A stretch of DNA of 64,000 nt from Simplicispira hankyongi (GTDB lineage: Bacteria; Pseudomonadota; Gammaproteobacteria; Burkholderiales; Burkholderiaceae_C). Under the pieces are notes generated by a model, which saw nothing but the letters and a program-made list of their open reading frames with translations, did no database searches and was not told the origin of the DNA. Position numbers and translations under genes: made by a program. This document shows positions 1-64,000 of the stretch, piece after piece. Every line of letters begins with the position of its first letter. Within the stretch, counting starts at the first letter, position 1. The DNA lies in contig NZ_QXJC01000006.1 of the NCBI RefSeq assembly GCF_003570885.1, positions 1 to 64,000 of the forward strand. Reading direction: 5' to 3'.

Positions 1-1
1 G

Positions 2-115
2 CATGTGCCCTTTGGCGGCATCAAGCAGTCGGGCCTGGGGCGCGAGGGCTCGCACCACGGCATGGACGACTATGTGGAGATCAAGTACCTGTGTTTGGGG
101 GATATTCAGCAGTGA
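2..115 (+). CDS. gabD: Succinate-semialdehyde dehydrogenase, C-terminal end (partial)
   Basis: Only the last 37 codons lie in the window; the gene begins to the left. The tail carries the C-terminal signature of NAD(P)-dependent succinate-semialdehyde dehydrogenases: [15 protein letters not shown], then [12 protein letters not shown]. These enzymes oxidise succinate semialdehyde to succinate in the cytoplasm, as in GABA breakdown. The PFGG-KxSGxGRE block is common to many aldehyde dehydrogenases, while the EIKYLCLG ending favours the GabD subgroup. The gene ends convergently to glcF, with one copy of the dispersed hairpin repeat in the gap. The identity is likely, but the catalytic Cys and Glu are outside the window. 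Confidence 0.8.
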
Positions 116-151
116 GGGGCGCCGCGCCGCGCCGCCAGTACTCTTGAATTG

Positions 152-194
152 ATAGCTGCTAGCGCTTGATTGGTAAGCGCTAGAGGGCTATTTT
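152..194 (+). repeat. Dispersed AGCGCT hairpin repeat, copy 1
   Basis: This is a clean copy of the element found ten times here. The inner stem is CTAGCGCTT/AAGCGCTAG around a 7-base loop, and the outer flanks ATAGC/GCTAT can also pair. An AT-rich tail follows. It lies 37 bases past the gabD stop, in the same orientation as gabD, in the convergent gap before the end of glcF. Confidence 0.85.
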
Positions 195-220
195 GCTTGA
201 AATTTTGCGCTGTGGGCCCT

Positions 221-1447
221 CTACGCCAGCGCCTCATCCAGCACCTGCACCCAGTGCTTCACCGGCGTGGCCGTGCCGCTTTGCAAATGGGTGATGCAGC
301 CGATGTTGGCCGAGGTGATGACAGTGGGCTCCAGCGCAGCAAGGTGGCCGATCTTGCGCTCCAGCAACTGGTGCGACAGCTCTGCCTGCAGCACCGAGTA
401 GGTGCCGGCGGAGCCGCAGCACAGGTGCGATTCGTTCAGCGTCAGGCGCACGTCAAACCCCAGCGCGCGCAGGTGCTGCTCGACGCCGCCGCGCAGCTGC
501 TGGCCGTGCTGCAGCGTGCAGGGTGGGTGGAAGGCGATCACGCCCTGGGGCACGCGCCGCAGCTTGCCTTGCAGCGCCGGCGCAATCTCGGGCAGCAGTT
601 CCGAGAGGTCGCGTGTCAGCGCGCTGATGCGGGCGGCCTTGTCGGCGTATTGCAGGTCGTGCTGCAGGTGGTGGCCGTATTCCTTCACCGTCACGCCGCA
701 GCCCGAGGCATTCATGACGATGGCCTCCACCGCGCCGCTCTCTACCTGCGGCCACCAGGCGTCGATGTTGGCGCGCATTTCGGCGCGGCCGCCGTCTTGG
801 TCGTTGAGGTGGAACTTGACGGCGCCGCAGCAGCCGGCGTCGGGAGCGATCACGGTCTGGATGCCGATGGCGTCAAGCACGCGCGCCGTGGCGCTGTTGA
901 TGCCGGGCATCATGGCCGGCTGCACGCAGCCGGCCAGCAGCAGCACCTTGCGGGCGTGTTCGCGCGTGGGCCACGCGCCGGGGTTTTCGCGCGGCGGCAC
1001 CTTGGCCCGTAAGGTTTCCGGCAGCAGACCGCGCACCGCCTGGCCCATCTTCATGGCCGGGCCAAACAGCGGTGAGGGCAGGCCTTCCTTGAGTGCCCAG
1101 CGCACACCGCGCTCAATCACGGGGCGGCCCACTTTGTCTTCCACGATCTTGCGGCCGATATCCACCAGCTTGCCGTATTCCACGCCGCTGGGGCAGGTGG
1201 ACTCGCAGTTGCGGCAGGTGAGGCACCGGTCCAGGTGCAACTGCGTGGCGCGCGTGGGCGTGGTGCCTTCCAGCACCTGTTTCATCAGGTAGATGCGGCC
1301 GCGTGGGCTGTCGAGCTCGTCGCCCAGCAGCTGGTAGGTCGGGCAGGTGGCAAGGCAAAAGCCGCAGTGCACGCATTTGCGCAGAATGGCTTCGGCCTCA
1401 GCGCCTTCGGGCGTGCCTTGGAATTCGGGAGCGAGCTGGGTTTGCAT
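221..1447 (-). CDS. glcF: Glycolate oxidase iron-sulfur subunit GlcF
   Basis: GlcF passes electrons from the flavin subunits of glycolate dehydrogenase (GlcD, GlcE) toward the respiratory chain, at the inner face of the membrane. The 408-residue product has two N-terminal [4Fe-4S] ferredoxin motifs, CVHCGFCLATCP (residues 25-36) and CLTCRNCESTCP roughly 50 residues later. Two CCG-type cysteine regions follow, recognisable by DAGCCGAVKFH and HLCCGSAGTYS. The ATG at 1447 was chosen because GlcF proteins start shortly before the first cluster; an upstream in-frame ATG at 1495 would overlap the preceding gene. It is last in the order glcE, DUF1275, glcF. No glcD is present next to it. Confidence 0.9.
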   Translation of the reverse strand: MQTQLAPEFQGTPEGAEAEAILRKCVHCGFCLATCPTYQLLGDELDSPRGRIYLMKQVLEGTTPTRATQLHLDRCLTCRNCESTCPSGVEYGKLVDIGRKIVEDKVGRPVIERGVRWALKEGLPSPLFGPAMKMGQAVRGLLPETLRAKVPPRENPGAWPTREHARKVLLLAGCVQPAMMPGINSATARVLDAIGIQTVIAPDAGCCGAVKFHLNDQDGGRAEMRANIDAWWPQVESGAVEAIVMNASGCGVTVKEYGHHLQHDLQYADKAARISALTRDLSELLPEIAPALQGKLRRVPQGVIAFHPPCTLQHGQQLRGGVEQHLRALGFDVRLTLNESHLCCGSAGTYSVLQAELSHQLLERKIGHLAALEPTVITSANIGCITHLQSGTATPVKHWVQVLDEALA

Positions 1448-1466
1448 GGCGGTAGGGGTACGGGGG

Positions 1467-2261
1467 TCAGGAGCTGTGACCGGGCTGCGTGGCACTCGAT
1501 TTGTCTGTGCGCCTCAGCATGACGCGCAGGTGGGCGCGGTCAATCCACAGCGGCGGCAGGGCGAGCGTGAAAAGCACCAATGCCAGCGGCACCACAAACA
1601 CAAAGCCCACGTGCTTGAAGCCCGCCGCGCCGGCCACGCCGCCCAGCAAGAATATGCTCACCAGACTGGCGTACAAGCCGAGGCGCCGGCGATTGGCGCG
1701 CACCTGTTGCTCGGGCGGCTTGCCGCTGCGGTTCCAGTACAGGAGCTTGCCCAGTTCAATGCCCAGGTCGGTTGCATTGCCCGTCATGTGCGTGGTGCGG
1801 ATCTCGGACGACGACATCTTGCTGATCGTGGCGTTCTGCAGCCCCATCATGAAGGACAGCAGCAGCACCGTGGCGGGCACGGCAAACGGGGTGTGCCAGT
1901 TGAGCGTCATGGCGCCCAGCAGGCCAAATACCAGCATCAGCAGCGCGACCAGCAGCAGCGGCAGGGCGTAGGTCCCGTGCAACCGGTGCTGGCGCGCCCA
2001 GTTCACCAGAATGGCCGTAGTGGCCGCTCCGCTGATGAAGGCCAGCAAGGCGCCCAAGGCGCCCAGCACCAGCACCATGTTGCCCAGCACCAGGTTGTCG
2101 GCCAGCATGGAGACAAAGCCCGTCATGTGCGAGGTGTACAGGTGCACGACCAGAAAGCCCCCGGCATTGATGGCACCGGCGTTGAAGGCCAGCAGCAGGC
2201 CCAGGCGCCGGTTGTGGGTGCCTGTGCGGTGCTGGTCGGTCAGGTGGCGAAACCGGCGCAC
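1467..2261 (-). CDS. DUF1275 (YoaK family) membrane protein
   Basis: The 264-residue protein belongs to the YoaK/DUF1275 family of integral membrane proteins of unknown function. It shows the family features: an N-terminal block GLLLAFNAGAINAGGF, the sequence YTSHMTG, and a second half containing MMGLQNATISK and THMTGNATDLG, with about six hydrophobic segments. The chosen GTG start at 2261 lies a few bases after the glcE stop; the frame is open further upstream but would run into glcE. It sits between glcE and glcF with short gaps on both sides, so it is probably co-transcribed with them. A role in glycolate transport or membrane anchoring is possible but is only an inference from position. 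Confidence 0.8.
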   Translation of the reverse strand: MRRFRHLTDQHRTGTHNRRLGLLLAFNAGAINAGGFLVVHLYTSHMTGFVSMLADNLVLGNMVLVLGALGALLAFISGAATTAILVNWARQHRLHGTYALPLLLVALLMLVFGLLGAMTLNWHTPFAVPATVLLLSFMMGLQNATISKMSSSEIRTTHMTGNATDLGIELGKLLYWNRSGKPPEQQVRANRRRLGLYASLVSIFLLGGVAGAAGFKHVGFVFVVPLALVLFTLALPPLWIDRAHLRVMLRRTDKSSATQPGHSS

Positions 2262-2265
2262 GGCG

Positions 2266-3375
2266 CTAGCACCCGCCCATGCGGCCAGGGTTGAAGATGC
2301 CCGCCGGGTCAAACGCCTGGCGCAGTTGGGCGTGAATCTTCTGCAAGGCTGGAGAAGCAGCATCAAAACCGGCTTTAGCGCTTGATTCATCTACGCTTGC
2401 AGCTACAAATAACGAAGCGCTTCCGCCCACGCTGCGGGCCAACTGCCGAAGTGCCGGGCCGTGCTCGTGGCCGGCCTGCACCCAGCGCAGGCCGCCGTGC
2501 CATTCGACCAGCGGGGGGGCGACGCCGGCGGGCAAGGCCAGCACCGGGGCGGTTTGCGGCACCGACAGGCGCCACAGGCCTTGCTGCGGCACGCGCTGTG
2601 CAAACCAGGGCAGGTGCTGCTCGCGGCAGGCCTGCCAGTCGCCAGCGACCTCGGCATGAGTCTTGCGCTCGCCGCCCATGCTGCGGCAGGCCGCCTCGAT
2701 GGCAGCGACGGCGCCGCGCAGGCGCACGTACAGGCGCCCCGAGCCTTCGTCCTCGACCCAGCAGCTGGCATTGAGCGGTAGCGGCTGGCCGCCCCAGGCA
2801 TTCAGGCGGTCAAGCGCTTCGGCCTGGCTGCCTTCAAAGACCAGCGTTGCCTCAGCAGGCGCCAGCGGCAATACCTTCAGGCTGACGTCGGTGATGACGC
2901 CCAGCGTCCCCCAGCTCCCCGCCATCAGGCGCGAGACGTCGTAGCCGGCGACATTCTTCATGACCTGGCCGCCAAAGGTCAGCGGCTCGCCCCGGCCGTT
3001 AATGATCGACACGCCCAGCATGTAGTCGCGCACCGCGCCCACGCTGGCGCGCGCCGGGCCCGAGAGGCCTGCCGCCACCATGCCGCCCACGGTGGCGCCG
3101 GGGCCAAAGTGCGGCGGTTCAAACGGCAAGCATTGGTTCTGTTCGGCCAGAGCCGCTTCCAGCTCAGCCAGCGGCGTGCCGGCGCGTGCGGTGACGACCA
3201 GTTCGCTCGGCTCGTAGCTGGTGACGCCGGCCCATCCCCGGGTGTCGAGTGGCTCGCCTGGCGATGCCGGGCTGGCCAGATGCCCCTTGCTGCGGCCGCC
3301 GTGAATCTGCAACGGCGTGGCCTGTGCGGCAGCAGCGCGCACGCGGTCGATAAGGTCTGAGAAAGCGCTTTCCAT
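2266..3375 (-). CDS. glcE: Glycolate oxidase FAD-binding subunit GlcE
   Basis: GlcE is the second flavoprotein subunit of glycolate dehydrogenase, which turns glycolate into glyoxylate. The 369-residue product carries a PCMH-type FAD-binding domain in its first half (GATVGGMVAAGLSGP, then VRDYMLGVSIINGRG and YDVSRLMAGSWGTLGVITD). It ends with the family tail FDPAGIFNPGRM. Residues about 321-336 are encoded by a copy of the dispersed hairpin repeat, so this stretch (ASVDESSAKAGF) is likely an in-frame insertion or replacement near the C-terminus. The ATG at 3375 gives normal length. glcD, usually just upstream, is absent; the upstream neighbour is an unrelated binding-protein gene. Confidence 0.88.
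   Translation of the reverse strand: MESAFSDLIDRVRAAAAQATPLQIHGGRSKGHLASPASPGEPLDTRGWAGVTSYEPSELVVTARAGTPLAELEAALAEQNQCLPFEPPHFGPGATVGGMVAAGLSGPARASVGAVRDYMLGVSIINGRGEPLTFGGQVMKNVAGYDVSRLMAGSWGTLGVITDVSLKVLPLAPAEATLVFEGSQAEALDRLNAWGGQPLPLNASCWVEDEGSGRLYVRLRGAVAAIEAACRSMGGERKTHAEVAGDWQACREQHLPWFAQRVPQQGLWRLSVPQTAPVLALPAGVAPPLVEWHGGLRWVQAGHEHGPALRQLARSVGGSASLFVAASVDESSAKAGFDAASPALQKIHAQLRQAFDPAGIFNPGRMGGC
2369..2411 (-). repeat. Dispersed hairpin repeat inside glcE, copy 10
   Basis: Read on the minus strand, the segment (TAGCTGCAAGCGTAG... AAGCGCTAAAGCCGG) matches the dispersed element found at nine intergenic sites here, but it lies within the glcE reading frame. It keeps the AGCTGC start, the AGCGCT half and the GCC-GGTTTT end, with a degenerate left stem. 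The frame stays open across it, adding about 15 codons. Confidence 0.65.
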
Positions 3376-3462
3376 GGGAGGCTATGGTACGCCCAGGCCC
3401 CTCTGCAGCCGCGTGAATTTTCTGCACGCAACGTGTGAGGGCCGCCTGCTCCGGGGTATTTC

Positions 3463-3475
3463 GGGGTCTGACCCC
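3463..3475. repeat. GGGGTC-T-GACCCC palindrome
   Basis: A perfect 6+1+6 palindrome in the 137-base gap between glcE and the binding-protein gene. The motif resembles the GGGGTCTGACCCC sequence often seen near repeat-associated transposase remnants in proteobacteria, but no transposase is present. No T-run follows it on either strand, so a terminator role is weak. Nothing else is seen in this gap. Confidence 0.4.
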
Positions 3476-3512
3476 CATTATCGTTTTTCCGGGGGTGGCG
3501 CCAACGACGCGA

Positions 3513-4238
3513 TTACGGTGTGCGCTCCATGGTGCGCTGCACCTGTCCTTGGGACTTGAGCTGGTCAAAAGCGGCCTGTGTGCGGTGGACCACATCCAGG
3601 GGCGTCTGCAGGCTGTAGGCCATGTAGAGGCCGGTGGAGGCTTCGTCCAGTGTGAGCACGCGCACCAGGTTGGCGCAGTCGAAGCCCGTCTGCTGGCACA
3701 AGGAGGCGGCGTCGTCCGTGGTCAGGGGAACCAGGTCGACCTGGCCGCGCAGCAGCTTGCGGAAATTGTCCAGCGACTGTGCCGACACCACCAGGCGCTC
3801 GAACCCCTTGGCGCGCAGGTACTGTTGGCGCACATCGTCACGCATCACGCCGATGGTATAGGCCTTGGCGGCTTCCAGAGTGCCGATGTCCAGCGGGTGC
3901 GACTTGAGCCGGTAGAGGTGGTACTGGATCTTCATGATTTCGCCGGCCCATTGGAACTGGCGTTCGCGTGCCGGCGTGCGGGCTATCAAAAAGATGAGCA
4001 CGTTGGCTTCCTTGAGCGCCATGTCGTAGGCCCGCGCCCAGGGGTACAGGTGCACGCTGTATTCGGTCAGGCCCGCGCGTTGCAGGGTCTGCTCCACCAC
4101 CTCGGTCGCGGTGCCCACCACCTTGCCATTGGCCACGTAGGTGTAGGGGGTGGTCTCGGTCACGGCCTCGATGGTCTGGGCCTGCACGGCTGCCGTGCCG
4201 ACGATGAGCATCCAGAACAACAAAACGCAGTGGGGCAT
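3513..4238 (-). CDS. Periplasmic solute-binding protein, family 3 type (distal copy)
   Basis: The 241-residue product has an N-terminal signal peptide ending near VQAQ and a single bacterial family 3 solute-binding domain, the fold used for amino acids and related small molecules. It is clearly paralogous to the protein encoded at 5628-6410: both share TPYTY/PPYNYT near the N-terminus, PWARAYD/E, ARTPxR followed by FxW, and LEAAK. The ATG at 4238 has a good AGGAGA ribosome site 8 bases upstream. No permease or ATPase gene is near. The gene follows a diguanylate cyclase at a short distance, so the protein may act in sensing rather than transport. The ligand cannot be told from the sequence. 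Confidence 0.8.
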   Translation of the reverse strand: MPHCVLLFWMLIVGTAAVQAQTIEAVTETTPYTYVANGKVVGTATEVVEQTLQRAGLTEYSVHLYPWARAYDMALKEANVLIFLIARTPARERQFQWAGEIMKIQYHLYRLKSHPLDIGTLEAAKAYTIGVMRDDVRQQYLRAKGFERLVVSAQSLDNFRKLLRGQVDLVPLTTDDAASLCQQTGFDCANLVRVLTLDEASTGLYMAYSLQTPLDVVHRTQAAFDQLKSQGQVQRTMERTP

Positions 4239-4257
4239 GGTGCTTCTCCTGTGGCCT

Positions 4258-5631
4258 TCAGGCGGCTGACCCGAGCGGCCCGGCGACCTGGTTGCGCCCG
4301 GCAGTCTTGGCTCTGTACAAGGCTTCGTCGGCGCGCTGGAACAAGGCGTCGAAGTTGTCGTGGGCGTCTGGTGACAGTACCGCCAGGCCAACGCTGATCG
4401 TCACCACCCGCGCCGCAGGGGAATACAGGTGTTCGATGCCGCACTCGGCTACCGCCTCCACCAGGCGCTGGGCCAGCAGGTAGGCGCCGGTTGCGTCGGT
4501 GCCTGGCAGGATGACGCCAAACTCTTCGCCGCCGATGCGCGCGGCGACGTCTCCGGCGCGCGCCAGGCGGGCCTGCAGCGTGTGTGCCACCGCGCTGAGG
4601 CACCGATCGCCCATGGCATGGCCGTAGTGGTCGTTGTAGTCTTTGAAGCAGTCGATGTCGCAGATGAGCAAAGCCAGGCCCTGGCCGGTGCGCAGGGCGC
4701 GGCGCATCTCCACGGTTTTGGCTTCGTCGAACTGCCGGCGGTTGGGCAGGCCCGTCAGGGGGTCGGTGCGGGCCAGGCTTTGCAAACGTGCATTGGCGGT
4801 TTGTAGTTCTGCCGTGCGCTCGGCCACCAGGCGTGCCAGATGGTCGCGGTGATCGGCAAGCTCCTGTTCATAGCGTTGCTGGCGTTCCAGATGGTTGGCC
4901 AGGTTGGCCTGCAAGTGGTTGACGCCGGATTCAAGCTGCGTGAGCTCATCTTGCGCATGGCCTGCGCGGTCCAGATGCAACTGCGCCCCCAGGTTCGCTG
5001 GGCCCACGCCAGCCAAGTGCGCTGCAATGCGCTGCACGTGTACCGTCACCATGCGGTTGAACATGAGCATGATGAGCCCGGCGAGCACCAGCGACTGCAT
5101 CAGCTGTGCCAGCACGATGGTGGCGAGCTGCCTGCGCAGTTGCTGCCACAGCAACTGCTCGTTGCCCTGCAGCACCAGCGTGCCGACCGTTTCGTGCGCG
5201 CCCGGGTAGGGTTCATAGGTCAAGGCCAGGCGGCGTGTGGGTGCGCGCCCCGGCCCGGCCCAGCCGTCACGGGTACTTTCGAAGACTTCTGCCGGCCGGT
5301 TGGCCAGGGCCACCTGCACCACAATGCGGCCCACCGCCGGGACGTCCCGCACGCTGTGTACATGGGCTAGCAGTGCTTCGCGATCGAGTTCCCAGATGGC
5401 CTTGGACAAGGTGCCGCTGTAAATCTGCTCAATCTGCGCCAACTCGGCGTCCATGCGGGCGAGGCCCGTGTTCCAAGCCAGCCAGGTCAGTGTTGCTACC
5501 GACGCGAGAATGAACAGGCTGCAAAAAGCCAGTGTGGTCCACACCAGGCGCCAGCCGAGCGAGCGCTGGCGTCCAGAGCGTTCGAGCACTGCCGGCTGCG
5601 CACCTGAGCCAGCACCTGACGGTGCGCTCAT
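4258..5631 (-). CDS. Membrane diguanylate cyclase (GGDEF) with periplasmic sensor
   Basis: The 457-residue protein makes cyclic di-GMP from two GTP. It has one N-terminal membrane segment (about residues 25-50), a periplasmic region of about 120 residues, a second membrane segment followed by a HAMP-like stretch and a coiled coil, and a C-terminal GGDEF domain. The active motif is GGEEF, and RAGD precedes it by five residues, matching the RxxD inhibitory site for product feedback. DPLTGLPNRR marks the domain start. The ATG at 5631 overlaps the stop of the upstream binding-protein gene by 4 bases (ATGA). Position between two binding-protein genes suggests that a bound ligand may control cyclase activity; this is an inference. 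Confidence 0.9.
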   Translation of the reverse strand: MSAPSGAGSGAQPAVLERSGRQRSLGWRLVWTTLAFCSLFILASVATLTWLAWNTGLARMDAELAQIEQIYSGTLSKAIWELDREALLAHVHSVRDVPAVGRIVVQVALANRPAEVFESTRDGWAGPGRAPTRRLALTYEPYPGAHETVGTLVLQGNEQLLWQQLRRQLATIVLAQLMQSLVLAGLIMLMFNRMVTVHVQRIAAHLAGVGPANLGAQLHLDRAGHAQDELTQLESGVNHLQANLANHLERQQRYEQELADHRDHLARLVAERTAELQTANARLQSLARTDPLTGLPNRRQFDEAKTVEMRRALRTGQGLALLICDIDCFKDYNDHYGHAMGDRCLSAVAHTLQARLARAGDVAARIGGEEFGVILPGTDATGAYLLAQRLVEAVAECGIEHLYSPAARVVTISVGLAVLSPDAHDNFDALFQRADEALYRAKTAGRNQVAGPLGSAA

Positions 5632-6410
5632 TGCCACTTGCGCTGGAGCTGCTCGTAGCCGCCGCTGCGCTTGAGGTGTTGGAGGGCCTGGCGGAAGCGC
5701 TCCACGGTGGCGTCGGGCGTCTGCTTGCCAAAGGCCATGTAGTAGCCCTCGCCGCTCAGTTCGGGAATGCGGTACACCCGAGCCAGCGTCCTGGCCGGGT
5801 TGTCGCCCGCCTGGCGTGCCAGATAACTGGCGGTCAGTTCGTTCATGATCCAGAGGTCCACACGGCCAAGTTTGAGCTTTTCGTAGTTGAGCTCGTACTT
5901 CACGCTGGGCTGGAGGTTCTGGCCTTTGACGAACCCATGGGCCACCAGAAACTGCTCGCCCACATCCTCATTCACCGTGGCGATGCGGTACTTCTTTGCG
6001 GCCTCCAGCGAGTCGATGCCGTAGGCCCTGCCGGGTTGGCCAAACAGGTAGTAGTTGGTGGGGGCGATGACGCCTACCCATTTGAACAACTTGTCTCTCT
6101 CGGGCGTACGTCCAATGCTGTAGATCAGAACGCCGGGTGTGCCGTGCGCCGTTTCATAGGCACGTGCCCAGGGCATGGACTGGAATTCGCCATGCAGTTT
6201 GAGTTCTTTGAGCACGGCCTCGACCACTTGCGTGCTCAGACCCGTGAGCTTGCCGCCATCGGTGTAGTTGTAGGGCGGATATTCCTCGGTGAGGACGCGC
6301 ACCGCACCATCGGCGGCCACCGCGCAGCCCGCGCCCCAGCACCACAGCGCCGCCAGGCATGCAAAGCGGCGCCAGATGCCCGTGGCACTGAAGGAAGTCG
6401 GTACGGCCAT
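5628..6410 (-). CDS. Periplasmic solute-binding protein, family 3 type (proximal copy)
   Basis: The 260-residue product has a signal peptide (hydrophobic core FACLAALWCWGAGCAVAA) and a family 3 solute-binding domain opening with VRVLTEEYPPYNYTDGG. It is a diverged paralogue of the protein encoded at 3513-4238, with PWARAYE, GRTPERDKLFKWVG and LEAAKKYRIATV in the same order. The ATG at 6410 precedes a normal signal peptide; its ribosome site is weak. The stop overlaps the start of the diguanylate cyclase gene by 4 bases. No transporter membrane genes accompany it. A sensory role for the three-gene unit is likely but untested. Confidence 0.8.
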   Translation of the reverse strand: MAVPTSFSATGIWRRFACLAALWCWGAGCAVAADGAVRVLTEEYPPYNYTDGGKLTGLSTQVVEAVLKELKLHGEFQSMPWARAYETAHGTPGVLIYSIGRTPERDKLFKWVGVIAPTNYYLFGQPGRAYGIDSLEAAKKYRIATVNEDVGEQFLVAHGFVKGQNLQPSVKYELNYEKLKLGRVDLWIMNELTASYLARQAGDNPARTLARVYRIPELSGEGYYMAFGKQTPDATVERFRQALQHLKRSGGYEQLQRKWQ

Positions 6411-6557
6411 GCGGTCGAAGAATGGATTGAAGGGCGGTGTGTGGGCTTGTTGCCAGCCCTTGTTCAGTATCCGATGCCCCGCCCGCGAGGTCAATGCGGG
6501 CCTGCTCGCGTGTGATTCTGGTGGGCTTTGGGGTCTGCCACCAATTAATTGCCCCAA

Positions 6558-6788
6558 TTAACCTTCGAGCAGGCCCTCGGTGATGCTGGCCTCGTCCAGG
6601 GTGGCGAAGCAGCGGTTGTGCTGGTGGGTGAGCGGCCCACCGCCTGGCACCAGGCTGCCGTCCTCGTAGCCCATGGCCTTGAACTTCCACACGCCGCCAA
6701 TGCGTTTGAGGTGGCCGACAGGTTCGCCGCTGGCCAGGTGGACGGCCACCACGCCCTCGTTCACGGCGTGTAGCGTCAGGCGTGGCAT
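6558..6788 (-). CDS. Small conserved hypothetical protein
   Basis: A 76-residue protein that I recognise only as a conserved hypothetical. It starts MPRLTLHAVNEG, contains GEPVGHLKRIGGVWKFKAMGYE, and ends in an acidic tail. It is soluble by composition, with no cysteines in a metal-binding pattern, no signal and no membrane segment. The central HLKRIGGVWKFKAMGY looks like a short beta-rich fold. It follows the SMP-30 gene on the same strand, with a repeat copy between them. No function is proposed. Confidence 0.65.
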   Translation of the reverse strand: MPRLTLHAVNEGVVAVHLASGEPVGHLKRIGGVWKFKAMGYEDGSLVPGGGPLTHQHNRCFATLDEASITEGLLEG

Positions 6789-6870
6789 GGTCTGCCCTGT
6801 GGCGACGTGCAGGCGCCAAGAGGCGATGCGGAGCGCATCGGGAACGGGGAGCGCAATCTGAGGGGAAATT

Positions 6871-6926
6871 TCAAAAAAAATAGCCTCTAGCGCTTATGGG
6901 GTGTGCGTATACAGCTATTATTTTAG
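6871..6926 (-). repeat. Dispersed hairpin repeat, copy 2 (degenerate)
   Basis: On the minus strand this reads AATAGCTGTATACGCAC...CATAAGCGCTAGAGGCTATTTT. The right arm and tail are intact and the left stem is degenerate. It lies just after the SMP-30 gene stop, in that gene's orientation, within a 144-base gap. The same gap has a small CGATGCG/CGCATCG hairpin near 6834-6850. Confidence 0.7.
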
Positions 6927-6932
6927 ATGGTT

Positions 6933-7934
6933 TCAATCGCCCTCCCGCGGCAGGAGCGCAGCCTCCTGAAATGCATTCACCGGCAGCCCGGCAACCGCGA
7001 CCGGCTCTTGCAACGCCAGTACCTGGCCCGCCAGCGGCGTGCGTTCCAGTTCCTGCGCCGGTCGGCCGTGGCGCGCGCTGGTGACGAACAGCGTGCGCAG
7101 CTCTGGCCCGCCCAGACAGACCATGGTCGGGCAGGCGAACGGCGTGGCGATCTCGCGCAGCACCGCGCCAGTGGGCGAAAGCTGCAATACGCGGCCGCCT
7201 TCGTACATCGCGCACCAGTAGTTGCCGCCAGCGTCCATCGCCGCGCCGTCGGGGCGGCCGCCGTAGCCTGCGGTGCCGGGGGTCCATCCGGGTGGCTTGG
7301 GTGAGAACTGGCGCAGTGCGCGCGCCGGGCCCAGGGTATTGGCAGCCGCTTCCCAGCCGCGCACCTCGATGCGGTGTGTCGGCGTGTCGGCAACGTACAG
7401 CGTGCGCTGGTCGGGCGACCAGGCCAGGCCGTTGAGCGTGCCCGCGCCGCCCCACATTTCTTGCACCTGCGCCGTGCCAGAGCGCGCGTCAATGCAGTAC
7501 ATGGCCGCCTGGCCGTGCCCCGCGCTGGCGCCGGGCCGCTCGTCGCGCGTGCCGACCCAGAAGCGCCCCAGCGGGTCGCACTTGCCGTCGTTGGCGCGCT
7601 CGTGCGCCGGGTCGTAAGGGAGCCGTGCAATGCGCACCAGCTCGCCGCCCCAGTGCCGTGCGCGGTAGATGCCGCTGCGCAAGGCCAGCACCCAGCCGCT
7701 GGCCGCGCCCGCCGTGCGCGCGGGGGCCATGCAGCCGGGTTCCTCCGGCAGGGGCCAGCGCTCGGTGGCGCCGGTCGCGGGGTCGGCGCGCAGGGCTGCG
7801 CGGCCGGCGATGTCCACCCAATACAGACGACCGTCGCCCGCCTGCCAGAACGGCGATTCGCCCAGTTCGCAGCTGGGGCTGCCCAATGCGCGCCATGCCA
7901 TGGCTTGACTCTCGAAGCTTGTGGAGTCGGTCAT
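6933..7934 (-). CDS. SMP-30/gluconolactonase/LRE family protein
   Basis: The 333-residue product is a six-bladed beta-propeller of the SMP-30 family, which includes metal-dependent sugar lactonases. Family features are ESPFWQAGDGRLYWVDI near residue 25, NDGKCDPLGRFWVGT near residue 115, GTLNGLAWSPDQRTLYVADT near residue 170, and GRPDGAAMDAGGNYW near residue 230. These carry the Glu, Asn and Asp metal ligands typical of the family. The ATG at 7934 was chosen; an internal ATG at 7901 is also possible. It stands alone beyond the amtB terminator, so it probably has its own promoter. The substrate is unknown; a sugar lactone is the usual guess. Confidence 0.85.
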   Translation of the reverse strand: MTDSTSFESQAMAWRALGSPSCELGESPFWQAGDGRLYWVDIAGRAALRADPATGATERWPLPEEPGCMAPARTAGAASGWVLALRSGIYRARHWGGELVRIARLPYDPAHERANDGKCDPLGRFWVGTRDERPGASAGHGQAAMYCIDARSGTAQVQEMWGGAGTLNGLAWSPDQRTLYVADTPTHRIEVRGWEAAANTLGPARALRQFSPKPPGWTPGTAGYGGRPDGAAMDAGGNYWCAMYEGGRVLQLSPTGAVLREIATPFACPTMVCLGGPELRTLFVTSARHGRPAQELERTPLAGQVLALQEPVAVAGLPVNAFQEAALLPREGD

Positions 7935-7957
7935 TATTCCTGCAGCGAAGGGCCCAT

Positions 7958-7983
7958 AAAAAAACCCCGCCTCGAAAGGCGGG
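7958..7983 (-). terminator. Rho-independent terminator after amtB
   Basis: On the minus strand, a perfect 7-bp stem CCCGCCT/AGGCGGG with a 4-base loop is followed by seven T residues, 29 bases past the amtB stop. This is the clearest intrinsic terminator in the window and closes the porin-glnK-amtB unit. Confidence 0.9.
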
Positions 7984-8011
7984 CTCTTGCACAGCGGCGA
8001 TGCGCCTGCGT

Positions 8012-9454
8012 TCAGCGGCTGTAGGCCGTCTCGCCGTGCGAGGTGATGTCCAGGCCCTCGCGCTCGGCTTCTTCCGGTACGCGCAGCCCCACCAGGAGAT
8101 CGGCAATCTTGTAGCTGATGAAGGCGGCCACACCCGACCACACCAGCGTCATCAAAACACTCTTGCACTGGATCCACACTTGCGCGCCCATGGCGAAGGT
8201 GTCGGGGGTGAGCCCGCCGGTGCCGCCCAGGCTTTGCGAGGCAAACACGCCCGTCAGAATGGCACCCAGAATGCCGCCCACGCCGTGCACGCCAAACACG
8301 TCAAACGCGTCGTCGGCGCCCAGCATCTTCTTCAGGCCGCCCACGCCCCACAAGCAGACCAGACCGGCCAGCAGACCCAGTACGATGGAGCCCATGGGGC
8401 CGACGAAGCCCGCGGCTGGGGTGACGGCCACCAGGCCGGCCACTGCGCCCGAGGCCGCGCCCAGCATCGACGCCTTGCCTTTGTGCAGCGCCTCGCCGGC
8501 CAGCCACGACAATGTGGCGGCGCCGGTCGCCAACGTGGTGTTGATGAAGGCCAGACCGGCCGAACCATTGGCCGCGCCAGCAGAACCCGCGTTGAAACCA
8601 AACCAGCCCACCCACAGCAGCGAGGCGCCCACCATGGTCAGCGTCAGGCTGTGCGGCGTGAACGCCTCCTTGCCGAAGCCAACGCGCTTGCCGACCATGT
8701 AGGCGCCCACCAGGCCGGCCATACCGGCGTTGATGTGCACCACGGTGCCGCCCGCAAAATCCAGCGCGCCATCCTTGCCCAACAGGCCGCCACCCCAGAC
8801 CATATGCGCGATCGGGATGTAGCTCAGGGTGAACCACAGCACGGCGAAGACCAGCACCGCCGTGAATTTCATGCGCTCGGCGAACGAGCCGACGATCAGC
8901 GCCACCGTGATGGCGGCAAAGGTGGACTGGAAGGCGACGAACACGTATTCGGGGATGGTCGGCAACATGCCCGAGAGCGTGTCCGGCGCAATGCCCTTGA
9001 GGAACAGCTTGTCGAATCCGCCGAAGAACCGCCCATCGCCGCCAAACGCCAGGCTGTAGCCGTAGATGGCCCAGAGCACGGTGATGAGCGCGAAGATCAC
9101 GAACACCTGCACCAGCACTGAGAGCATGTTCTTCGAGCGCCCCAGGCCCCCGTAGAACAGCGCCAGGCCCGGAATCACCATCAGGATGACGAGCAGGGTC
9201 GAGGTCAGCATCCAGGCGGTGTCGCCCGAGTCGAGCTTGGGCGCGGGCGCAGCGGCGGGCGCGGCGGTGGGTGCAGCTTCGGTCGCCATCGCCGCGGCAG
9301 GGGCCGCAGGAGCAGTCGCAGCCGGCGTGGCGTCAGGGGCGGCGACAGGCGCGCTGGACACCGCTTCGGTGGCCGCAGTAGCCTGGGCCAGGGCCAGCGG
9401 ACCCAGCGTCAGCGCGCCAAGCCCCAGCAAGAGAGAAGCAAGCAATTTTTTCAT
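8012..9454 (-). CDS. amtB: Ammonium transporter AmtB
   Basis: The 480-residue protein is an ammonium channel of the inner membrane. It has a signal peptide, then an Ala/Pro-rich linker of about 45 residues, then eleven predicted membrane helices. Family markers are DTAWMLTSTLLVILMVIPGLALFYGG, the AFAAITVAL-type segment, the HMVWGGGLLG region with FAGGTVVHINAG, and DDAFDVFGVHGVGG near the end, which supply the twin pore histidines. The ATG at 9454 sits in front of a standard leader. It follows glnK by 34 bases, the classic pairing in which GlnK blocks AmtB when nitrogen is plentiful. Expression is probably from the sigma-54 site upstream of the porin gene. Confidence 0.95.
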   Translation of the reverse strand: MKKLLASLLLGLGALTLGPLALAQATAATEAVSSAPVAAPDATPAATAPAAPAAAMATEAAPTAAPAAAPAPKLDSGDTAWMLTSTLLVILMVIPGLALFYGGLGRSKNMLSVLVQVFVIFALITVLWAIYGYSLAFGGDGRFFGGFDKLFLKGIAPDTLSGMLPTIPEYVFVAFQSTFAAITVALIVGSFAERMKFTAVLVFAVLWFTLSYIPIAHMVWGGGLLGKDGALDFAGGTVVHINAGMAGLVGAYMVGKRVGFGKEAFTPHSLTLTMVGASLLWVGWFGFNAGSAGAANGSAGLAFINTTLATGAATLSWLAGEALHKGKASMLGAASGAVAGLVAVTPAAGFVGPMGSIVLGLLAGLVCLWGVGGLKKMLGADDAFDVFGVHGVGGILGAILTGVFASQSLGGTGGLTPDTFAMGAQVWIQCKSVLMTLVWSGVAAFISYKIADLLVGLRVPEEAEREGLDITSHGETAYSR

Positions 9455-9488
9455 GGTGGTGTTCTCGGTTGGATGGAAGGGCGGCGCT

Positions 9489-10600
<1,112 letters not shown>

Positions 10601-10640
10601 GGGTCCTCCGGGAGCGGAACGTTGGGGATAGTCCCTTTAA

Positions 10641-10655
10641 GCAGGGAGCGTGCCA
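10641..10655 (-). promoter_or_regulatory. Sigma-54 (-24/-12) promoter of the porin-glnK-amtB operon
   Basis: The minus strand reads TGGCACG-CTCC-CTGC, one base from the consensus TGGCACG-N4-TTGC, with the invariant GG and GC exactly 12 bases apart. Transcription would start near 10630, giving a leader of about 30 bases. Upstream at 10743-10759, TGCACC-GCAAT-GGGGAG resembles one and a half arms of an NtrC site. Known biology of glnK-amtB operons fits NtrC control. Confidence 0.8.
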
Positions 10656-10769
10656 GCGTGGCTTCTTCCTGTGGCATGCTCCGCTGCAACACGCCGTCAC
10701 GCTCGGACAGCGGCCCGCAGGCCGCCGCCGTAGCGCAGAGCGTGCACCGCAATGGGGAGATCACCGCTC

Positions 10770-12320
10770 ATGAGTCTTGCTTTGGTGCAAAGCCGCGCCC
10801 TGCTGGGGCTGCGCGCGCCGCCGGTCACGGTTGAGGTGCATCTGGCCAATGGCCTGCCCAGCTTCACGCTGGTGGGCTTGGCCGAGGTCGAAGTGAAAGA
10901 GGCCCGCGAGCGCGTGCGCTCGGCGCTGCAGAACGCGGGGCTGGAGTTTCCGCACAACAAGCGCATCACGGTGAACCTGGCGCCAGCCGATTTGCCCAAG
11001 GATTCCGGCCGTTTCGATTTGCCCATTGCGCTCGGCATCCTGGCTGCCAGCGGGCAGATCGACGCCGCGCGGCTGGCGGGCTGGGAATTTGCCGGCGAGC
11101 TTTCGCTCTCGGGCGAGTTGCGCGCGGTGCGCGGCGCCCTGGCCACCAGCCTGGCGCTGCACACCGCCGGCGCGCAAGGCGAGAGCGAAAGCAGCATGCG
11201 CCTGGTGCTGCCGCCGGGCAGCGCCGAAGAGGCCGCGCTGGTGCCCGGCAGTGCCGTGTGGCGCGCCCGCCATCTGCTGGATGTGGTGCGCGCCTTTCTG
11301 CCCACCCCGCCGGACGCCGAGCCGTCAGCCGATGCCGGCTGGGAGCGCATGGCGCACCAGGCGCCACAGGCGCATGCGCACTACCCCGACCTGGCCGACG
11401 TGAAAGGCCAGGCCACGGCCCGGCGCGCGCTGGAGATCGCGGCGGCCGGCGGCCACAGCCTGCTGCTGATGGGGCCGCCGGGCTCGGGCAAATCCATGCT
11501 GGCGCAGCGCTTTGCCGGCATCCTGCCAGACATGACGGTACAGGAAGCGCTGGAGAGCGCCGCCGTGGCCAGCCTGGCCGGGCGCTTTGCCATTGAGCGC
11601 TGGGCCGAGCGGCCTACATCGAGCCCGCACCATACGGCCAGCGCCGTGGCGCTGGTGGGCGGTGGCTCGCCGCCAAGGCCAGGCGAAATTTCGCTCGCGC
11701 ACCACGGCGTTTTGTTTCTTGACGAGCTTCCTGAATTTCCCCGTGCTGCCTTGGAGGCCCTGCGCGAGCCCCTGGAGACCGGCCACATCACCATCGCCCG
11801 CGCGGCGCAGCGCGCCGAGTTCCCGGCGAGCTTTCAGCTCATCGCGGCCATGAACCCTTGTCCCTGCGGGTTTCTGGGCTCGGCGCAGCGCGCCTGCCGC
11901 TGCTCACCCGACCAGGTTTCGCGCTACCAGGCGCGCCTCTCCGGCCCGCTGCTCGACCGCATCGATCTGCACATTGAAGTGCCGGCCCTGCCCGCTACCG
12001 ATTTGCTTGGCGCAGCGCCTGGCGAAGCCAGCAGCTTGGTTCGCGAGCGGGTGGTGCTGGCCCGCGAGCGCGCCCTGGCGCGCCAGGGCTGCGCCAACCA
12101 GGCGCTGCAGGGGCAGAAGATCGACACGCAGGTCGTGCTCGACGCTGCGGCCGCGCAATTCCTGCAAACCGCCGCCGCGCGCCTGGGCTGGTCCGCCCGG
12201 GCCACGCACCGCGCCCTGAAAGTGGCGCGCACCATTGCCGACCTGGCCGGCGCACAGGCCACGCAGATGGCCCATGTGGCCGAAGCCATGCAGTACCGGC
12301 GCGCCCTGCGCGGGGCTTGA
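10770..12320 (+). CDS. comM: YifB/ComM family Mg-chelatase-like AAA ATPase
   Basis: The 516-residue protein matches ComM, a hexameric helicase that drives branch migration of incoming DNA during natural transformation in some bacteria. It has an N-terminal ChlI-type domain (LVGLAEVEVKEARERVRSAL), a Walker A GPPGSGKS at about residues 235-242, a Walker B region HHGVLFLDELPEFPR near residue 310, and the family block NPCPCGF...CRCSPDQVSRYQARLSGPLLDRID. The C-terminal Mg-chelatase extension is complete. The ATG at 10770 (MSLALVQSRALLG) is the family start. It diverges from the porin operon, so the gap at 10601-10769 carries both promoters. Confidence 0.92.
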   Translation: MSLALVQSRALLGLRAPPVTVEVHLANGLPSFTLVGLAEVEVKEARERVRSALQNAGLEFPHNKRITVNLAPADLPKDSGRFDLPIALGILAASGQIDAARLAGWEFAGELSLSGELRAVRGALATSLALHTAGAQGESESSMRLVLPPGSAEEAALVPGSAVWRARHLLDVVRAFLPTPPDAEPSADAGWERMAHQAPQAHAHYPDLADVKGQATARRALEIAAAGGHSLLLMGPPGSGKSMLAQRFAGILPDMTVQEALESAAVASLAGRFAIERWAERPTSSPHHTASAVALVGGGSPPRPGEISLAHHGVLFLDELPEFPRAALEALREPLETGHITIARAAQRAEFPASFQLIAAMNPCPCGFLGSAQRACRCSPDQVSRYQARLSGPLLDRIDLHIEVPALPATDLLGAAPGEASSLVRERVVLARERALARQGCANQALQGQKIDTQVVLDAAAAQFLQTAAARLGWSARATHRALKVARTIADLAGAQATQMAHVAEAMQYRRALRGA

Positions 12321-12379
12321 AAACGCAAAGGCCATGCGCACACTGGCATGATCGGGGGTTTTTCCCAACGCCGACTGCC

Positions 12380-13252
12380 ATGACCGAGAACGCTGCTCCC
12401 GCTGAGTCCCAAGACCTGACGCCCGTTGCCGAGCCAGTGCCGCAGGCGCAGAACGCCGGGGACGGCGCTCCTGCCACGCAACCCCCAGCCCGCAAAGCAC
12501 GCGGCGGCCGGGGCCGTGGCAACCGCGCTGGCGGCAATGCACCGGCCCCTGGCGCCGACGCGCCCCAGCGCCGCGCGCCGCGCCCGGTGCCGCCCGCGCT
12601 GGAGCAGCTTGCCGCGCTCTACCCGCAGCTTTTTGGCGCGGTGTTCCGCCCGCTCAAGCGCGGCATCTTCCAGGACCTGATGGCCGCGCACCCCGAGGCG
12701 TTTGAGAAAGACGCGCTCAAGCAGGCGCTGGCCATCCACACCCGCTCCACGCGCTACCTGCAGGCCGTGGCCGCAGGCCAGCAGCGCCACGATTTGCAGG
12801 GCCAGCCCGTGGAAGCCATGGCGCCCGAGCATGTGCACCATGCGCTGGTCGAGGTGTACAAGCGCCGCCAGGGCCGTGGCCAGGACGACCTGCTGCCGCG
12901 CCTGCGCGCGCGCATCGTGGACAACATTGAGGCCAGCGGCCTCACCCGCGAGGCGTATGCCGAGCGCGTGCGCACGCGCGATGAAGCTGCGAATGCGGTG
13001 CTGGATGAAGCCTTCGCCGAACTGGCTGAGCGCGCCGCCAAGGACGAAGCACTGCTGCGCACTTACGAGGCCAGCGGCCAGAGCGTGGAAGCCTTTGCCG
13101 ACATGTACGGCATGGACGTGCGGGCGGTGACGCGTTCGGTGGTCAGTGCGCGTTCGCGGCTGGCGGCGGCGAAAGCTGCCGCTGAAGCGCCGGAAGCGCC
13201 CGCCGTGACGTCGGCACCAGAGGCGCCGGAAGCGGCGGGTGACGCTGGCTAG
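12380..13252 (+). CDS. ProQ/FinO domain RNA-binding protein
   Basis: The 290-residue product has a ProQ/FinO domain at roughly residues 65-170, seen in YPQLFGAVFRPLKRGIFQDL, ALAIHTRSTRYLQAVAAGQQRHDLQG and HHALVEVYKRR. Proteins with this domain bind structured RNAs and act as chaperones in post-transcriptional control. The domain is preceded by a disordered Ala/Pro/Arg/Gly linker containing GGRGRGNRAGG and followed by a helical region and an Ala/Glu/Pro tail. The ATG at 12380 was chosen because the protein begins MTENAAP; an in-frame upstream start would run back into comM. It lies 59 bases after comM. Confidence 0.85.
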   Translation: MTENAAPAESQDLTPVAEPVPQAQNAGDGAPATQPPARKARGGRGRGNRAGGNAPAPGADAPQRRAPRPVPPALEQLAALYPQLFGAVFRPLKRGIFQDLMAAHPEAFEKDALKQALAIHTRSTRYLQAVAAGQQRHDLQGQPVEAMAPEHVHHALVEVYKRRQGRGQDDLLPRLRARIVDNIEASGLTREAYAERVRTRDEAANAVLDEAFAELAERAAKDEALLRTYEASGQSVEAFADMYGMDVRAVTRSVVSARSRLAAAKAAAEAPEAPAVTSAPEAPEAAGDAG

Positions 13253-13328
13253 AGCAGCGTCAGGCTGGCACCGCGCATTTCACAACTGCTATATATTGGT
13301 TCGGTCACACACCCTCCGAGAGGCATGC

Positions 13329-14231
13329 ATGTCCATCCAATCTCTTCTGAAGTCCACCGTGGTGGCACTGGCGATCGTGAGCGCTGGGCCGCTTTTCGCA
13401 CAGGGCACGCCCATTGATGCCGCGGCGTTTGACGCGCTGATCGCCCAGGGCCCCGTCGCCGATGCGCAGGCCATTGCATCAAGCACCTGGGCCAGCAAGA
13501 TCAAGCAGGCCGGCACGCTGCGCCTGGGCGCCACGCAAACCTCGAATCTTTTCTCGCTGCTCAACGAGAAAGACGGGAAGATCCGCGGCTTCGACGCAGG
13601 TCTGGCCCAACTCATCACGCGCTACATCCTGGGCGATGGGAGCAAATACAAGTTCACGCAGGTGACCTCATCCACGCGCGAGCCGGTGCTCCTCAATGAC
13701 CAGGTGGACATGGTGTTCGCCACCTATTCCATCACCCCCGCCCGCGCCGAGAAGATCTCGTTCGCCGGCCCTTACTACACCTCGCAGGCCGGGGTGCTGG
13801 TCAAGGCGGGCAACAAGGCGATCCAGTCGTACAACGACCTGGCCGGCAAGAAGGTCGCCACGCAGGCAGGCTCTACGGGGCCCGCGATCCTGGCGCAGGT
13901 CGCGCCCAAGGCGGTCGTGCAGGAGTTCCAGACGCACCAGGAGGCCCTCGACGCCCTGCGCCAGGGACGCGTGGACGCCTACGTGACCGATTACACGCTG
14001 CTGCTCAACGCCTTGAGCCTCGGGACCGGTGACACGAAGCTGGCGGGCGCGCCCTTCGGTGCGCAAGACCCCTACGGCGTCGGACTGCCCAAGGGCTCGG
14101 ACGGCGTGGCCTTCGTCAATGCCTTTCTGAAGAAGGTGGAAGCCGACGGCACCTGGGCCAAGCTCTGGACGATATCTATCGGACAGCGCACCGGCAGTAC
14201 CGCCGTTCCAACACCGCCCGCCCTGCCATAA
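13329..14231 (+). CDS. Amino-acid ABC transporter substrate-binding protein
   Basis: The 300-residue product has a signal peptide ending at LFAQ and a family 3 solute-binding domain: AGTLRLGATQTSNLFSL, FDAGLAQLITRYILGD, DMVFATYSITPARAEKISFAGPYY, and GKKVATQAGSTG. The layout resembles glutamate-binding GluB-type proteins. The ATG at 13329 follows a short leader with a plausible -10 element TATATT near 13292. Two permease genes follow on the same strand, so this is the binding protein of a polar amino-acid importer. No ATPase gene belongs to the cluster. Specificity for glutamate or a related acid is a guess from family resemblance. Confidence 0.85.
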   Translation: MSIQSLLKSTVVALAIVSAGPLFAQGTPIDAAAFDALIAQGPVADAQAIASSTWASKIKQAGTLRLGATQTSNLFSLLNEKDGKIRGFDAGLAQLITRYILGDGSKYKFTQVTSSTREPVLLNDQVDMVFATYSITPARAEKISFAGPYYTSQAGVLVKAGNKAIQSYNDLAGKKVATQAGSTGPAILAQVAPKAVVQEFQTHQEALDALRQGRVDAYVTDYTLLLNALSLGTGDTKLAGAPFGAQDPYGVGLPKGSDGVAFVNAFLKKVEADGTWAKLWTISIGQRTGSTAVPTPPALP

Positions 14232-14234
14232 CCC

Positions 14235-14260
14235 GTTTCAATAGCGGGTTTCAATAGCGG
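14235..14260 (+). repeat. 13-base perfect tandem duplication before a start codon
   Basis: GTTTCAATAGCGG occurs twice without a spacer, ending exactly at the ATG of the first permease gene. It fills the whole gap between the binding-protein stop and that ATG and leaves no good purine-rich ribosome site. Copy-number change by slippage would alter the stop-to-start distance. Confidence 0.85.
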
Positions 14261-14923
14261 ATGGGCGAGGTTTCCAAGCTTCTGGCCGACTATGGGCCTG
14301 CCTTCGGGCAGGCCCTTTTGCTGACATGGAAGCTCACAGCGCTGTCGTTCGTGCCCGGCTTCCTGCTGGGCATGGTCGTCACGGTGCTTCGGCTCCTGCC
14401 GCTGCCGCCGCTGCGCTTCGTCCTGACTGTCTACGTCGAGATCTTTCGCAACATTCCCAGCGTTGCGCTCTTGATCTTCATCGTGTTCGCGCTGCCCGAT
14501 CTCAACGTCCTGATCGACTACGAGCCCAGCGTGATCCTGACCTTGATGCTGGTCTGCTCCGCGTTCACGGCGGACTACCTGCGCGTGGGCATCAACACCA
14601 TCCCGGGCGGCCAGATGGAGGCGGCGCTCAGCCTGGGCATGCGCCCGATACGCGTCATCTATTCGATAGTGTTGCCGCAAGCGCTGCGCGCCGTGGTGCA
14701 GCCGCTGACCTCGCTCCTGATCGCACTGATGCTATCGACCTCGCTAGCGTCGCAGGTGCCGTTTCCGGGCCGGGAGCTGACCGCGCTCGTGTCCAAGATC
14801 GCCAACGACTCCGCCGCCGGCATTCCCGCCTTCGCGGTGGCCGCTGCGATGTACGTGGCGACGGGCTTGCTCATCGCCTGGGCGGGCGCCACCCTGGAAA
14901 AGAAGGTGCGGATACTGCGATGA
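14261..14923 (+). CDS. Amino-acid ABC transporter permease (first)
   Basis: A 220-residue inner-membrane permease of the His/Glu/Gln/Arg (HisM-like) family with about five membrane helices. It shows VEIFRNIPSVALLIFIVFALP and, near residue 110, the loop that contacts the ATPase: VGINTIPGGQMEAALSLGMRPIRVIYSIVLPQALR. The stop overlaps the start of the next permease by 4 bases (ATGA), so the two are translationally coupled and probably form a heterodimer. The start at 14261 directly follows a 13-base tandem duplication. Confidence 0.87.
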   Translation: MGEVSKLLADYGPAFGQALLLTWKLTALSFVPGFLLGMVVTVLRLLPLPPLRFVLTVYVEIFRNIPSVALLIFIVFALPDLNVLIDYEPSVILTLMLVCSAFTADYLRVGINTIPGGQMEAALSLGMRPIRVIYSIVLPQALRAVVQPLTSLLIALMLSTSLASQVPFPGRELTALVSKIANDSAAGIPAFAVAAAMYVATGLLIAWAGATLEKKVRILR

Positions 14924-15720
14924 GCCGCCCTCTGGAAGAGATTCTGTTCGGCAATCCGCGCCCCCAGGCCCAGGCCGCCATGCAGGCGGTGAGTGTGGCT
15001 GTAGCGGCCTTGCTGCTCCTGCTGGCTGCGGGTGTCGCGTTCCGGTTCCATACCGCAGGGCAGCTCGACGCCCGGTTCTGGGAATTCTTCGCCTGGCCGA
15101 CGACCTGGGCCTTTCTGGCCACAGGCCTGCTCGGCACGCTGGCATCGGCGGCGATGGCCGCCGCCATCGCGCTGGCCCTCGGGCTGGTGCTGCTATTGGG
15201 GCGCCTGGCGCCGTTGCGGCTGGTGCGCTGGCCGAGCATCGCGGTCATCGAGTTCCTGCGTGGCACGCCGACGCTGCTGCTCATCTATGTGTGTTTTCTG
15301 GTGCTGCCGCAGGCCGGGATCAAGCTGAGCACCTACTGGATGCTGACCTTGCCCGTCGGCCTCTCCACCGCCGCCGTGGTGGCCGAGGTCTACCGCGCGG
15401 GCGTGCTCGCCGTTCCCCGCGGCCAGACCGATGCCGCGCGCAGCCTGGGGATGACCGAGGCCCAGGTGTTCTTCCTCATCGTCTTCCCCCAGGCCCTGCG
15501 CTACATCGTCCCGGCTCTGGTCGCGCAACTGGTCATCGTGGTCAAGGACACCACCTTCGGCTACGTCGTCACCTACGGTGAGCTCATGCAGAACGCCAAG
15601 GTGCTCATCGCCAACTACCACGCGCTGGTGCCTGTGTACCTCGTGGTGGCGCTGCTGTACTGCCTGGTGAATTACGCGATATCAAGGGCGAGCAAACAGC
15701 TTGGCGGGCCGATGCATTGA
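14920..15720 (+). CDS. Amino-acid ABC transporter permease (second)
   Basis: A 266-residue permease, paralogous to the previous one. An N-terminal helix near residue 30 is followed by the core with FLRGTPTLLLIYVCFLVLP and the ATPase-contact loop EVYRAGVLAVPRGQTDAARSLGMTEAQVFFLIVFPQALR. The ATG at 14920 overlaps the first permease stop. Gene order binding protein, permease, permease matches gluBCD-type operons, in which the ATPase gene gluA normally lies first; here the upstream neighbour is the ProQ-domain gene and none follows. A shared ATPase from elsewhere in the genome is the simplest explanation. Confidence 0.87.
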   Translation: MSRPLEEILFGNPRPQAQAAMQAVSVAVAALLLLLAAGVAFRFHTAGQLDARFWEFFAWPTTWAFLATGLLGTLASAAMAAAIALALGLVLLLGRLAPLRLVRWPSIAVIEFLRGTPTLLLIYVCFLVLPQAGIKLSTYWMLTLPVGLSTAAVVAEVYRAGVLAVPRGQTDAARSLGMTEAQVFFLIVFPQALRYIVPALVAQLVIVVKDTTFGYVVTYGELMQNAKVLIANYHALVPVYLVVALLYCLVNYAISRASKQLGGPMH

Positions 15721-15837
15721 CCCTCACCAGACGGCTTACGGGTCTTTGCCGACACGTACGGCATGTGCAAGGCAGAGCAGCGGGTAGTGCGTAGCGTGTC
15801 ACCAAAACCCCGGCCGCTTCGCACACGAGACGCATGG

Positions 15838-16461
15838 TCAATGAAGCCCATCGCAGTCGTTTTGATTCGATGACAGCGAATCGCGGCGCTTCGTATGCAA
15901 TTCCATGTTGCCACCGTTTTCGCGCAGCCACCCATCGTGAAGCCACTTCTCGGTCTTGCGGTGCCCCGGAAACGTCACCCACACGATGTCTCGCTCGAAA
16001 ACCATCGGCTTGCCGTCCCCTCCGACAATGACCCAGAACCACCGACCATCGGCGAGATTGCGTGCCTTCACCTTCATGCCAGTGAGGGTCGCCGTCGTGC
16101 GGGTCCCGTCCCCGGAGTGGATTGCAACGACTTCGTTATGCGGTTCGATCCAACTGATCTTCATCCGGGGAAGCAAGTCAGGAGCGGACTCTTGAAGAAA
16201 CGCACGGGCGATCTGCTCCGTACGTTCACGCGAAGGAAGTTCCATTCCGACCAGTTCCATGGAAATGTTTGCAAAACCTTTGAGTCGTCCGCAGCGGTCA
16301 ACCACTGTGCTGTAGTGCTCGCCGCCAAGACCCGCATTGCGCTGGTCTTGGCGTTCGTAACGCGTCAGCGTGGCGGTTTCGCCATCCACGGTAACTGGCC
16401 GGCGTGTGATCTCGACATGGGTGGCAGGGGGCTGGACAGGTGTGACGATGGTGCTGGTCAT
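15838..16461 (-). CDS. Hypothetical protein, last gene of a MarR/MFS operon
   Basis: I do not recognise this 207-residue protein. It is soluble by composition, with no signal or membrane segment. The sequence alternates short beta-like stretches, for example ARNLADGRWFWVIVGGDGKPMVFERDIVWVTFPGH, and ends in a polar tail. Its ATG at 16461 overlaps the stop of a 34-residue peptide gene (ATGA), and that gene overlaps the MFS gene, so it is last in a coupled set. GC is clearly lower than in the flanking genes, which suggests acquisition together with the operon. The 117-base gap to the convergent permease gene shows nothing notable. Confidence 0.65.
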   Translation of the reverse strand: MTSTIVTPVQPPATHVEITRRPVTVDGETATLTRYERQDQRNAGLGGEHYSTVVDRCGRLKGFANISMELVGMELPSRERTEQIARAFLQESAPDLLPRMKISWIEPHNEVVAIHSGDGTRTTATLTGMKVKARNLADGRWFWVIVGGDGKPMVFERDIVWVTFPGHRKTEKWLHDGWLRENGGNMELHTKRRDSLSSNQNDCDGLH

Positions 16462-16562
16462 GAGGATGTTTCCTTGTGTGAGGGCTTGCCTGCTGCATAG
16501 GCCGCAGCTATTGCCATGGCGGTAGCGGCGAGAAAGGAGGTGGATGGCTTGGTCTGTTTCAT
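16458..16562 (-). CDS. 34-residue peptide gene coupled to MFS gene
   Basis: A short reading frame links two genes: its ATG overlaps the MFS stop (ATGA) and its stop overlaps the ATG of the 207-residue gene (ATGA). The predicted peptide starts MKQTKPSTSFLAATAMA, has a hydrophobic stretch of about 15 residues, and ends in a polar tail KPSHKETSS. It could be a tiny membrane peptide, a leader that aids coupling of translation, or chance. The internal purine-rich AGGAAAC lies just before the next ATG. The double overlap is the main support. Confidence 0.45.
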   Translation of the reverse strand: MKQTKPSTSFLAATAMAIAAAYAAGKPSHKETSS

Positions 16563-17746
16563 GATGTGCGAAGACCCGTCGCCGTGCCCGCGCTATACCC
16601 CGCAGCGGCCGCCATGAGTGCAGCAAGTACAAGCAGGAACGCTTCTTCGGACAATCCCGAACTGCGGAGGGCTACCCACGGTCCAATGCTGGCGCCGATA
16701 AACAGGACAAAGGTATAGAAGGAAACCGCCAGTCCGCGTACTGGAGCGGCGGCTATTCCAGCGATCCGGGCGATGAGTGCGGGCACGCCGATGCCGATGC
16801 CTGCGACGAAAACCACACTGGCGCCCAGTAAGGCATACAGGTGATCCGCACCTGCCAAGGCGCTAAGCACGAGGCCCGCTGCGGCGACGACAAGGCCCGC
16901 CGTCGCGATCCGGTGCGCGCCCCAACGAGGGATGTAGGAAGCAACAGCGAGCGGGGCAAAGAAAGCGGGAAGCGCAAGCGCGCGAGCCAGCAAAGGACTG
17001 ATGTGCTGCTGGGCCATGGCGGCGCCGAGGTGCGCATCCAGTTCGACATAGAAGGCGACGAAGCACAGCAGCAGCAAGAACGCGGGGACATAGACGCGCC
17101 GGAGTGCTGCGTTGGCCAGGAGACCGCCGAGCGGTCGATAGTTGCTCCATAGCGACGTGACCGGGCTTTTGGCGCGATGGGCTGTGTCTTTCACGATGCC
17201 AATGCGGATGGCAGTCAGCACGTAGATGCAGGAAAGCGGCAGCAGTGCCACGCCGAAACCCCATCGGTTCGCCACGGAGCCGCCATAAATTTGCCCTAAC
17301 AGGCCAGCAGAGAGGAAGGCGGTGCTCATCCAGGCCACTCCCCAGGCCCGCTGGCGCGGGGTTCCACGCTCTGCGAGGTAGGCCAGCGCGACGGGCGGAA
17401 ACGACGCCGCAGCGAAACCCTGCAGAGCCCTTCCCATCAGGAAGGTACCCGGCGTACTCACCATGGTGAGCACCACGGTGACGAGCGCCAATGCCAGCAA
17501 CCCCCCTGCCATCACCGGTTGGCGACCAACGCGATCTGAAAGCGGTCCAAACACCAAGAATCCACACGCGTACGCGACACCAAAGGCCGCCAATGTGAAG
17601 CCAGATTCCCCCGGGTTGAGTCGATAGGTCTGTGCCAACAGCGGCAAGATGGGCAACGGAAGGTAGAGAAGCGAGACGACTGCCAACGCGCACGCCACGA
17701 GTTGCGCCGTTAAAGAGTTCGAATGGTTGGACAGGGGTGAGTTCAT
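16559..17746 (-). CDS. MFS transporter, probable drug/metabolite exporter
   Basis: A 395-residue major facilitator with twelve predicted helices. The conserved loop between helices 2 and 3 is GPLSDRVGRQPVM, and ALAYLAERGTPRQRAWG lies before helix 5. It resembles YnfM-like drug and arabinose exporters. It follows a marR gene on the same strand, with a palindromic operator between them, so it is probably the main target of that regulator. The ATG at 17746 has AT-rich upstream sequence with the operator 18 bases away. The substrate is unknown; export of an aromatic or antimicrobial compound would fit MarR control. Confidence 0.85.
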   Translation of the reverse strand: MNSPLSNHSNSLTAQLVACALAVVSLLYLPLPILPLLAQTYRLNPGESGFTLAAFGVAYACGFLVFGPLSDRVGRQPVMAGGLLALALVTVVLTMVSTPGTFLMGRALQGFAAASFPPVALAYLAERGTPRQRAWGVAWMSTAFLSAGLLGQIYGGSVANRWGFGVALLPLSCIYVLTAIRIGIVKDTAHRAKSPVTSLWSNYRPLGGLLANAALRRVYVPAFLLLLCFVAFYVELDAHLGAAMAQQHISPLLARALALPAFFAPLAVASYIPRWGAHRIATAGLVVAAAGLVLSALAGADHLYALLGASVVFVAGIGIGVPALIARIAGIAAAPVRGLAVSFYTFVLFIGASIGPWVALRSSGLSEEAFLLVLAALMAAAAGYSAGTATGLRTS

Positions 17747-17763
17747 AAAATATCCTACGCTGT

Positions 17764-17781
17764 TATGTAGTCAACTACATA
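17764..17781. promoter_or_regulatory. MarR-type operator before the MFS gene
   Basis: TATGTAGT-CA-ACTACATA is an 8+2+8 perfect inverted repeat in the 74-base gap between marR and the MFS gene. A related site lies upstream of marR at 18357-18372 with the same core ATGTAG-N4-CTRCAT. Size and symmetry fit a MarR dimer. Confidence 0.75.
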
Positions 17782-17820
17782 TAAAACTAAAAAAGGAGCA
17801 ATGCGCAGACGACTTCGGGT

Positions 17821-18336
17821 TTACCCGGCGCCCGGCTCTGGCGATAGAGCACTTGGCCCGTTGAGCTTCATCATCAGCTTCTGCAGCGACTCGCGCTCCT
17901 TCGCATCGAAACGGCTCATGAGGCGCGTGACCCATTCGTAATGGCTGGGAAGTGCCGTAGAAAGAAGCTCTTCACCAACGGAAGCCAACTGAATGATCCA
18001 TGCGCGGCGGTCGCCTGGGTTCGCAAGCTTGGTACACATTCCTGCCGCCTCCATGCGGTCAAGAACGCGTGTCATCGTCTGAGAGGTCACCGCCACCCCG
18101 TCTGCCAGAGTGCCAACACTCAACCCGCCGGGATTGCGTTTCAGCAGCAGGAGAACGAAGAACTGCGTTTGTGAAAGGCCGTCGCGCGCAAGATTGCGCT
18201 CGAACGCAGACAGCATCTCACTGGTCGCCGAGGCCAAAATCAGCCAAGTCTGCAGCCCATCGATGTCCTGGTTGCCGTAGCGCTGGGCAAATTCGGCCAA
18301 AGTTTCATAGTTCGGGAGATCCCTCAGCTCAAACAT
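17821..18336 (-). CDS. MarR family transcriptional regulator
   Basis: The 171-residue protein has a winged helix-turn-helix: LSQTQFFVLLLLKRNPGGLSVGTLADGVAVTSQTMTRVLDRMEAAG, then the wing with NPGDRRAWIIQL. This is the classic MarR pattern, with the DxRxxxIxL wing. Such dimers repress efflux genes until a small aromatic ligand binds. Its start at 18336 lies 21 bases below a near-palindromic site matching the one before the MFS gene, so it probably represses itself and the exporter together. The gene is less GC-rich than the housekeeping genes around it. Confidence 0.9.
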   Translation of the reverse strand: MFELRDLPNYETLAEFAQRYGNQDIDGLQTWLILASATSEMLSAFERNLARDGLSQTQFFVLLLLKRNPGGLSVGTLADGVAVTSQTMTRVLDRMEAAGMCTKLANPGDRRAWIIQLASVGEELLSTALPSHYEWVTRLMSRFDAKERESLQKLMMKLNGPSALSPEPGAG

Positions 18337-18356
18337 AATTTATTAAGTTGCCTGAT

Positions 18357-18372
18357 ATGTAGTTGGCTGCAT
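18357..18372. promoter_or_regulatory. MarR-type operator before marR
   Basis: ATGTAG-TTGG-CTGCAT, an inverted repeat with one mismatch, matches the core of the operator at 17764-17781 (ATGTAG-TCAA-CTACAT). It lies 21 bases upstream of the marR start, where binding would cover the promoter. The rest of the 125-base gap shows nothing further. Confidence 0.65.
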
Positions 18373-18461
18373 TATAGCGCCGATCACATCACCCGCCAAT
18401 GATGGGCTTTCTTGTCTTGGTGCAGCAATGTCTGTCGAGGGCTTTCGGGCCGGCGCAAAGA

Positions 18462-19598
18462 CTACCGATACCGCCCCAAATACCGCCGCTCAAACCCCCG
18501 CTTGGCCCAGTGCATCAATCGCATCGGCGGTAGCAGCAAATTGCGCTCCTCGGTGCGCCACACCAGCGTGCCGGTGCCCAGCGCGTCGATGATGCAGGTC
18601 AATTCCACCTTGAAGCCCGTGGTCTGCGGGCGCCCGGCCAAGCCGTCGATCAGGTTTTGCGCGGCAGCGGCGGCCTGCAGGTCGGCCATGTGGGCCTGCT
18701 TGGGCATCCAGTCGGGGCCGGGAAAGCTGCCGGAGTCGCCCACCACATAGACATGCTCGAAGCCCGGTACGCGGCACTGGGCGTCGGCCTGCAGCAGGCC
18801 GCCGGGCGAGCGCGGCAGGGCGGTTGCGTCGAACCAGGCGTTGCCGGTCATGCCGGGCATGAACAAGATCAGGTCGGCGGCAAATTCGCCGCCTTCGGTC
18901 ACCACCTTGTCCACCTCGAACCGGACCATCTTGTGGCCCAGGTGCGTGGTGACGTTGCGCCGCGCCATCTCGGCCAGCAGGTGCGCCACGGCCTTGGCGC
19001 CCAGGCGGGCGCCGGGTTCCTTGGAGGGGTTGAAGAACACCAGCGTGAACCGCTCGCGCCGGCCCTCGCGGCGCAACTGCGCGTCGATGCCGAACAGGAA
19101 CTCGAACATCGGCCCGCCGCGCACCGCTGTGGGTTCCTTGGGGTTGCCGGCAAAACCCACGGCAATGGTGCCGCCCTGCATGGCCTTCAATCTATCGCGA
19201 ATCTTTTCGGCTGCCGCAATGCCTTCGCAGGGTGTGATGGCGTGTTCTATGCCGGGTAGCTTTTTGATGAAGCGCCCGCCGGTGGCAATCACCAGCGCGT
19301 CGTTCGCCACCTCGCCCGCCGTGGTCTGCACGCTGCGGCCATCGGGGGAGAGGCCGGTGACTTCGGCGCCAACGTGGCGCACCTTCATGCGGGCGAAGAA
19401 GGGCGCCAGCGGCACGATGAGCTGCTCGCGCGTGCGCAGGCCGCTGGGGATCCAGATGGTGCCCGGCAGGTAGTGCAGTTCGGCGCGCGGCGAAATAAGG
19501 GTGATCTCGTCCTGGAAGCCGCGCGCGCGCAGTTCGCGCACGGCGGACAAGGCGCCAAAGCCGCTGCCCAGGACAGCAATGCGTACGCCGGTAGTCAT
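18462..19598 (-). CDS. SQR-like FAD/NAD-dependent oxidoreductase lacking paired cysteines
   Basis: The 378-residue flavoprotein has an N-terminal FAD dinucleotide fold (VLGSGFGALSAVREL), the middle ATGGRF motif, and VYVVGDSGSFPG in the FAD-binding end. Overall it resembles the sulfide:quinone oxidoreductase/flavocytochrome c sulfide dehydrogenase family. Its cysteines are Cys124, Cys275 and Cys335. Cys124 aligns with the first SQR cysteine, but the active-site position near residue 162 is glycine (GGPMFEF), and no cysteine sits where the third is expected. It is therefore probably not a standard SQR. It is last in a minus-strand operon containing a complete SQR, and its ATG directly follows the stop of a DUF302 remnant. 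Confidence 0.78.
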   Translation of the reverse strand: MTTGVRIAVLGSGFGALSAVRELRARGFQDEITLISPRAELHYLPGTIWIPSGLRTREQLIVPLAPFFARMKVRHVGAEVTGLSPDGRSVQTTAGEVANDALVIATGGRFIKKLPGIEHAITPCEGIAAAEKIRDRLKAMQGGTIAVGFAGNPKEPTAVRGGPMFEFLFGIDAQLRREGRRERFTLVFFNPSKEPGARLGAKAVAHLLAEMARRNVTTHLGHKMVRFEVDKVVTEGGEFAADLILFMPGMTGNAWFDATALPRSPGGLLQADAQCRVPGFEHVYVVGDSGSFPGPDWMPKQAHMADLQAAAAAQNLIDGLAGRPQTTGFKVELTCIIDALGTGTLVWRTEERNLLLPPMRLMHWAKRGFERRYLGRYR

Positions 19599-19694
19599 TC
19601 AGCTCCCCTGGCCGGCCAGCGCCGCGCGCAGCGTCTCCACTGCCTGCGCAAGGGGCTGGGCAATGGTGATGGCGAAGGCGTAGGGTGGGTTCAT
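19599..19694 (-). pseudogene. Truncated DUF302 protein, N-terminal 31 codons
   Basis: The 31-codon frame reads MNPPYAFAITIAQPLAQAVE, then TLRAALAGQGS and a stop. This matches the beginning of DUF302 domain proteins, which are about 130-150 residues long and continue with a GFGVLTEIDV-like strand. Here the frame ends right after the first helix, and the stop is immediately followed by the ATG of the next flavoprotein gene. A deletion that fused the start of a DUF302 gene to its neighbour would explain it. The remnant may now serve only to load ribosomes for the next gene. Confidence 0.7.
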
Positions 19695-19714
19695 GGGGAC
19701 TCCAGTTTTAGGGT

Positions 19715-19764
19715 AAAAATAGCCTCTAGCGCTTATGCAGCAAGCGCTAGCAGCTATTGATTTA
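19715..19764 (-). repeat. Dispersed hairpin repeat, copy 3
   Basis: On the minus strand: TCAATAGCTGCTAGCGCTTGCTGCATAAGCGCTAGAGGCTATTTTT. It has a perfect CTAGCGCTT/AAGCGCTAG-type stem and lies 20 bases past the SQR stop, in the gene's orientation, before the DUF302 remnant. Confidence 0.85.
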
Positions 19765-19784
19765 AGAGTGTGCGCGGGTGTGCG

Positions 19785-22534
<2,750 letters not shown>

Positions 22535-22552
22535 GAAAGGTCTCCGTTCAGG

Positions 22553-22915
22553 TCAAGCCGTGGCCTTTGCGGCCAGGGCGGCAAATTCGTCGAAAGCAGC
22601 CGACGCCTTGGCGGCGACCATCAGCGAAGGCCCGCCGCCCATGTAGACCGCCATGCCCAGCATCTCGGCCAGCTCGGCGCGGCTGGCGCCGAACTTCACC
22701 AGGGCCTGGGCGTGGTAGCCAATGCAGGGGTCGCAGCGCGAGGAAACCGACAGCGCCATGGCGATCAGCTCCTTGGTTTTGGCGTCCAGTACGCCGGGCT
22801 TGCCGGCCGCCTGCGCCATGGCGGAGAAGCCGCGCAGGGTGTCGGGGATCTCGGTGCGCAGTTGCTGGATTCCTGCCGATATGTCGCGGGTCAGGTCGAG
22901 GTAGCTTTCGGTCAT
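22553..22915 (-). CDS. Carboxymuconolactone decarboxylase/AhpD-like protein
   Basis: A 120-residue protein of the carboxymuconolactone decarboxylase superfamily. It has KTKELIAMALSVSSRCDPCIGYH, where the CxxC plus downstream His is the AhpD-type redox centre, followed by GASRAELAEMLGMAVYMGGGP. Members with this motif act as thiol-disulfide or peroxidase partners rather than decarboxylases. Its place between RND efflux genes and a sulfide:quinone oxidoreductase suggests work on reactive sulfur or thiols, but this is an inference. It is preceded by a repeat copy within the operon. Confidence 0.85.
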   Translation of the reverse strand: MTESYLDLTRDISAGIQQLRTEIPDTLRGFSAMAQAAGKPGVLDAKTKELIAMALSVSSRCDPCIGYHAQALVKFGASRAELAEMLGMAVYMGGGPSLMVAAKASAAFDEFAALAAKATA

Positions 22916-22929
22916 TTTTTAATGAAATT

Positions 22930-22970
22930 GGCCTCTAACGCTTATTGCATATGCGCTAGCTGCTATTAAT
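22930..22970 (-). repeat. Dispersed hairpin repeat, copy 4 (overlaps a stop codon)
   Basis: On the minus strand: AATTAATAGCAGCTAGCGCATATGCAATAAGCGTTAGAGGCC. The TAA stop of the RND permease gene lies inside the element's first bases. It sits within the operon, in the orientation of transcription, between the permease and carboxymuconolactone-decarboxylase-like genes. Confidence 0.75.
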
Positions 22971-25900
22971 TGGATAGCGTTTCCGCCTCTGCAGGCGGCA
23001 TGAGCCGGTGCAGGCGATTGCGGTACGCCGCGTAGTACAGGGTGGGAATGACCACCAGCGTGAGCACGGTGGAGACGGCGATGCCGAAAATCAGCGAGAT
23101 GGCCAGGCCATTGAAGATCGGGTCGTCCAGGATGAAGAAGGCCCCTAGCATGGCGGCCAGCCCGGTGAGCACGATGGGCTGGGCGCGGGTGATCGCCGAG
23201 TGGAGGATGGCCTGCCGGAATTCGACGCCGCTTCGCACCTGCAGGTTGATGAAGTCCACCAGCAGAATGGAGTTGCGCACGATGATGCCGGCCAGCGCAA
23301 TCATGCCGATCATGCTGGTCGCGGTGTACTGCGCGCCCAGCAGCGCGTGGCCCGGCATGACGCCAATGATGGTCAGCGGAATCGGCGCCATGATGACCAG
23401 CGGCGTGAGGTAGCTGCCAAACTGCGCCACCACCAGCAGGTAGATCAGGATCAGGCCCACGGCGTAGGCAGCGCCCATGTCGCGGAAGGTTTCGTAGGTG
23501 ATCTGCCACTCGCCGTCCCACTTGAGGGCGTAGCCACGCCAGGCGTCGCTCGGCTGGTGGATGAAGTACTCCGCAAGCTTGCCGCCACCGGGAATCGGCA
23601 GCTTGGCGATGCTGCTGCGCATCCCGAACATGCCGTAGAGCGGGCTGTCCACCTTGCCGGCCATGTCGGCGAGTACGTAGTTCACCGGCAGCAGGTCCTT
23701 GTGGTGCACGGGCTGCTCGCGCAAGGTGTCGCTCACGGTGACGAGTTCGCGGATCGGCACCAGCGCGCCGCTGGCCGAGCGCACCGTAAGCTGGAGCAGC
23801 GCGGCCAGGTTGCCCTGTTGCTCGGGTGGGAGCTGCAGCGTGGCGGCGGCCGGGTACTTGCTCTGGTCGTGCAGATAGGTCGTGGCTTCACCCGCCAGCC
23901 CGGCGCGCAGCGTGCTCACGATCGCTTGCTGCGGCACGCCCAGCAGGGCCGCTTTGCGGCGGTCCACCAGCAGGAGCTGGCGCGGTGCATCGGCAATGCT
24001 GGTGTCGTCCACATCCACCAGGCCGGCGGTCGTCTCAAACACGCCGCGCACGGCTTTGGCCACTTCGCGCCGGCCTTGCGCGTCCGGCCCGTAGATTTCG
24101 GCGACGATGGGCGAGAGCACGGGCGGGCCGGGCGGCACTTCCACGACTTTGACGTTGGCGCCAAAGCGCTTCGCAATCTCCTGCAGCGGCGGGCGCACGC
24201 GGGTGGCGATGGCGTGGCTTTGCGCGTCGCGCGCGTGCTTGCCCACCAGGTTGACCTGGATGTCGCCCACCTCGCCGCCGGCGCGCAGGTAGTACTGGCG
24301 CACCAGGCCGTTGAAGTTGATCGGTGCGGCGGTGCCGGCGTAGGCCTGGTAGTCGGTCACCTCGGGCACGGTGGCCAGGTAGGCCCCCAGCTCGTGCATC
24401 ACGGCGGCAGTGCGCTCCACCGGCGTGCCGGCGGGCATATCGACGACCACCTGGAACTCCGACTTGTTGTCAAACGGCAGCATCTTGAGCAGCACCAGCC
24501 CGGTGGCGGGCAGCGCAACCGAGATGGCGATCAGCAATGCCACGCCCAGGCCCAGCAGGGCGCGGTTGCGTCCGCCACGTTTTTCATCCAGCAACGGCGT
24601 GAAGATGCGCGTGAACAGCGGCGTGATGCGCCGCGCCATGCCCGAGGGCTGGGCATGGCCTTCCTCGGCCTGGCCGGCGTGCTGCTTCATCCACAGCCGC
24701 GCCAGCCAGGGCGTGACGACAAAGGCAATCGCCAGCGACAGCACCATGCCCATGCTGGCGTTGATGGGGATGGGGCTCATGTACGGGCCCATCAGCCCGG
24801 ATACGAATGCCATGGGCAGCAGCGCCGCAATCACGGTGAGCGTGGCGAGGATGGTGGGGCCGCCCACTTCGTCCACCGCGCCGGGGATGATCTGCGCCAG
24901 CGTTTTGCCCGGCTCAAGCTGCTGGTGGCGGTGGATGTTCTCGACCACCACGATGGCGTCGTCCACCAGGATGCCGATGGAAAAGATCAGCGCAAACAGC
25001 GACACCCGGTTCAGTGTGAAGCCCCAGGCCCAGGACGCAAACAGCGTGGCGGTAAGCGTCAGCACCACGGCGGTGCCGACGATGGCGGCCTCGCGCCGGC
25101 CCAGGGCGATGAACACCAGCGCCACCACCGAGGCCGTGGCAAACAGCAGTTTCTGGATCAGTTTTTTCGCCTTGTCGTTCGCGGTGGCGCCGTAGTTGCG
25201 CGTCTCGGCCACTTGCACGTCGGCCGGAATCACGGTGTTCTTCAATTGCTCGGCGCGCGCCATCACGGCGTTGGCCACGTCGATGGCGTTTTCGCCCGGC
25301 TTCTTGGTGATGGCGATGGTGACGGCGGGGTGTTCCGCGGCGTGCTCGCCGGCCGTTCCGTACCAGGCGTAGTGCGCGGCTGGCGGCGGCCCATCGCGTA
25401 CCTTTGCTACGTCGCGCAGAAACACCGGCTTGCCGGTTTGCACGCCGACGACGAGGTCGGCCACCTCGGCGGCGCTGGCCAGCAGCGGCCCGGCCTCGAT
25501 GGCGACGGCCTGGTTGGCGCGAAGCAGATCGCCCACCGGCAGCCCCAGGTTGGCCGACTGCAAGGCGCGGCGCAGGTCGGCCACGGTGACGCCCGCGCCG
25601 GCCATGCGCGCCGGGTCCATCTCGACCATCACCGTGCGGCCGGGGCCGCCGATGGTGGTGACCTCACGCGTGCCGGGCACGCGCTTCAAGTCGGCCTCAA
25701 TGCTGTGCGCCACGCGCTCCAGTTCAAAGGCGTCGGTTTGCGGGTTGTTGGAGTAGAGCGTCAGCGCGACGATGGGCACGTCGTCGATGCCCTTGGGTTT
25801 GATGATGGGCGGCAGCACGCCCAGGCCCTGGGGCAGCCAGTCGGCGTTGGAGTTCACCGTGTCGTACAGCCGCACCAGCGCCTCGGTGCGCGGCACCCCC

Positions 25901-26223
25901 ACCTTGAACTGCACCGTGATGACGGCCATGCCGGGGCGCGAAACCGACATCACATGCTCGGCCCCGGTGATCTGCGAGAGCACCTGCTCGGCCGGGATGG
26001 CCACCATCTGCTCCACGTCGCGCACGCTGGCGCCAGGGAACGGGATCAGCACGTTGGCCATGGTCACATTGATCTGCGGCTCTTCCTCGCGCGGCGTGAC
26101 CAGCACGGCAAAGGCGCCGAGCAAAAAGGCCACCAGCGCCAGCAGCGGCGTGATCTGCGCACTCTGGAAGAAAGCTGCGATGCGGCCGGAGATGCCGAGG
26201 CGGGAGGGTGTGCTGGCGCTCAT
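22966..26223 (-). CDS. RND efflux permease (AcrB/HAE superfamily)
   Basis: The 1085-residue inner-membrane pump has the RND layout: a first helix (TPLLALVAFLLGAFAVL), a large periplasmic loop starting PREEEPQINVTMANVLIPFPGASVRDVEQMVAIPAEQ, helices 2-6 with IGILVDDAIVVVENIHRHQQ (the conserved Asp-Asp pair of the proton relay), a second periplasmic loop, and helices 8-12 with IVRNSILLVDFIN. This PREEEPQI subgroup is common in proteobacteria but of unknown substrate. The stop falls inside a repeat element. The adaptor gene lies 15 bases upstream, and the channel and sulfur-related genes follow, so the cargo could be linked to sulfide or persulfide; that is unproved. Confidence 0.92.
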   Translation of the reverse strand: MSASTPSRLGISGRIAAFFQSAQITPLLALVAFLLGAFAVLVTPREEEPQINVTMANVLIPFPGASVRDVEQMVAIPAEQVLSQITGAEHVMSVSRPGMAVITVQFKVGVPRTEALVRLYDTVNSNADWLPQGLGVLPPIIKPKGIDDVPIVALTLYSNNPQTDAFELERVAHSIEADLKRVPGTREVTTIGGPGRTVMVEMDPARMAGAGVTVADLRRALQSANLGLPVGDLLRANQAVAIEAGPLLASAAEVADLVVGVQTGKPVFLRDVAKVRDGPPPAAHYAWYGTAGEHAAEHPAVTIAITKKPGENAIDVANAVMARAEQLKNTVIPADVQVAETRNYGATANDKAKKLIQKLLFATASVVALVFIALGRREAAIVGTAVVLTLTATLFASWAWGFTLNRVSLFALIFSIGILVDDAIVVVENIHRHQQLEPGKTLAQIIPGAVDEVGGPTILATLTVIAALLPMAFVSGLMGPYMSPIPINASMGMVLSLAIAFVVTPWLARLWMKQHAGQAEEGHAQPSGMARRITPLFTRIFTPLLDEKRGGRNRALLGLGVALLIAISVALPATGLVLLKMLPFDNKSEFQVVVDMPAGTPVERTAAVMHELGAYLATVPEVTDYQAYAGTAAPINFNGLVRQYYLRAGGEVGDIQVNLVGKHARDAQSHAIATRVRPPLQEIAKRFGANVKVVEVPPGPPVLSPIVAEIYGPDAQGRREVAKAVRGVFETTAGLVDVDDTSIADAPRQLLLVDRRKAALLGVPQQAIVSTLRAGLAGEATTYLHDQSKYPAAATLQLPPEQQGNLAALLQLTVRSASGALVPIRELVTVSDTLREQPVHHKDLLPVNYVLADMAGKVDSPLYGMFGMRSSIAKLPIPGGGKLAEYFIHQPSDAWRGYALKWDGEWQITYETFRDMGAAYAVGLILIYLLVVAQFGSYLTPLVIMAPIPLTIIGVMPGHALLGAQYTATSMIGMIALAGIIVRNSILLVDFINLQVRSGVEFRQAILHSAITRAQPIVLTGLAAMLGAFFILDDPIFNGLAISLIFGIAVSTVLTLVVIPTLYYAAYRNRLHRLMPPAEAETLSN

Positions 26224-26238
26224 GAATGCCCCTCGCCT

Positions 26239-27342
26239 TTACTGCGCGCTGCCGACGGCGAGCGGGTCCAGCACCACGGCTTCGCCGGGCGCCACACCGC
26301 TCAAAATTTCCACGCGATCGCCAGCCACCGGCCCGAGGCGCACCTGGCGCAGCAGCGGGCGGCCCTGGGCGTCGGGCACGTACACACCCGTCATTTCGCC
26401 GCGGCGCAGGACCGATGTGAGGGGCACGGTGACGCTCGCCTTGGCCGCATCGGCTGCTGTGGAATCGGCCGGCACCGCTGCAAGCCAGAGGCGCGCAAAC
26501 ATCCCGGGCACGGCGAGGGCGAACTGGGCGGGCAACTCGGCGCGCAACTGCTGGGTGTGCGTGCCTGCGTCCACGGTGGGCAGCACCTGCACCCGGGTGG
26601 TCTGGGGTTGCTGGTCAGCGGGTACGCCGGGCAGTTCGATGCGCACCTGGGCGGCGCCCAGTGTGCCGCCGGCAAGCTTGGCCAGAGCCGACTGCGGCAC
26701 CGATGCCGTCACGCGCAGGGCAGACGGGTCGTAGAGCGTGAGCAGCGGGCGGCCCGGCATGGCCATGTCGCCGAGCTGCACCGGCACCTCGGCCACCACG
26801 CCGGCGTAGGGCGCGCGCACGGTGTGCAGGCCCGCCCCCGTGCGCGCCGCGCCTGCTTGTGCGCTTTGGGCATCCACTTGCGCGCGCGCCGCTTTGAGCT
26901 GGCCCTCGGCGCGCTCCAGTGCGGCCGCGCTGATGTATTTCTTGGCGTGCAGTTGTTGCTGGCGCTCGAATTCGCGCTGCGCCACGGCCAGGTTGGCTCG
27001 CCCGGCTTGCACTTGCGCTGCGCTGGCGGCGGCGTCCTGGTCGGCTGTGCGTGCATCGATGCGCACCAGCAACTGGCCGGCGGTGACGCGGTCGCCCGCG
27101 TGCACGGCCAGCTCCACCACCGCGCCGGGCACCTGGGCGGCAATTTGCGTCTGGCGCACGGCCTCTACGACGCCGTCGTAGCTGACAGCACGGGTGCTGC
27201 CTGCGGCCTGGGCCGGGGCAGTCGCCAGGGGCGCATCGGTGGCGGCAAAGGCGGGCGCAGTCCAGACGCAGGACAGCGCCAAGGCGATGGCACTGATCCG
27301 GGCGAGAGCGGAAGAGAGAGCGGAAGAAGGCGTCATGGGCAT
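26239..27342 (-). CDS. RND periplasmic adaptor protein (HlyD-like)
   Basis: The 367-residue adaptor has a signal peptide (IALALSCVWTAPAFAA) and membrane-fusion domains in order: a first beta-barrel/lipoyl half (YDGVVEAVRQTQIAAQVPGAVVELAVHAGDRVTAGQLLVRID), a helical hairpin around residues 85-140, the second lipoyl half (RAPYAGVVAEVPVQLGDMAMPG), and a C-terminal region ending LSGVAPGEAVVLDPLAVG. It links the RND pump to the TolC-like channel. It is first in the operon. A perfect 14-base palindrome lies about 50 bases upstream and may be the binding site of a regulator encoded elsewhere. The ATG at 27342 precedes a normal signal peptide. Confidence 0.9.
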   Translation of the reverse strand: MPMTPSSALSSALARISAIALALSCVWTAPAFAATDAPLATAPAQAAGSTRAVSYDGVVEAVRQTQIAAQVPGAVVELAVHAGDRVTAGQLLVRIDARTADQDAAASAAQVQAGRANLAVAQREFERQQQLHAKKYISAAALERAEGQLKAARAQVDAQSAQAGAARTGAGLHTVRAPYAGVVAEVPVQLGDMAMPGRPLLTLYDPSALRVTASVPQSALAKLAGGTLGAAQVRIELPGVPADQQPQTTRVQVLPTVDAGTHTQQLRAELPAQFALAVPGMFARLWLAAVPADSTAADAAKASVTVPLTSVLRRGEMTGVYVPDAQGRPLLRQVRLGPVAGDRVEILSGVAPGEAVVLDPLAVGSAQ

Positions 27343-27389
27343 TCTCTTGAGAGCAGTCGCGGGGTCGCGGGAGGAAGATGTTAATGTAT

Positions 27390-27403
27390 TATTTGCGCAA
27401 ATA
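27390..27403. promoter_or_regulatory. Palindromic operator candidate before the RND/SQR operon
   Basis: TATTTGCGCAAATA is a perfect 7+7 palindrome in the 135-base AT-rich gap, 48 bases upstream of the adaptor start. Size and symmetry fit a winged-helix repressor such as the ArsR-type persulfide sensors that control SQR genes in other bacteria. No regulator gene lies beside it. Confidence 0.5.
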
Positions 27404-27477
27404 GTTAAATAGTCAATTAGCGACGATTGCCAATGTCTTCAAGGGGCGCGTGAGGGGTGGTTCAGGCGGTCGCCGGC

Positions 27478-28938
27478 CTAGCCCGCGCCCACGGCCTGGA
27501 ACAGCGCCGCGCTGTCGGCCAGGCGCTGGGCCTGGGCGACCACCAGGCTGCTGCGCAATTGCAGGGCCTGTTGTTGGGCCACCAGCCATTGCAGGTGGCT
27601 GGCGGCGCCCAGCGCCAGCTGTTGCTGCGTGGTCTGCAGGCTGGCCTGCGCGGCGGCATCGGCGCGCTCCAGCGTGGCGAGCACTTGCGCATCGGTCTCG
27701 GTGGCGCGCAGGGCATCGGCCACGTTGCGCAGCGCGTCCAGCACCACGCCCTGGTATTGGGCGGCTGCGGCGTCCAGACCTGCCAGCGCGGCGCGCTGCT
27801 GCGCCGGCAGGGCCGGGTCGAACAAAGGCTGCGTCAGTTGGGCAATCAGTCCCCACACGGCCGAGCCGCCACCGAACAGGGCGCCCGTGGTCAGCGCCTG
27901 GCTGCCCAGGCTGGCGCTGAGCCGAACTTGCGGGTACAGGCGTGCCACGGCCACCCCATGCTCGGCGCTGGCCACGCGCACCAGCGCTTCGGCTGCCTGA
28001 ATATCCGGGCGGTGGCGCACCAGTTCAGAGGGCAGCACCTGCGGTAGCGCGGCGGGCAGTGTGAAGTCCTGCAGCGTGAATGCGGGCGGCGGCTCGGCTC
28101 CCGGTGTGCGTCCGGCCAGCAGGGCGAGCAGATGGGCGCTTTGCAGCGCCTGTTTGCGCAGCAGCAGCGCGGAGGCGTGGGTCTGCTCCAGCGCTGCCTG
28201 CAAGGCCTGCACGTCGGCCGGCATGGCCTGGCCCAGGCGCAGGCGCTCCTGGGCAATATCGGTTTGGGCTGCCTGGTTGCTGGCAATGGCTTCCAGGGCT
28301 TCGGCCTGAGCGGTGATCCGTGCCTGCGTGATGGCCGTGCTGGCGATGCGCGCGGCCAGGTCCAGGCGGGCGCCTGCCAATTGGTAGCGGCGGTAGTCGG
28401 TGCGCGCCGCCAGGGCCTGGAGCGCCCGGCGGTTGCCACCCGACACATCGAGTTGGTACTGCACGCTGACGCTGGCGCTGTGCAGGCTAAACGTGCGCCC
28501 ATCGCCGGGCAGGCCCTGCGCACTGGGGGAGATGTGCTGGCGCGCGCTGCCCGCGCCGAGGTCTGCACGCGGTAATTGGTTGGTGCCCTCCTGCGCCGCC
28601 TGCAGTTCTTCGGCCTGGCGCAATTGCGCTTGGGCGGCCGCCAGCGTCGGGCTGGCCTTCAGGGCCTCGGCGATCAGCGTGTCCAGGCCGGGGGAGCCGA
28701 GCTGCTGCCACCAGGGCGCCTCCAGGTCCATGTCGGCGCGCCACGCCTGCGCCGTACCAAAGGCGGTTTTGCTGGCGCTGTTCTGTACGGCTGGGGCCGG
28801 GTGCGGCAGGGCGTTGTCTGCCAGGGGCGCAGGGGCTTGGTAATCCGGACCCGCCGCGCAGCCCGCGAGCAGGGTGGCCAGCAGCATGGCGAGGGCAGGG
28901 CGCCTGCTTGGCCGCGCGTGCAACGAAAGAGGGTTCAT
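27478..28938 (-). CDS. NodT-type outer-membrane efflux lipoprotein
   Basis: The 486-residue product has a lipoprotein signal peptide with the lipobox LLAGC (cysteine near residue 27), then two outer-membrane efflux domains of the NodT/OprM type. Markers are PWWQQLGSPGLDTLIAEALKASPTLAAAQAQLRQAEE, LLALLAGRTPG, and VRHRPDIQAAEALVRVASAEHGVAVARLYPQVRLSASLG. The ATG at 28938 overlaps the stop of the preceding small membrane-protein gene (ATGA). It is last in the TetR-led operon and is the channel for its ABC-type pump. A second channel gene at 21119-22534 belongs to the neighbouring RND operon. Confidence 0.88.
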   Translation of the reverse strand: MNPLSLHARPSRRPALAMLLATLLAGCAAGPDYQAPAPLADNALPHPAPAVQNSASKTAFGTAQAWRADMDLEAPWWQQLGSPGLDTLIAEALKASPTLAAAQAQLRQAEELQAAQEGTNQLPRADLGAGSARQHISPSAQGLPGDGRTFSLHSASVSVQYQLDVSGGNRRALQALAARTDYRRYQLAGARLDLAARIASTAITQARITAQAEALEAIASNQAAQTDIAQERLRLGQAMPADVQALQAALEQTHASALLLRKQALQSAHLLALLAGRTPGAEPPPAFTLQDFTLPAALPQVLPSELVRHRPDIQAAEALVRVASAEHGVAVARLYPQVRLSASLGSQALTTGALFGGGSAVWGLIAQLTQPLFDPALPAQQRAALAGLDAAAAQYQGVVLDALRNVADALRATETDAQVLATLERADAAAQASLQTTQQQLALGAASHLQWLVAQQQALQLRSSLVVAQAQRLADSAALFQAVGAG

Positions 28939-29357
28939 GGTGCGGTTTCCAGTGGGGCAGCGCGGCCGGGCCGCAGGCGCCAGGCCAGGGTGGCGATGCC
29001 CAGCCATACGGCCGTGCGCAGCGCCATGGCCGCCACGGTGCGCACCTCAAAGGCGCCGCCCGTCAGCACATGGATTCCGAAGGCCGCAAACACCAGGGCG
29101 GTCGCCAGGCCAATGCAGAGCGCCAGCCACGCCGCCCAGCCCAGGCGCCGCCACAGCGCAAGGCCTGCGGCCACGTACGCAAAACCGGCCAGGAAGTTGA
29201 ACCAGAGCACAAACGGCACATAGGCCCCGGCGGCACTGCGCGCGGCTTCGTTGCCGAACAACACCGTGCCGCCCTCCTTGAGGGTGAGCAGGCCAAAGAG
29301 CACAGCGAACACGCTGGCACCGCGCAGCCAGGGATTGCGTTGCAGCAAGGGGTTCAT
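28935..29357 (-). CDS. Four-helix membrane protein of unknown function
   Basis: The 140-residue protein has four predicted membrane helices: ASVFAVLFGLLTLKEGGTVLF, PFVLWFNFLAGFAYVAAGLALW, WAAWLALCIGLATALVFAAFGIHVL, and ALRTAVWLGIATLAWRL. I do not recognise a named family. Both ends overlap neighbours by 4 bases, with the ABC ATPase gene upstream and the efflux lipoprotein gene downstream, so it is firmly part of the operon. It may be an accessory subunit of the pump, but nothing in the sequence shows this directly. Confidence 0.75.
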   Translation of the reverse strand: MNPLLQRNPWLRGASVFAVLFGLLTLKEGGTVLFGNEAARSAAGAYVPFVLWFNFLAGFAYVAAGLALWRRLGWAAWLALCIGLATALVFAAFGIHVLTGGAFEVRTVAAMALRTAVWLGIATLAWRLRPGRAAPLETAP

Positions 29358-30103
29358 GGAGTGGTTTCCTCTGGGATGGGTGGCGCCCACGGTGTGAGCC
29401 CTTCGCCCACTTCTTCATGCGTGACGCCGTCGCGGATGTGGTAAATCCGCTTGAAGGTTGGAATGATTTTTTCGTCGTGCGTGACCACGATCACGGCGGT
29501 CTCGAAGCGCTGCGCCATATCGTTCAAGATGCGGATCACGGCCAGCGCGCGCGTGCTGTCGAGGGGCGCCGTGGGTTCGTCGGCCAGCACCACTGGCGGG
29601 CGGTTGACCAGCCCGCGCGCAATGGCCACTCGCTGCTGTTCGCCGCCCGACAGTTGCGCGGGCATGGCGCGTGCACGGTGCCCCACGTCCAGCGCATCCA
29701 GCAACTCGCGGGCCTGCGCTCGCGCCTGCTTGTTCGGCACGCCGGCCAGCATGGGCAGCAGGGCGACGTTGTCGGTCACGTCGAGAAAGGGAATCAGGTA
29801 GGGCGCCTGGAAGACGAAGCCGATGCGGTCGCGCCGCAGCGCGCGCAGGTCGCGGATCTTCCAGCCGTTGTCGTAGATGACTTCGTCGCCCAGCGTCATG
29901 CGCCCGGCGCTGGGTTCAATGACGGCACCCAGGCATTTGAGCAGCGTGCTCTTGCCCGAACCGGAAGGCCCAATGAGCCCGACCACCTCGCCCGGCGCCA
30001 CCACCATGTTGACGTCTTTCAGTGCGTCCACGGCGGTGTCGCCCTGCCCGTAGCGCTTGCGCACGCCTTCAATGCGTATTCCTGCGTGTTCCATGTCAGC
30101 CAT
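29354..30103 (-). CDS. ABC transporter ATP-binding protein (LolD/MacB type)
   Basis: The 249-residue ATPase has Walker A GPSGSGKST (about residue 45), the Q-loop VFQAPYLIPFLDVTDNV, the ABC signature LSGGEQQRVAIARGLVNRP, Walker B VVLADEPTAPLD, and the switch histidine VTHDEKI. The QAPYLIPFLDVTDNVALLP region is typical of ATPases that serve MacB/FtsX-like permeases. Two near starts exist, 30103 (MADMEHAG) and 30094 (MEHAG); the first has a GAGG stretch upstream. It energises the permease encoded upstream in the operon. A GC-rich intergenic repeat separates the two genes. Confidence 0.9.
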   Translation of the reverse strand: MADMEHAGIRIEGVRKRYGQGDTAVDALKDVNMVVAPGEVVGLIGPSGSGKSTLLKCLGAVIEPSAGRMTLGDEVIYDNGWKIRDLRALRRDRIGFVFQAPYLIPFLDVTDNVALLPMLAGVPNKQARAQARELLDALDVGHRARAMPAQLSGGEQQRVAIARGLVNRPPVVLADEPTAPLDSTRALAVIRILNDMAQRFETAVIVVTHDEKIIPTFKRIYHIRDGVTHEEVGEGLTPWAPPIPEETTP

Positions 30104-30163
30104 CCAAGGCGCCTCGCGCCAGCCACAACGTATCAAACTGGCACGGCCCAAAACCAGCGGACG

Positions 30164-30253
30164 CCGCGCAAGGGCCGCCCCGCCGCGCTGGTGTCGTCCC
30201 CCTTCCCGGCGTAGCCGAGAGAAGGGGGAAGGCGCGCAGCGCCTCAGGGGGAT
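30164..30253. repeat. GC-rich intergenic repeat with CCCCCTTC/GAAGGGGG hairpin
   Basis: The segment between permease stop and ATPase start contains a stem CCCCCTTC/GAAGGGGG (30198-30205 with 30221-30228) and a second hairpin GGCGC-GCA-GCGCC next to it. The sequence (TCCCCCTTCCCGGCGTAGCCGAGAGAAGGGGG) is of a type I recall as abundant in Comamonadaceae intergenic regions. No other copy was noticed here. It lies inside an operon and may trim or attenuate the message. Confidence 0.6.
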
Positions 30254-30263
30254 GTCGTCGCAT

Positions 30264-31502
30264 CTAACCTCCCACCGCTTCGGCTGGGTCGACGCGCAGC
30301 GCGGCGCGGATCGCCACCCCGCTGGCCAGCACGCAGATGGCCAGGATGGCCGCAAGCCCCATCGCCGTGTCTTGCGGCACCAGCAGCACGTATTTGGGAA
30401 AGGCGGGCGCCATCAGCGTGGCAGAGATCTTGCCCACCACGAAGCCGATGAGCCCCAGGCCCAGCGCTTGCTGCACGATCATGCCGGCGATGGTGCGGTT
30501 CTTGGTGCCGATGAGCTTGAGCACCGCGATTTCGCGGATCTTGCCCAGCGTGAGCGTGTAGATGATGAAGGCCACGATGGCCGCGCTGACCAGCGCCAGA
30601 ATGGCCAGGAACATGCCGATCTGCTTGGCCGACGTGGCAATGAGCTTGCCGACCAGGATGCCGTCCATCTGCGCGCGCGTGGTGGCGGTGAAGCGCTGCC
30701 AGCGGCGAATCGCCTGCGCCACATCCTCAGCGTCGTGGCCTGGGCGCACGCGCACCAGCACGGCGTTGACCGAAGGGTTGCTGCTTTGCGAGGCAATCAC
30801 CGCGTCGAGCAGGCCGGGCACGCCGGGCCGGTTGAAGGCGGGGTTGGCAGCCGTGCGGTGGCGGCTTTCCCAGAGCGCGTCGTTGTCGCGCAGGAACTGC
30901 GCGGCTTGCGCATCCTTGAGCGGGATGAACACCATGGGGTCGCCGCCCGAGGACACCATGCGCCGCGTGAGTCCCACCACGGTGTACACATTGCGCCGAA
31001 TCTGGATGCGCTCGCCCAGCACCATGCCGCTGGCGATGTCGGCCACCGCCTCGTAGTGGCTGCGCGTGAGCTGCCGCCCGGCCACCAGATAGGGCGGCCA
31101 GCCGGGTGTGCCGCTGCCGCCGGGGGCGATGCCGACGACCATGGCGCGCACGTCGCTGGTGGCCCCGGCGGCGCCCGCAGCGCCAGTGTTGCCCGCCAGG
31201 CGCTGCACCTGCATGGTGAGGTAGGTCACGTTGGCGGCATCCTGCACGCCGGGCAGCGCGCGCAGGCTGCGCCAGGTGCTGTCGTTCAGGCTCGAGGGTT
31301 CGGCGTACGGCCCCAGCGTGCCTTGCTGCACCACCCAGATGTCGGCGCCGCTGTTGTCCAGCAGCGCGCGCCCGTCGTCCACCATGCCGCGGTACACCCC
31401 GGCCATGGTGAGCGTGACACCGATCAGCAGTCCCAGGCCAATGCCGGTGAAGACAAACTTGCCCCAGGCATGCAGGATGTCGCGGCCTGCCAGGCTGATC
31501 AC
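30264..31502 (-). CDS. MacB/FtsX-type ABC transporter permease
   Basis: The 412-residue permease has an N-terminal helix (FTGIGLGLLIGVTLTMAGVYRGMVDDG), a periplasmic domain of about 220 residues, and three C-terminal helices in the FtsX core (IGMFLAILALVSAAIVAFIIYTLTLGKIREIAVLKLIGTKNRTI). It starts at a GTG at 31502 that overlaps the adaptor stop by 4 bases (GTGA). With the adaptor, ATPase and outer-membrane lipoprotein it would form a MacAB-TolC-like exporter, with permease and ATPase encoded separately. The cargo is unknown. Confidence 0.87.
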   Translation of the reverse strand: MISLAGRDILHAWGKFVFTGIGLGLLIGVTLTMAGVYRGMVDDGRALLDNSGADIWVVQQGTLGPYAEPSSLNDSTWRSLRALPGVQDAANVTYLTMQVQRLAGNTGAAGAAGATSDVRAMVVGIAPGGSGTPGWPPYLVAGRQLTRSHYEAVADIASGMVLGERIQIRRNVYTVVGLTRRMVSSGGDPMVFIPLKDAQAAQFLRDNDALWESRHRTAANPAFNRPGVPGLLDAVIASQSSNPSVNAVLVRVRPGHDAEDVAQAIRRWQRFTATTRAQMDGILVGKLIATSAKQIGMFLAILALVSAAIVAFIIYTLTLGKIREIAVLKLIGTKNRTIAGMIVQQALGLGLIGFVVGKISATLMAPAFPKYVLLVPQDTAMGLAAILAICVLASGVAIRAALRVDPAEAVGG

Positions 31503-32650
31503 GGCGCCCCCTTGGTGATGCGGTCCACCACGTGGGTGTTGCTGCGGGCGCTCAGTTCTTTCTCGCTGTAGACAACGATGCGCGCGCCTTCTTTGAGGCC
31601 GCTCTGCACCTGCACCTGGCCGTCCAGGTCGGCCTGCCCCAGCACCAGAGGGGCAAAGCGCAGGCCGTCCGCGCCCAGTTCCCACACACCCATCTTGCCG
31701 CCCACGCGCCTCAGGGCGGCGTTGGGAATGGTGGGCGCGGCGGCGAGTTCGGGCAGGGTAATGGTGACTTCCGCCAGCGTGCCCAGCGGTGGCAAGGGCG
31801 TGGGCAGGGTGGCCAGCACCACCTTGGCCAGCGTCTCTTCGGTCACGGCATCGGCCAGGGGCTCGACGCGCAGCACGCGTGCGGCCAGTGGCGCCGTGGT
31901 GTCCGAGCGCAGCAGCACCTGCGCGGGCAGGTTGGCGCGCAGGCCCGCAGAACTGGTCTGGTCAAAGCGCACGTTGACCCACAGGCTGGCCGGGTCCACC
32001 AAATCCACGACGGCCTGCCCGGGCACCACGGTGCTGCCGGGCTCGGCCAGGCGGGCGGTGACCAGGGCGTCCGCCGGGGCGCGCAGGCGCAGCTGGCCGC
32101 GCTGCGTGCGCAGGGCTTCCAGCTCGGCGCGCAGGCGCGCCACCTCGGCCTGGCTGCCCGCCAGAGCGGCGTTGGCGCTGGCCAAGTCTTGCTGGCGCGC
32201 GGTGGCGGTCTCTTCGCTGGCGGCGCGCACGGCCAGCAACTGGCTGTAGCGCGTGGCCTGGGTCTGTGCTTGCTGCTGGCGGGCCAGCGCATCCTTCAGG
32301 CTGGCCTGGGCGCGTTGCACGGCGGCGGCCTGGGCGCGCAGGCGCTCGTCAAAATCCACCGCATCCATTTCACCCAGCACCTGGCCTGCGCTAACGCGCT
32401 CGCCCACTTCCACCGACAGGCGCAGCACGCGCCCGGCCACCGTGGGACCCACGTGGTAGGTGGTGCGCGCTTCCACCGTGCCAATGCCGAACAGGGCGGG
32501 CGTGATGGCGCGCTGCTTCACCGTGGCCACGGTGACGGCCACCGGGGCGAGCGGCCCCGAGCGCAGCACGACATAAATGAACAAGGCCAGGAGCGGCACC
32601 ACCACGGCCAGCAGGGCCAGGGTGCGGCGTTGCAGGGGAAGTCGGCTCAT
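31499..32650 (-). CDS. Periplasmic adaptor (membrane fusion protein) of an ABC efflux system
   Basis: The 383-residue adaptor has an uncleaved N-terminal anchor (LALLAVVVPLLALFIYVVL), a first lipoyl half (GPTVAGRVLRLSVEVGERVSAGQVLGEMDAVDFDERL), a long helical hairpin at about residues 100-175 rich in Ala/Gln, a second lipoyl half (RAPADALVTARLAEPGSTVVPGQAVVDLVDP), and beta-barrel domains. The ATG at 32650 overlaps the tetR stop by 4 bases. It bridges the ABC permease and the outer-membrane lipoprotein encoded later in the operon. Confidence 0.88.
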   Translation of the reverse strand: MSRLPLQRRTLALLAVVVPLLALFIYVVLRSGPLAPVAVTVATVKQRAITPALFGIGTVEARTTYHVGPTVAGRVLRLSVEVGERVSAGQVLGEMDAVDFDERLRAQAAAVQRAQASLKDALARQQQAQTQATRYSQLLAVRAASEETATARQQDLASANAALAGSQAEVARLRAELEALRTQRGQLRLRAPADALVTARLAEPGSTVVPGQAVVDLVDPASLWVNVRFDQTSSAGLRANLPAQVLLRSDTTAPLAARVLRVEPLADAVTEETLAKVVLATLPTPLPPLGTLAEVTITLPELAAAPTIPNAALRRVGGKMGVWELGADGLRFAPLVLGQADLDGQVQVQSGLKEGARIVVYSEKELSARSNTHVVDRITKGAP

Positions 32651-33255
32651 GGCGCGCTCCGGATGCCACGCTGGTAAATGGCAAACACGCGCGGCGCATC
32701 GCGGCGGATGCGTTCGACGTCGCCCGACAGCATGGATTGCATGACCAGGCCCTGGATGCTGCCGATGAACAGCGTGGCGGCGGCTTCGGGGTCCAGGGAG
32801 GGGTCGATCTCGCCGCCCGCCTTGCCCTGCGCGAACAGCTCCTGCAAGCGCTCGCCGTAGCGCGCCAGCAGCGTGCGCACCATGCGCCGTGGCAGGCTGT
32901 CGCCGGCGCGCTGGAGCTCGCCAAACATCATGCGCGGCACGCCGGGGTGCTCGGCGACGAAGCCCGCGTGCGCCAGAAACATGGCTTCCAGCGCGACCAG
33001 GGGCGAGGGGGCCTCTTGTGCGGCCTGCTCCACACGGGCCAACAATTGCTCGGCGACCCACTCCATCACGGCCTGCAGGATTGCGTCCTTGGAGGGGAAG
33101 TGCCGGAACAGCGCCCCCTGCGTCAGCTGCATGTGGCCGGCAATCGCTGCAGTGGTGATGTCGCTGGGGTTTTGCGTGGCGGCGAGCTGCACCACCGCCT
33201 CCACGGTGGCGGCGCGGCGCTCGTCCGCAGGCAAGGGTTTGGCGCGTGGGTTCAC
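32647..33255 (-). CDS. TetR family transcriptional regulator
   Basis: The 202-residue protein has an N-terminal TetR helix-turn-helix: AATVEAVVQLAATQNPSDITTAAIAGHMQLTQGALFRHFPSKDAILQAVMEW. The C-terminal ligand and dimer domain is helical and diverged. It is first in the ABC efflux operon and shares a 4-base overlap with the adaptor gene, so it probably controls its own operon. A perfect palindrome 19 bases upstream of its ATG (AGTAAT-TG-ATTACT) is a good operator candidate. The inducer is unknown; a toxic compound exported by the pump is likely. Confidence 0.9.
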   Translation of the reverse strand: MNPRAKPLPADERRAATVEAVVQLAATQNPSDITTAAIAGHMQLTQGALFRHFPSKDAILQAVMEWVAEQLLARVEQAAQEAPSPLVALEAMFLAHAGFVAEHPGVPRMMFGELQRAGDSLPRRMVRTLLARYGERLQELFAQGKAGGEIDPSLDPEAAATLFIGSIQGLVMQSMLSGDVERIRRDAPRVFAIYQRGIRSAP

Positions 33256-33273
33256 AGGGGCATTCTGTAAGCG

Positions 33274-33287
33274 AGTAATTGATTACT
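33274..33287. promoter_or_regulatory. TetR operator candidate
   Basis: AGTAAT-TG-ATTACT is a perfect 14-base palindrome directly upstream of tetR. A second short palindrome ACGGTACCGT lies at 33293-33302. Both are placed where a repressor would block the operon promoter. Confidence 0.65.
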
Positions 33288-33445
33288 ATCTTACGGTACC
33301 GTCGATTTTTTGGCAAGACAGGAAAAAATCCACAGGGTGGTTAAGGTCGGTGGCAGCTTGATCCGCAAGGAAATTCCTGCACGCGGCATCCCACGGTACC
33401 CCTGAAATGACCCGGCTGAGCGCACCCTCAAGTCGCTGCTGCGCA

Positions 33446-33467
33446 AGCGAGCCGCAAGCGGCTCGCT
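33446..33467. repeat. GC-rich perfect hairpin
   Basis: AGCGAGCCGC-AA-GCGGCTCGCT can form a 10-bp stem with a 2-base loop. It lies between the repeat copy after the acyl-CoA dehydrogenase gene and tetR. No T-run follows on either strand, so a simple terminator is unlikely. Confidence 0.5.
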
Positions 33468-33487
33468 CAACCGATAAAAGTTTAGGT

Positions 33488-33539
33488 GTTTTTGGCCTCT
33501 AGCGCTTATGCAGTAAGCGCTGCAAGCTATCAAAATTAG
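33488..33539 (-). repeat. Dispersed hairpin repeat, copy 5
   Basis: On the minus strand: AATTTTGATAGCTTGCAGCGCTTACTGCATAAGCGCTAGAGGCCAAAAAC. It begins 5 bases past the acyl-CoA dehydrogenase stop and has that gene's orientation. Confidence 0.85.
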
Positions 33540-33544
33540 AGTAT

Positions 33545-34837
33545 TCAGCGCACACGCGGCGCCGCCCGCATCTGCTCGGGCGTGGTGAACCAGGCACTGC
33601 CCTCGCCCATGCGGCTGCGTGCCTGTGCCAGTTCGTGGCGCGCCACGGTGCGCAGGTGCACTTCGTCCGGCCCGTCCATCAGGTGCAGGGCGCGGCCCCA
33701 GGTCCAGAACTGTGCCAGCGGCGTGTCAGGCGAGAGGCCCATGGCGCCAAACACCTGCATGGCACGGTCCACCACCCGGCTTTGCAGGCGCGCGGCCACC
33801 ACCTTGATGGCGGATATCTGTGACCGCAGTTGCGCCTCCTGCGCAGCGTCTGCCTGGTCCAGCCGCCACGCGGTGTGCAGCACCAGCAGGCGGGCCTGGT
33901 CGATTTCGATGCGCGACTCGGCCAGCCAGTCCTGCACGTTGGCAAAGCCCGATTCGTAGCTGCCAAACATCTTGCGCTCCAGCGCGCGTTCGGCCGCCAG
34001 TTGCAAGGCGAGTTCGCACTGCCCAATCGTGCGCATGCAGTGGTGAACCCGCCCAGGCCCCAGGCGCGCCTGCGCCATGGCAAAGCCTGCGCCCCACTCG
34101 CCGAGCAGCGCGCTGCGGGGCACGCGCACGTCTTGCAAAAGGAGCTCGCAATGCCCCTCGGGTGCGTGGTGGTGCAGCACGGGGATATTGCGCACCATGT
34201 GCACGCCTGGCGCATCCAGCGGCACCAGCACCATGCTGTGGCGGCGGTGCGTGCCGGCCTCCTCGGCTGCGTCGTCGGCGTTGCGGCACATGACGATCAG
34301 CAAGCGGCAGTTCGGGTGTGCTGCGCCGGTGATGAACCACTTGCGCCCGCTCACGAGCAGCGCATCGCCATCGCGGCGCACGGTGGTCTGCAGGTTTGTC
34401 GGGTCGGACGACGCCACGTCAGGCTCGCTCATCGCAAAGGCCGAGCGAATGCGTCCGCCCAGCAGCGGCTCCAGCCATTGCGTGCGCTGCTCGGGCGAAG
34501 CAAAGCGGTGCAGCAATTCGATGTTGCCGGTATCCGGCGCGCTGCAGTTGAAAACCTCGGCCGCCCAGGGCAGGCGCCCCATGGATTCGGCCAGCGGTGC
34601 GTAATCCAGGTTGGCAAGGCGGGTGCCGGGTTCATCCTCCTGCAAGCCGGGCAGGAACAAATTCCACAAACCTTCTTCGCGCGCCAGCGCCTTCAGGTCG
34701 TCCAAAAATGGCGGGGGGAACTGACCGGCCTGCGCCGCCGCGTGCCAGGCAGCGTTGTGCGGCAGCAGGTAGCGCTCCAGAAAAGCATTCAAGCGCTGCA
34801 GCATTTCCTGCGCGCGGGGAGAAGGGGCGAAGTCCAT
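33545..34837 (-). CDS. Acyl-CoA dehydrogenase family protein
   Basis: The 430-residue flavoenzyme would oxidise an acyl-CoA at the alpha-beta bond and pass electrons to electron-transfer flavoprotein. Order of parts: an N-terminal helical domain, the FAD/substrate region RIRSAFAMSEPDVASSDPTNLQTTVRRDGDALLVSGRKWFITGA, a middle beta domain, and the C-terminal helical domain with RLGPGRVHHCMRTIGQCELALQLAAERALERKMFGS and VFGAMGLSPDTPLAQFWTWGRALHLMDGPDEVH. The ending resembles the ACAD10/11-like group. It is a single gene on the minus strand. The acyl substrate cannot be named. Confidence 0.88.
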   Translation of the reverse strand: MDFAPSPRAQEMLQRLNAFLERYLLPHNAAWHAAAQAGQFPPPFLDDLKALAREEGLWNLFLPGLQEDEPGTRLANLDYAPLAESMGRLPWAAEVFNCSAPDTGNIELLHRFASPEQRTQWLEPLLGGRIRSAFAMSEPDVASSDPTNLQTTVRRDGDALLVSGRKWFITGAAHPNCRLLIVMCRNADDAAEEAGTHRRHSMVLVPLDAPGVHMVRNIPVLHHHAPEGHCELLLQDVRVPRSALLGEWGAGFAMAQARLGPGRVHHCMRTIGQCELALQLAAERALERKMFGSYESGFANVQDWLAESRIEIDQARLLVLHTAWRLDQADAAQEAQLRSQISAIKVVAARLQSRVVDRAMQVFGAMGLSPDTPLAQFWTWGRALHLMDGPDEVHLRTVARHELAQARSRMGEGSAWFTTPEQMRAAPRVR

Positions 34838-34868
34838 GCGCGATTGTGGGCAACGCGGCAGCGCCGCG

Positions 34869-35843
34869 TCACAACCGAGGCGACAGCGGCGCGCTGCGGG
34901 CGGCCAGCGCTGCCACGGTTCCCAGCAGCAGGGCGGCCAGCAGGTTGTGCGCCAGGGCGGCGGCCAGGGGCAATTGGGCGAGCACCAGCGTCACGCCAAG
35001 CTCCACTTGCAGCGCTGCCAGAGCCATGAGCAAAGCCGCCTCGCGCCGTCGCTTGGCCTGCCAGGCCGAGAGCGCCAGCATCCCCAGCGCGGTCAGCGTG
35101 GCCAGCGTGGCCAAGCGGTGCAGCAGATGCACGCCCATCCCCGCGGCGTATTCCGGCATTCCAGCCCCTTCACCGGGAGGCAGCCAAAGCTTGAGTGCCG
35201 CCCAGCCATCCGCGCCGGGGCGGCAACTGGAGAGCTGCGGGCAACTCAGGCCTGCGTAGCCTGCGCTCACCAGCGCGCCCAGGCCGATCTGCAGCAGCAG
35301 GACAAGCCCTGCCACCACGGACCAAAGGTGCAGGCGTTGGCGCTGCTGCTCGCCCATGGCGCCTGGTGGCACCGCCAATCGCACACACGCAGCAAACAGC
35401 AGCAGGCCGCCCAACAGGTTGCCCAGCGTCACCGCCGGCGCACGCGTGTTGGCGGTGAAGGGGCCGAGTACGGCAAGAAACAGAACCAAGCCAAGCGCAA
35501 CCAGGACGACGCGCCCCTCGGCGGCCAGGCGCAAGCTGCGCCGCCAGGCGAAGGCTGCCATGGCCGCCAACAGAAGCAGCAGCGACGAGGCCACGGCGCG
35601 GTGCACGGCGCGTGCCGTGTGCTCGGCAGCGCTGGGCGGTGCGCGCGCCGCCTCGGCGCGGGCTGCGCGGGCATGGCATGCCGGCCATGGCGTGCAGTCC
35701 AACCCGGCACTGCTATGGCGCAAAAAGGCGCTCAAACCCGTCACCACCAGCACGAGCAGCGCGCACAGCCAGGCGGCGCGCTGCAAAAGCGTGCGCCGGC
35801 GCCCAAAGGGATCGGTAGAAGGGGGCAAGGGAGGTAGGAGCAT
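34869..35843 (-). CDS. ctaA: Heme A synthase, COX15/CtaA family
   Basis: The 324-residue protein has eight predicted helices and makes heme A from heme O in the membrane. Family marks are conserved histidines in four helices (EHTARAVHR, a QRLHLW stretch, GVHLLHRLATLATL, LAHNLLAALLLG) and a cysteine pair in the first extracellular loop (DCTPWPAC), with a second pair later (SCPQLSSC). The ATG at 35843 was chosen; an earlier CTG is unlikely. It is divergent from the heme-copper operon that includes heme O synthase. Together they suggest that a heme A-type cofactor is used by that operon's enzyme. Confidence 0.85.
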   Translation of the reverse strand: MLLPPLPPSTDPFGRRRTLLQRAAWLCALLVLVVTGLSAFLRHSSAGLDCTPWPACHARAARAEAARAPPSAAEHTARAVHRAVASSLLLLLAAMAAFAWRRSLRLAAEGRVVLVALGLVLFLAVLGPFTANTRAPAVTLGNLLGGLLLFAACVRLAVPPGAMGEQQRQRLHLWSVVAGLVLLLQIGLGALVSAGYAGLSCPQLSSCRPGADGWAALKLWLPPGEGAGMPEYAAGMGVHLLHRLATLATLTALGMLALSAWQAKRRREAALLMALAALQVELGVTLVLAQLPLAAALAHNLLAALLLGTVAALAARSAPLSPRL

Positions 35844-35930
35844 CGCTTTTGGCAGCACCGATTTTGTTCAAAACCACGCAGCTTGCGCGGACTTCCAGGT
35901 GTTTACCACTAGTGCTGGCGCCTATGGACC

Positions 35931-35944
35931 TTGTTGCAAATCAA
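35931..35944 (+). promoter_or_regulatory. FNR/ANR-type box upstream of the heme-copper operon
   Basis: TTGTT-GCAA-ATCAA matches the FNR consensus TTGAT-N4-ATCAA at 9 of 10 defined bases. It is centred 66 bases before the first ATG of the operon. A weak -10 candidate GAAAAT lies at 35966-35971, about the class II distance downstream. The box implies induction at low oxygen; heme A synthase diverges on the other side. Confidence 0.75.
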
Positions 35945-36003
35945 GCCTATGCGGATTTCAAACCGGAAAATGGTTTGCACCTTTTGGTAACCGAGGAGAC
36001 AAC

Positions 36004-36159
36004 ATGGAACACCATGACGACGAGAACGAGAAGGTGCCGATGCTTCAGCAACTGCTCGATAACCCCTTTCTGCTTCTGTTCATCGGGGTGATGGTCCCGA
36101 TGATCGTGTACTCACTCTGGGGGGTGATCGATATCTTGACCATCCCCGTGGCCAAGTGA
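36004..36159 (+). CDS. Small single-helix oxidase-associated membrane protein
   Basis: A 51-residue protein with a charged N-terminus (MEHHDDENEKVPM) and one membrane helix (PFLLLFIGVMVPMIVYSLWGVIDI). Tiny single-helix subunits are usual in B-type heme-copper enzymes, for example the subunit IIa class. A strong GAGGAGA ribosome site precedes the ATG at 36004. It is the first gene after the FNR box and lies 13 bases before the CuA subunit II gene, so it is probably part of that enzyme. Confidence 0.8.
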   Translation: MEHHDDENEKVPMLQQLLDNPFLLLFIGVMVPMIVYSLWGVIDILTIPVAK

Positions 36160-36172
36160 GGGAGAACCGCAT

Positions 36173-36712
36173 ATGAGTGCCATTCTTCCCCCCGCAGAGC
36201 GGCTTTGGTGGAAACACCCGCTTGATCGCGTTGAAGCCGTCTGGATCGCCATTGCCTTTGCCTGGTGCATGGTCATGTTCCTCATGATGGTGTTCTGGCA
36301 TGTCTACGGCAAGCAGAACCTCTCCACGGAAACCTACAAAACCACGCCGGACAAATTCGCCGCCAAGGCACAGGCCATGGTGGACAAATACACCGTGCGC
36401 ACCGAAACCGACGAGAAGATTCCGGTGGTGCATCCGCCCGTGGGCAGCGACATCTACCTCACCGCGCGCCTCTGGGCCTGGAGGCCCATTCTGGAGCTTG
36501 AGAAAGACAAAACCTACAAGCTGCACCTGACTTCCATGGACTACAACCACGGCTTCTCGCTGCAGCCCACCAACATCAATATCCAGGTGGTGCCTGGGTA
36601 CGAGCACGTGGTCAAGATCACGCCCAACCAGTCGGGCCAGTTCTCGATTGTGTGCAACGAATATTGCGGCATCAACCACCACACGATGGTGGGACGCCTC
36701 TACGTGAAATAG
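36173..36712 (+). CDS. Heme-copper enzyme subunit II with CuA site (B-type)
   Basis: The 179-residue protein has one N-terminal membrane helix (VEAVWIAIAFAWCMVMFLMMVFWHVYG) and a periplasmic cupredoxin domain. The CuA ligands are intact: His in MDYNHGFSLQ and the C-x3-C-x3-H-x2-M block CNEYCGINHHTM. The short form with a single helix and VHPPVGSDIYLTARLW resembles subunit II of ba3-type oxidases. It would take electrons from a cytochrome c or cupredoxin and pass them to the catalytic subunit encoded next. Spacing to both neighbours is 13-15 bases. Confidence 0.9.
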   Translation: MSAILPPAERLWWKHPLDRVEAVWIAIAFAWCMVMFLMMVFWHVYGKQNLSTETYKTTPDKFAAKAQAMVDKYTVRTETDEKIPVVHPPVGSDIYLTARLWAWRPILELEKDKTYKLHLTSMDYNHGFSLQPTNINIQVVPGYEHVVKITPNQSGQFSIVCNEYCGINHHTMVGRLYVK

Positions 36713-36727
36713 CAGGAGCACAACACC

Positions 36728-38452
36728 ATGGCTGCAACTTCTGCCGCGCTGTCTGCCAGCGCCACTACCTACCGCACCTGCCCGCGCTCGGGCCTGCAAT
36801 TCGAACGCAATGCCGAGCTTTTGATGAAGTTCAACGCGGTGACGGCTGTCGTCGCGCTGCTCGTTGGCGGCATCCTCGCCATTGGCGTGGTGCTGACCCG
36901 CTGGCCTGCTGTGCACTGGCTGGCTGCCGACACCTTCTACACGGTGCTTACCGCGCACGGCATCAACATGCTCATCTTCTGGATGATCTTCTTTGAAGTC
37001 GCTGTGCTGTACTTTTGCTCGTCGACGCTGCTGCGATGCCGGATCGCCACGCCAAGAATCGCCTGGCTGGCCTACGCGCTGATGCTGATCGGCGCCGTCA
37101 TGAACAACATCGATGTGTTCCGTGGCAACTCCAGCGTGATGATGACGTCCTACGTGCCGATGATGGCCACGCCCTGGTTCTACCTGGGCCTGATCCTCTT
37201 TGCCGTCGGCGCGCTGATTGCCTGCTTCGTGTTCTTTGGCACCCTGGTGGTCGCCAAGCGCGACAAGACCTACCAGGGCTCGGTGCCCCTGGTGACCTTT
37301 GGCGCCATCGTCGCGGCCATCATTGCGGTGTTCACCATCGTCTCCGGCGCCATCATCCTGATCCCGACGTTCTTCCTGTCCATCGGGCTCATCAAGGAAG
37401 TCGATCCGCTGATCTACCGCACCATCTGGTGGGCCTTTGGCCACTCGTCGCAGCAGATCAACGTGGCGGCGCATATCTCGATCTGGTACATGGTGGCCGC
37501 CGTGGTGTTCGGCGCCAAGCCGATGTCCGAGCGGGTGAGCCGTGGCGCTTTTCTGCTCTACATCTTCTTCCTGCAGCTTGCCAGTGCCCACCACTTGCTG
37601 GCCGACCCCGGTGTGAGCACCGAGTGGAAAGTGGTCAACACCAGCTACTTCATGTACTTTGCCGTGCTGGCTTCGATGATCCACGGCTTGACGGTTCCCG
37701 GGGCCATGGAAGTGGCGCAGCGCGCCAAGGGCTACAACAAGGGCTTGTTCGAGTGGCTGCGCAAGGCGCCGTGGGGCAACCCGACTTTCTCCGGGGTGTT
37801 CATCTCCATCATTGGCTTTGGCTTCCTGGGTGGTATTTCGGGGGTCATGATGGGTACCGAGCAGCTCAACCTCCTCATCCACAACACCATCTACGTGCCG
37901 GGCCACTTCCACGCGACGGTGGTGATTGGCACCACGCTGTCGTTCATGGCGCTGACGTACTTCCTGATCCCGGTGTTGTTCAGGCGCGAGACGATTGCGC
38001 CGGGTTTGGCCAAGATTCAGCCTTACCTGTTCGGTTTCTCGATGTACTTCTTCTGCCTGGTGATGATGGGCGCCGGCACCCTGGGCGTCTCGCGGCGGCA
38101 CTGGGACATGGCGTTCTCTGGCGCTGCGCTGGCCTACGAATGGCCGGGAGCGGCCTACCTGATGATGGGTCTGGTCGGCATTGGCGGCATTGCGGCCATC
38201 ACGGGCGGGGCGCTGTTCATCTACATCACGGTCGGTTCGCTGCTGTGGGGCAAGAAGCTTGACCAGGGCGTGGTCAGCCCTCGCTTTACGCCGATTCCGC
38301 CCACTGCACCGACGGCAACTGCGCAGACCTACGGCTCGGCCGGTTTCACGGCGCCCGGCACCTTTGTGCTGGCGATGGTGTTCCTGGTGGCCTTTGTCCT
38401 GTACTACTTCATCAACTGGAAGTACCTCGCACAGCTGTGGGGCCTGTCCTGA
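36728..38452 (+). CDS. B-type heme-copper subunit I with Tyr-to-Gln substitution (oxidase or sNOR-like)
   Basis: The 574-residue catalytic subunit resembles ba3-type cytochrome c oxidases. All six metal and heme histidines are present: His77 (low-spin heme), His239, His288 and His289 (copper site), His393 and His395 (hemes, in VPGHFHATVV). In the reference ba3 enzyme the helix VI motif is H-x3-Y, whose tyrosine is cross-linked to the histidine; here the motif is His239-Ser-Ser-Gln-Gln243. Loss of this tyrosine is reported for the sNOR class of nitric oxide reductases, encoded beside a subunit II and a SenC gene. The same neighbours are found here. A nitric oxide reductase or an unusual oxidase are both possible. 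Confidence 0.85.
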   Translation: MAATSAALSASATTYRTCPRSGLQFERNAELLMKFNAVTAVVALLVGGILAIGVVLTRWPAVHWLAADTFYTVLTAHGINMLIFWMIFFEVAVLYFCSSTLLRCRIATPRIAWLAYALMLIGAVMNNIDVFRGNSSVMMTSYVPMMATPWFYLGLILFAVGALIACFVFFGTLVVAKRDKTYQGSVPLVTFGAIVAAIIAVFTIVSGAIILIPTFFLSIGLIKEVDPLIYRTIWWAFGHSSQQINVAAHISIWYMVAAVVFGAKPMSERVSRGAFLLYIFFLQLASAHHLLADPGVSTEWKVVNTSYFMYFAVLASMIHGLTVPGAMEVAQRAKGYNKGLFEWLRKAPWGNPTFSGVFISIIGFGFLGGISGVMMGTEQLNLLIHNTIYVPGHFHATVVIGTTLSFMALTYFLIPVLFRRETIAPGLAKIQPYLFGFSMYFFCLVMMGAGTLGVSRRHWDMAFSGAALAYEWPGAAYLMMGLVGIGGIAAITGGALFIYITVGSLLWGKKLDQGVVSPRFTPIPPTAPTATAQTYGSAGFTAPGTFVLAMVFLVAFVLYYFINWKYLAQLWGLS

Positions 38453-38466
38453 AACGGAGGCAAGCC

Positions 38467-39366
38467 ATGCACACCGACACGCTCCACCCCGCGCGCAGCC
38501 TGGCTGTGCAACGCACCCGCGACGTGATCTCGCTGTTCAAGCTGCGTATCGGCTCGCTCATCATGGTCACCGCCTTGGTGGGCATGGTGGTGACGCCAGG
38601 CCCGGCGCCGAGCTGGCTGCAAGTCCTGGTGCTGGCCCTGTCGGTGCTGGTCGCGTCGGCCAGCGCCGGCGCTTTCAACCAGTACGTCGAGCACGAGAGC
38701 GACCAGCTCATGGCGCGCACGCGCCGGCGGGCCTTTGTCACCGGCGCACTGCCGCACCACCCGGCCTGGCTGGTGCTGATGGGCGCCATGCTGGTGGGTG
38801 CGGTGGCCGCTGCCTGGCTGGTGCTCAATGGCGCGGCGGCGGTGTATGTGTTCCTGGGCGCCTTCTTCTACGCCTTTGTCTATACCGTGTGGCTCAAGCG
38901 CCGAAGTGCCCTGAACATTGTCGTCGGCGGCCTGGCTGGCAGCTTCGCCGTGCTGGCGGGCGCAGCGGCCGTCAATCCCACGCTCGGGCCGCTTCCCTTG
39001 CTGCTGGCCCTGGTGCTCTTTTTGTGGACCCCGCCGCATTTCTGGTCTTTGGCTATTGCCAATCGGGCGGACTATGCGCAGGCGGGCGTTCCCATGCTGC
39101 CGGTGGTGGTCGGCAACGAGCGCGCTGCGCGCATCGTGCTGGCCAGTACGGTGGCGCTCCTGGTGGCCTCTCTTCTGCCCGTGTTCTGGGGTGCGGGGCC
39201 AGTGTATGCCGTCGGGGCGTTGGGTGGTGGACTGCACTTCGTGCACAAGGCCTGGGTGCTGGCGCGTGAAGTGACGCGGCCCCATGCGATGTCGGCATTT
39301 TTTGCCTCCCTGATCCAACTGAGCACCCTGCTGGTGGCAGCTTGCATCGACGGCCTGGTCCGCTGA
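38467..39366 (+). CDS. ctaB: Heme O synthase (protoheme IX farnesyltransferase)
   Basis: The 299-residue integral membrane prenyltransferase adds a farnesyl chain to protoheme to make heme O. It has about eight helices, the Asp-rich site near NQYVEHESDQLMARTRRRAF and the second region LFLWTPPHFWSLAIANRADYAQAGVPMLPVV, both diagnostic of CyoE/CtaB. The ATG at 38467 has a GGAGG ribosome site. It lies 14 bases after the subunit I gene. With divergent ctaA it supplies the special heme needed by the operon's enzyme. Confidence 0.92.
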   Translation: MHTDTLHPARSLAVQRTRDVISLFKLRIGSLIMVTALVGMVVTPGPAPSWLQVLVLALSVLVASASAGAFNQYVEHESDQLMARTRRRAFVTGALPHHPAWLVLMGAMLVGAVAAAWLVLNGAAAVYVFLGAFFYAFVYTVWLKRRSALNIVVGGLAGSFAVLAGAAAVNPTLGPLPLLLALVLFLWTPPHFWSLAIANRADYAQAGVPMLPVVVGNERAARIVLASTVALLVASLLPVFWGAGPVYAVGALGGGLHFVHKAWVLAREVTRPHAMSAFFASLIQLSTLLVAACIDGLVR

Positions 39367-39379
39367 ACGAGAGTTGCCC

Positions 39380-40252
39380 ATGCGCTGTCGTCCCTCACTT
39401 GCTGCGCTGCTGCTGGCGTGGGCGATGGGGTGCGGCGCGGCGCTGTCGCTTCCTGTGCAGGCGCAAGAGGCCGTGCCGCCCGGGTCGGCGCACGGTTTCG
39501 ATGTCCGCCTCGCCTTGCGCGCCAGCCAGGACGCTGTCGGACGAGAGCTGGGCGAGCACCTGTTTCGCGACCGCAATGGCCGCACGGTTGCTCTCTCGGG
39601 CTACCGGGGCAAGCCACTCCTGGTGAGCTTTATCTATACCGGATGCTTTCAGATCTGCCCCGGCACGACGCGTGCGCTGCAACAGGCGGTACAGGCGCTG
39701 GAAAAGAGCGTGGGCCCCGGGCAGTTCAATGTCGTGAGCATTGGCTTTAACCAGCCTGAGGATTCGCCCCAGGCGCTCAAGGCCTTTGCCGCAAAGTTCA
39801 ACATCGGTTCCGGCAATTGGGAGTTTCTGAGCCCGCGTGCTGCCGATGTTCCGGCGCTGGCGCGCGATTTCGGGTTTTTGTTCCAGCCCACCACGGCGGG
39901 TTTTGACCATGTGCTCCAGCTGAGTCTGGTGGACGCACAAGGACGCATCGTGCGGCAGATCTATGGCGAGCAGTTGAATGCGGCCGATCTCGGCGAGCCG
40001 CTGCGGCTGCTGCTGGCAGGTGCGCCAGTAGCGCGAGAGCGCGTGCTGGAGGGGCTGTGGGAGCGCGTTCGCCTGGTGTGTACGGTGTACGACGCGAAAA
40101 CTGGCAACTACCGCGTGGACTACACCTTGCCGATACAGATTGCCGGCGGCCTGACGTTCTTTGTCGTCATGATGGTGTTCTTCTTCAACGAGTGGCGCGC
40201 GAGCCGCCGCAGTGCCCGCCAGCGCCCGCCTGCGCGCCCGCGCCGCGCTTGA
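39380..40252 (+). CDS. SCO1/SenC family copper chaperone
   Basis: The 290-residue protein has an N-terminal signal or anchor, a thioredoxin-like SCO domain with the copper ligands Cys89-x3-Cys93 (YTGCFQICPG) and a later His (AGFDHVLQ), and an added C-terminal membrane helix (IQIAGGLTFFVVMMVFFFNEW). SCO proteins load the CuA site of subunit II. The C-terminal helix is an extension that usual SCO proteins do not have. The ATG at 39380 was preferred over an in-frame TTG 6 bases earlier. SenC next to subunits I and II also matches the norSY-senC layout described for sNOR. Confidence 0.87.
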   Translation: MRCRPSLAALLLAWAMGCGAALSLPVQAQEAVPPGSAHGFDVRLALRASQDAVGRELGEHLFRDRNGRTVALSGYRGKPLLVSFIYTGCFQICPGTTRALQQAVQALEKSVGPGQFNVVSIGFNQPEDSPQALKAFAAKFNIGSGNWEFLSPRAADVPALARDFGFLFQPTTAGFDHVLQLSLVDAQGRIVRQIYGEQLNAADLGEPLRLLLAGAPVARERVLEGLWERVRLVCTVYDAKTGNYRVDYTLPIQIAGGLTFFVVMMVFFFNEWRASRRSARQRPPARPRRA

Positions 40253-40263
40253 GATACGGGCGA

Positions 40264-41913
40264 ATGACCGTTTCATCCAGCCTGCTCCCTATCGTGCCGG
40301 TCCCCAGCGCGCCGGCGCGGCTGTGGCGCGCACTGGAGCACGGCTTCGACGCGCTGGCAGGCACCAGCGGCAATCCGCTCAAGCACCTGGGGGCTCTGGG
40401 GTTCTGGTTGCTGTGGCTGCTCGTGGGCAGTGGCGCCGTGCTCTATGCGGTGCTCGACACTTCGGCCAGTGGCGCCTACCCGTCCATCAACATGCTCTCG
40501 CGCGAACCCCGGCAATGGGGGAGTCTTCTGCGTGGCTTGCACCGCTACAGCGCAGATGCCATGGTGGTCGTGGTGCTGGCCCACGTTGTGCGGGAATGGA
40601 TGCTGGGGCGGTTCCGCAGCTTTCGCGCGCCTTCCTGGTTGACGGGCGTGCCACTGCTGCCGCTGATGTTTGTCTGTGCCATCGGCGGTTTCTGGCTCAA
40701 TTGGGACCGCCTGGGCCAGTTTTCCGCGACCGCGACGGCCGAGTGGCTGGACGCGTTGCCGGGTCTGGCCTCGCCACTTTCGCGTAACTTTCTGGGCGGC
40801 ACCCAGTTGAACGACCGACTGTTCTCGCTGTTTGTCTTCGTGCACCTGGGTGTGCCGTTGCTGCTGGTGTTTGGCCTGTGGTTCCATGTCCAGCGCATCA
40901 GCCGCCCGGCGGTCTTTCCGCCGCGTGCGCTGGCCATTGGGAGCGCGCTTGCCCTGCTGGTGCTGGCCGCCGTTGTGCCCGTGCGCAGCCAGGGGCCTGC
41001 CGATCTGGGTACGGTGCCTGCAGGGCTGGCCTACGACTGGTTGCTGCTGTTCATCCATCCGCTCACCGCCGCCACCTCCGCCGCGCTGGTCTGGGGCCTG
41101 CTGGGCGCCACGCTGGCTTTGTTGCTGGCGCTGCCCTGGCTCGGCTTTCGGCGGCGCGTTGCGGTGCCTGAGGGCCGTGCGCAGGAGGCGCAGGTGCGCT
41201 CGCCCGCAACGTCACACACCGGTTGGCGCCCGATCGCGCTGGCGCAATTGGTGGCCGAGGTAGACCCAGCCCACTGCAGTGGGTGCCGCCGCTGCGTGGA
41301 AGACTGCCCCTACGCCGCCATCACCATGGTGCCGCACCCCAGCGGCCGCGTGGGGATGGAGCTGGCGCAGGTGCGCAGCGACCTGTGCGCCAGCTGCGGT
41401 ATTTGCGTGGGTTCCTGCCCTTCGTCCACACCGTTTCGCAGCGCACAAGTGCTGCACACAGGCATCGACATGCCGCAATGGCCCATCGATGCGCTGCGCC
41501 AGCAGATGCTCGCCGGCCTGGCCGCCTTGCCCGGACCCGAGCGCTACGTGGTGTTTGGCTGTGCGCAGGGTGCGCAGCTTGATGCGCTTGCTGCGCAGGG
41601 CGTGCTGGTGCTGCCGCTGGTGTGCACCGGCCTGCTGCCGCCGTCTTTCGTTGAGTACGCGTTGCGCGCTGGAGCCAATGGCGTCCTGATTGCGACGTGT
41701 CGCGAGGGTGGCTGCGCTTTCCGTCTGGGCGAGCGCTGGACGCGCGAACGCCTGCTCGGCCAGCGCGAGCCGCGCCTGCGTGCCGGTGTGCCGCGGCAGG
41801 CGTGGTCGCTGGTTGCGGCCGATGCCGGTGATGAGGCGGCACTCGCGGCGGCATTGACAGCCCTGCGCGCGCGTGCGGCAGAACCTTTCGTTCCCTTGGA
41901 GTTTTTTGCATGA
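40264..41913 (+). CDS. Diheme cytochrome b - 2[4Fe-4S] ferredoxin - MvhD-like fusion
   Basis: The 549-residue protein joins three parts. Residues about 30-320 form a cytochrome b6-like bundle with two pairs of heme histidines (LHRYSADAMVVVVLAH and VHLGVPLLLVFGLWFH). Residues about 335-390 carry two [4Fe-4S] motifs (CSGCRRCVEDCP, CASCGICVGSCP). Residues about 425-530 resemble the MvhD/FrhD iron-sulfur subunit of hydrogenase-heterodisulfide reductase complexes (VFGCAQGAQ, LVCTG, ATCREGGC). Electrons could pass between a soluble donor and the membrane quinone or hemes. I know of no named protein with this order. The start at 40264 lies 11 bases after the SCO gene; the stop overlaps the next gene by 4 bases. 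Confidence 0.83.
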   Translation: MTVSSSLLPIVPVPSAPARLWRALEHGFDALAGTSGNPLKHLGALGFWLLWLLVGSGAVLYAVLDTSASGAYPSINMLSREPRQWGSLLRGLHRYSADAMVVVVLAHVVREWMLGRFRSFRAPSWLTGVPLLPLMFVCAIGGFWLNWDRLGQFSATATAEWLDALPGLASPLSRNFLGGTQLNDRLFSLFVFVHLGVPLLLVFGLWFHVQRISRPAVFPPRALAIGSALALLVLAAVVPVRSQGPADLGTVPAGLAYDWLLLFIHPLTAATSAALVWGLLGATLALLLALPWLGFRRRVAVPEGRAQEAQVRSPATSHTGWRPIALAQLVAEVDPAHCSGCRRCVEDCPYAAITMVPHPSGRVGMELAQVRSDLCASCGICVGSCPSSTPFRSAQVLHTGIDMPQWPIDALRQQMLAGLAALPGPERYVVFGCAQGAQLDALAAQGVLVLPLVCTGLLPPSFVEYALRAGANGVLIATCREGGCAFRLGERWTRERLLGQREPRLRAGVPRQAWSLVAADAGDEAALAAALTALRARAAEPFVPLEFFA

Positions 41914-42413
41914 ATCGCGTTTTCGTCCTGGCAGGCCAGGCGCTGCTGTACGGCGGTTTTGCGCTGTTGATCGGCGTTTTTTCGCACTGGCCGGCGTATG
42001 CCCCGCTTGCCGCGGATGAGGCGCTGATCAAGCTCAGTTTCGTCCACCACGGCAAGCGCATCGCAGAGTGCCGCCCTTACACGGCGGCGGAGCTCGCCAA
42101 ATTGGCGCCCAACATGCGTGCGCCGCTCAAGTGCGAGCGCGAGCGCGCGCCCGTGACGGTGGAGCTCGACATCGACGGCGCAACCGCCTACCGCTACACG
42201 GCTGCGCCGTCCGGGCTCTCGCGCGACGGCGCCTCTACCGTGTACAAGCGCCTGGAAGTGCGCTCGGGCACGCACCGCATCACCGTGCGTCTGCGCGATA
42301 CCACGGCAACCAGTGGATTCAACTACCAGCACGAAGCCACCGTTGACCTCAAGCCCGCCCAGGTGCTGGTGATCGACTTCGATCCTGAGCGTGGAGGCAT
42401 CGTCCTGCTATGA
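41910..42413 (+). CDS. Membrane-anchored hypothetical protein of the cytochrome locus
   Basis: The 167-residue protein has one N-terminal membrane helix (LAGQALLYGGFALLIGVFSHWP) and a periplasmic domain of about 130 residues with an immunoglobulin-like beta pattern (PVTVELDIDGATAYRYTA, HRITVRLRDTT, AQVLVIDFDPERGGIVL). Two cysteines (AECRPYT, LKCERER) could form a disulfide. It overlaps both neighbours by 4 bases, so it is made together with the cytochrome b fusion and the divergent heme-copper subunit. A small accessory subunit or assembly factor is plausible. No named family is recognised. Confidence 0.75.
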   Translation: MNRVFVLAGQALLYGGFALLIGVFSHWPAYAPLAADEALIKLSFVHHGKRIAECRPYTAAELAKLAPNMRAPLKCERERAPVTVELDIDGATAYRYTAAPSGLSRDGASTVYKRLEVRSGTHRITVRLRDTTATSGFNYQHEATVDLKPAQVLVIDFDPERGGIVLL

Positions 42414-43867
42414 GCGCCTTGGCCCCTTCTTCTTTGGTGTCCACTGGGGCGCCTTCTGCGCGCCCTGTACCAGCTCGTGTGGCGGCCGACTATTCGCTGG
42501 CTGTCCCACAAGACGCGCGCCGCGCTCTGGCGCGCAGTTGGCTCTGGCTCGGCGTGTCGGCCTTGGTGGGCTCGGGCCTGTTCTCCATCTTGCTGGTCCT
42601 CTCGCGCACGCCGGGGGTGAACCGACTGCTGCCAGCGGCAGACTTCTTTCATACCTCGCTGGTGCTGCACGTGGATCTCTCGGTGCTGGTGTGGTTCATG
42701 GCCATGGCGGGCCTGCTCTGGAGCCTGCACGGCAGCCCGCGCGGGTTGCGCTGGGGCTGGGCCGCGCTGTGGACCTGTGCGGCCGGCACCTTGGCGATGG
42801 CGGTCGCGCCCTTCCTGAATGGGGGCGAGCCCATCATGGCCAATTACATCCCGGTGCTGCACTCGCCGCTGTTCCTGGTCGGTCTCGTGGTGTTTGGCCT
42901 GGGCGTGGGGGTGCTCGCGCTGCGCAGCATTCTGGTGGCGCCGCGCCTCGGGGTGGCGTTTGGCGGGCACGGCGCACTCGGCTTTGGCCTGGACGCTGCC
43001 GCTGTGGCAACGGTGGTGGCGTTGCTGGCCTTTGGCTGGTCGTTGGCCAAATTGCCCTTGGTGCTGCCCGGCAAGGCGTATTACGAAATCCTGTTCTGGG
43101 GTGGCGGCCATGTGCTCCAGTTCACCTGGACGCTGCTCATGCTGGTGGGATGGTTGTGGCTGGCGAACGCCTGCGGCGCGCGGCTGCTGCTGAGCCCGCG
43201 TGTCACGGTTTTCATGTTCGCACTCGCGCTGGCAGGGGTGTTCGTCACGCCCTGGGCCTACCTGGCCTATGACATCAGTTCGGTCGAGCACCGGGCGCTG
43301 CTCACCTGGGCGATGCGCGCCGGCGGCGGCACGGCCATCGTCCCGGTCGCGCTGGCGGTGGTGGTGGCCTTGTACCGCCAGCCGCTCTCGCACGCCACGC
43401 AGAACCCGCTGCGTGCGGCGGTGCTGGCGTCCATCCTGCTGTTTGGCGCTGGGGGGGTGATCGGCATCTTCATCAGCGGCAGCAACGTGCGCATCCCGGC
43501 GCACTACCACGGCTGCATCGTCGGCGTGACGCTGGCGCTGATGGGGCTGGTCTACCACTTGCTGCCGGCGCTCGGCTATGCAGCGCCGCAAGGGCGGCTC
43601 GCAGTGGCGCAGCCCTGGGTTTACGGCCTGGGGCAGCTGATGCACATCATCGGTCTGGTGTGGTCCGGTGGCTACGGCGTGCAGCGCAAGGTGGCGGGCG
43701 CCGAGCAAGTGCTGCGCTCTAGCGGCGAGGTGGCCGGCATGGCGCTGATGGGGCTGGGTGGGCTGGTGGCCATCGTGGGTGGGGTGTTGTTCATTGTGGT
43801 GGCCGTCCGGGCGATGCGTGCAGGCGCCGCGCAGGCGGATGGCAGCGAAATGGTGGTCTCTTCATGA
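42410..43867 (+). CDS. Divergent heme-copper subunit I homologue with Glu-His active-site change
   Basis: The 485-residue protein has about twelve helices and the heme-copper fold. His87 (LHVDLSVLVW) and the pair His365/His367 (IPAHYHGCIVG) match the heme ligands, and His234 (WGGGHVLQF) matches the first copper-site ligand. The helix VII pair, normally His-His, reads Glu293-His294 (SSVEHRALL), and position +4 after His234 is Phe, so no cross-linked Tyr. A carboxylate at the metal site recalls nitric oxide reductases, which have an iron site with Glu. It is not a standard cbb3 or aa3 subunit. The stop overlaps the next gene by 4 bases. Its reaction is unknown. Confidence 0.75.
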   Translation: MSALAPSSLVSTGAPSARPVPARVAADYSLAVPQDARRALARSWLWLGVSALVGSGLFSILLVLSRTPGVNRLLPAADFFHTSLVLHVDLSVLVWFMAMAGLLWSLHGSPRGLRWGWAALWTCAAGTLAMAVAPFLNGGEPIMANYIPVLHSPLFLVGLVVFGLGVGVLALRSILVAPRLGVAFGGHGALGFGLDAAAVATVVALLAFGWSLAKLPLVLPGKAYYEILFWGGGHVLQFTWTLLMLVGWLWLANACGARLLLSPRVTVFMFALALAGVFVTPWAYLAYDISSVEHRALLTWAMRAGGGTAIVPVALAVVVALYRQPLSHATQNPLRAAVLASILLFGAGGVIGIFISGSNVRIPAHYHGCIVGVTLALMGLVYHLLPALGYAAPQGRLAVAQPWVYGLGQLMHIIGLVWSGGYGVQRKVAGAEQVLRSSGEVAGMALMGLGGLVAIVGGVLFIVVAVRAMRAGAAQADGSEMVVSS

Positions 43868-45810
43868 AAGTGTTCCAGGCAGCCCTGCAGTGGCTCTTCA
43901 TGCGCGTCGAGGCGCTGTTCAACCGTGCCTTTGGCGACCGTATCAACCCGCTGTACCACCTAGGGTCCATCACCTTCTTCCTGTTCTGGGTTGTGGGCGG
44001 CAGCGGCTTGTACCTGTACGCGTTCTTCGAGACCGGCGTTTCGGGCGCCCACGACTCGGTGCTGTCGATCACGCACGGGCAGTGGTGGCTGGGCGGCATC
44101 CTGCGCAGCGTGCACCGCTACGCGTCGGACGCCATGGTGCTGACCATGGTGCTGCACATGCTGCGCTACTTTGCGTTCAACCTGTTCCACGGCTTCCGCT
44201 GGTTTTCCTGGGTCACCGGGGTGGCGCTGATCTGGCTGGTCTACGCCTCGGGTGCCAACGGCTACATGCTGCCCTGGGACACGCTGGCGCAGTACGTGAC
44301 CGTCTCCAGCTTCGAGTGGCTTGACTGGCTGCCGCCCTTCAGCGGCACGCTGATGCGCAATTTCGTCTACGCCGACAGCGTCAGCGACCGCTTTTTCTCG
44401 CTGCTGTCCTTTCTGCATATCGGCTTGCCGCTGGTGGTGCTGCTGCTGATGTGGATCCACGTGCAGCGCGTGCCCAAGGCGCGCACCACGCCGCCACGCC
44501 CGATCGTCATTGGCCTGGTGCTGACCTTCCTGGTCATGGCACTGGTGGCGCCGGTGGACAGCCAGGGCGGCGCAGCCGATCTGGCCAGGGCGGTCATGAG
44601 CGTCAAGCTCGACTGGTTCCTGCTGGCGATCTACCCCTTGATCAGCCAATGGCCGCTAGGCAAGGTGTGGGCGCTGGTGTCGGGCGTCACGCTGGTGCTG
44701 CTGCTACTGCCGCTGTGGCCCCAGCCGCGCCGCAAAGGCCAGGGCACCTTGCATGCCACGGTGCGCGGCGAAGATGGCAGCGCCGCCGAGTTCACCTTGC
44801 GCCCTGGGGAGACGCTGCTGGACGCCGGCCTGCGCGACGGTCTCGCTCTGCCTTACGAGTGCCGCAATGGCGCTTGCGGCCTGTGCCTGTGCAGCATGGA
44901 GCAGGGCACGGTGGAGCACCGCCCCTACCAGAAGACGGCGCTGTCGGACGCCCAACTGGCGCGTGGACTGGCGCTGATGTGCTGCGCCGTGCCCAATGGC
45001 GATGTGGTGATCGCGGTCGATGGCTTCACCGGCGCCAGTGCGGCCGAAGTGCCACAGTACGAGGCACGCGTTGTGCACATGGAGCATCTGGCCGACGATG
45101 TGATGCGCCTTCGGCTGGAGCTGCCCGGCGCCGAGCGATTGCCCTTCGAGGCGGGCCAGTACATCGACATCGTGCTGGAAGATGGCCAGCGCCGCGCCTT
45201 CTCGTTTGCCAATCCCCCCCAGAACAATGCGCTCATCGAACTGCACGTGCGCCTGGTGCCGGGCGGGCGTTTCACCACCCATGTGTTCGACGGTATGCAG
45301 GTGGGCGATACCGTCACCTTTGAAGGCCCGCGCGGCCAGTTCACGCTGCGGGACGGCACCGAGCCCATACTGTTTATCGCCGGCGCCACGGGTTTTGCGC
45401 CCATCAAGAGCATTCTGGAAGACGCCTTTGCGCGCGGTATCACCCGGCCCATGCGCCTGTACTGGGGTGTGCGCGACCGCAAGGATCTGTACATGCTCTC
45501 GCTGTGCGAAGCGTGGCAGCGCGAGCACAGCAACTTCAGTGTCGTGCCCGTGGTGTCGGAACCTGTGCCGGGCGACGGCTGGGAGGGGCGCATTGGCCTG
45601 GTCCACGAAGCCATGCTGGACGATTTCCCCGACCTCAGCGGCCACGAGGTCTACCTGTGTGGCTCGGTGCGCATGGTGGAGGCCGCGGTGCCGGCCTTCC
45701 TGGCGCAGGGGCTCGCCGAGGGGGCATGCTTCTCGGATGCGTTCGTGCCAGCGGCGCGGCCGGTATCGGCTGCCGTTTCAGAGCCTGGCGCTCAAAGCCC
45801 CAGCGTTTGA
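43864..45810 (+). CDS. Diheme cytochrome b - 2Fe-2S ferredoxin - FAD/NAD reductase fusion
   Basis: The 648-residue protein starts with a cytochrome b6-like domain (residues about 20-280) with two heme-histidine pairs ([32 protein letters not shown]). A plant-type 2Fe-2S ferredoxin follows, with cysteines in [13 protein letters not shown] and MCC (about residues 330-370). Then come an FAD domain (RAFSFANPP near residue 443) and an NAD domain ([10 protein letters not shown] near residue 507, EVYLCGS near the end). The reductase part resembles oxygenase reductases. NAD(P)H electrons could thus reach membrane b hemes and the neighbouring divergent heme-copper protein. Its 3' end overlaps the convergent ubiD gene by 19 bases. 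Confidence 0.85.
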
Positions 45811-47276
45811 GCCAGCGCGTCCATGCGCGCCGCCACATCGGCGTCCATGGCGATGGTGCGGCCCCATTCGCGCTGCGTCTCGCCCGGCCATTTGTTCGTG
45901 GCGTCCATCCCCATCTTGCTGCCCAGGCCGCTGACCGGCGAGGCGAAGTCGAGGTAGTCGATGGGCGTGTGCTCGATGAGCATGGTGTCGCGTACCGGGT
46001 CCATGCGCGTGGTCATGGCCCACACCACGTCCTTCCAATGGCGCACGTCCACATCGTCGTCCACCACCACGATGAACTTGGTGTACATGAACTGGCGCAG
46101 ATGGCTCCACACGCCCATCATCACGCGCCGCGCGTGGCCGGGGTAGGCCTTTTTGATGCGCACCAGCGCCATGCGGTAACTGCAGCCCTCGGGTGGCAAA
46201 TAGAAATCGACGATCTCCGGGAACTGGCGCTGCAACAGCGGGATGAACAGCTCGTTGAGCGCCACGCCCAGCACCGCCGGTTCGTCCGGTGGCTTGCCGG
46301 TGTAGGTGGAGTGGTAGAGCGCGTCCTTGCGCAAGGTGATGCGGTCCACGGTGAACACCGGGAACTCGGCGCGCTCGTTGTAGTAGCCGGTGTGGTCGCC
46401 GTACGGGCCTTCGAGCGCGTGCTGCCAGCCGCTGGCGTGTGCGGCATCGGGGTAGATATGGCCTTCAAGCACGATTTCGGCATGCGCTGGTACCGAGAGT
46501 GGCACGCCGAGTGCCTTTGCCACCTCGGTGCGCGCGCCGCGCAGCAGGCCGGCAAACTGGTATTCGGACAGGCTGTCGGGCACGGGCGTCACGGCGCCCA
46601 GGATGGTCGCCGGGTCGGCGCCAATGGCGACGGCCACCGGGTAGGGCTCGCCGGGGTGCAGGCGGCAGTGCTCGGCAAAATCGAGCGCGCCGCCGCGGTG
46701 TGCCAGCCAGCGCATGATGAGCTGGTTGCGCGACAGCACCTGCTGGCGGTAGATGCCCAGGTTTTGCCGTGTCTTGTGCGGCCCGCGCGTGATGACCAGG
46801 CCCCAGGTGATGAGCGGCGCCACGTCGTCTGGCCAGCAGTGCTGAATGGGCAGGCGCGCCAGGTCCACGTCCTGTCCTTCCCACACCAGCTCCTGGCAGG
46901 GTGGGTTGCTGCGCTCCTTGGGCGCCATGTTCCACAGGGTTTTGAGCAGGCTGCCCATGCCCACCATCTCCTTGAAACCCTTGGGCGCCTCGGGCTCCTT
47001 GAGCGACGCCAGCAGCTCGCCAAACGGGCGCAGGCCGGCGATGCTGTCCACGCCCATGGCGCGCGCCACGCGCTCGGGCGTACCAAACAGGTTGGCCAGC
47101 ACGGGCATGCTGTGGCCCGTGGGGTTTTCAAACAGCAGGGCCGGGCCGCCCGCGCGCAGCACCCGGTCGCACAGGGCCGTCATCTCCAGGTGCGGCGAGA
47201 CGGGCTCGGTGATGCGGCGCAGCTCGCCGGTCTGTTCGAGCTGGGTGAGGAAGCTGCGGAGGTCGTGGCTGGGCAT
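45792..47276 (-). CDS. ubiD: 4-hydroxy-3-polyprenylbenzoate decarboxylase UbiD
   Basis: The 494-residue enzyme removes the carboxyl group of the ubiquinone precursor, using prenylated FMN made by UbiX. Family blocks are [17 protein letters not shown] at the start, [22 protein letters not shown], and the central [43 protein letters not shown] holds the catalytic Glu/Arg region, and [22 protein letters not shown] follows. The ATG at 47276 lies just below a repeat copy; a longer frame through the repeat is not credible as a start. UbiX is encoded upstream on the same strand. The 3' end overlaps the convergent cytochrome b fusion gene. Confidence 0.93.
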
Positions 47277-47286
47277 GGCGCTGAAT

Positions 47287-47345
47287 TTTGAATGAAAACA
47301 GGCTCTACCGCTTATGGGTATTGCGCTGCAAGCTACTAGTTTAAT
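47287..47345 (-). repeat. Dispersed hairpin repeat, copy 6 (diverged)
   Basis: On the minus strand: AACTAGTAGCTTGCAGCGCAATACCCATAAGCGGTAGAGCCTGTTTTCATTC. The stem is weakened by mismatches. It lies between ubiX and ubiD, 11 bases before the ubiD ATG, in the direction of transcription. Confidence 0.7.
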
Positions 47346-47409
47346 AGCGTTTCTGGGCCTGGCTACGTGTGCCAAGGCCCATCGGTGTGCCGGGCCGCGA
47401 TCGCCGCCC

Positions 47410-48027
47410 TTATTGTGGCCCTACCGGGGCATCGGCTTCCCATGCCGTCTCCCCGTTCCACCGGGTCGCCAGCGCATGCGGCACCCCCAGCAGATCCAGC
47501 ACCCGCGCCACGCTGGCATCCACGATGTCGGCCACGCTGTGCGGACGCAGGTAGAAGGCGGGCATGGGCGGGCAGACGATGGCGCCCATTTCGGTCACGC
47601 TGACCATGTTGCGCAGATGGCCCAGGTGCAGGGGGGTCTCGCGCGCCATCAGGATCAGGCGGCGGCGTTCTTTCAGCACCACGTCGGCGGCGCGTGTGAG
47701 CAGGTTGTCCGACAGGCTGTGCGCCACCGAGGCCAGCGTGCGCATCGAGCAGGGCGCCACCACCATGCCGGCGCACTGAAACGAGCCACTGGCAATGCTG
47801 GCGCCCACGTCGCGTGCGTCGTGCGCCTGGTGTGCCAGGGCTTCAACGGCGGGGCGCTCCAGGCCCAGCTCATGGCGCAGTGTGCGCCAGCCGGCGTCGG
47901 ATACCACCAGGTGCGATTCGGCGCCGGGGTATTCGCGCAGCGCCTGCAGCAGGCGCACGCCATACACCGCGCCGCTGGCGCCCGAGATGCCGACGATGAT
48001 GCGTTGCGGTGCGCTGGGAATGTCCAT
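47410..48027 (-). CDS. ubiX: Flavin prenyltransferase UbiX
   Basis: The 205-residue flavoprotein makes prenylated FMN, the cofactor of UbiD. It shows the typical [21 protein letters not shown] start, [12 protein letters not shown], the [43 protein letters not shown] core, and [12 protein letters not shown] near the end. The ATG at 48027 gives normal length. It lies between the DGC-domain gene and ubiD, all on the minus strand. The 133-base gap to ubiD contains a repeat copy. Confidence 0.95.
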
Positions 48028-48037
48028 GGTGGCAAGC

Positions 48038-48481
48038 TTATGCCAATCGCAGGGCTTGGCCGCCTCCGGCGGCCTGGTTCGCCGCGTCGGTGTTGCGCGG
48101 GGTGGCCGCCAGCGGGTGCGCCAGCAGGTCGGCCTGCACCTGTGCCAGCACGGCGCTCGCCTGTGCGGGGTCGAAATCTTCGTGGCGGCGCTTTTTCACG
48201 CCGTACTGCTGCAATTGGTAATGCCGTTCGGCGGTGATGCCATGGCGCGCCAGGCACCCTTGCACGCAGTTGAGCGGGCAGCCGTCGAGCGCGATGATGG
48301 GGCGGCCCGAGTGCGCGGTGCGTACCAGGTTGGGTACGTCGCCGCCGACACCGGCAATGCACGACATCTCGGCCACGCCGGCACGGTCCAGGCGCAGGGC
48401 GACGTGGTTGGCCAGCTGCGCGGCGCTGGAACACCCCGAGCAGGAATAGACCAGGGGCAACACAGTGTGGTCGCTGTTCAT
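48038..48481 (-). CDS. DGC-domain putative zinc-binding protein
   Basis: The 147-residue protein matches the DGC domain family, named for the motif seen here in LDGCPLNCVQGCLARHG, with further cysteines in YSCSGCSSAAQLAN and MSCIAG. The cysteines suggest zinc or another metal. The end is a polar tail. Function in the family is unknown. Its ATG at 48481 overlaps the ubiT stop by 4 bases, and ubiX follows directly, so it is embedded in ubiquinone genes. A role in metal supply or redox sensing for the anaerobic pathway would be a guess. Confidence 0.8.
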   Translation of the reverse strand: MNSDHTVLPLVYSCSGCSSAAQLANHVALRLDRAGVAEMSCIAGVGGDVPNLVRTAHSGRPIIALDGCPLNCVQGCLARHGITAERHYQLQQYGVKKRRHEDFDPAQASAVLAQVQADLLAHPLAATPRNTDAANQAAGGGQALRLA

Positions 48482-49008
48482 GGCTGGGTACTGGGGGTGA
48501 GCGGGTCGGCAGGGCGTGCGCCGGGGCGCAGGGCGGCGAGGCGCGAGAGCACCTGGCGCGGCGCCCACTGCTGCAGGTCGAGCACCGGCAGGTCCAGCGC
48601 GTCGAGCGTGTTTTTCACCACTAGGCCCAGTTCGGTGTCGCCTTCCATGACCAGGCGGCGGTTGAAGAACAGCGTGTCCGGGTCTTGCTGGCGCTGTGCC
48701 AGCAGCAGAAAGTCGTGCGCGGAGGCCGCGATGCACAGGTCGGTCTCGCGCTGGCGCGGCCGGGCGGCGAAGGCGTTGCCGGTCCAGGTGAAATCCAAAG
48801 TGACACGGGCATCGCGCACCTGGATGCGCAGGCGCTTGCCGCGCAGCATCTCGCCCACATCGCTTGGAATTTGGCGCGCGACGCCCAGGTTGAGCGCCGT
48901 CACCAGCAAGAGCGAGCCCGGGTACGCGGGCAGCCGCCCGGTGAGCGCCGCCAGGGGCGTGGGCAGGGTGAAGGGGCGCGAGGTGGTGGTGGAGGCGGAG
49001 GCGTTCAT
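48478..49008 (-). CDS. ubiT: SCP2-domain lipid-binding protein UbiT
   Basis: The 176-residue protein has an SCP2 sterol-binding domain in residues about 35-140: LRIQVRDARVTLDFTWTGNAFAARP, ETDLCIAASAHDFLLLAQRQQDPDTLFFNRRLVMEGDTELGLVVKNTLDALD. UbiT is the lipid-binding partner in oxygen-independent ubiquinone synthesis, where UbiJ serves under air. Neighbouring ubiU and ubiV confirm the call. It lies 114 bases after ubiV, with a repeat copy in between, and overlaps the DGC-domain gene. Confidence 0.9.
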   Translation of the reverse strand: MNASASTTTSRPFTLPTPLAALTGRLPAYPGSLLLVTALNLGVARQIPSDVGEMLRGKRLRIQVRDARVTLDFTWTGNAFAARPRQRETDLCIAASAHDFLLLAQRQQDPDTLFFNRRLVMEGDTELGLVVKNTLDALDLPVLDLQQWAPRQVLSRLAALRPGARPADPLTPSTQP

Positions 49009-49040
49009 GGCGTTCCTTGTGGGGTGGTGTTCTCTGCTTC

Positions 49041-49090
49041 TATCTTGATAGCTGTTAGCGCTTATCCAATAAGCGTCAGAGGCACTTTTG
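49041..49090 (+). repeat. Dispersed hairpin repeat, copy 7 (opposite to the operon)
   Basis: TATCTTGATAGCTGTTAGCGCTTATCCAATAAGCGTCAGAGGCACTTTTG lies between ubiV and ubiT. It is the only one of the ten copies oriented against the surrounding genes. The stem TTAGCGCTTA/TAAGCG is retained. Confidence 0.8.
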
Positions 49091-49122
49091 AATCGTATTT
49101 TTCGAGTCGCATCGCTTGGGTG

Positions 49123-50046
49123 TCAGGCAGGAGCCAGCGCTGGCGTTTCCACCAGATCCAGGCCGGGCTGGCCGTGCCAGTAGCCGTTGCAGCTCTGGTC
49201 GGGCACCAGGGGCTGCAGTTGGGCGCGGGCGTCGCGCGGTGCCAGCGTGCCGCGGCGCACGGCGTCGAACAGGGCGACGATCTCGCCCGTGTGCTGGGCC
49301 TGCGGGCTGATGCGGGCCACGGCGACACCCATGCGCTGCATGCGCGGCAGTTCGTCGACCAGGTTGTGCACGCGGGCCGATTGCGTCTGGATGCCGTTGA
49401 GCACCAGAAAATCCTGGCTCTCGCGCGTCTTGAGCATCAGGCCGTCGGGGTGGTCCATGCAGCTGAACTGGCAATCGTCCTTGGGCAAATTGCGCTGGCG
49501 CGCGGTGAAACACCGTGCCGAGAAGGCCAGCGGCATGCGGCCATAGGCAAACACCTCGGTCTGCAGGTTCTGCGGGCCGGCCTCGATCAGGGCGGAAAGG
49601 TCCTGGTGCTTCATCTCCAGCGGCGCCACCCAGCGCGTGGCGCCCAGCGAAGCCAGCCAGGTGAGCGAGGGTTGGTTGTAGATATTCAGGTGCAGACCGC
49701 CAACAAAGGGGCGCTGGCCCGCCAGGCGCTGCACCGCGCCCATGTCGTTGGCTTCGATGAGGTAGTCCAGGTTGCTGGTGACCTTGTGCATGGCACTCAC
49801 CTCGACGCCCGATTCGAGCAGCACCTGGGTGGACAGCACGGCCTCCTTGCCCGAATCGCGCATCAGGTCGGCAATGTCGATCCAGTCGGACAGGCGCAGC
49901 TCATGGCGGCGCGAGCACACGGTCTCGCCCAGGTAGACGATGTCCACCGGCGAGGCGGCGATGGCCTCGTAGAAATCAAAAATGGTCTGGCGCGGCCAGT
50001 AGTACTGCAGCGCACCGAGGGAGAGTTTCAAAGCGGGCATCGTCAT
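49123..50046 (-). CDS. ubiV: Oxygen-independent ubiquinone hydroxylase component UbiV
   Basis: A 307-residue U32-peptidase-like protein. UbiV and UbiU form a heterodimer with one [4Fe-4S] cluster each and hydroxylate the ubiquinone ring without oxygen. Four cysteines fit the cluster: one in YLGETVCSRRHEL and three in ARCFTARQRN and DDCQFSCMDHP. The start is coupled to the ubiU stop (TAATG). Two near ATGs, 50046 and 50040, are possible. It is followed by ubiT on the same strand. Confidence 0.93.
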   Translation of the reverse strand: MTMPALKLSLGALQYYWPRQTIFDFYEAIAASPVDIVYLGETVCSRRHELRLSDWIDIADLMRDSGKEAVLSTQVLLESGVEVSAMHKVTSNLDYLIEANDMGAVQRLAGQRPFVGGLHLNIYNQPSLTWLASLGATRWVAPLEMKHQDLSALIEAGPQNLQTEVFAYGRMPLAFSARCFTARQRNLPKDDCQFSCMDHPDGLMLKTRESQDFLVLNGIQTQSARVHNLVDELPRMQRMGVAVARISPQAQHTGEIVALFDAVRRGTLAPRDARAQLQPLVPDQSCNGYWHGQPGLDLVETPALAPA

Positions 50047-51107
50047 TATTTCCAGGGGCGGTGGTAAGCGCCCAGGGTGTGTTGCTGGCCCTCGGCCACC
50101 TGGTCGAGACTGGCCATCCAGGCGGTTTTTGGGGCGTAGCGCAAGGGGTCGGCCAGGCAGTTGTCGATGGCCTCGCGCCAGACCTTGGTGACCTGGGCGG
50201 TGTAGGCGGGGCTGCGCTGGCGCCCCTCGATCTTGACGGCGCGCACGCCGATCTTCATGAGCTCGGGCAGGAGTTCGAGCGTGTTCAGGCTGGTGGGCTC
50301 TTCGATGGCGTAGTAGTTTTTGTCTTCGGCCACGTCAAAACGCCCCTTGCACAGCGTCGGGTAGCCCGCGTTCTCGCCGGGGGCGTAGCGGTCTATCAGC
50401 ACGCCATTCAGGCGCGATTCGAGGCCCTTGGGCGTCTCTTGCCAGCGCACGGATTTGGCCGGCGAGCACACGCCGTGCGTGTTGGGCGATTCGCCGGTCA
50501 CATAGGACGACAGGGCGCAACGCCCCTCCACCATCACGCACAGGCTGCCAAAACCGAAGACTTCGATTTCCACCGGGGTACGGTCGATGACGCGCTGCAC
50601 CTGCTCCATCGACAGCACCCGCGGCAGCACGGCGCGCACCACGCCGAACTGTTCGCGGTAGAAGTTGATGGCGTCGGCACTGGTGGCCGAGCCCTGTACT
50701 GACAGGTGCAGGCGCAGCTTGGGGTGGTGCTGCGCGGCGTACTGCATGAGCCCCGGGTCGGCCAGGATGACGGCGTCCACGCCCAGATCCACGGCCTTGT
50801 CCACCGCGGCACACCAGGGTGCGGGGTTGGCGGCCTGCGGGTAGGTGTTGAGCGCCATGAACACCTTGCAGCCGCGTGCGTGGGCATAGGCAATGCCGCT
50901 GGCAATGGCGGCCTCGTCGAAGTTCAGGCCGGCGAAGTTGCGGGCGTTGGTGGCGTCGCGCAGGCCCAGGTAGACGCAGCTGGCGCCGTTGTCGACCGCC
51001 GCCTTGAGGGCTGGCAGGCTGCCTGCGGGGCAGACCAGTTCAAACGGGAGCGGCGCGCTTGCGGGCGCCGTGGCTTCGGGTGTGGGGGTGGGTGTGGGGG
51101 CGTGCAT
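50046..51107 (-). CDS. ubiU: Oxygen-independent ubiquinone hydroxylase component UbiU
   Basis: The 353-residue U32-peptidase-like protein partners UbiV. It has ELVCPAGSLPALKAAVDNGA at the start of the domain and the EVFGFGSLCVMVEGRCALSSYVTGESPNTHGVCSPAKSVRW block. Its cluster cysteines are in GRCALSS, HGVCSP, GSLCVM and PTLCKGRF. The first 20 residues are a Pro/Thr/Ala-rich extension (PTPTPTPEA) not usual for the family. The ATG at 51107 was chosen; the frame stays open upstream but without family similarity. It is first of the ubiUV-T unit and has an FNR-type promoter candidate. Confidence 0.93.
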   Translation of the reverse strand: MHAPTPTPTPEATAPASAPLPFELVCPAGSLPALKAAVDNGASCVYLGLRDATNARNFAGLNFDEAAIASGIAYAHARGCKVFMALNTYPQAANPAPWCAAVDKAVDLGVDAVILADPGLMQYAAQHHPKLRLHLSVQGSATSADAINFYREQFGVVRAVLPRVLSMEQVQRVIDRTPVEIEVFGFGSLCVMVEGRCALSSYVTGESPNTHGVCSPAKSVRWQETPKGLESRLNGVLIDRYAPGENAGYPTLCKGRFDVAEDKNYYAIEEPTSLNTLELLPELMKIGVRAVKIEGRQRSPAYTAQVTKVWREAIDNCLADPLRYAPKTAWMASLDQVAEGQQHTLGAYHRPWK

Positions 51108-51429
51108 GCGGAGACCAGGAGAAAAGCGCGAGCGCCGCAGGGCCGGGCGACTGCGCAATAGCGCGCAACCATACGCGCGACCGGCACGCTGTGCGCTGAC
51201 CTTTGTCAAGACTGCGCCACAATCGAAGCCGCCCCTCGGCGCCCACACGACGGACAAAGACAGCCGCGGCCCCGCAGAATGGTTCTAGAAACGCCGCATG
51301 GTGCGGCCAGCGTGGTGCTGGTGGGTGCCTAGCGCTGTCTGCCCCAGAGGGGCGCGCCAACGAAGCCAACCATGCCGGTCGCCATGCGACTTTTCAGACG
51401 ATAACGAGCGATCAACGGCCGGTTCCAGG
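51108..51429. other. 322-base divergent gap between ubiU and an MFS gene
   Basis: This gap carries the promoters of ubiU (minus) and the MFS gene (plus). The FNR-type promoter candidate lies at 51168-51209. A GGTTCCAGGATG stretch before 51430 provides the MFS ribosome site. No RNA gene, repeat copy or convincing small frame was seen in the rest. Confidence 0.6.
51168..51209 (-). promoter_or_regulatory. Class II FNR-type promoter candidate of ubiUV
   Basis: The minus strand carries TTGAC-AAAG-GTCAG at 51209-51196, a near-palindrome related to the FNR consensus, and TATGGT at 51173-51168. If TATGGT is the -10 hexamer, the box centre falls at -41.5 from the start site near 51161, the exact class II spacing. 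The box differs from TTGAT-N4-ATCAA at three of ten bases, so the geometry is the stronger evidence. Oxygen-limited expression would suit UbiUV. Confidence 0.5.
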
Positions 51430-52626
51430 ATGACGACCCCCATGAAGAAAAATCTTTGGCTGCTCGCCCTGTGCCAGGGCCTCCTGATGACCAACAACGT
51501 GGTCTTCATCGCCATCAATGGGCTCGTGGGCCTGCAACTGGCGCCGTTTGGCTGGATGGCGACACTGCCGGTCATGGGTTATGTGGTGGGCGGCGCGCTC
51601 TCGACGCCGCTGGTCGCGGCCAGCCAGGCGCGCTGGGGGCGGCGCGGCTCGTTCCAGCTCGGGCTGGCGGTCGCCTTTTTATCGGCAGCGCTGTGCGCCT
51701 GGGCGGCTTTTAGTGCCAACTTCTGGCTGCTGTGCGCCGCGACGGTCATTGCTGGCTATTACAACGCCAATGGCCAGTTGTACCGCTTTGCCGCAGCCGA
51801 GCTGACCGCATCGGCGTTTCGTGAAAAGGCCGTTTCGCTGGTGCTGGCCGGCGGTTTGCTGGGCGCCGTGGCAGGGCCGAACCTGGCGAGCGGCACGCGC
51901 AACCTGTTTCCCGTGCCGTTTGCCGGCGCCTACATGGCGCTGATGCTGGTGGCCTTGCTCGCCATGGTCTGCATGGCCGGCGTGCGGTTCGAAGCCCTGC
52001 CCAAGCCCACGCCTGGCGCTACGCCGTTGCCCGCCGGTCGCCCGCTCAGCGAATTGCTGCGCCAGCCGGTCTTTGCGGTGGCGGTGCTGGGCGCGGCGCT
52101 GGGCTACGGCGTGATGAACCTGCTGATGGCGGCCACGCCGCTGGCCATGCAGGTCTGCGGCTTTGGCTTTGACTCGGCTGCCCTGGTGCTCGAATGGCAC
52201 GTGATCGGCATGTTTGCGCCGGGGTTTTTCACCGGCCACCTCATCAAACGGGTGGGCACGCTGCCGGTCATGTTTCTGGGTGTGTTGCTCAATCTGGTGT
52301 GTGTGGGCATCGCGCTGTCGGGGCAGGAGATCGCCCATTTCACCGCAGCGCTGTTCCTGCTCGGCGTGGGCTGGAATTTTCTCTTCACCGGCAGCACCAC
52401 CCTGGCGCTGACCGCCTACCGGAAGGAGGAAAAAGACCGGGCGCAGGGCGCCATCAACTTCTTCGTCTTTGCCACCATGGCCGTCACCTCGCTGGCTTCT
52501 GGGGCCCTGGTGACCACCAGCGGCTGGAACTGGCTGAATCTGGCATCTCTGCCGCCCTTGTGCCTTACCGGCGGGGCGCTCCTGTGGTTGATGGCGCGCC
52601 AGCGGCGCCTGCAGCCGTCGGTCTAG
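51430..52626 (+). CDS. MFS transporter
   Basis: A 398-residue major facilitator with twelve predicted helices. It starts MTTPMKKNLWLLALCQGLLMTNN and has the cytoplasmic loop ASQARWGRRGSFQLG between helices 2 and 3, a long central loop of about 25 residues rich in Pro, and NFLFTGSTTLALTAYRKEEKDRAQG near helix 11. No substrate is suggested by its neighbours: ubiU diverges on one side and yidB follows. The ATG at 51430 was preferred; an internal ATG at 51442 is also possible. Confidence 0.85.
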   Translation: MTTPMKKNLWLLALCQGLLMTNNVVFIAINGLVGLQLAPFGWMATLPVMGYVVGGALSTPLVAASQARWGRRGSFQLGLAVAFLSAALCAWAAFSANFWLLCAATVIAGYYNANGQLYRFAAAELTASAFREKAVSLVLAGGLLGAVAGPNLASGTRNLFPVPFAGAYMALMLVALLAMVCMAGVRFEALPKPTPGATPLPAGRPLSELLRQPVFAVAVLGAALGYGVMNLLMAATPLAMQVCGFGFDSAALVLEWHVIGMFAPGFFTGHLIKRVGTLPVMFLGVLLNLVCVGIALSGQEIAHFTAALFLLGVGWNFLFTGSTTLALTAYRKEEKDRAQGAINFFVFATMAVTSLASGALVTTSGWNWLNLASLPPLCLTGGALLWLMARQRRLQPSV

Positions 52627-52696
52627 GAGCGGACAAGCGGCGGCTCCCTCATCGGGGCACACTTGGCGCTTGTTCGCTTGTTTTAAGGAGTCCGTT

Positions 52697-53170
52697 ATGG
52701 GTTTGCTTGATTCGGTCTTGGGTTCGGTGATGAACGCGCAGTCGCAAGGCGAGCGTACGGAAGGTGCCTTGGGCGCGCTGAGCGGTCTGGTGGCTCTGGC
52801 GGCCAACAATCCCCAGGTGGTGCACGCCGTCATGGGCATGCTGGCCGACGATGGCGGGCACGGTGGCCTGGGCGGCCTGGTGGCAAAATTTCAGCAAGCG
52901 GGGCTGGGCGATGTGGTGGCCTCGTGGTTGGGCACGGGCGCCAACCAGCCCGTGACGGGCGACCAAGTCACGCAGGCACTGGGGCCCGATGCCGTATCGC
53001 AACTCGGTGCCCGGATGGGGCTGAACCCTGGCGAAGCGGCTTCCAGCCTGGCGCAGGTGCTGCCCGGCCTGGTTGACCATCTCACGCCCCAGGGCCAGGC
53101 CCCTGCAGGCGGCCTGGGCAATGCCAGTGATTTGATGGGAATGTTGGGTGGTTTGCTTCAAAGAGCATAG
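52697..53170 (+). CDS. YidB family (DUF937) protein
   Basis: The 157-residue protein belongs to the YidB/DUF937 family. It has the usual MGLLDSVLGSVMN start, a Gly-rich middle (GGHGGLGGLVAKFQQAGLGDVVASWLGTGAN), and a final region VTGDQVTQALGPDAVSQLGARMGLNPGEAASSLAQVLPGLVDHLTPQG. Family function is unknown. A strong AAGGAG ribosome site precedes the ATG at 52697. Its TAG stop lies at the first bases of a dispersed repeat copy. Single gene, plus strand. Confidence 0.88.
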   Translation: MGLLDSVLGSVMNAQSQGERTEGALGALSGLVALAANNPQVVHAVMGMLADDGGHGGLGGLVAKFQQAGLGDVVASWLGTGANQPVTGDQVTQALGPDAVSQLGARMGLNPGEAASSLAQVLPGLVDHLTPQGQAPAGGLGNASDLMGMLGGLLQRA

Positions 53171-53210
53171 CTGTTGGCGCTTACCACATAAGCGCTAGAG
53201 CCGAATTTCG
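53167..53210 (+). repeat. Dispersed hairpin repeat, copy 8 (contains the yidB stop)
   Basis: ATAGCTGTTGGCGCTTACCACATAAGCGCTAGAGCC begins with the bases that form the yidB stop codon TAG. The stem is GGCGCTTA/TAAGCGCT. It follows the orientation of yidB. Confidence 0.8.
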
Positions 53211-53248
53211 CCGCAAAATATTTGCCTGGAGCGGCTTTGAACAGGCTC

Positions 53249-54100
53249 TTAGCGGCAGTGCACATCCAGCCATTGGCGCAGTACGGCAAATACCGGCGCT
53301 GCATCGCGCTCATTGAACAGCTCGTGGTACAGCCCCGCAAAGCATTGCGACTGCACCACGGCCACTGGCGCTGCAGCCACAAAGGCGGCGCTGCCTGCAG
53401 GCCGCACCAGGCGGTCGGCGCCGGCCCAGAGCAGCAGGGTGGGCACGCTCCAGTGCGGCGCGCGTGCCAGCGTCGCTGGGCCAGCTTCGGCAATGAAGCG
53501 GCCCAGGCGCGCGCTGATGCGGTCGTGGCACAGCGGGTCGGCCTGGTAGGCGGCCACCACGGCAGGGTCGTGCGACAGCGCCTGCACATCAAGCCCGTTG
53601 CCCACGCGCAAATTCGGCGCCAGGCGCGGCAGGGTTGCCAACAGCAGCTTTTGAAACCCCGACAGCCCCGTATCGAGCGCCGGGGAAGAGAGCACCAGCG
53701 CGTCCACGGATCGCAGGTGCAGCGAGACAAAGCGTGCCGCCACCAGGCCGCCCAGGCTGTGGCCGAGCAGCACCAGCGGCTCGCCCGGTGCCATGCGCTT
53801 GCGCGTCGCGTCCACCAAATCGGCCAGATCGTCGAGCAGGCGGCTGTCGTGGTTCAGCCCGCCGCGCGGGCCGCTCGAGCGGCCATGGCCGTACTGGTCG
53901 TAGGCGCGTACGGCAAAGCCCCAGGCATTGAGGTGTTGCGCGACATGGCCGTAGCGGCCGGCGTGCTCACCAAGGCCGTGCACCAGCAGCACGGTGCCGC
54001 GGCGCGGGCTGCCTTCGGGCAGCGGCCAGTCGTAGAGCGCGAGGTTTTCGCCGTCGCTGGCGGTGAAGGGAAGCATCGTGGCGGCGGGAAAGTCGAACAT
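53249..54100 (-). CDS. Alpha/beta hydrolase, monoacylglycerol lipase-like
   Basis: The 283-residue protein has an alpha/beta-hydrolase fold of the serine aminopeptidase S33/lysophospholipase group. The oxyanion region is LLVHGLGEHAGRYGHVAQHL, the nucleophile elbow GHSLGG (Ser near residue 115), then VLSSPALD, with a catalytic Asp in LLWAGADRLV and His in YHELFNE near the end. It would cleave lipid or small ester substrates in the cytoplasm. The ATG at 54100 is the first sensible start; upstream sequence shows no family similarity. The 88-base gap to the next gene holds nothing notable. Confidence 0.88.
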   Translation of the reverse strand: MFDFPAATMLPFTASDGENLALYDWPLPEGSPRRGTVLLVHGLGEHAGRYGHVAQHLNAWGFAVRAYDQYGHGRSSGPRGGLNHDSRLLDDLADLVDATRKRMAPGEPLVLLGHSLGGLVAARFVSLHLRSVDALVLSSPALDTGLSGFQKLLLATLPRLAPNLRVGNGLDVQALSHDPAVVAAYQADPLCHDRISARLGRFIAEAGPATLARAPHWSVPTLLLWAGADRLVRPAGSAAFVAAAPVAVVQSQCFAGLYHELFNERDAAPVFAVLRQWLDVHCR

Positions 54101-54188
54101 GGGGGTCTTGCAAGCAGCGCAGGCTGGTCGTGTCGGCGACAGGGTTTCCGCATGATAGGGGTTCTCGCCAATGCTGGCGCAGGCCCAA

Positions 54189-55649
54189 TCAGGGCATGGC
54201 GGCGATGACCTGCGCCACTGCAGCGGTGAGCCGCTTGGCGTAGGGCACATGCAGGAATTCGTTTGGGCCGTGCGCATTGCTGCGCGGCCCGAGTACGCCG
54301 CAGACCATCATCTGCGCCTTGGGGAAGCCTTTGCTCAGCATGCCCATCAGCGGAATCGTGCCGCCCTGGCCGATGTGGCCGCACGGTGCGCCGAAATGTG
54401 CCTGGCTGGCAGCGTTGAGCGCGTCTTCGAACCAGGGAGAGGTCTCGGGTGCGTTCCAGCCATTGGCGCCGCTGGCGCCCTGCCAGGTCACTTTGGCCTG
54501 GTAGGGGGCGTTGTCTTCCAGCAGGGCTTTCATGTCCTGCACGCACTGCGCGGCATCCACCAGCGGGGGCAGACGCAGGCTGAGCTTGAAGGCCGTGTAG
54601 GGGCGCAGCACGTTGCCGGCGTCCTGCAAGGCGGGAAAGCCCTCGGCGCCGGTGACGCTCAGCGTGGGCTCCCAGGTGCGCTTGAGCAGGGCCTGCACCG
54701 GGTCCTGCGTGGTCGGCAGGGCAAAGGCGGTGCTGCCGCCGCAGTCGTAGTGCGCCCAGGGAAAGCGCTGCGTGATCTCCTGGCCCAGAATGGCCGCCGT
54801 GGCGCGTGCCTGCGCCAGGCGCTCTGCGGGAACTTCGCAGTGAAAGCTCGCCGGCAGCAGCCGGCCGGTGGCGCTGTCTTCCAGCCGGTCAAGCACCTGG
54901 CGCATGACGCGAAACGAGGAGGGCACCAGACCCGAAGCGTCGCCCGAGTGCACGCCTTCGGTGAGGATCTCGACCTTGAGCGTGCCGGCCACCATGCCGC
55001 GCAGGCTGGTGGTGAGCCAGAGCTGGTCGTAATTGCCCGCGCCGGAGTCGAGGCAGACCACCAGGGCGATGTCGCCAAGACGGGTTTTGAGGGCGTCGAT
55101 GGTGGGCAGCAGGTCGCGCGAGCCGCTTTCTTCGCTGGTTTCTATCAAACCGACAATACGCGGGTGCGGCACACCCTGGCGTTTGAGCTCCTGCACAGCC
55201 GCAATGCTGGCGTACACCGCGTAGCCGTCGTCTGCGCCGCCGCGCCCGTAGAGCTTGCCGTCCTCGTACTTGGGCGTCCAGGGGCCGAGGTCTGCACGCC
55301 AGCCGGAAAATTCGGGCTGCTTGTCCAGGTGGCCGTACATCAGCACGCTCTGGCCGGATGGCGCTTGCGTCGCCGCTACTTCAAAGAACAGCACCGGGGT
55401 ACGCCCGGGCAGGCGCACGATTTCAAGCGCGAGTCCGTCGATTTTTTGCGCCAGCACCCAATCGGCGGCATTGCGGACCACGGCATCGAGTAGGCCCTGC
55501 TGCTCCCAGTCGGGCGCGAACATGGGCGACTTGGCGGGAATGCGGATGTAGTCGGTGAGCTGGGGCAGGATGTGTTCGTCCCAGACCTGGCTGATGCGTT
55601 CCAGGGCCTGGGCGGGTTGCAGCTGGGCGGGGGCAATGCGGGCGTTCAT
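54189..55649 (-). CDS. M20 family metallopeptidase
   Basis: A 486-residue dizinc peptidase of the M20 family. Zinc ligands and catalytic residues are visible in order: SVLMYGHLDKQPEF (His, Asp), LYGRGGADDGYAVYA (Asp), LIETSEESGSRDL (Glu-Glu), VVCLDSGAGNYDQLW (Asp), and GHIGQGGTIPLMGML near the end (His). A dimerisation domain is inserted in the middle. The group includes carnosine-like dipeptidases and acylases. The ATG at 55649 has GGAGTCC upstream. It is a single gene; physiological substrate unknown. Confidence 0.88.
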   Translation of the reverse strand: MNARIAPAQLQPAQALERISQVWDEHILPQLTDYIRIPAKSPMFAPDWEQQGLLDAVVRNAADWVLAQKIDGLALEIVRLPGRTPVLFFEVAATQAPSGQSVLMYGHLDKQPEFSGWRADLGPWTPKYEDGKLYGRGGADDGYAVYASIAAVQELKRQGVPHPRIVGLIETSEESGSRDLLPTIDALKTRLGDIALVVCLDSGAGNYDQLWLTTSLRGMVAGTLKVEILTEGVHSGDASGLVPSSFRVMRQVLDRLEDSATGRLLPASFHCEVPAERLAQARATAAILGQEITQRFPWAHYDCGGSTAFALPTTQDPVQALLKRTWEPTLSVTGAEGFPALQDAGNVLRPYTAFKLSLRLPPLVDAAQCVQDMKALLEDNAPYQAKVTWQGASGANGWNAPETSPWFEDALNAASQAHFGAPCGHIGQGGTIPLMGMLSKGFPKAQMMVCGVLGPRSNAHGPNEFLHVPYAKRLTAAVAQVIAAMP

Positions 55650-55730
55650 GGCGGACTCCTTCGGGGCGAGACAAGTCGCCCATTGCACCACAGGCGGGGC
55701 TCGCACGCTGCCGCGCGGCGTGCCGGCGTG

Positions 55731-56933
55731 CTATTGCAAGGTAGCGGGGAAGGTTTCCGGGTGGGGGCTGGCCGTGCCTGCGCGCGGCAGGACTGGGGTC
55801 GTTTCGACCCGGTTGCGTCCGGCATCTTTGGCGCGGTAGAGCGCGCGGTCGGCTGCGTGAATCAGCAAATCCCAGCTGTCGCCCGGCTCCAGGCGGCCGC
55901 CGAACACGCCAATGCTGATGGTCACGGTGATTCGCTGGCCGGAGTACGACGTGGCATGCGCCGCGGCGGCGTTGCAAAGGTCTTGGGCCAGGCGCTGGAC
56001 GCCGGCCAGCGAGGTGTCGGGGAGCACCACGAGGAACTCTTCACCGCCGTAGCGGCCGACGATATCCTGCGTGCGGATGCGTTGGCGAATCAGGCTCACA
56101 AGGCTGCGCAACACGGCGTCGCCTGCCAGATGGCCATGAATATCGTTGACGCGCTTGAAATGGTCGATATCGATCATCATCAGGGCCAAGGGCTCGCGCG
56201 TGCGGATGGCGCGGCCGATATCACGGTCCAGGGCTTCTATGATGGCGCGGCGATTGGCGGCCCCTGTCAGGGGGTCGGCCGCCGCCAGAAGGCGATTGGC
56301 CTCATCGGCGCGCTCTTTTGTCATGAAGATAAAACCGAGCGATGTCACCAGCAGCACGATAAAGGTGCCAAAAAAAGTGAGTGTCTGGAGGGCTCCGGTT
56401 TGCAGCAGGCGATCCGCTCCCTGAGCGCCTGCACCGGCCGCGCGCAGTGCCATGAGCAGGGCTTCCACCGCCATCCCCGCCGTGACCAGGCGCGCGCCGC
56501 GGCCTACCGTTTCGTTCCGGCGCCGGTAGAGCGCCACTGCCACGGCACCGGCCTGCGCTGCGTACAGGGTGCCGCTCAAGATCACACGGGCGCTGTAGTT
56601 CTCCAGCAGCAAGGAAAGGCCCACGAGCAGCAGTGCAGGCGGTGCCATCAGTGCCAGCCAGCGGTGGTGCGCTCCGTAAAAGCGCCCCACCGCCGCAAGC
56701 AGCAGCGCCAAGGCCAGCGAGGTCAGCGCATTGCCCGCCAGGATCGACAGAGTCTGGTCCATTTGGCCGCGCAATGCGAGAAACAGATACCCCGCCGCAT
56801 GGACGGCCAGGCCCCCGGCCCATAGCTGCAGCCCTTCGCGCCGCATGCCCCACCCCACCACCACCATCACCGCCGCCATGGTCAGCGAGGCCAGCAGGAT
56901 GGTGGCCATCAAGGTCGGAACATCTGCGTACAT
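55731..56933 (-). CDS. Membrane diguanylate cyclase (GGDEF), second copy
   Basis: The 400-residue protein has six to seven N-terminal membrane helices (residues about 5-200) with no large periplasmic domain, then a GGDEF domain. DPLTGAANRRAI opens the domain, DIDHFKRVNDIHGHLAGD follows, and the active motif is GGEEF with RTQD five residues before it, giving an RxxD feedback site. A Pro/Thr tail ends the protein. It makes cyclic di-GMP; the helical sensor may detect a membrane or small-molecule signal. A large palindrome lies just upstream, toward the chemoreceptor gene. Confidence 0.9.
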   Translation of the reverse strand: MYADVPTLMATILLASLTMAAVMVVVGWGMRREGLQLWAGGLAVHAAGYLFLALRGQMDQTLSILAGNALTSLALALLLAAVGRFYGAHHRWLALMAPPALLLVGLSLLLENYSARVILSGTLYAAQAGAVAVALYRRRNETVGRGARLVTAGMAVEALLMALRAAGAGAQGADRLLQTGALQTLTFFGTFIVLLVTSLGFIFMTKERADEANRLLAAADPLTGAANRRAIIEALDRDIGRAIRTREPLALMMIDIDHFKRVNDIHGHLAGDAVLRSLVSLIRQRIRTQDIVGRYGGEEFLVVLPDTSLAGVQRLAQDLCNAAAAHATSYSGQRITVTISIGVFGGRLEPGDSWDLLIHAADRALYRAKDAGRNRVETTPVLPRAGTASPHPETFPATLQ

Positions 56934-56961
56934 GAAGGAGAAAGGTGTGTCGGTCCAGGGC

Positions 56962-57134
56962 CTTAAGGACGTCTTGCATAACTCCTCGCGGCGTGCGATA
57001 GCACGGACTCGGGCGGTCTGCGTCGCTCCGTTTCACAGCCAATAGCCCCGGCTATGGGCTGTGAAACACGCCTGGCACCCCATCCCGATCCGCACTACAC
57101 CCTCCCGCGTAGAGCGATGCAGAACATCCTTAAG
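56962..57134. repeat. 173-base imperfect palindrome with central hairpin
   Basis: Both ends read CTTAAGGA-YGT-YYTGCAT inward, and the two arms of about 85 bases remain alignable to a common centre near 57048. There, TTTCACAGCC/GGGCTGTGAAA and ATAGCC/GGCTAT form a strong hairpin. The element lies between the diguanylate cyclase and the chemoreceptor genes. It has no T-run and no transposase. A MITE-like insertion or a structured RNA gene are the options. Confidence 0.7.
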
Positions 57135-57165
57135 TATGGGGGACAAATTGCAAGGACGTGGGGGC

Positions 57166-59175
57166 TCAGGCGGCGGTGTGTTCGGCCCCATGCGGGGCCA
57201 ACAGCACGGGGTGCTGCGCAGGAGCCCCGAGGGCGCGGCCATCCCCTGGCGCATCACCCAGCTTGAACACCTCTATGGCGCCTGCCAGGCGCTCTGCCTG
57301 GTCGCGCAGGCTTTGTGCAGCGGCAGCCGATTGCTCCACCAGCGCGGCGTTCTGCTGTGTCATCTGGTCGAGCTGGTTGACGGCCTGGTTGACCTGGCCA
57401 ATGCCGTCGGACTGTTCAGACGCGGCCGCCGTGATTTCGCTGATGATGTCGCCCACGCGCTGCACCGAGCCAACGATCTCGTCCATGGTGGTACCGGCGT
57501 TTTGCACCAGGCGCGCGCCCGATTCGACCTTGTCGACCGATGCGCCAATGAGCGCCTTGATTTCGCGCGCTGCTTCGGCCGAGCGGCCTGCGAGGCTGCG
57601 CACCTCGCTTGCCACCACCGCAAAGCCCCGGCCCTGCTCGCCGGCGCGTGCCGCCTCGACGGCAGCGTTGAGCGCCAGAATGTTGGTCTGGAAGGCAATG
57701 CCGTCGATCACGCTGATGATGTCGGCGATGCGGCGCGAGCTTTGGTTGATCTCTCCCATGGTGGTCACCACCTCGCCGACCACCTGGCCGCCGCGCGCCG
57801 CCACTTCCGCCGCAGAGCCCGCCAACTGGTTGGCCTGGTGCGCCGCGTCGGCCGATTGGCGCACCGTGGCCGTGAGCTGTTCCATGCTTTGCGCGGTGGT
57901 CTGCAGGCTGCTGGCGGTCTGTTCGGTGCGTGCCGACAAGTCCTGGTTGCCGCTGGCAATCTCGGCGCTGGCGGTGGTGATGTTGTCAACGGCGGTGCGC
58001 ACTTCCTGCAGCATTTGCAGATAGTGCAGGCGCATGCCATCGACCTCTTGCACCAGTGCGCCGATTTCATCGCGCTGATTGGTGTGGAAGGCTTGCGTCA
58101 AGTCGCCCTGGGCCACCAGCGTGACCGCCTGGGTCAGCTGGCGCAGGGGCCGGCTGACACCGCGGCGCAGCATGGCGAACAGCCCGGCGCCCAGGAGCGC
58201 GACAGCAACGGCAATGAGACTCCAGACGGCGACCAGCACCGGGCGCTGGCTCGCCATGGCTTCGGCGTCCGGCACTTCGGCGACCACCCACAGGCCATCG
58301 GGGCCGGTTTTGCGCAGCAGCGCCCAGGGATCTTTGTCGTCGTTCCCCAGCAGACTGGCGGCGTGGCGGACATAACCGTCCGGCGCGGCGGCGAGCGCTT
58401 CAAGCAGTGGGCCGGCCTGTGGGAAGGCTTCCAGCACCCGTTTTCCGCGTGCCGTGGGATGGGCGACAAACACCGCATCGCTGGGCTTGTCACGCGGGTC
58501 GATCACGTAGGTGCCGCCATGCGCGAAGAACTGCGTCTGGGCGACCTGCTTTTGCTGCATTTGTTCCATCACGCCGATGTCGTTGCCGATGAAGAGCAAG
58601 GCAATCGTCTTTTTGCCCGCGTCCTGCATCGGCAGGTAGTAGCCCATGTAGGGCTTGCCGGCCACCACGGTGCGCCCTGTCCAGGCCTTGCCCGCCAGGG
58701 CGGCCGTGAGGGCCGGGCCGGCCAGCGGGCTTGCCGTTTCCCGCGTGCCCTGTGCATCCTTGACCGAGCTGGTGATGCTCGTGAACCCATTGCCCTTGCG
58801 CACGTACACCCTGGCAACGCCGCCGGTTTCGTTGGCAAAGCGATCCACCGAGCCGTGGTCGTCGTTGACGAGGGCGCCATAGCTGCGCAGCTCGCCGGTG
58901 GCTTCGTCCAGTGCCATGTTGGCGTCGAAGTAGCGCTGGAAGCCCTTCATGGTGCGCTGCACCAGTTCGCGGTTGGTGGCGTCGGCGGCGTTCAGCGCAT
59001 TGGCCACGCTTTGCGTCGTGTCGGCCACGCTTTGCACCACCTGGGCGCGCGTGCTGCGCTCGGTCAGCACCGAAATGGCCAAGCCGACCAATACCAGCAC
59101 GACAGTCACCAGCGCGATGGCCAGACCTGTCAGACGGCGGGCCACGGAACGGTTGTAGGCAGCAGGGGGTGCCAT
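57166..59175 (-). CDS. Methyl-accepting chemotaxis protein
   Basis: The 669-residue receptor has an N-terminal membrane helix ([23 protein letters not shown]), a periplasmic Cache-type sensor of about 270 residues ([50 protein letters not shown]), and a second helix ([21 protein letters not shown]). A HAMP domain follows, then the signalling domain with the hairpin tip [51 protein letters not shown]. No C-terminal NWETF-like pentapeptide is seen. The ligand is unknown; the Cache domain could bind an organic acid. The ATG at 59175 precedes a standard membrane helix. Confidence 0.92.
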
Positions 59176-59269
59176 GGGAATCTCCTCGGGAAAAGGAGCA
59201 AGGGCGGCGCCAGCTCCGGGAAAACCCAATGTACGGCACGGCGACCGTTACATTAATTCACGAATTCCC

Positions 59270-59287
59270 TTACGCAGTCTTGCGTAA
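59270..59287. repeat. TTACGCA hairpin upstream of the chemoreceptor gene
   Basis: TTACGCA-GTCT-TGCGTAA, a perfect 7-bp stem with a 4-base loop, lies in the 147-base gap between the alanine racemase stop and the chemoreceptor start. It could be an operator or part of an alr terminator, although no T-run follows. No flagellar-type promoter was recognised in this gap. Confidence 0.45.
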
Positions 59288-59322
59288 CGGCAGCTTTTCT
59301 CAGAGGGTGAAGGGCCGTCTGA

Positions 59323-60429
59323 TCAGCCCTGGTGGACCGGCACGCGCGGCGCCAGTGCGCACATCAACTCGTAGCCCACGGTCCCCGCTGCCTGCGCCAC
59401 TTCGTCGATGGCCAGCACGGCGCCGCCCGATGCGCGGCCCCATAACGTGACTTCGGCGCCAAAGCCCGGTGCCAGGCCGGCGGCGAAGACAGGTTCCAGG
59501 TCTACCGTGACCATGTCCATGCTGACGCGCCCCACCAGCCGCGTGCGCACCCCCTCCACCAGCACCGGTGTGCCGGTGTCGGCGTGGCGCGGGTAGCCGT
59601 CGGCATAGCCGCAGGCGGCGACGCCAATGCGCATGGGCGCTTCGGCCCGAAAGCGCGAGCCGTAGCCGACGCTGTCGCCGGCCTGCAGGTGCTGCAGGCC
59701 AATGAGGCGTGTGGACAGCGTCATGGTGGGGGCCAGTTCCCAGGTGGCGGCACTGTGCTCGGGGAAGTCGGGCGCGCTGCCATAGAGCGCAATGCCGGCG
59801 CGCACCCAGTCGCCGCGCACACGCGCATCGCCTGCGTGGCGCAGGATGGCGGCGCTGTTGCAAACGCTGCGCTCGCCCGGCAGATCTTGCGTGGCGGCGC
59901 AAAACGCCTGCCACTGTTCGGCAATGCCGCGCGGGCCGTCGGCGTCGGAGAAATGCGTCATGTGCGAAATCTCGTCCACCTGCGTCAGCGCATTCAGGCG
60001 CGCCCAGGCGCTGCGGTAGCGCGCTGGCGCGAAGCCCAGCCGGTTCATGCCGGAATTGAGCTTGAGGAAGACGCGCTGCGGTGCCTGTGTCTTGTGCGCC
60101 GCCAGCATGTCGATCTGCTCGTCGCAGTGCACCGCGTGCCAGAGTGAGAGGCGCGAGCACAGTTCCAGGTCGCGCGGCTCGAAGACGCCTTCGAGCAGCA
60201 GGATGGGGCCGCGCCAGCCCAGGTGCCGCACGCGCTCGGCCTCGGCAAGGTCAAGCAGGGCAAAACCGTCGGCGGCGCGCAGCGCCTCAAATACCCGCTC
60301 GATGCCATGGCCATAGGCGTTGGCTTTGACCACGGCCCACACCCGCGCGTCGGGCGCGGCGCGGCGTGCGCGCCCAAGATTGGCGGCGAGGGCGGCGGTG
60401 TGGATGTGGGCGCAAATGGGACGGGGCAT
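59323..60429 (-). CDS. alr: Alanine racemase
   Basis: The 368-residue PLP enzyme interconverts L- and D-alanine for the cell wall. The PLP lysine is in [12 protein letters not shown] near residue 35; further marks are [13 protein letters not shown], the tyrosine/serine stretch [12 protein letters not shown], and [10 protein letters not shown] near residue 300, with the catalytic tyrosine in DSVGYGSRF. The ATG at 60429 (MPRPICAHI) is the usual family start; an ATG at 60462 would add 11 residues. It diverges from lplT across a 160-base gap, a common pairing in betaproteobacteria. Confidence 0.93.
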
Positions 60430-60593
60430 GGCGGGCAGGCGCGAGGGTCTCGCAAAGGGCATGATTTTGGCACTCCTCCTGCCTCGGGCAGGGTCTTCAT
60501 AACAAAAGGCTGCGTGATATAACCGCCGCTTCTTGCCAGGCGACCCGTTCACACTTGGTCATTCGACTGCCAGATGACCCTTTCAGCCATTCG

Positions 60594-61898
60594 ATGAAGC
60601 GCGGTTTCTACACCATCATGTCGGCGCAGTTTTTCAGCTCGCTGGCCGACAACGCACTTTTCGTCGCCGCGGTGGAATTGCTGCGCGCCGGAGGTTCCCC
60701 AGAGTGGCAGCGTGCGGCCCTGGTGCCGATGTTCGCCCTGTTCTACGTGGTGCTGGCGCCGTTCGTGGGCGCCTTTGCCGATGCACTGCCCAAGGGATGG
60801 GTGATGTTCATCAGCAATGCCATCAAGATCGTCGGCTGCATCATGATGCTGTTCGGCTCGCACCCCCTGGTGGCGTACGCCGTGGTGGGGCTGGGCGCTG
60901 CAGCCTATTCGCCAGCCAAGTACGGCATCCTCACCGAGTTGTTGCCGACCTCGCAACTCGTCAAGGCCAATGGCTGGATCGAGGGGCTCACGATTGCGTC
61001 CATCATTCTGGGTCTTCTGCTGGGCGGTCAGCTGGTCGGGCACAAGCTCTCGGGCCTGCTGCTGCAATTTGATTTGCCGCTGATCGACACCGGCGTGAAC
61101 ACGCCAGCCGAAGCGGCGATTGCGGCCTTGATTGCGGTGTACGCCGTTGCCGCGTGGTTCAACCTGCGCATTCCGCACACCGGTGTTGAAATGCGGCCCT
61201 TGCGCCGCACGGTGCAGTCGGGCGCACTGGCCAGCGCGCTCGCGCTGGTGCCCGACTTCTGGTCGTGCAACGCGCGCCTCTGGCGCGACTGCCTGGGGCA
61301 GATCTCGCTCTCGACCACCACGCTGTTTTGGGGTGCGAGCAGCAATCTCAAGTTGATCGTGCTGGTCTGGGCCGGGGTGGCGCTGGGCTACAGCACCACG
61401 CAGGCCTCGGCGCTGATTGGCGTGGTGGCCGTTGGGACGGCGGCGGGCGCGGTACTGGCCTCGATGCGCATGCGGCTGGAGTGCGCCACCCGCGTGATTC
61501 CCATGGGCATTGCCATGGGCGTTCTGCTGATCGTGATGATCTTCATCCACAGCATCTGGTTGGCCGTGCCTTTTCTGATCGTGCTGGGGGGGCTGGGTGG
61601 CTTTCTGGTGGTGCCCATGAATGCCCTGCTGCAGCACCGGGGCCACAACCTCATGGGCTCGGGGCGCTCGATTGCCGTGCAGAACTTCAACGAGCAGGCG
61701 GCGACGCTGGGAATGGGCGCGTTCTACAGCCTCTCCCTCAAACTTGGGCTGTCGGTGTTTGGTGCGATAGCGGTGTTCGGCCTTGTCGTGGCCGGCGCCA
61801 TGTGGCTGATCCAGCGCTGGCACCAGTACAACTGCCGCCACCATACCGAAGAGCTGGAGCACCTGCTGCAGATTGCGCGCCAGGATACGCACGTTTGA
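60594..61898 (+). CDS. lplT: Lysophospholipid transporter LplT
   Basis: The 434-residue MFS-type flippase moves lysophospholipids across the inner membrane for re-acylation. It starts with the family sequence MKRGFYTIMSAQFFSSLADNALF, continues APFVGAFADALPKG and AAYSPAKYGILTELLP, and includes a C-terminal half with FLVVPMNALLQHRGHNLMGSGRSIAVQNFNEQAATLG. The ATG at 60594 matches this start; an upstream TTG at 60555 is unlikely. It diverges from alr. Downstream is a repeat copy and then the EamA transporter gene. Confidence 0.92.
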   Translation: MKRGFYTIMSAQFFSSLADNALFVAAVELLRAGGSPEWQRAALVPMFALFYVVLAPFVGAFADALPKGWVMFISNAIKIVGCIMMLFGSHPLVAYAVVGLGAAAYSPAKYGILTELLPTSQLVKANGWIEGLTIASIILGLLLGGQLVGHKLSGLLLQFDLPLIDTGVNTPAEAAIAALIAVYAVAAWFNLRIPHTGVEMRPLRRTVQSGALASALALVPDFWSCNARLWRDCLGQISLSTTTLFWGASSNLKLIVLVWAGVALGYSTTQASALIGVVAVGTAAGAVLASMRMRLECATRVIPMGIAMGVLLIVMIFIHSIWLAVPFLIVLGGLGGFLVVPMNALLQHRGHNLMGSGRSIAVQNFNEQAATLGMGAFYSLSLKLGLSVFGAIAVFGLVVAGAMWLIQRWHQYNCRHHTEELEHLLQIARQDTHV

Positions 61899-61937
61899 CG
61901 CGTCCCGACCCTGCGCAGCGCAGGGGGCCAAGAAAAC

Positions 61938-61996
61938 TATAATTTTGATAGCTGTATGCGCTTTACAGATAAGCGCTAGACCCATTTTTATTTCAT
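61938..61996 (+). repeat. Dispersed hairpin repeat, copy 9
   Basis: TATAATTTTGATAGCTGTATGCGCTTTACAGATAAGCGCTAGACCCATTTTTATTT lies between lplT and the EamA gene, in their orientation. The stem is GCGCTT/AAGCGC. Its AT-rich tail ends within 10 bases of the EamA ATG, leaving no clear ribosome site. Confidence 0.8.
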
Positions 61997-62002
61997 ATTT
62001 TG

Positions 62003-62923
62003 ATGCCCCGCGCGCTGCCCGTTTTCGCCCTGCTGTTCAATGCCCTGGTCTGGGGCTGCTCCTGGTGGCCGCTGCGCACGCTCAACGCCGCCGGCCTGCA
62101 CCCGCTGTGGGCCACGGCGCTGGTCTACCTGGCGGTTCTCATGGTGCTGGTGGTGGCGCTTCCCGCCAGCGCGCTGAGCTTTGTGCGCACGCCGAAACTG
62201 TGGCTGCTTGCCGCTGCAGCGGGGCTGACCAACATCTGCTTCAACTGGGCGGTGGCGCTGGGCGATGTGGTGCGTGTGGTGCTGCTGTTCTATCTGATGC
62301 CCGCCTGGTCGGTGCTGCTCGCCTGGTGGTTGCTGGATGAGCCGCCAACGCCGCTGGCGCTGCTGCGACTGCTGCTGGCCTTTGCCGGTGTGGCGCTGGT
62401 GGTGGTGCCGCCGGGCGCGCCGCTCTCCCGGCTGGCCAGCGGTCTCTCGGCCACCGACGTGCTGGCGGTGGCGGGAGGGTTTTGCTTTGCGCTGACCAAC
62501 GTCTTCCTGCGCCGCTTCAACCAGACGCCTGAGCGCGACCGCATGGTGGCCATGTTCAGTGGCGGTTTTGTCATGGCAACGGTCGGTGCCTGCGCCGCCA
62601 CAGGGCTTGCGCTGGCCAGCGCACCGCCTGCGCCGGCGGCCGGCTGGCTGTGGGTGGCGGCCGGCCTGGCGCTGGCGTTCATGCTGGGCAACCTGGGCCT
62701 GCAGTACGGGGCCGCTCGCCTGGCCGCCGGCACCACGGCGCTGGTCATGCTCAGCGAAGTGCTGTTTGCCAGTGCCTCCTCCTGGCTGATGGGCGCCGCA
62801 CAGTTGGCGCCGCGCATGCTGGCCGGCGGCGCGCTGATCGTGCTGGCAGCCTTGCTGGCGCTGCTGCCACGGCGCCGGCAGCAAGCAACGCGCGGCGCGG
62901 CTACCATGGACCATTCACCCTGA
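62003..62923 (+). CDS. EamA/DMT family transporter
   Basis: The 306-residue protein has ten predicted helices in two EamA repeats. Marks are FNALVWGCSWWPLRTLNAAGLHPLWATALVYL at the start, FNWAVALGDVVRVVLLFYLMPAWSVLLAWWLLDEPPT at the end of repeat one, and GLQYGAARLAAGTTALVMLSEVLFASASSWLMGA in repeat two. It exports or imports metabolites, possibly amino acids, in the inner membrane. The ATG at 62003 directly follows a repeat tail and has a weak ribosome site. It lies 9 bases before the glutathione peroxidase gene. Confidence 0.87.
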   Translation: MPRALPVFALLFNALVWGCSWWPLRTLNAAGLHPLWATALVYLAVLMVLVVALPASALSFVRTPKLWLLAAAAGLTNICFNWAVALGDVVRVVLLFYLMPAWSVLLAWWLLDEPPTPLALLRLLLAFAGVALVVVPPGAPLSRLASGLSATDVLAVAGGFCFALTNVFLRRFNQTPERDRMVAMFSGGFVMATVGACAATGLALASAPPAPAAGWLWVAAGLALAFMLGNLGLQYGAARLAAGTTALVMLSEVLFASASSWLMGAAQLAPRMLAGGALIVLAALLALLPRRRQQATRGAATMDHSP

Positions 62924-62932
62924 GAGGACCCC

Positions 62933-63424
62933 ATGGCCCAGACCGCCTACGACTTTGACGCTTTGCAGATGGACGGCAGCACCGTGCCGCTGTCGAACTA
63001 CCGCGGCCAGGTGCTGCTGATCGTCAACACGGCGAGCGCCTGCGGCTTCACGCCGCAGTTCAAGGGGCTGGAGGCCTTGCACCGCGAGTACGGCGGCAAA
63101 GGCCTGGTTGTGCTGGGTTTTCCGTGCAACCAGTTTGCCGGGCAAGACCCGGGCAGCAACGAGGAGATTGCCTCGTTCTGCGCGCTCAACTACGGGGTGA
63201 GTTTTCCCATGATGGCCAAGATCGACGTCAATGGCGCCGCCGCCAGCCCGCTGTACCGGTGGCTTGCCGCTGAGGCGCCCGGACTCTTGGGCAGCAAGGC
63301 GATCAAATGGAACTTCACCAAGTTTCTGGTCGGGACCGATGGCCAGGTGATCCGCCGCTACGCGCCGCAGGAAGCGCCCGAGAACCTGGCCGGCGATATC
63401 GAAGCGGCGCTGGCCAGCGCCTGA
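62933..63424 (+). CDS. Glutathione peroxidase
   Basis: A 163-residue thiol peroxidase of the glutathione peroxidase family. The catalytic cysteine is Cys36 in VNTASACGFTPQFKGLE, with GFPCNQFAGQDPGSNEEI and KWNFTKFLV as the other family blocks (Gln and Trp of the active tetrad). It is cysteine-, not selenocysteine-dependent, and probably thioredoxin-linked like most bacterial members. The ATG at 62933 has a GAGAGGA ribosome site. Confidence 0.92.
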   Translation: MAQTAYDFDALQMDGSTVPLSNYRGQVLLIVNTASACGFTPQFKGLEALHREYGGKGLVVLGFPCNQFAGQDPGSNEEIASFCALNYGVSFPMMAKIDVNGAAASPLYRWLAAEAPGLLGSKAIKWNFTKFLVGTDGQVIRRYAPQEAPENLAGDIEAALASA

Positions 63425-63448
63425 GTGGCCCACCCACAGCCTGTCACC

Positions 63449-64000
63449 ATGCTCATCAACTGCGTTGCTTACGAACACGGCCGCAAGCTGGCCGATATCG
63501 GTACGGACCAGATTGCCCATTGGCTCAAGGAGCCCGAGGCCTTTGTCTGGGTCGCGCTGCTCGACCCGAGTGCAGAGGAGCTGGCGCAGATGCAGCGCGA
63601 ATTCGGCCTGCACGAACTGGCGGTGGAAGACGCGCTCAAAGGCCACCAGCGCCCGAAGATCGAAGAGTATGGCGACATGGTGTTCGTGGTCATGCACCTG
63701 GTTGAGCCTGCCGACGACGACCTGGCCGTGGGGGAAGTCGCGGTGTTTGTCGGAAAAAACTTCATCCTCTCGGCGCGCAGCCGCAGTCGGCACGGGTTTC
63801 TGGGGGTGCGTGAGCGCTGCGAGCGCGAGCCGCTTTTGCTGGAGCGCGGCTCGGGGTTTGTGCTGTACGCGCTGATGGATGCGGTGGTGGACCGGTACTT
63901 CCCGGTGATCGACCTGCTCGAAGCCGAGCTCGAAGGCATCGAGGAGCAGATATTTGCCGCTGGCGCGGCGCGCGGCAACATTGAGCGGCTGTACGACCTG
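63449..64000 (+). CDS. corA: Magnesium/cobalt transporter CorA (partial, 5' end)
   Basis: The first 184 codons of a CorA-type channel run off the right edge of the window. The soluble funnel domain is present: AHWLKEPEAFVWVALLDPSAEELAQMQREFGLHELAVEDALKGHQRPKIEEYGDMVFVVMHLV, then FILSARSRSRHGFLGVRERCE. The two membrane helices and the GMN pore motif would lie beyond the edge. The ATG at 63449 lies 24 bases after the glutathione peroxidase stop and may be co-transcribed with it. Confidence 0.9.
   Translation, partial: MLINCVAYEHGRKLADIGTDQIAHWLKEPEAFVWVALLDPSAEELAQMQREFGLHELAVEDALKGHQRPKIEEYGDMVFVVMHLVEPADDDLAVGEVAVFVGKNFILSARSRSRHGFLGVRERCEREPLLLERGSGFVLYALMDAVVDRYFPVIDLLEAELEGIEEQIFAAGAARGNIERLYDL

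Follow-up and report, generated by a model that had tools for sequence, protein, structure and literature searches.

A predicted eNOR-type nitric oxide reductase locus with two cytochrome b fusion proteins in Simplicispira hankyongi

Layout of the locus

Nine open reading frames occupy positions 36004 to 45810 on the + strand of the window, the whole stretch of 64,000 nucleotides from Simplicispira hankyongi that was analysed, in the order first described. A sequence-only reading had presented them as nine tightly spaced genes on one strand, which agrees with the spacing found here: genes 1 to 6 are separated by 13, 15, 14, 13 and 11 bases (taking for genes 4, 5 and 6 the ATG starts seen in the sequence), while the 6/7, 7/8 and 8/9 junctions are overlaps of 4 bases each. 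Assignment of domains by Pfam and NCBIfam also reproduced the order proposed earlier, namely CuA subunit II, subunit I, heme O synthase, SCO and the two cytochrome b fusions. The features are as follows.

34869..35858, - strand: ctaA-like gene (COX15/CtaA, heme A synthase family; domain match), divergent neighbour
35931..35944, + strand: FNR/DNR-type box TTGTT-GCAA-ATCAA, 9/10 consensus bases, 73 bases upstream of gene 1
36004..36159, + strand: gene 1, small membrane protein (51 aa) belonging to the eNOR module; no Pfam/NCBIfam family match
36173..36712, + strand: gene 2, subunit II with CuA cupredoxin domain (CxxxC..H..M); PF00116 (COX2), residues 111-172
36728..38452, + strand: gene 3, predicted eNOR-type subunit I; COX1 match, ligand residues
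38467..39366, + strand: gene 4, heme O synthase (CtaB/CyoE); Pfam/NCBIfam, ATG at 38467
39380..40252, + strand: gene 5, SCO1/SenC copper chaperone; Pfam, ATG at 39380
40264..41913, + strand: gene 6, diheme cytochrome b with two [4Fe-4S] and a four-Cys MvhD/FlpD domain; Pfam/NCBIfam, ATG at 40264
41910..42413, + strand: gene 7, N-terminal helix and mostly beta domain (predicted structure); no Pfam/NCBIfam family match
42410..43867, + strand: gene 8, heme-copper subunit I homologue; weak COX1 match (PF00115), 43 bits
43864..45810, + strand: gene 9, diheme cytochrome b with [2Fe-2S] ferredoxin (Fer2) and FAD/NAD(P) reductase; Pfam/NCBIfam
45792..51257, - strand: ubiD, ubiX-like, DGC, ubiT-like (SCP2) and ubiV/ubiU-like (U32) neighbours; domains and order

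The ctaA-like gene adjoins the cluster in many relatives. The ubi-type neighbours, named from domain and order, are presumably an oxygen-independent ubiquinone set.

The putative nitric oxide reductase and its setting

All six heme and CuB histidines are present in gene 3 (His77, His239, His288, His289, His393 and His395), and Gln243 aligns with the cross-linked Tyr in helix VI of ba3 oxidase, which bears out the earlier claim of an altered active site in this subunit. Gln occupies this position in 119 of 121 distinct relatives, the remaining two being gapped there, and the six histidines are kept across the same set apart from gaps and, in two of them, Lys in place of the last His; Lys stands at that position in two Thermus plasmid sequences. 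The best-matching solved structures are ba3-type oxidases. In our tree a supported branch (95/92) parts the Gln-type proteins from Tyr-type ba3 proteins; the only named Gln-type anchors of the tree are Defluviimonas, Thermus plasmid and Thermomicrobium plasmid proteins. The biochemically characterised eNOR reportedly comes from Rhodothermus marinus. Like gene 1 here, a small protein lies ahead of subunit II in Defluviimonas, Thermus and Thermomicrobium.

According to Table A4 of PMC8756737, the residue at the tyrosine position is Q in eNOR, N in sNOR and CuANOR, and D in gNOR. Since the six histidines are kept and Gln243 is the published eNOR signature, we conclude that genes 1 to 3, as judged from a comparison with the residues of eNOR, sNOR, CuANOR and gNOR, specify a nitric oxide reductase of the eNOR type, akin to the B-family oxidases. 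The locus shares with eNOR the His sextet, a subunit I related to the B family in which Gln replaces Tyr, and directly upstream a CuA cupredoxin subunit II (gene 2, PF00116; compare Table A4 and section 3.3 of PMC8756737), as well as a SCO gene within the operon (section 8 of PMC6431628). The gene layout also prompted us to consider an sNOR or bNOR (CuA-NOR) identity: in Bacillus CuA-NOR/bNOR and Nitrosomonas sNOR (norSY-senC), a small membrane protein, CuA subunit, subunit I and SenC are likewise clustered, with ctaB in one case (PMC3475470). We rejected this identity, as the residue here is Gln, whereas theirs is Asn (PMC8756737 Table A4; PMC3475470 for Bacillus). Cytochrome b fusions are a further difference, none being mentioned in the descriptions of those enzymes that we compared (PMC3475470).

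Genes 4 and 5 are assembly factors, which would supply heme O and copper to eNOR, and genes 1 to 3 would convert 2 NO to N2O at a heme-CuB site in which Gln replaces the oxidase Tyr. The sequence-only reading had taken the whole set for an undescribed complex; because genes 1 to 3 are predicted to be eNOR-type and genes 4 and 5 are assembly factors, it is in part a known kind, and genes 1 to 5 match the eNOR, or ba3-a1, described in PMC8756737, PMC6431628 and PMC8879329. This enzyme is known in Ardenticatena maritima and Magnetospirilli, and in A. maritima it lies in an operon with NirK (PMC4653789). Among sources of the greenhouse gas N2O, eNOR is a newly recognised one, and N2O potential can be missed because database records annotate its subunit I as cytochrome c oxidase.

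The near-consensus FNR box noted earlier lies just outside the nine-gene interval, and it exceeds chance: a site with at least 9/10 consensus bases is found upstream of gene 1 in 39 of 86 distinct regions, while the share is 1.8% among 4250 random 250-base segments drawn from these loci and 0.8% once the upstream regions are shuffled. A cytochrome d1 family protein was detected in 47 of the 50 eNOR genomes tested, compared with 8 of 29 others. NirK was rejected as an eNOR partner, with matches in 3/50 eNOR genomes, all under the curated cut-off, versus 7/29 others. The conserved box and the cytochrome d1 proteins support the original suggestion of a locus linked to low oxygen or nitric oxide, and a role in denitrification is well supported. 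Low oxygen or NO would switch on the operon through a regulator of the FNR/DNR family, together with nitrite reduction.

Genes 6 to 9 and their association with eNOR

It had been stated at the outset that the hypothesis of a single system would fail if the last four genes were rarely linked to the first five in related genomes. Linkage was found: among the best 80 of 358 loci with gene 8 relatives, which are the closest relatives and therefore biased toward the layout of the window, 72 carry eNOR subunit I, and all 72 also carry gene 6 or gene 9. The gene 9 criterion in this count also picks up the cytochrome b part of gene 6 (e.g., at locus L044), so that counts of loci with both genes are upper bounds. 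The expectation that all nine genes would occur together held in 14 of 20 relatives, and the rest are incomplete: two are cut by the contig end in gene 3 (L031 and L032), and four have eight of the nine genes, lacking gene 4 (L042), gene 9 (L044 and L046) or gene 6 (L045). The extra genes 6 to 9 are not random neighbours of eNOR.

The association is close for gene 6. In a class-level sample of 369 genomes, 33 carry gene 6 and eNOR, one eNOR only, one gene 6 only and 334 neither; in a phylum-level sample of 299 genomes the corresponding numbers are 28, 1, 5 and 265 (Fisher P value = 8e-45 and 4e-33, respectively, ignoring the shared ancestry of the genomes). One class-sample match (G460) was dropped from the eNOR count as a Tyr-type ba3 protein. 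Gene 6 thus tracks eNOR almost one-to-one. The two lie on one contig, 13.6 to 19 kb apart, in four genomes (G256, G367, G539 and G520), and on separate contigs in 16 more, which in draft assemblies may be mere fragmentation. At one locus (L120), genes 6 and 8 are neighbours of an A-type oxidase cluster, and its 10-kb contig carries no eNOR.

Gene 9 was searched for in 12 whole genomes. A full-length copy is present in four genomes lacking a complete gene 6 (G081 and those of loci L062, L076 and L073), while none was found in the six gene-6 genomes tested (G210, G313, G430, G432, G346 and G113); gene 9 is optional where gene 6 is present. Five loci without gene 6 were inspected by hand, and in one of these (L119) gene 9 is seen for residues 1-330 alone. 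The form with gene 9 but not gene 6 occurs in Castellaniella defragrans (L062), and Comamonas granuli (L055) carries the full one. Neither gene 6 nor full-length gene 9 was detected in two further eNOR genomes, G363, whose contig stops just after gene 3, and G524. The stretches analysed around the eNOR-like subunits on Thermus and Thermomicrobium plasmids contained no gene 6 or 9, and a search confined to plasmids found no gene 6 relative on any Thermus plasmid. Because those eNOR-like subunits stand without gene 6 or 9, the input module is not part of eNOR as such. In the Pseudomonadota samples searched, eNOR has a partner that is almost always there and can be put to the test, and this partner occurs in two forms whose predicted electron donors differ.

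The four heme histidines and twelve cysteines of gene 6 are invariant across 16 aligned rows, and gene 9 likewise has the complete conserved ligand set for transmembrane electron transfer. Their N-terminal diheme parts resemble ExtP-type b cytochromes and cytochrome b6 (NF040969 and NF002990, both under cut-off), from which they differ in their attached cytoplasmic redox tails and in that none of the nine genes encodes a Rieske protein or a subunit IV to partner them. The tail of gene 6 matches FlpD and the C-terminal part of HdrA2 (NF040770, E 5e-18, under cut-off); unlike in HdrA2/MvhD (FlpD) systems, it is fused to cytochrome b, no other HdrA2 part was matched and the operon holds no heterodisulfide reductase gene. 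We read genes 6 and 9 as putative interchangeable cytoplasmic electron inputs on one conserved cytochrome b. In literature searches we found no description of the gene 6 architecture or of such a partner for eNOR, and genes 6 to 9 are not named as eNOR partners in the portions of published eNOR text that we compared, figures and the primary account (Murali et al. 2024) excepted. One protein with cytochrome b6 and FlpD domains, RME88945.1, is tabulated in PMC8756737; the table concerns proteins with cytochrome c domains and does not present it as a partner of eNOR.

Gene 8, described earlier as a divergent heme-copper subunit with an altered active site, is indeed one: the heme ligands His87, His365 and His367 are kept, while two CuB histidines are gone, leaving His234 of the three. 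Gln237 is conserved. The heme ligands are found in 118 of 121 distinct homologues (the others have gaps and one Tyr at 87), and at the residues listed none of the 121 has the adjacent CuB His pair, with a single His there in one; in another alignment, L165 has one His at the pair. The predicted structure is closest to ba3 oxidases (query TM 0.61-0.68), and a profile search of the PDB gave nothing at E<=0.01. The protein thus combines the fold and heme ligands of the heme-copper superfamily with the loss of its CuB His triad, and is, on its residues, a copper-site-less relative of subunit I, an unusual case of a conserved oxidase-subunit relative that would retain its hemes and give up the copper site. 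We rejected gene 8 as an obligate eNOR subunit, as it is absent from 6/34 eNOR genomes of the class sample and present without detected eNOR in 18 genomes (matches of G266, G332 and G363 were excluded as weak cross-matches). It is probably a heme-only accessory, such as an electron carrier, an NO or heme binder or an assembly factor, helpful and not required. Gene 7 is predicted to form one N-terminal helix and a mostly beta domain (pLDDT 93.0), which matched no PDB fold at E<=0.001; it has two invariant Cys among relatives and may act as a periplasmic docking subunit.

Possible electron routes and alternative explanations

Based on these results, we propose with moderate confidence that the locus comprises an eNOR with swappable cytochrome b inputs and accessory genes 7 and 8, under FNR/DNR control; the domains, ligands, Gln, co-occurrence, replacement of gene 6 by gene 9 and box are what we could read from sequence. 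Genes 6 and 9 would be variants of a single component, a cytochrome b in the membrane that holds two bis-His hemes and bears differing cytoplasmic tails. Each tail, NAD(P)H-FAD-[2Fe-2S] in gene 9 and [2Fe-2S] MvhD with two [4Fe-4S] in gene 6, would take cytoplasmic reducing power. From the hemes, electrons would go to quinone or, within a supercomplex, straight to the CuA subunit, and NO reduction would gain an electron route independent of bc1. We infer such direct feeding of eNOR; CuA enzymes are expected to accept electrons from cytochrome c, and the cytochrome b proteins may serve the quinone pool alone, never touching eNOR. In its boldest form, the proposal places eNOR in a respiratory supercomplex with a diheme cytochrome b of its own, which would supply it with electrons across the membrane and whose tail would have been swapped in evolution between NAD(P)H-flavin and MvhD/ferredoxin. 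Copper-free gene 8 would be a second core that only carries electrons or binds NO, and the whole would allow NADH- or ferredoxin-dependent NO respiration that bypasses bc1 and cytochrome c. We hold this form tentatively and consider it rather doubtful.

Genes 6 and 9 could also run in reverse, as quinol dehydrogenases that pass electrons from quinol to NAD(P)+ or ferredoxin during denitrification and have only their regulation in common with eNOR. In favour of this are the lack of a Rieske protein among the nine and the detection by Pfam of the N-terminal half of cytochrome b alone in both proteins; the adjoining ubiquinone-type genes would suit a quinone role. A cytochrome b/b6 fusion of Accumulibacter has reportedly been proposed for reverse electron transfer, of which our literature search found no description. 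Reverse transfer nonetheless appears unlikely, as the pairing of gene 6 with eNOR is tighter than expected of a general redox-balancing enzyme: it extends to three eNOR genomes without a cytochrome d1 match (G210, G219 and G327), and eight cytochrome d1 genomes without eNOR also lack gene 6.

Less likely again is that genes 6 to 9 are maturation or protection factors of eNOR (heme insertion, copper delivery or reductive repair of nitrosylated sites) and do not supply electrons. Gene 8 homologues outside the eNOR cluster are often near ctaA (<=1.2 kb in 7/24 stretches by BLAST, and likewise at L174 by Pfam), genes 4 and 5 show that assembly factors share the operon, and gene 7 has its conserved Cys pair. 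Against this reading, genes 6 and 9 have complete ligand sets for transmembrane electron transfer, and their mutually replacing tails differ in the predicted electron donor. Another alternative, put forward for the sNOR of Nitrosomonas europaea, a related enzyme, on the grounds that low oxygen induces it (PMC6967387), is that genes 1 to 3 form a high-affinity oxygen reductase for which NO is not the main substrate. It is very improbable: the oxidase Tyr is replaced by Gln in every readable relative (119 of the 121), an eNOR is reported as biochemically characterised and as an NO reductase (PMC11388526, PMC8879329), and cytochrome d1 proteins occur in most genomes tested.

The nine-gene locus and its nitric oxide reductase core

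The window holds a single operon-like run of nine genes, whose contents, as named one by one in an earlier sequence-only reading, were matched by domain searches, and whose layout, as described there, was confirmed.

35931-35944: FNR-type box, 73 bases upstream of gene 1
36004-45810, + strand: genes 1-9, namely small membrane protein, CuA subunit II, subunit I, CtaB, SCO, cytochrome b-2[4Fe-4S]-MvhD/FlpD fusion, anchored protein, divergent heme-copper subunit and cytochrome b-[2Fe-2S]-FAD/NAD(P) fusion
45792-51257, - strand: after the operon, ubiD, a ubiX-like flavoprotein gene, a DGC-domain gene, SCP2 (ubiT-like) and two U32 (ubiV/ubiU-like) genes

With ATG starts adopted from the sequence for genes 4 (38467), 5 (39380) and 6 (40264), neighbouring genes are 11 to 15 bases apart, except at the final three junctions, where they overlap by 4 bases.

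Judged from its residues, gene 3 is subunit I of an E-type nitric oxide reductase (eNOR). Its top matches among solved structures are ba3-type oxidases, and its Gln243 aligns with the oxidase Tyr that is cross-linked to the CuB His. Among 121 distinct relatives (at least 40% identity, taken from the fetched loci), Q243 is present in 119 of 119 ungapped sequences, H288, H289 and H393 in all 121, and H395 in 118, the rest having two Lys and one gap. In a tree of 42 hand-picked proteins, for which the tool warned that the gene 8 and Tyr-type long branches meet, the Gln-type, Tyr-type and gene 8 proteins were each split off by one branch (95/92, 100/100 and 100/100). In the parts of the literature consulted, the active-site residue is Q in eNOR, N in sNOR and CuA-NOR and D in gNOR (PMC8756737), and the same kind of enzyme, with SCO within its operon, is named ba3-a1 (PMC6431628, PMC8879329). 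The earlier proposal of an undescribed low-oxygen or NO-linked respiratory complex is partly right: the core belongs to a known kind of NOR, and what is apparently undescribed is a near-constant, tail-swapping cytochrome b partner and a CuB-less paralogue, no description of which was found in the portions of openly licensed literature searched. On two Thermus plasmids (L203, L223), the eNOR-like subunit I has Lys at the second His of the HFH motif, the expected low-spin heme ligand.

The Simplicispira hankyongi genome (3.7 Mb, 19 contigs) has six COX1-family genes, the remaining four of which we take, by eye, to be aa3, cbb3, a cbb3-like protein and cNOR NorB. Cytochrome d1 family proteins are matched as well (top match E 9.7e-151), and by gene content the organism appears to be a denitrifier that has a conventional NOR in addition to the nine-gene locus.

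The probable cytochrome b partner of eNOR

Gene 6 and eNOR almost always occur together. The class sample (369 genomes) gave 34 genomes with eNOR subunit I (35 matches minus G460, dropped as Tyr-type), 34 with gene 6 and 33 with both; the phylum sample (299 genomes), which shares some genomes with it, the window's among them, gave 29, 33 and 28. eNOR occurs without gene 6 in G363, whose contig ends after gene 3, and in G524, and gene 6 without eNOR in G314, G571, G587, G595, G672 and G722, five of which are less than 85% complete. The two genes lie within 6 kb in 27 of the 33 class pairs (2 farther apart on one contig, 4 on different contigs) and in 13 of the 27 phylum pairs other than the window's (2 and 12, respectively); different-contig pairs in draft genomes may reflect fragmentation, and the clear cases are the four pairs separated by 13.6 to 19 kb on one contig. 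Gene 6 was absent from the eight cytochrome d1 genomes lacking eNOR (G108, G114, G165, G166, G198, G253, G401, G448) and therefore tracks eNOR rather than nitrite reduction generally.

In G586, G648, G672 and G722, genomes that all fall in one family (f236), gene 6 is present as two copies side by side. A 10-kb contig (L120) carries genes 6 and 8 beside an A-type oxidase cluster, with no eNOR in the stretch.

Genes 6 and 9 have a common diheme cytochrome b half, with four invariant His in each, and differ in their cytoplasmic tails. From their distribution, they seem able to replace each other. Among 80 named loci, the best 80 of 358 found, 72 hold eNOR, and all 72 also hold gene 6 or gene 9, as do all members of a set of 20 relatives and 11 of 13 class stretches with eNOR, the exceptions being L181 (contig end) and L185 (gene 6 at 16 kb). 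Four loci lacking gene 6 have a full-length gene 9 (L045, L062, L073, L076), and a fifth (L119) has a partial one only. When the whole genomes of those four were searched for gene 6, no complete copy turned up; the matches were to the cytochrome b portion of gene 9 and, in three genomes, to an additional distant cytochrome b. Full-length gene 9 was not found in six tested gene-6 genomes, which gave separate domain matches only. The window carries both genes. We infer a constant cytochrome b half to which alternative electron entries are attached as tails, for NAD(P)H via FAD and [2Fe-2S] in gene 9, and for ferredoxin or flavoprotein donors via MvhD and two [4Fe-4S] in gene 6.

Most likely, nitrite reductase would make NO, eNOR would reduce it, and the cytochrome b partner would feed the quinone pool, or CuA itself, with electrons from cytoplasmic carriers. 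The leading alternative has electrons running the other way, so that quinol would reduce NAD(P)+. The sequences themselves show the cofactor ligands, the co-occurrence and the replacement pattern; the activity of eNOR, the direction of electron flow and the physical contact of eNOR with the cytochrome b partner are inferred.

FNR-type box and denitrification context

At least 9 of 10 FNR-type consensus bases were found in 39 of 86 distinct upstream regions (control 1.8%) and at least 8 of 10 in 71 (control 10%), with 42 of these 71 sites falling 65-110 bases upstream. Cytochrome d1 family proteins (E<=1e-40) were present in 47 of 50 eNOR genomes versus 8 of 29 others, a contrast that is illustrative because the comparison genomes were partly hand-picked: 10 of the 29 were selected for gene 8 without eNOR, and these account for 6 matches, the other 19 for 2. 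The family also includes NirF and NirN. In one Thermus plasmid, nirS is annotated about 3 kb away from an eNOR-like pair; in another, such a pair is followed by Rrf2 and DUF542 genes; and a Defluviimonas plasmid has genes 1-7 and then a hemerythrin gene. In the Defluviimonas stretch L202, the hemerythrin-family gene (14517-14921) follows gene 7 in gene 8's expected place.

The ubi-type genes downstream of the operon look like an oxygen-independent ubiquinone set; across the 80 named loci that were the best of 358, each occurs in 9 to 15.

Gene 8, a CuB-less homologue of subunit I

Profile comparison (hhalign probability 99%) and a structural model, which most resembles ba3 oxidases (query TM 0.61-0.68), identify gene 8 as a genuine subunit I homologue. 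It retains His87, His365 and His367 (two hemes), His234 and a conserved Gln237, and has lost the adjacent CuB His pair. A heme-only electron carrier, an NO or heme binder and an assembly factor would all fit. After three weak cross-matches were discarded, gene 8 was found in 46 genomes of the class sample, including 28 of the 34 with eNOR; in 18 no eNOR was detected, and one of these, G314, carries gene 6, so that an assembly gap may conceal its eNOR. Of 24 stretches that contain gene 8 and no eNOR within the stretch, 7 (L168, L171, L175, L187, L189, L191, L195) have a ctaA-like gene no more than 1.2 kb from gene 8 by BLAST, L176 and L193 being the same stretch counted twice, and Pfam adds such a neighbour in L174. 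Ordinary cytochrome oxidase genes are present in several of these stretches, and the genomes of L187, L191 and L195 carry eNOR on another contig.

A separate context is seen in L162, L168, L171, L174, L175 and L189, where a CuB-less homologue of gene 8 has oxidase, ctaA or ctaB genes nearby and no eNOR was detected in the genome. In L163, the stretch around a gene 8 homologue also encodes a sigma factor, a PF13447-type multiheme cytochrome and, by eye, a RuBisCO-like protein.
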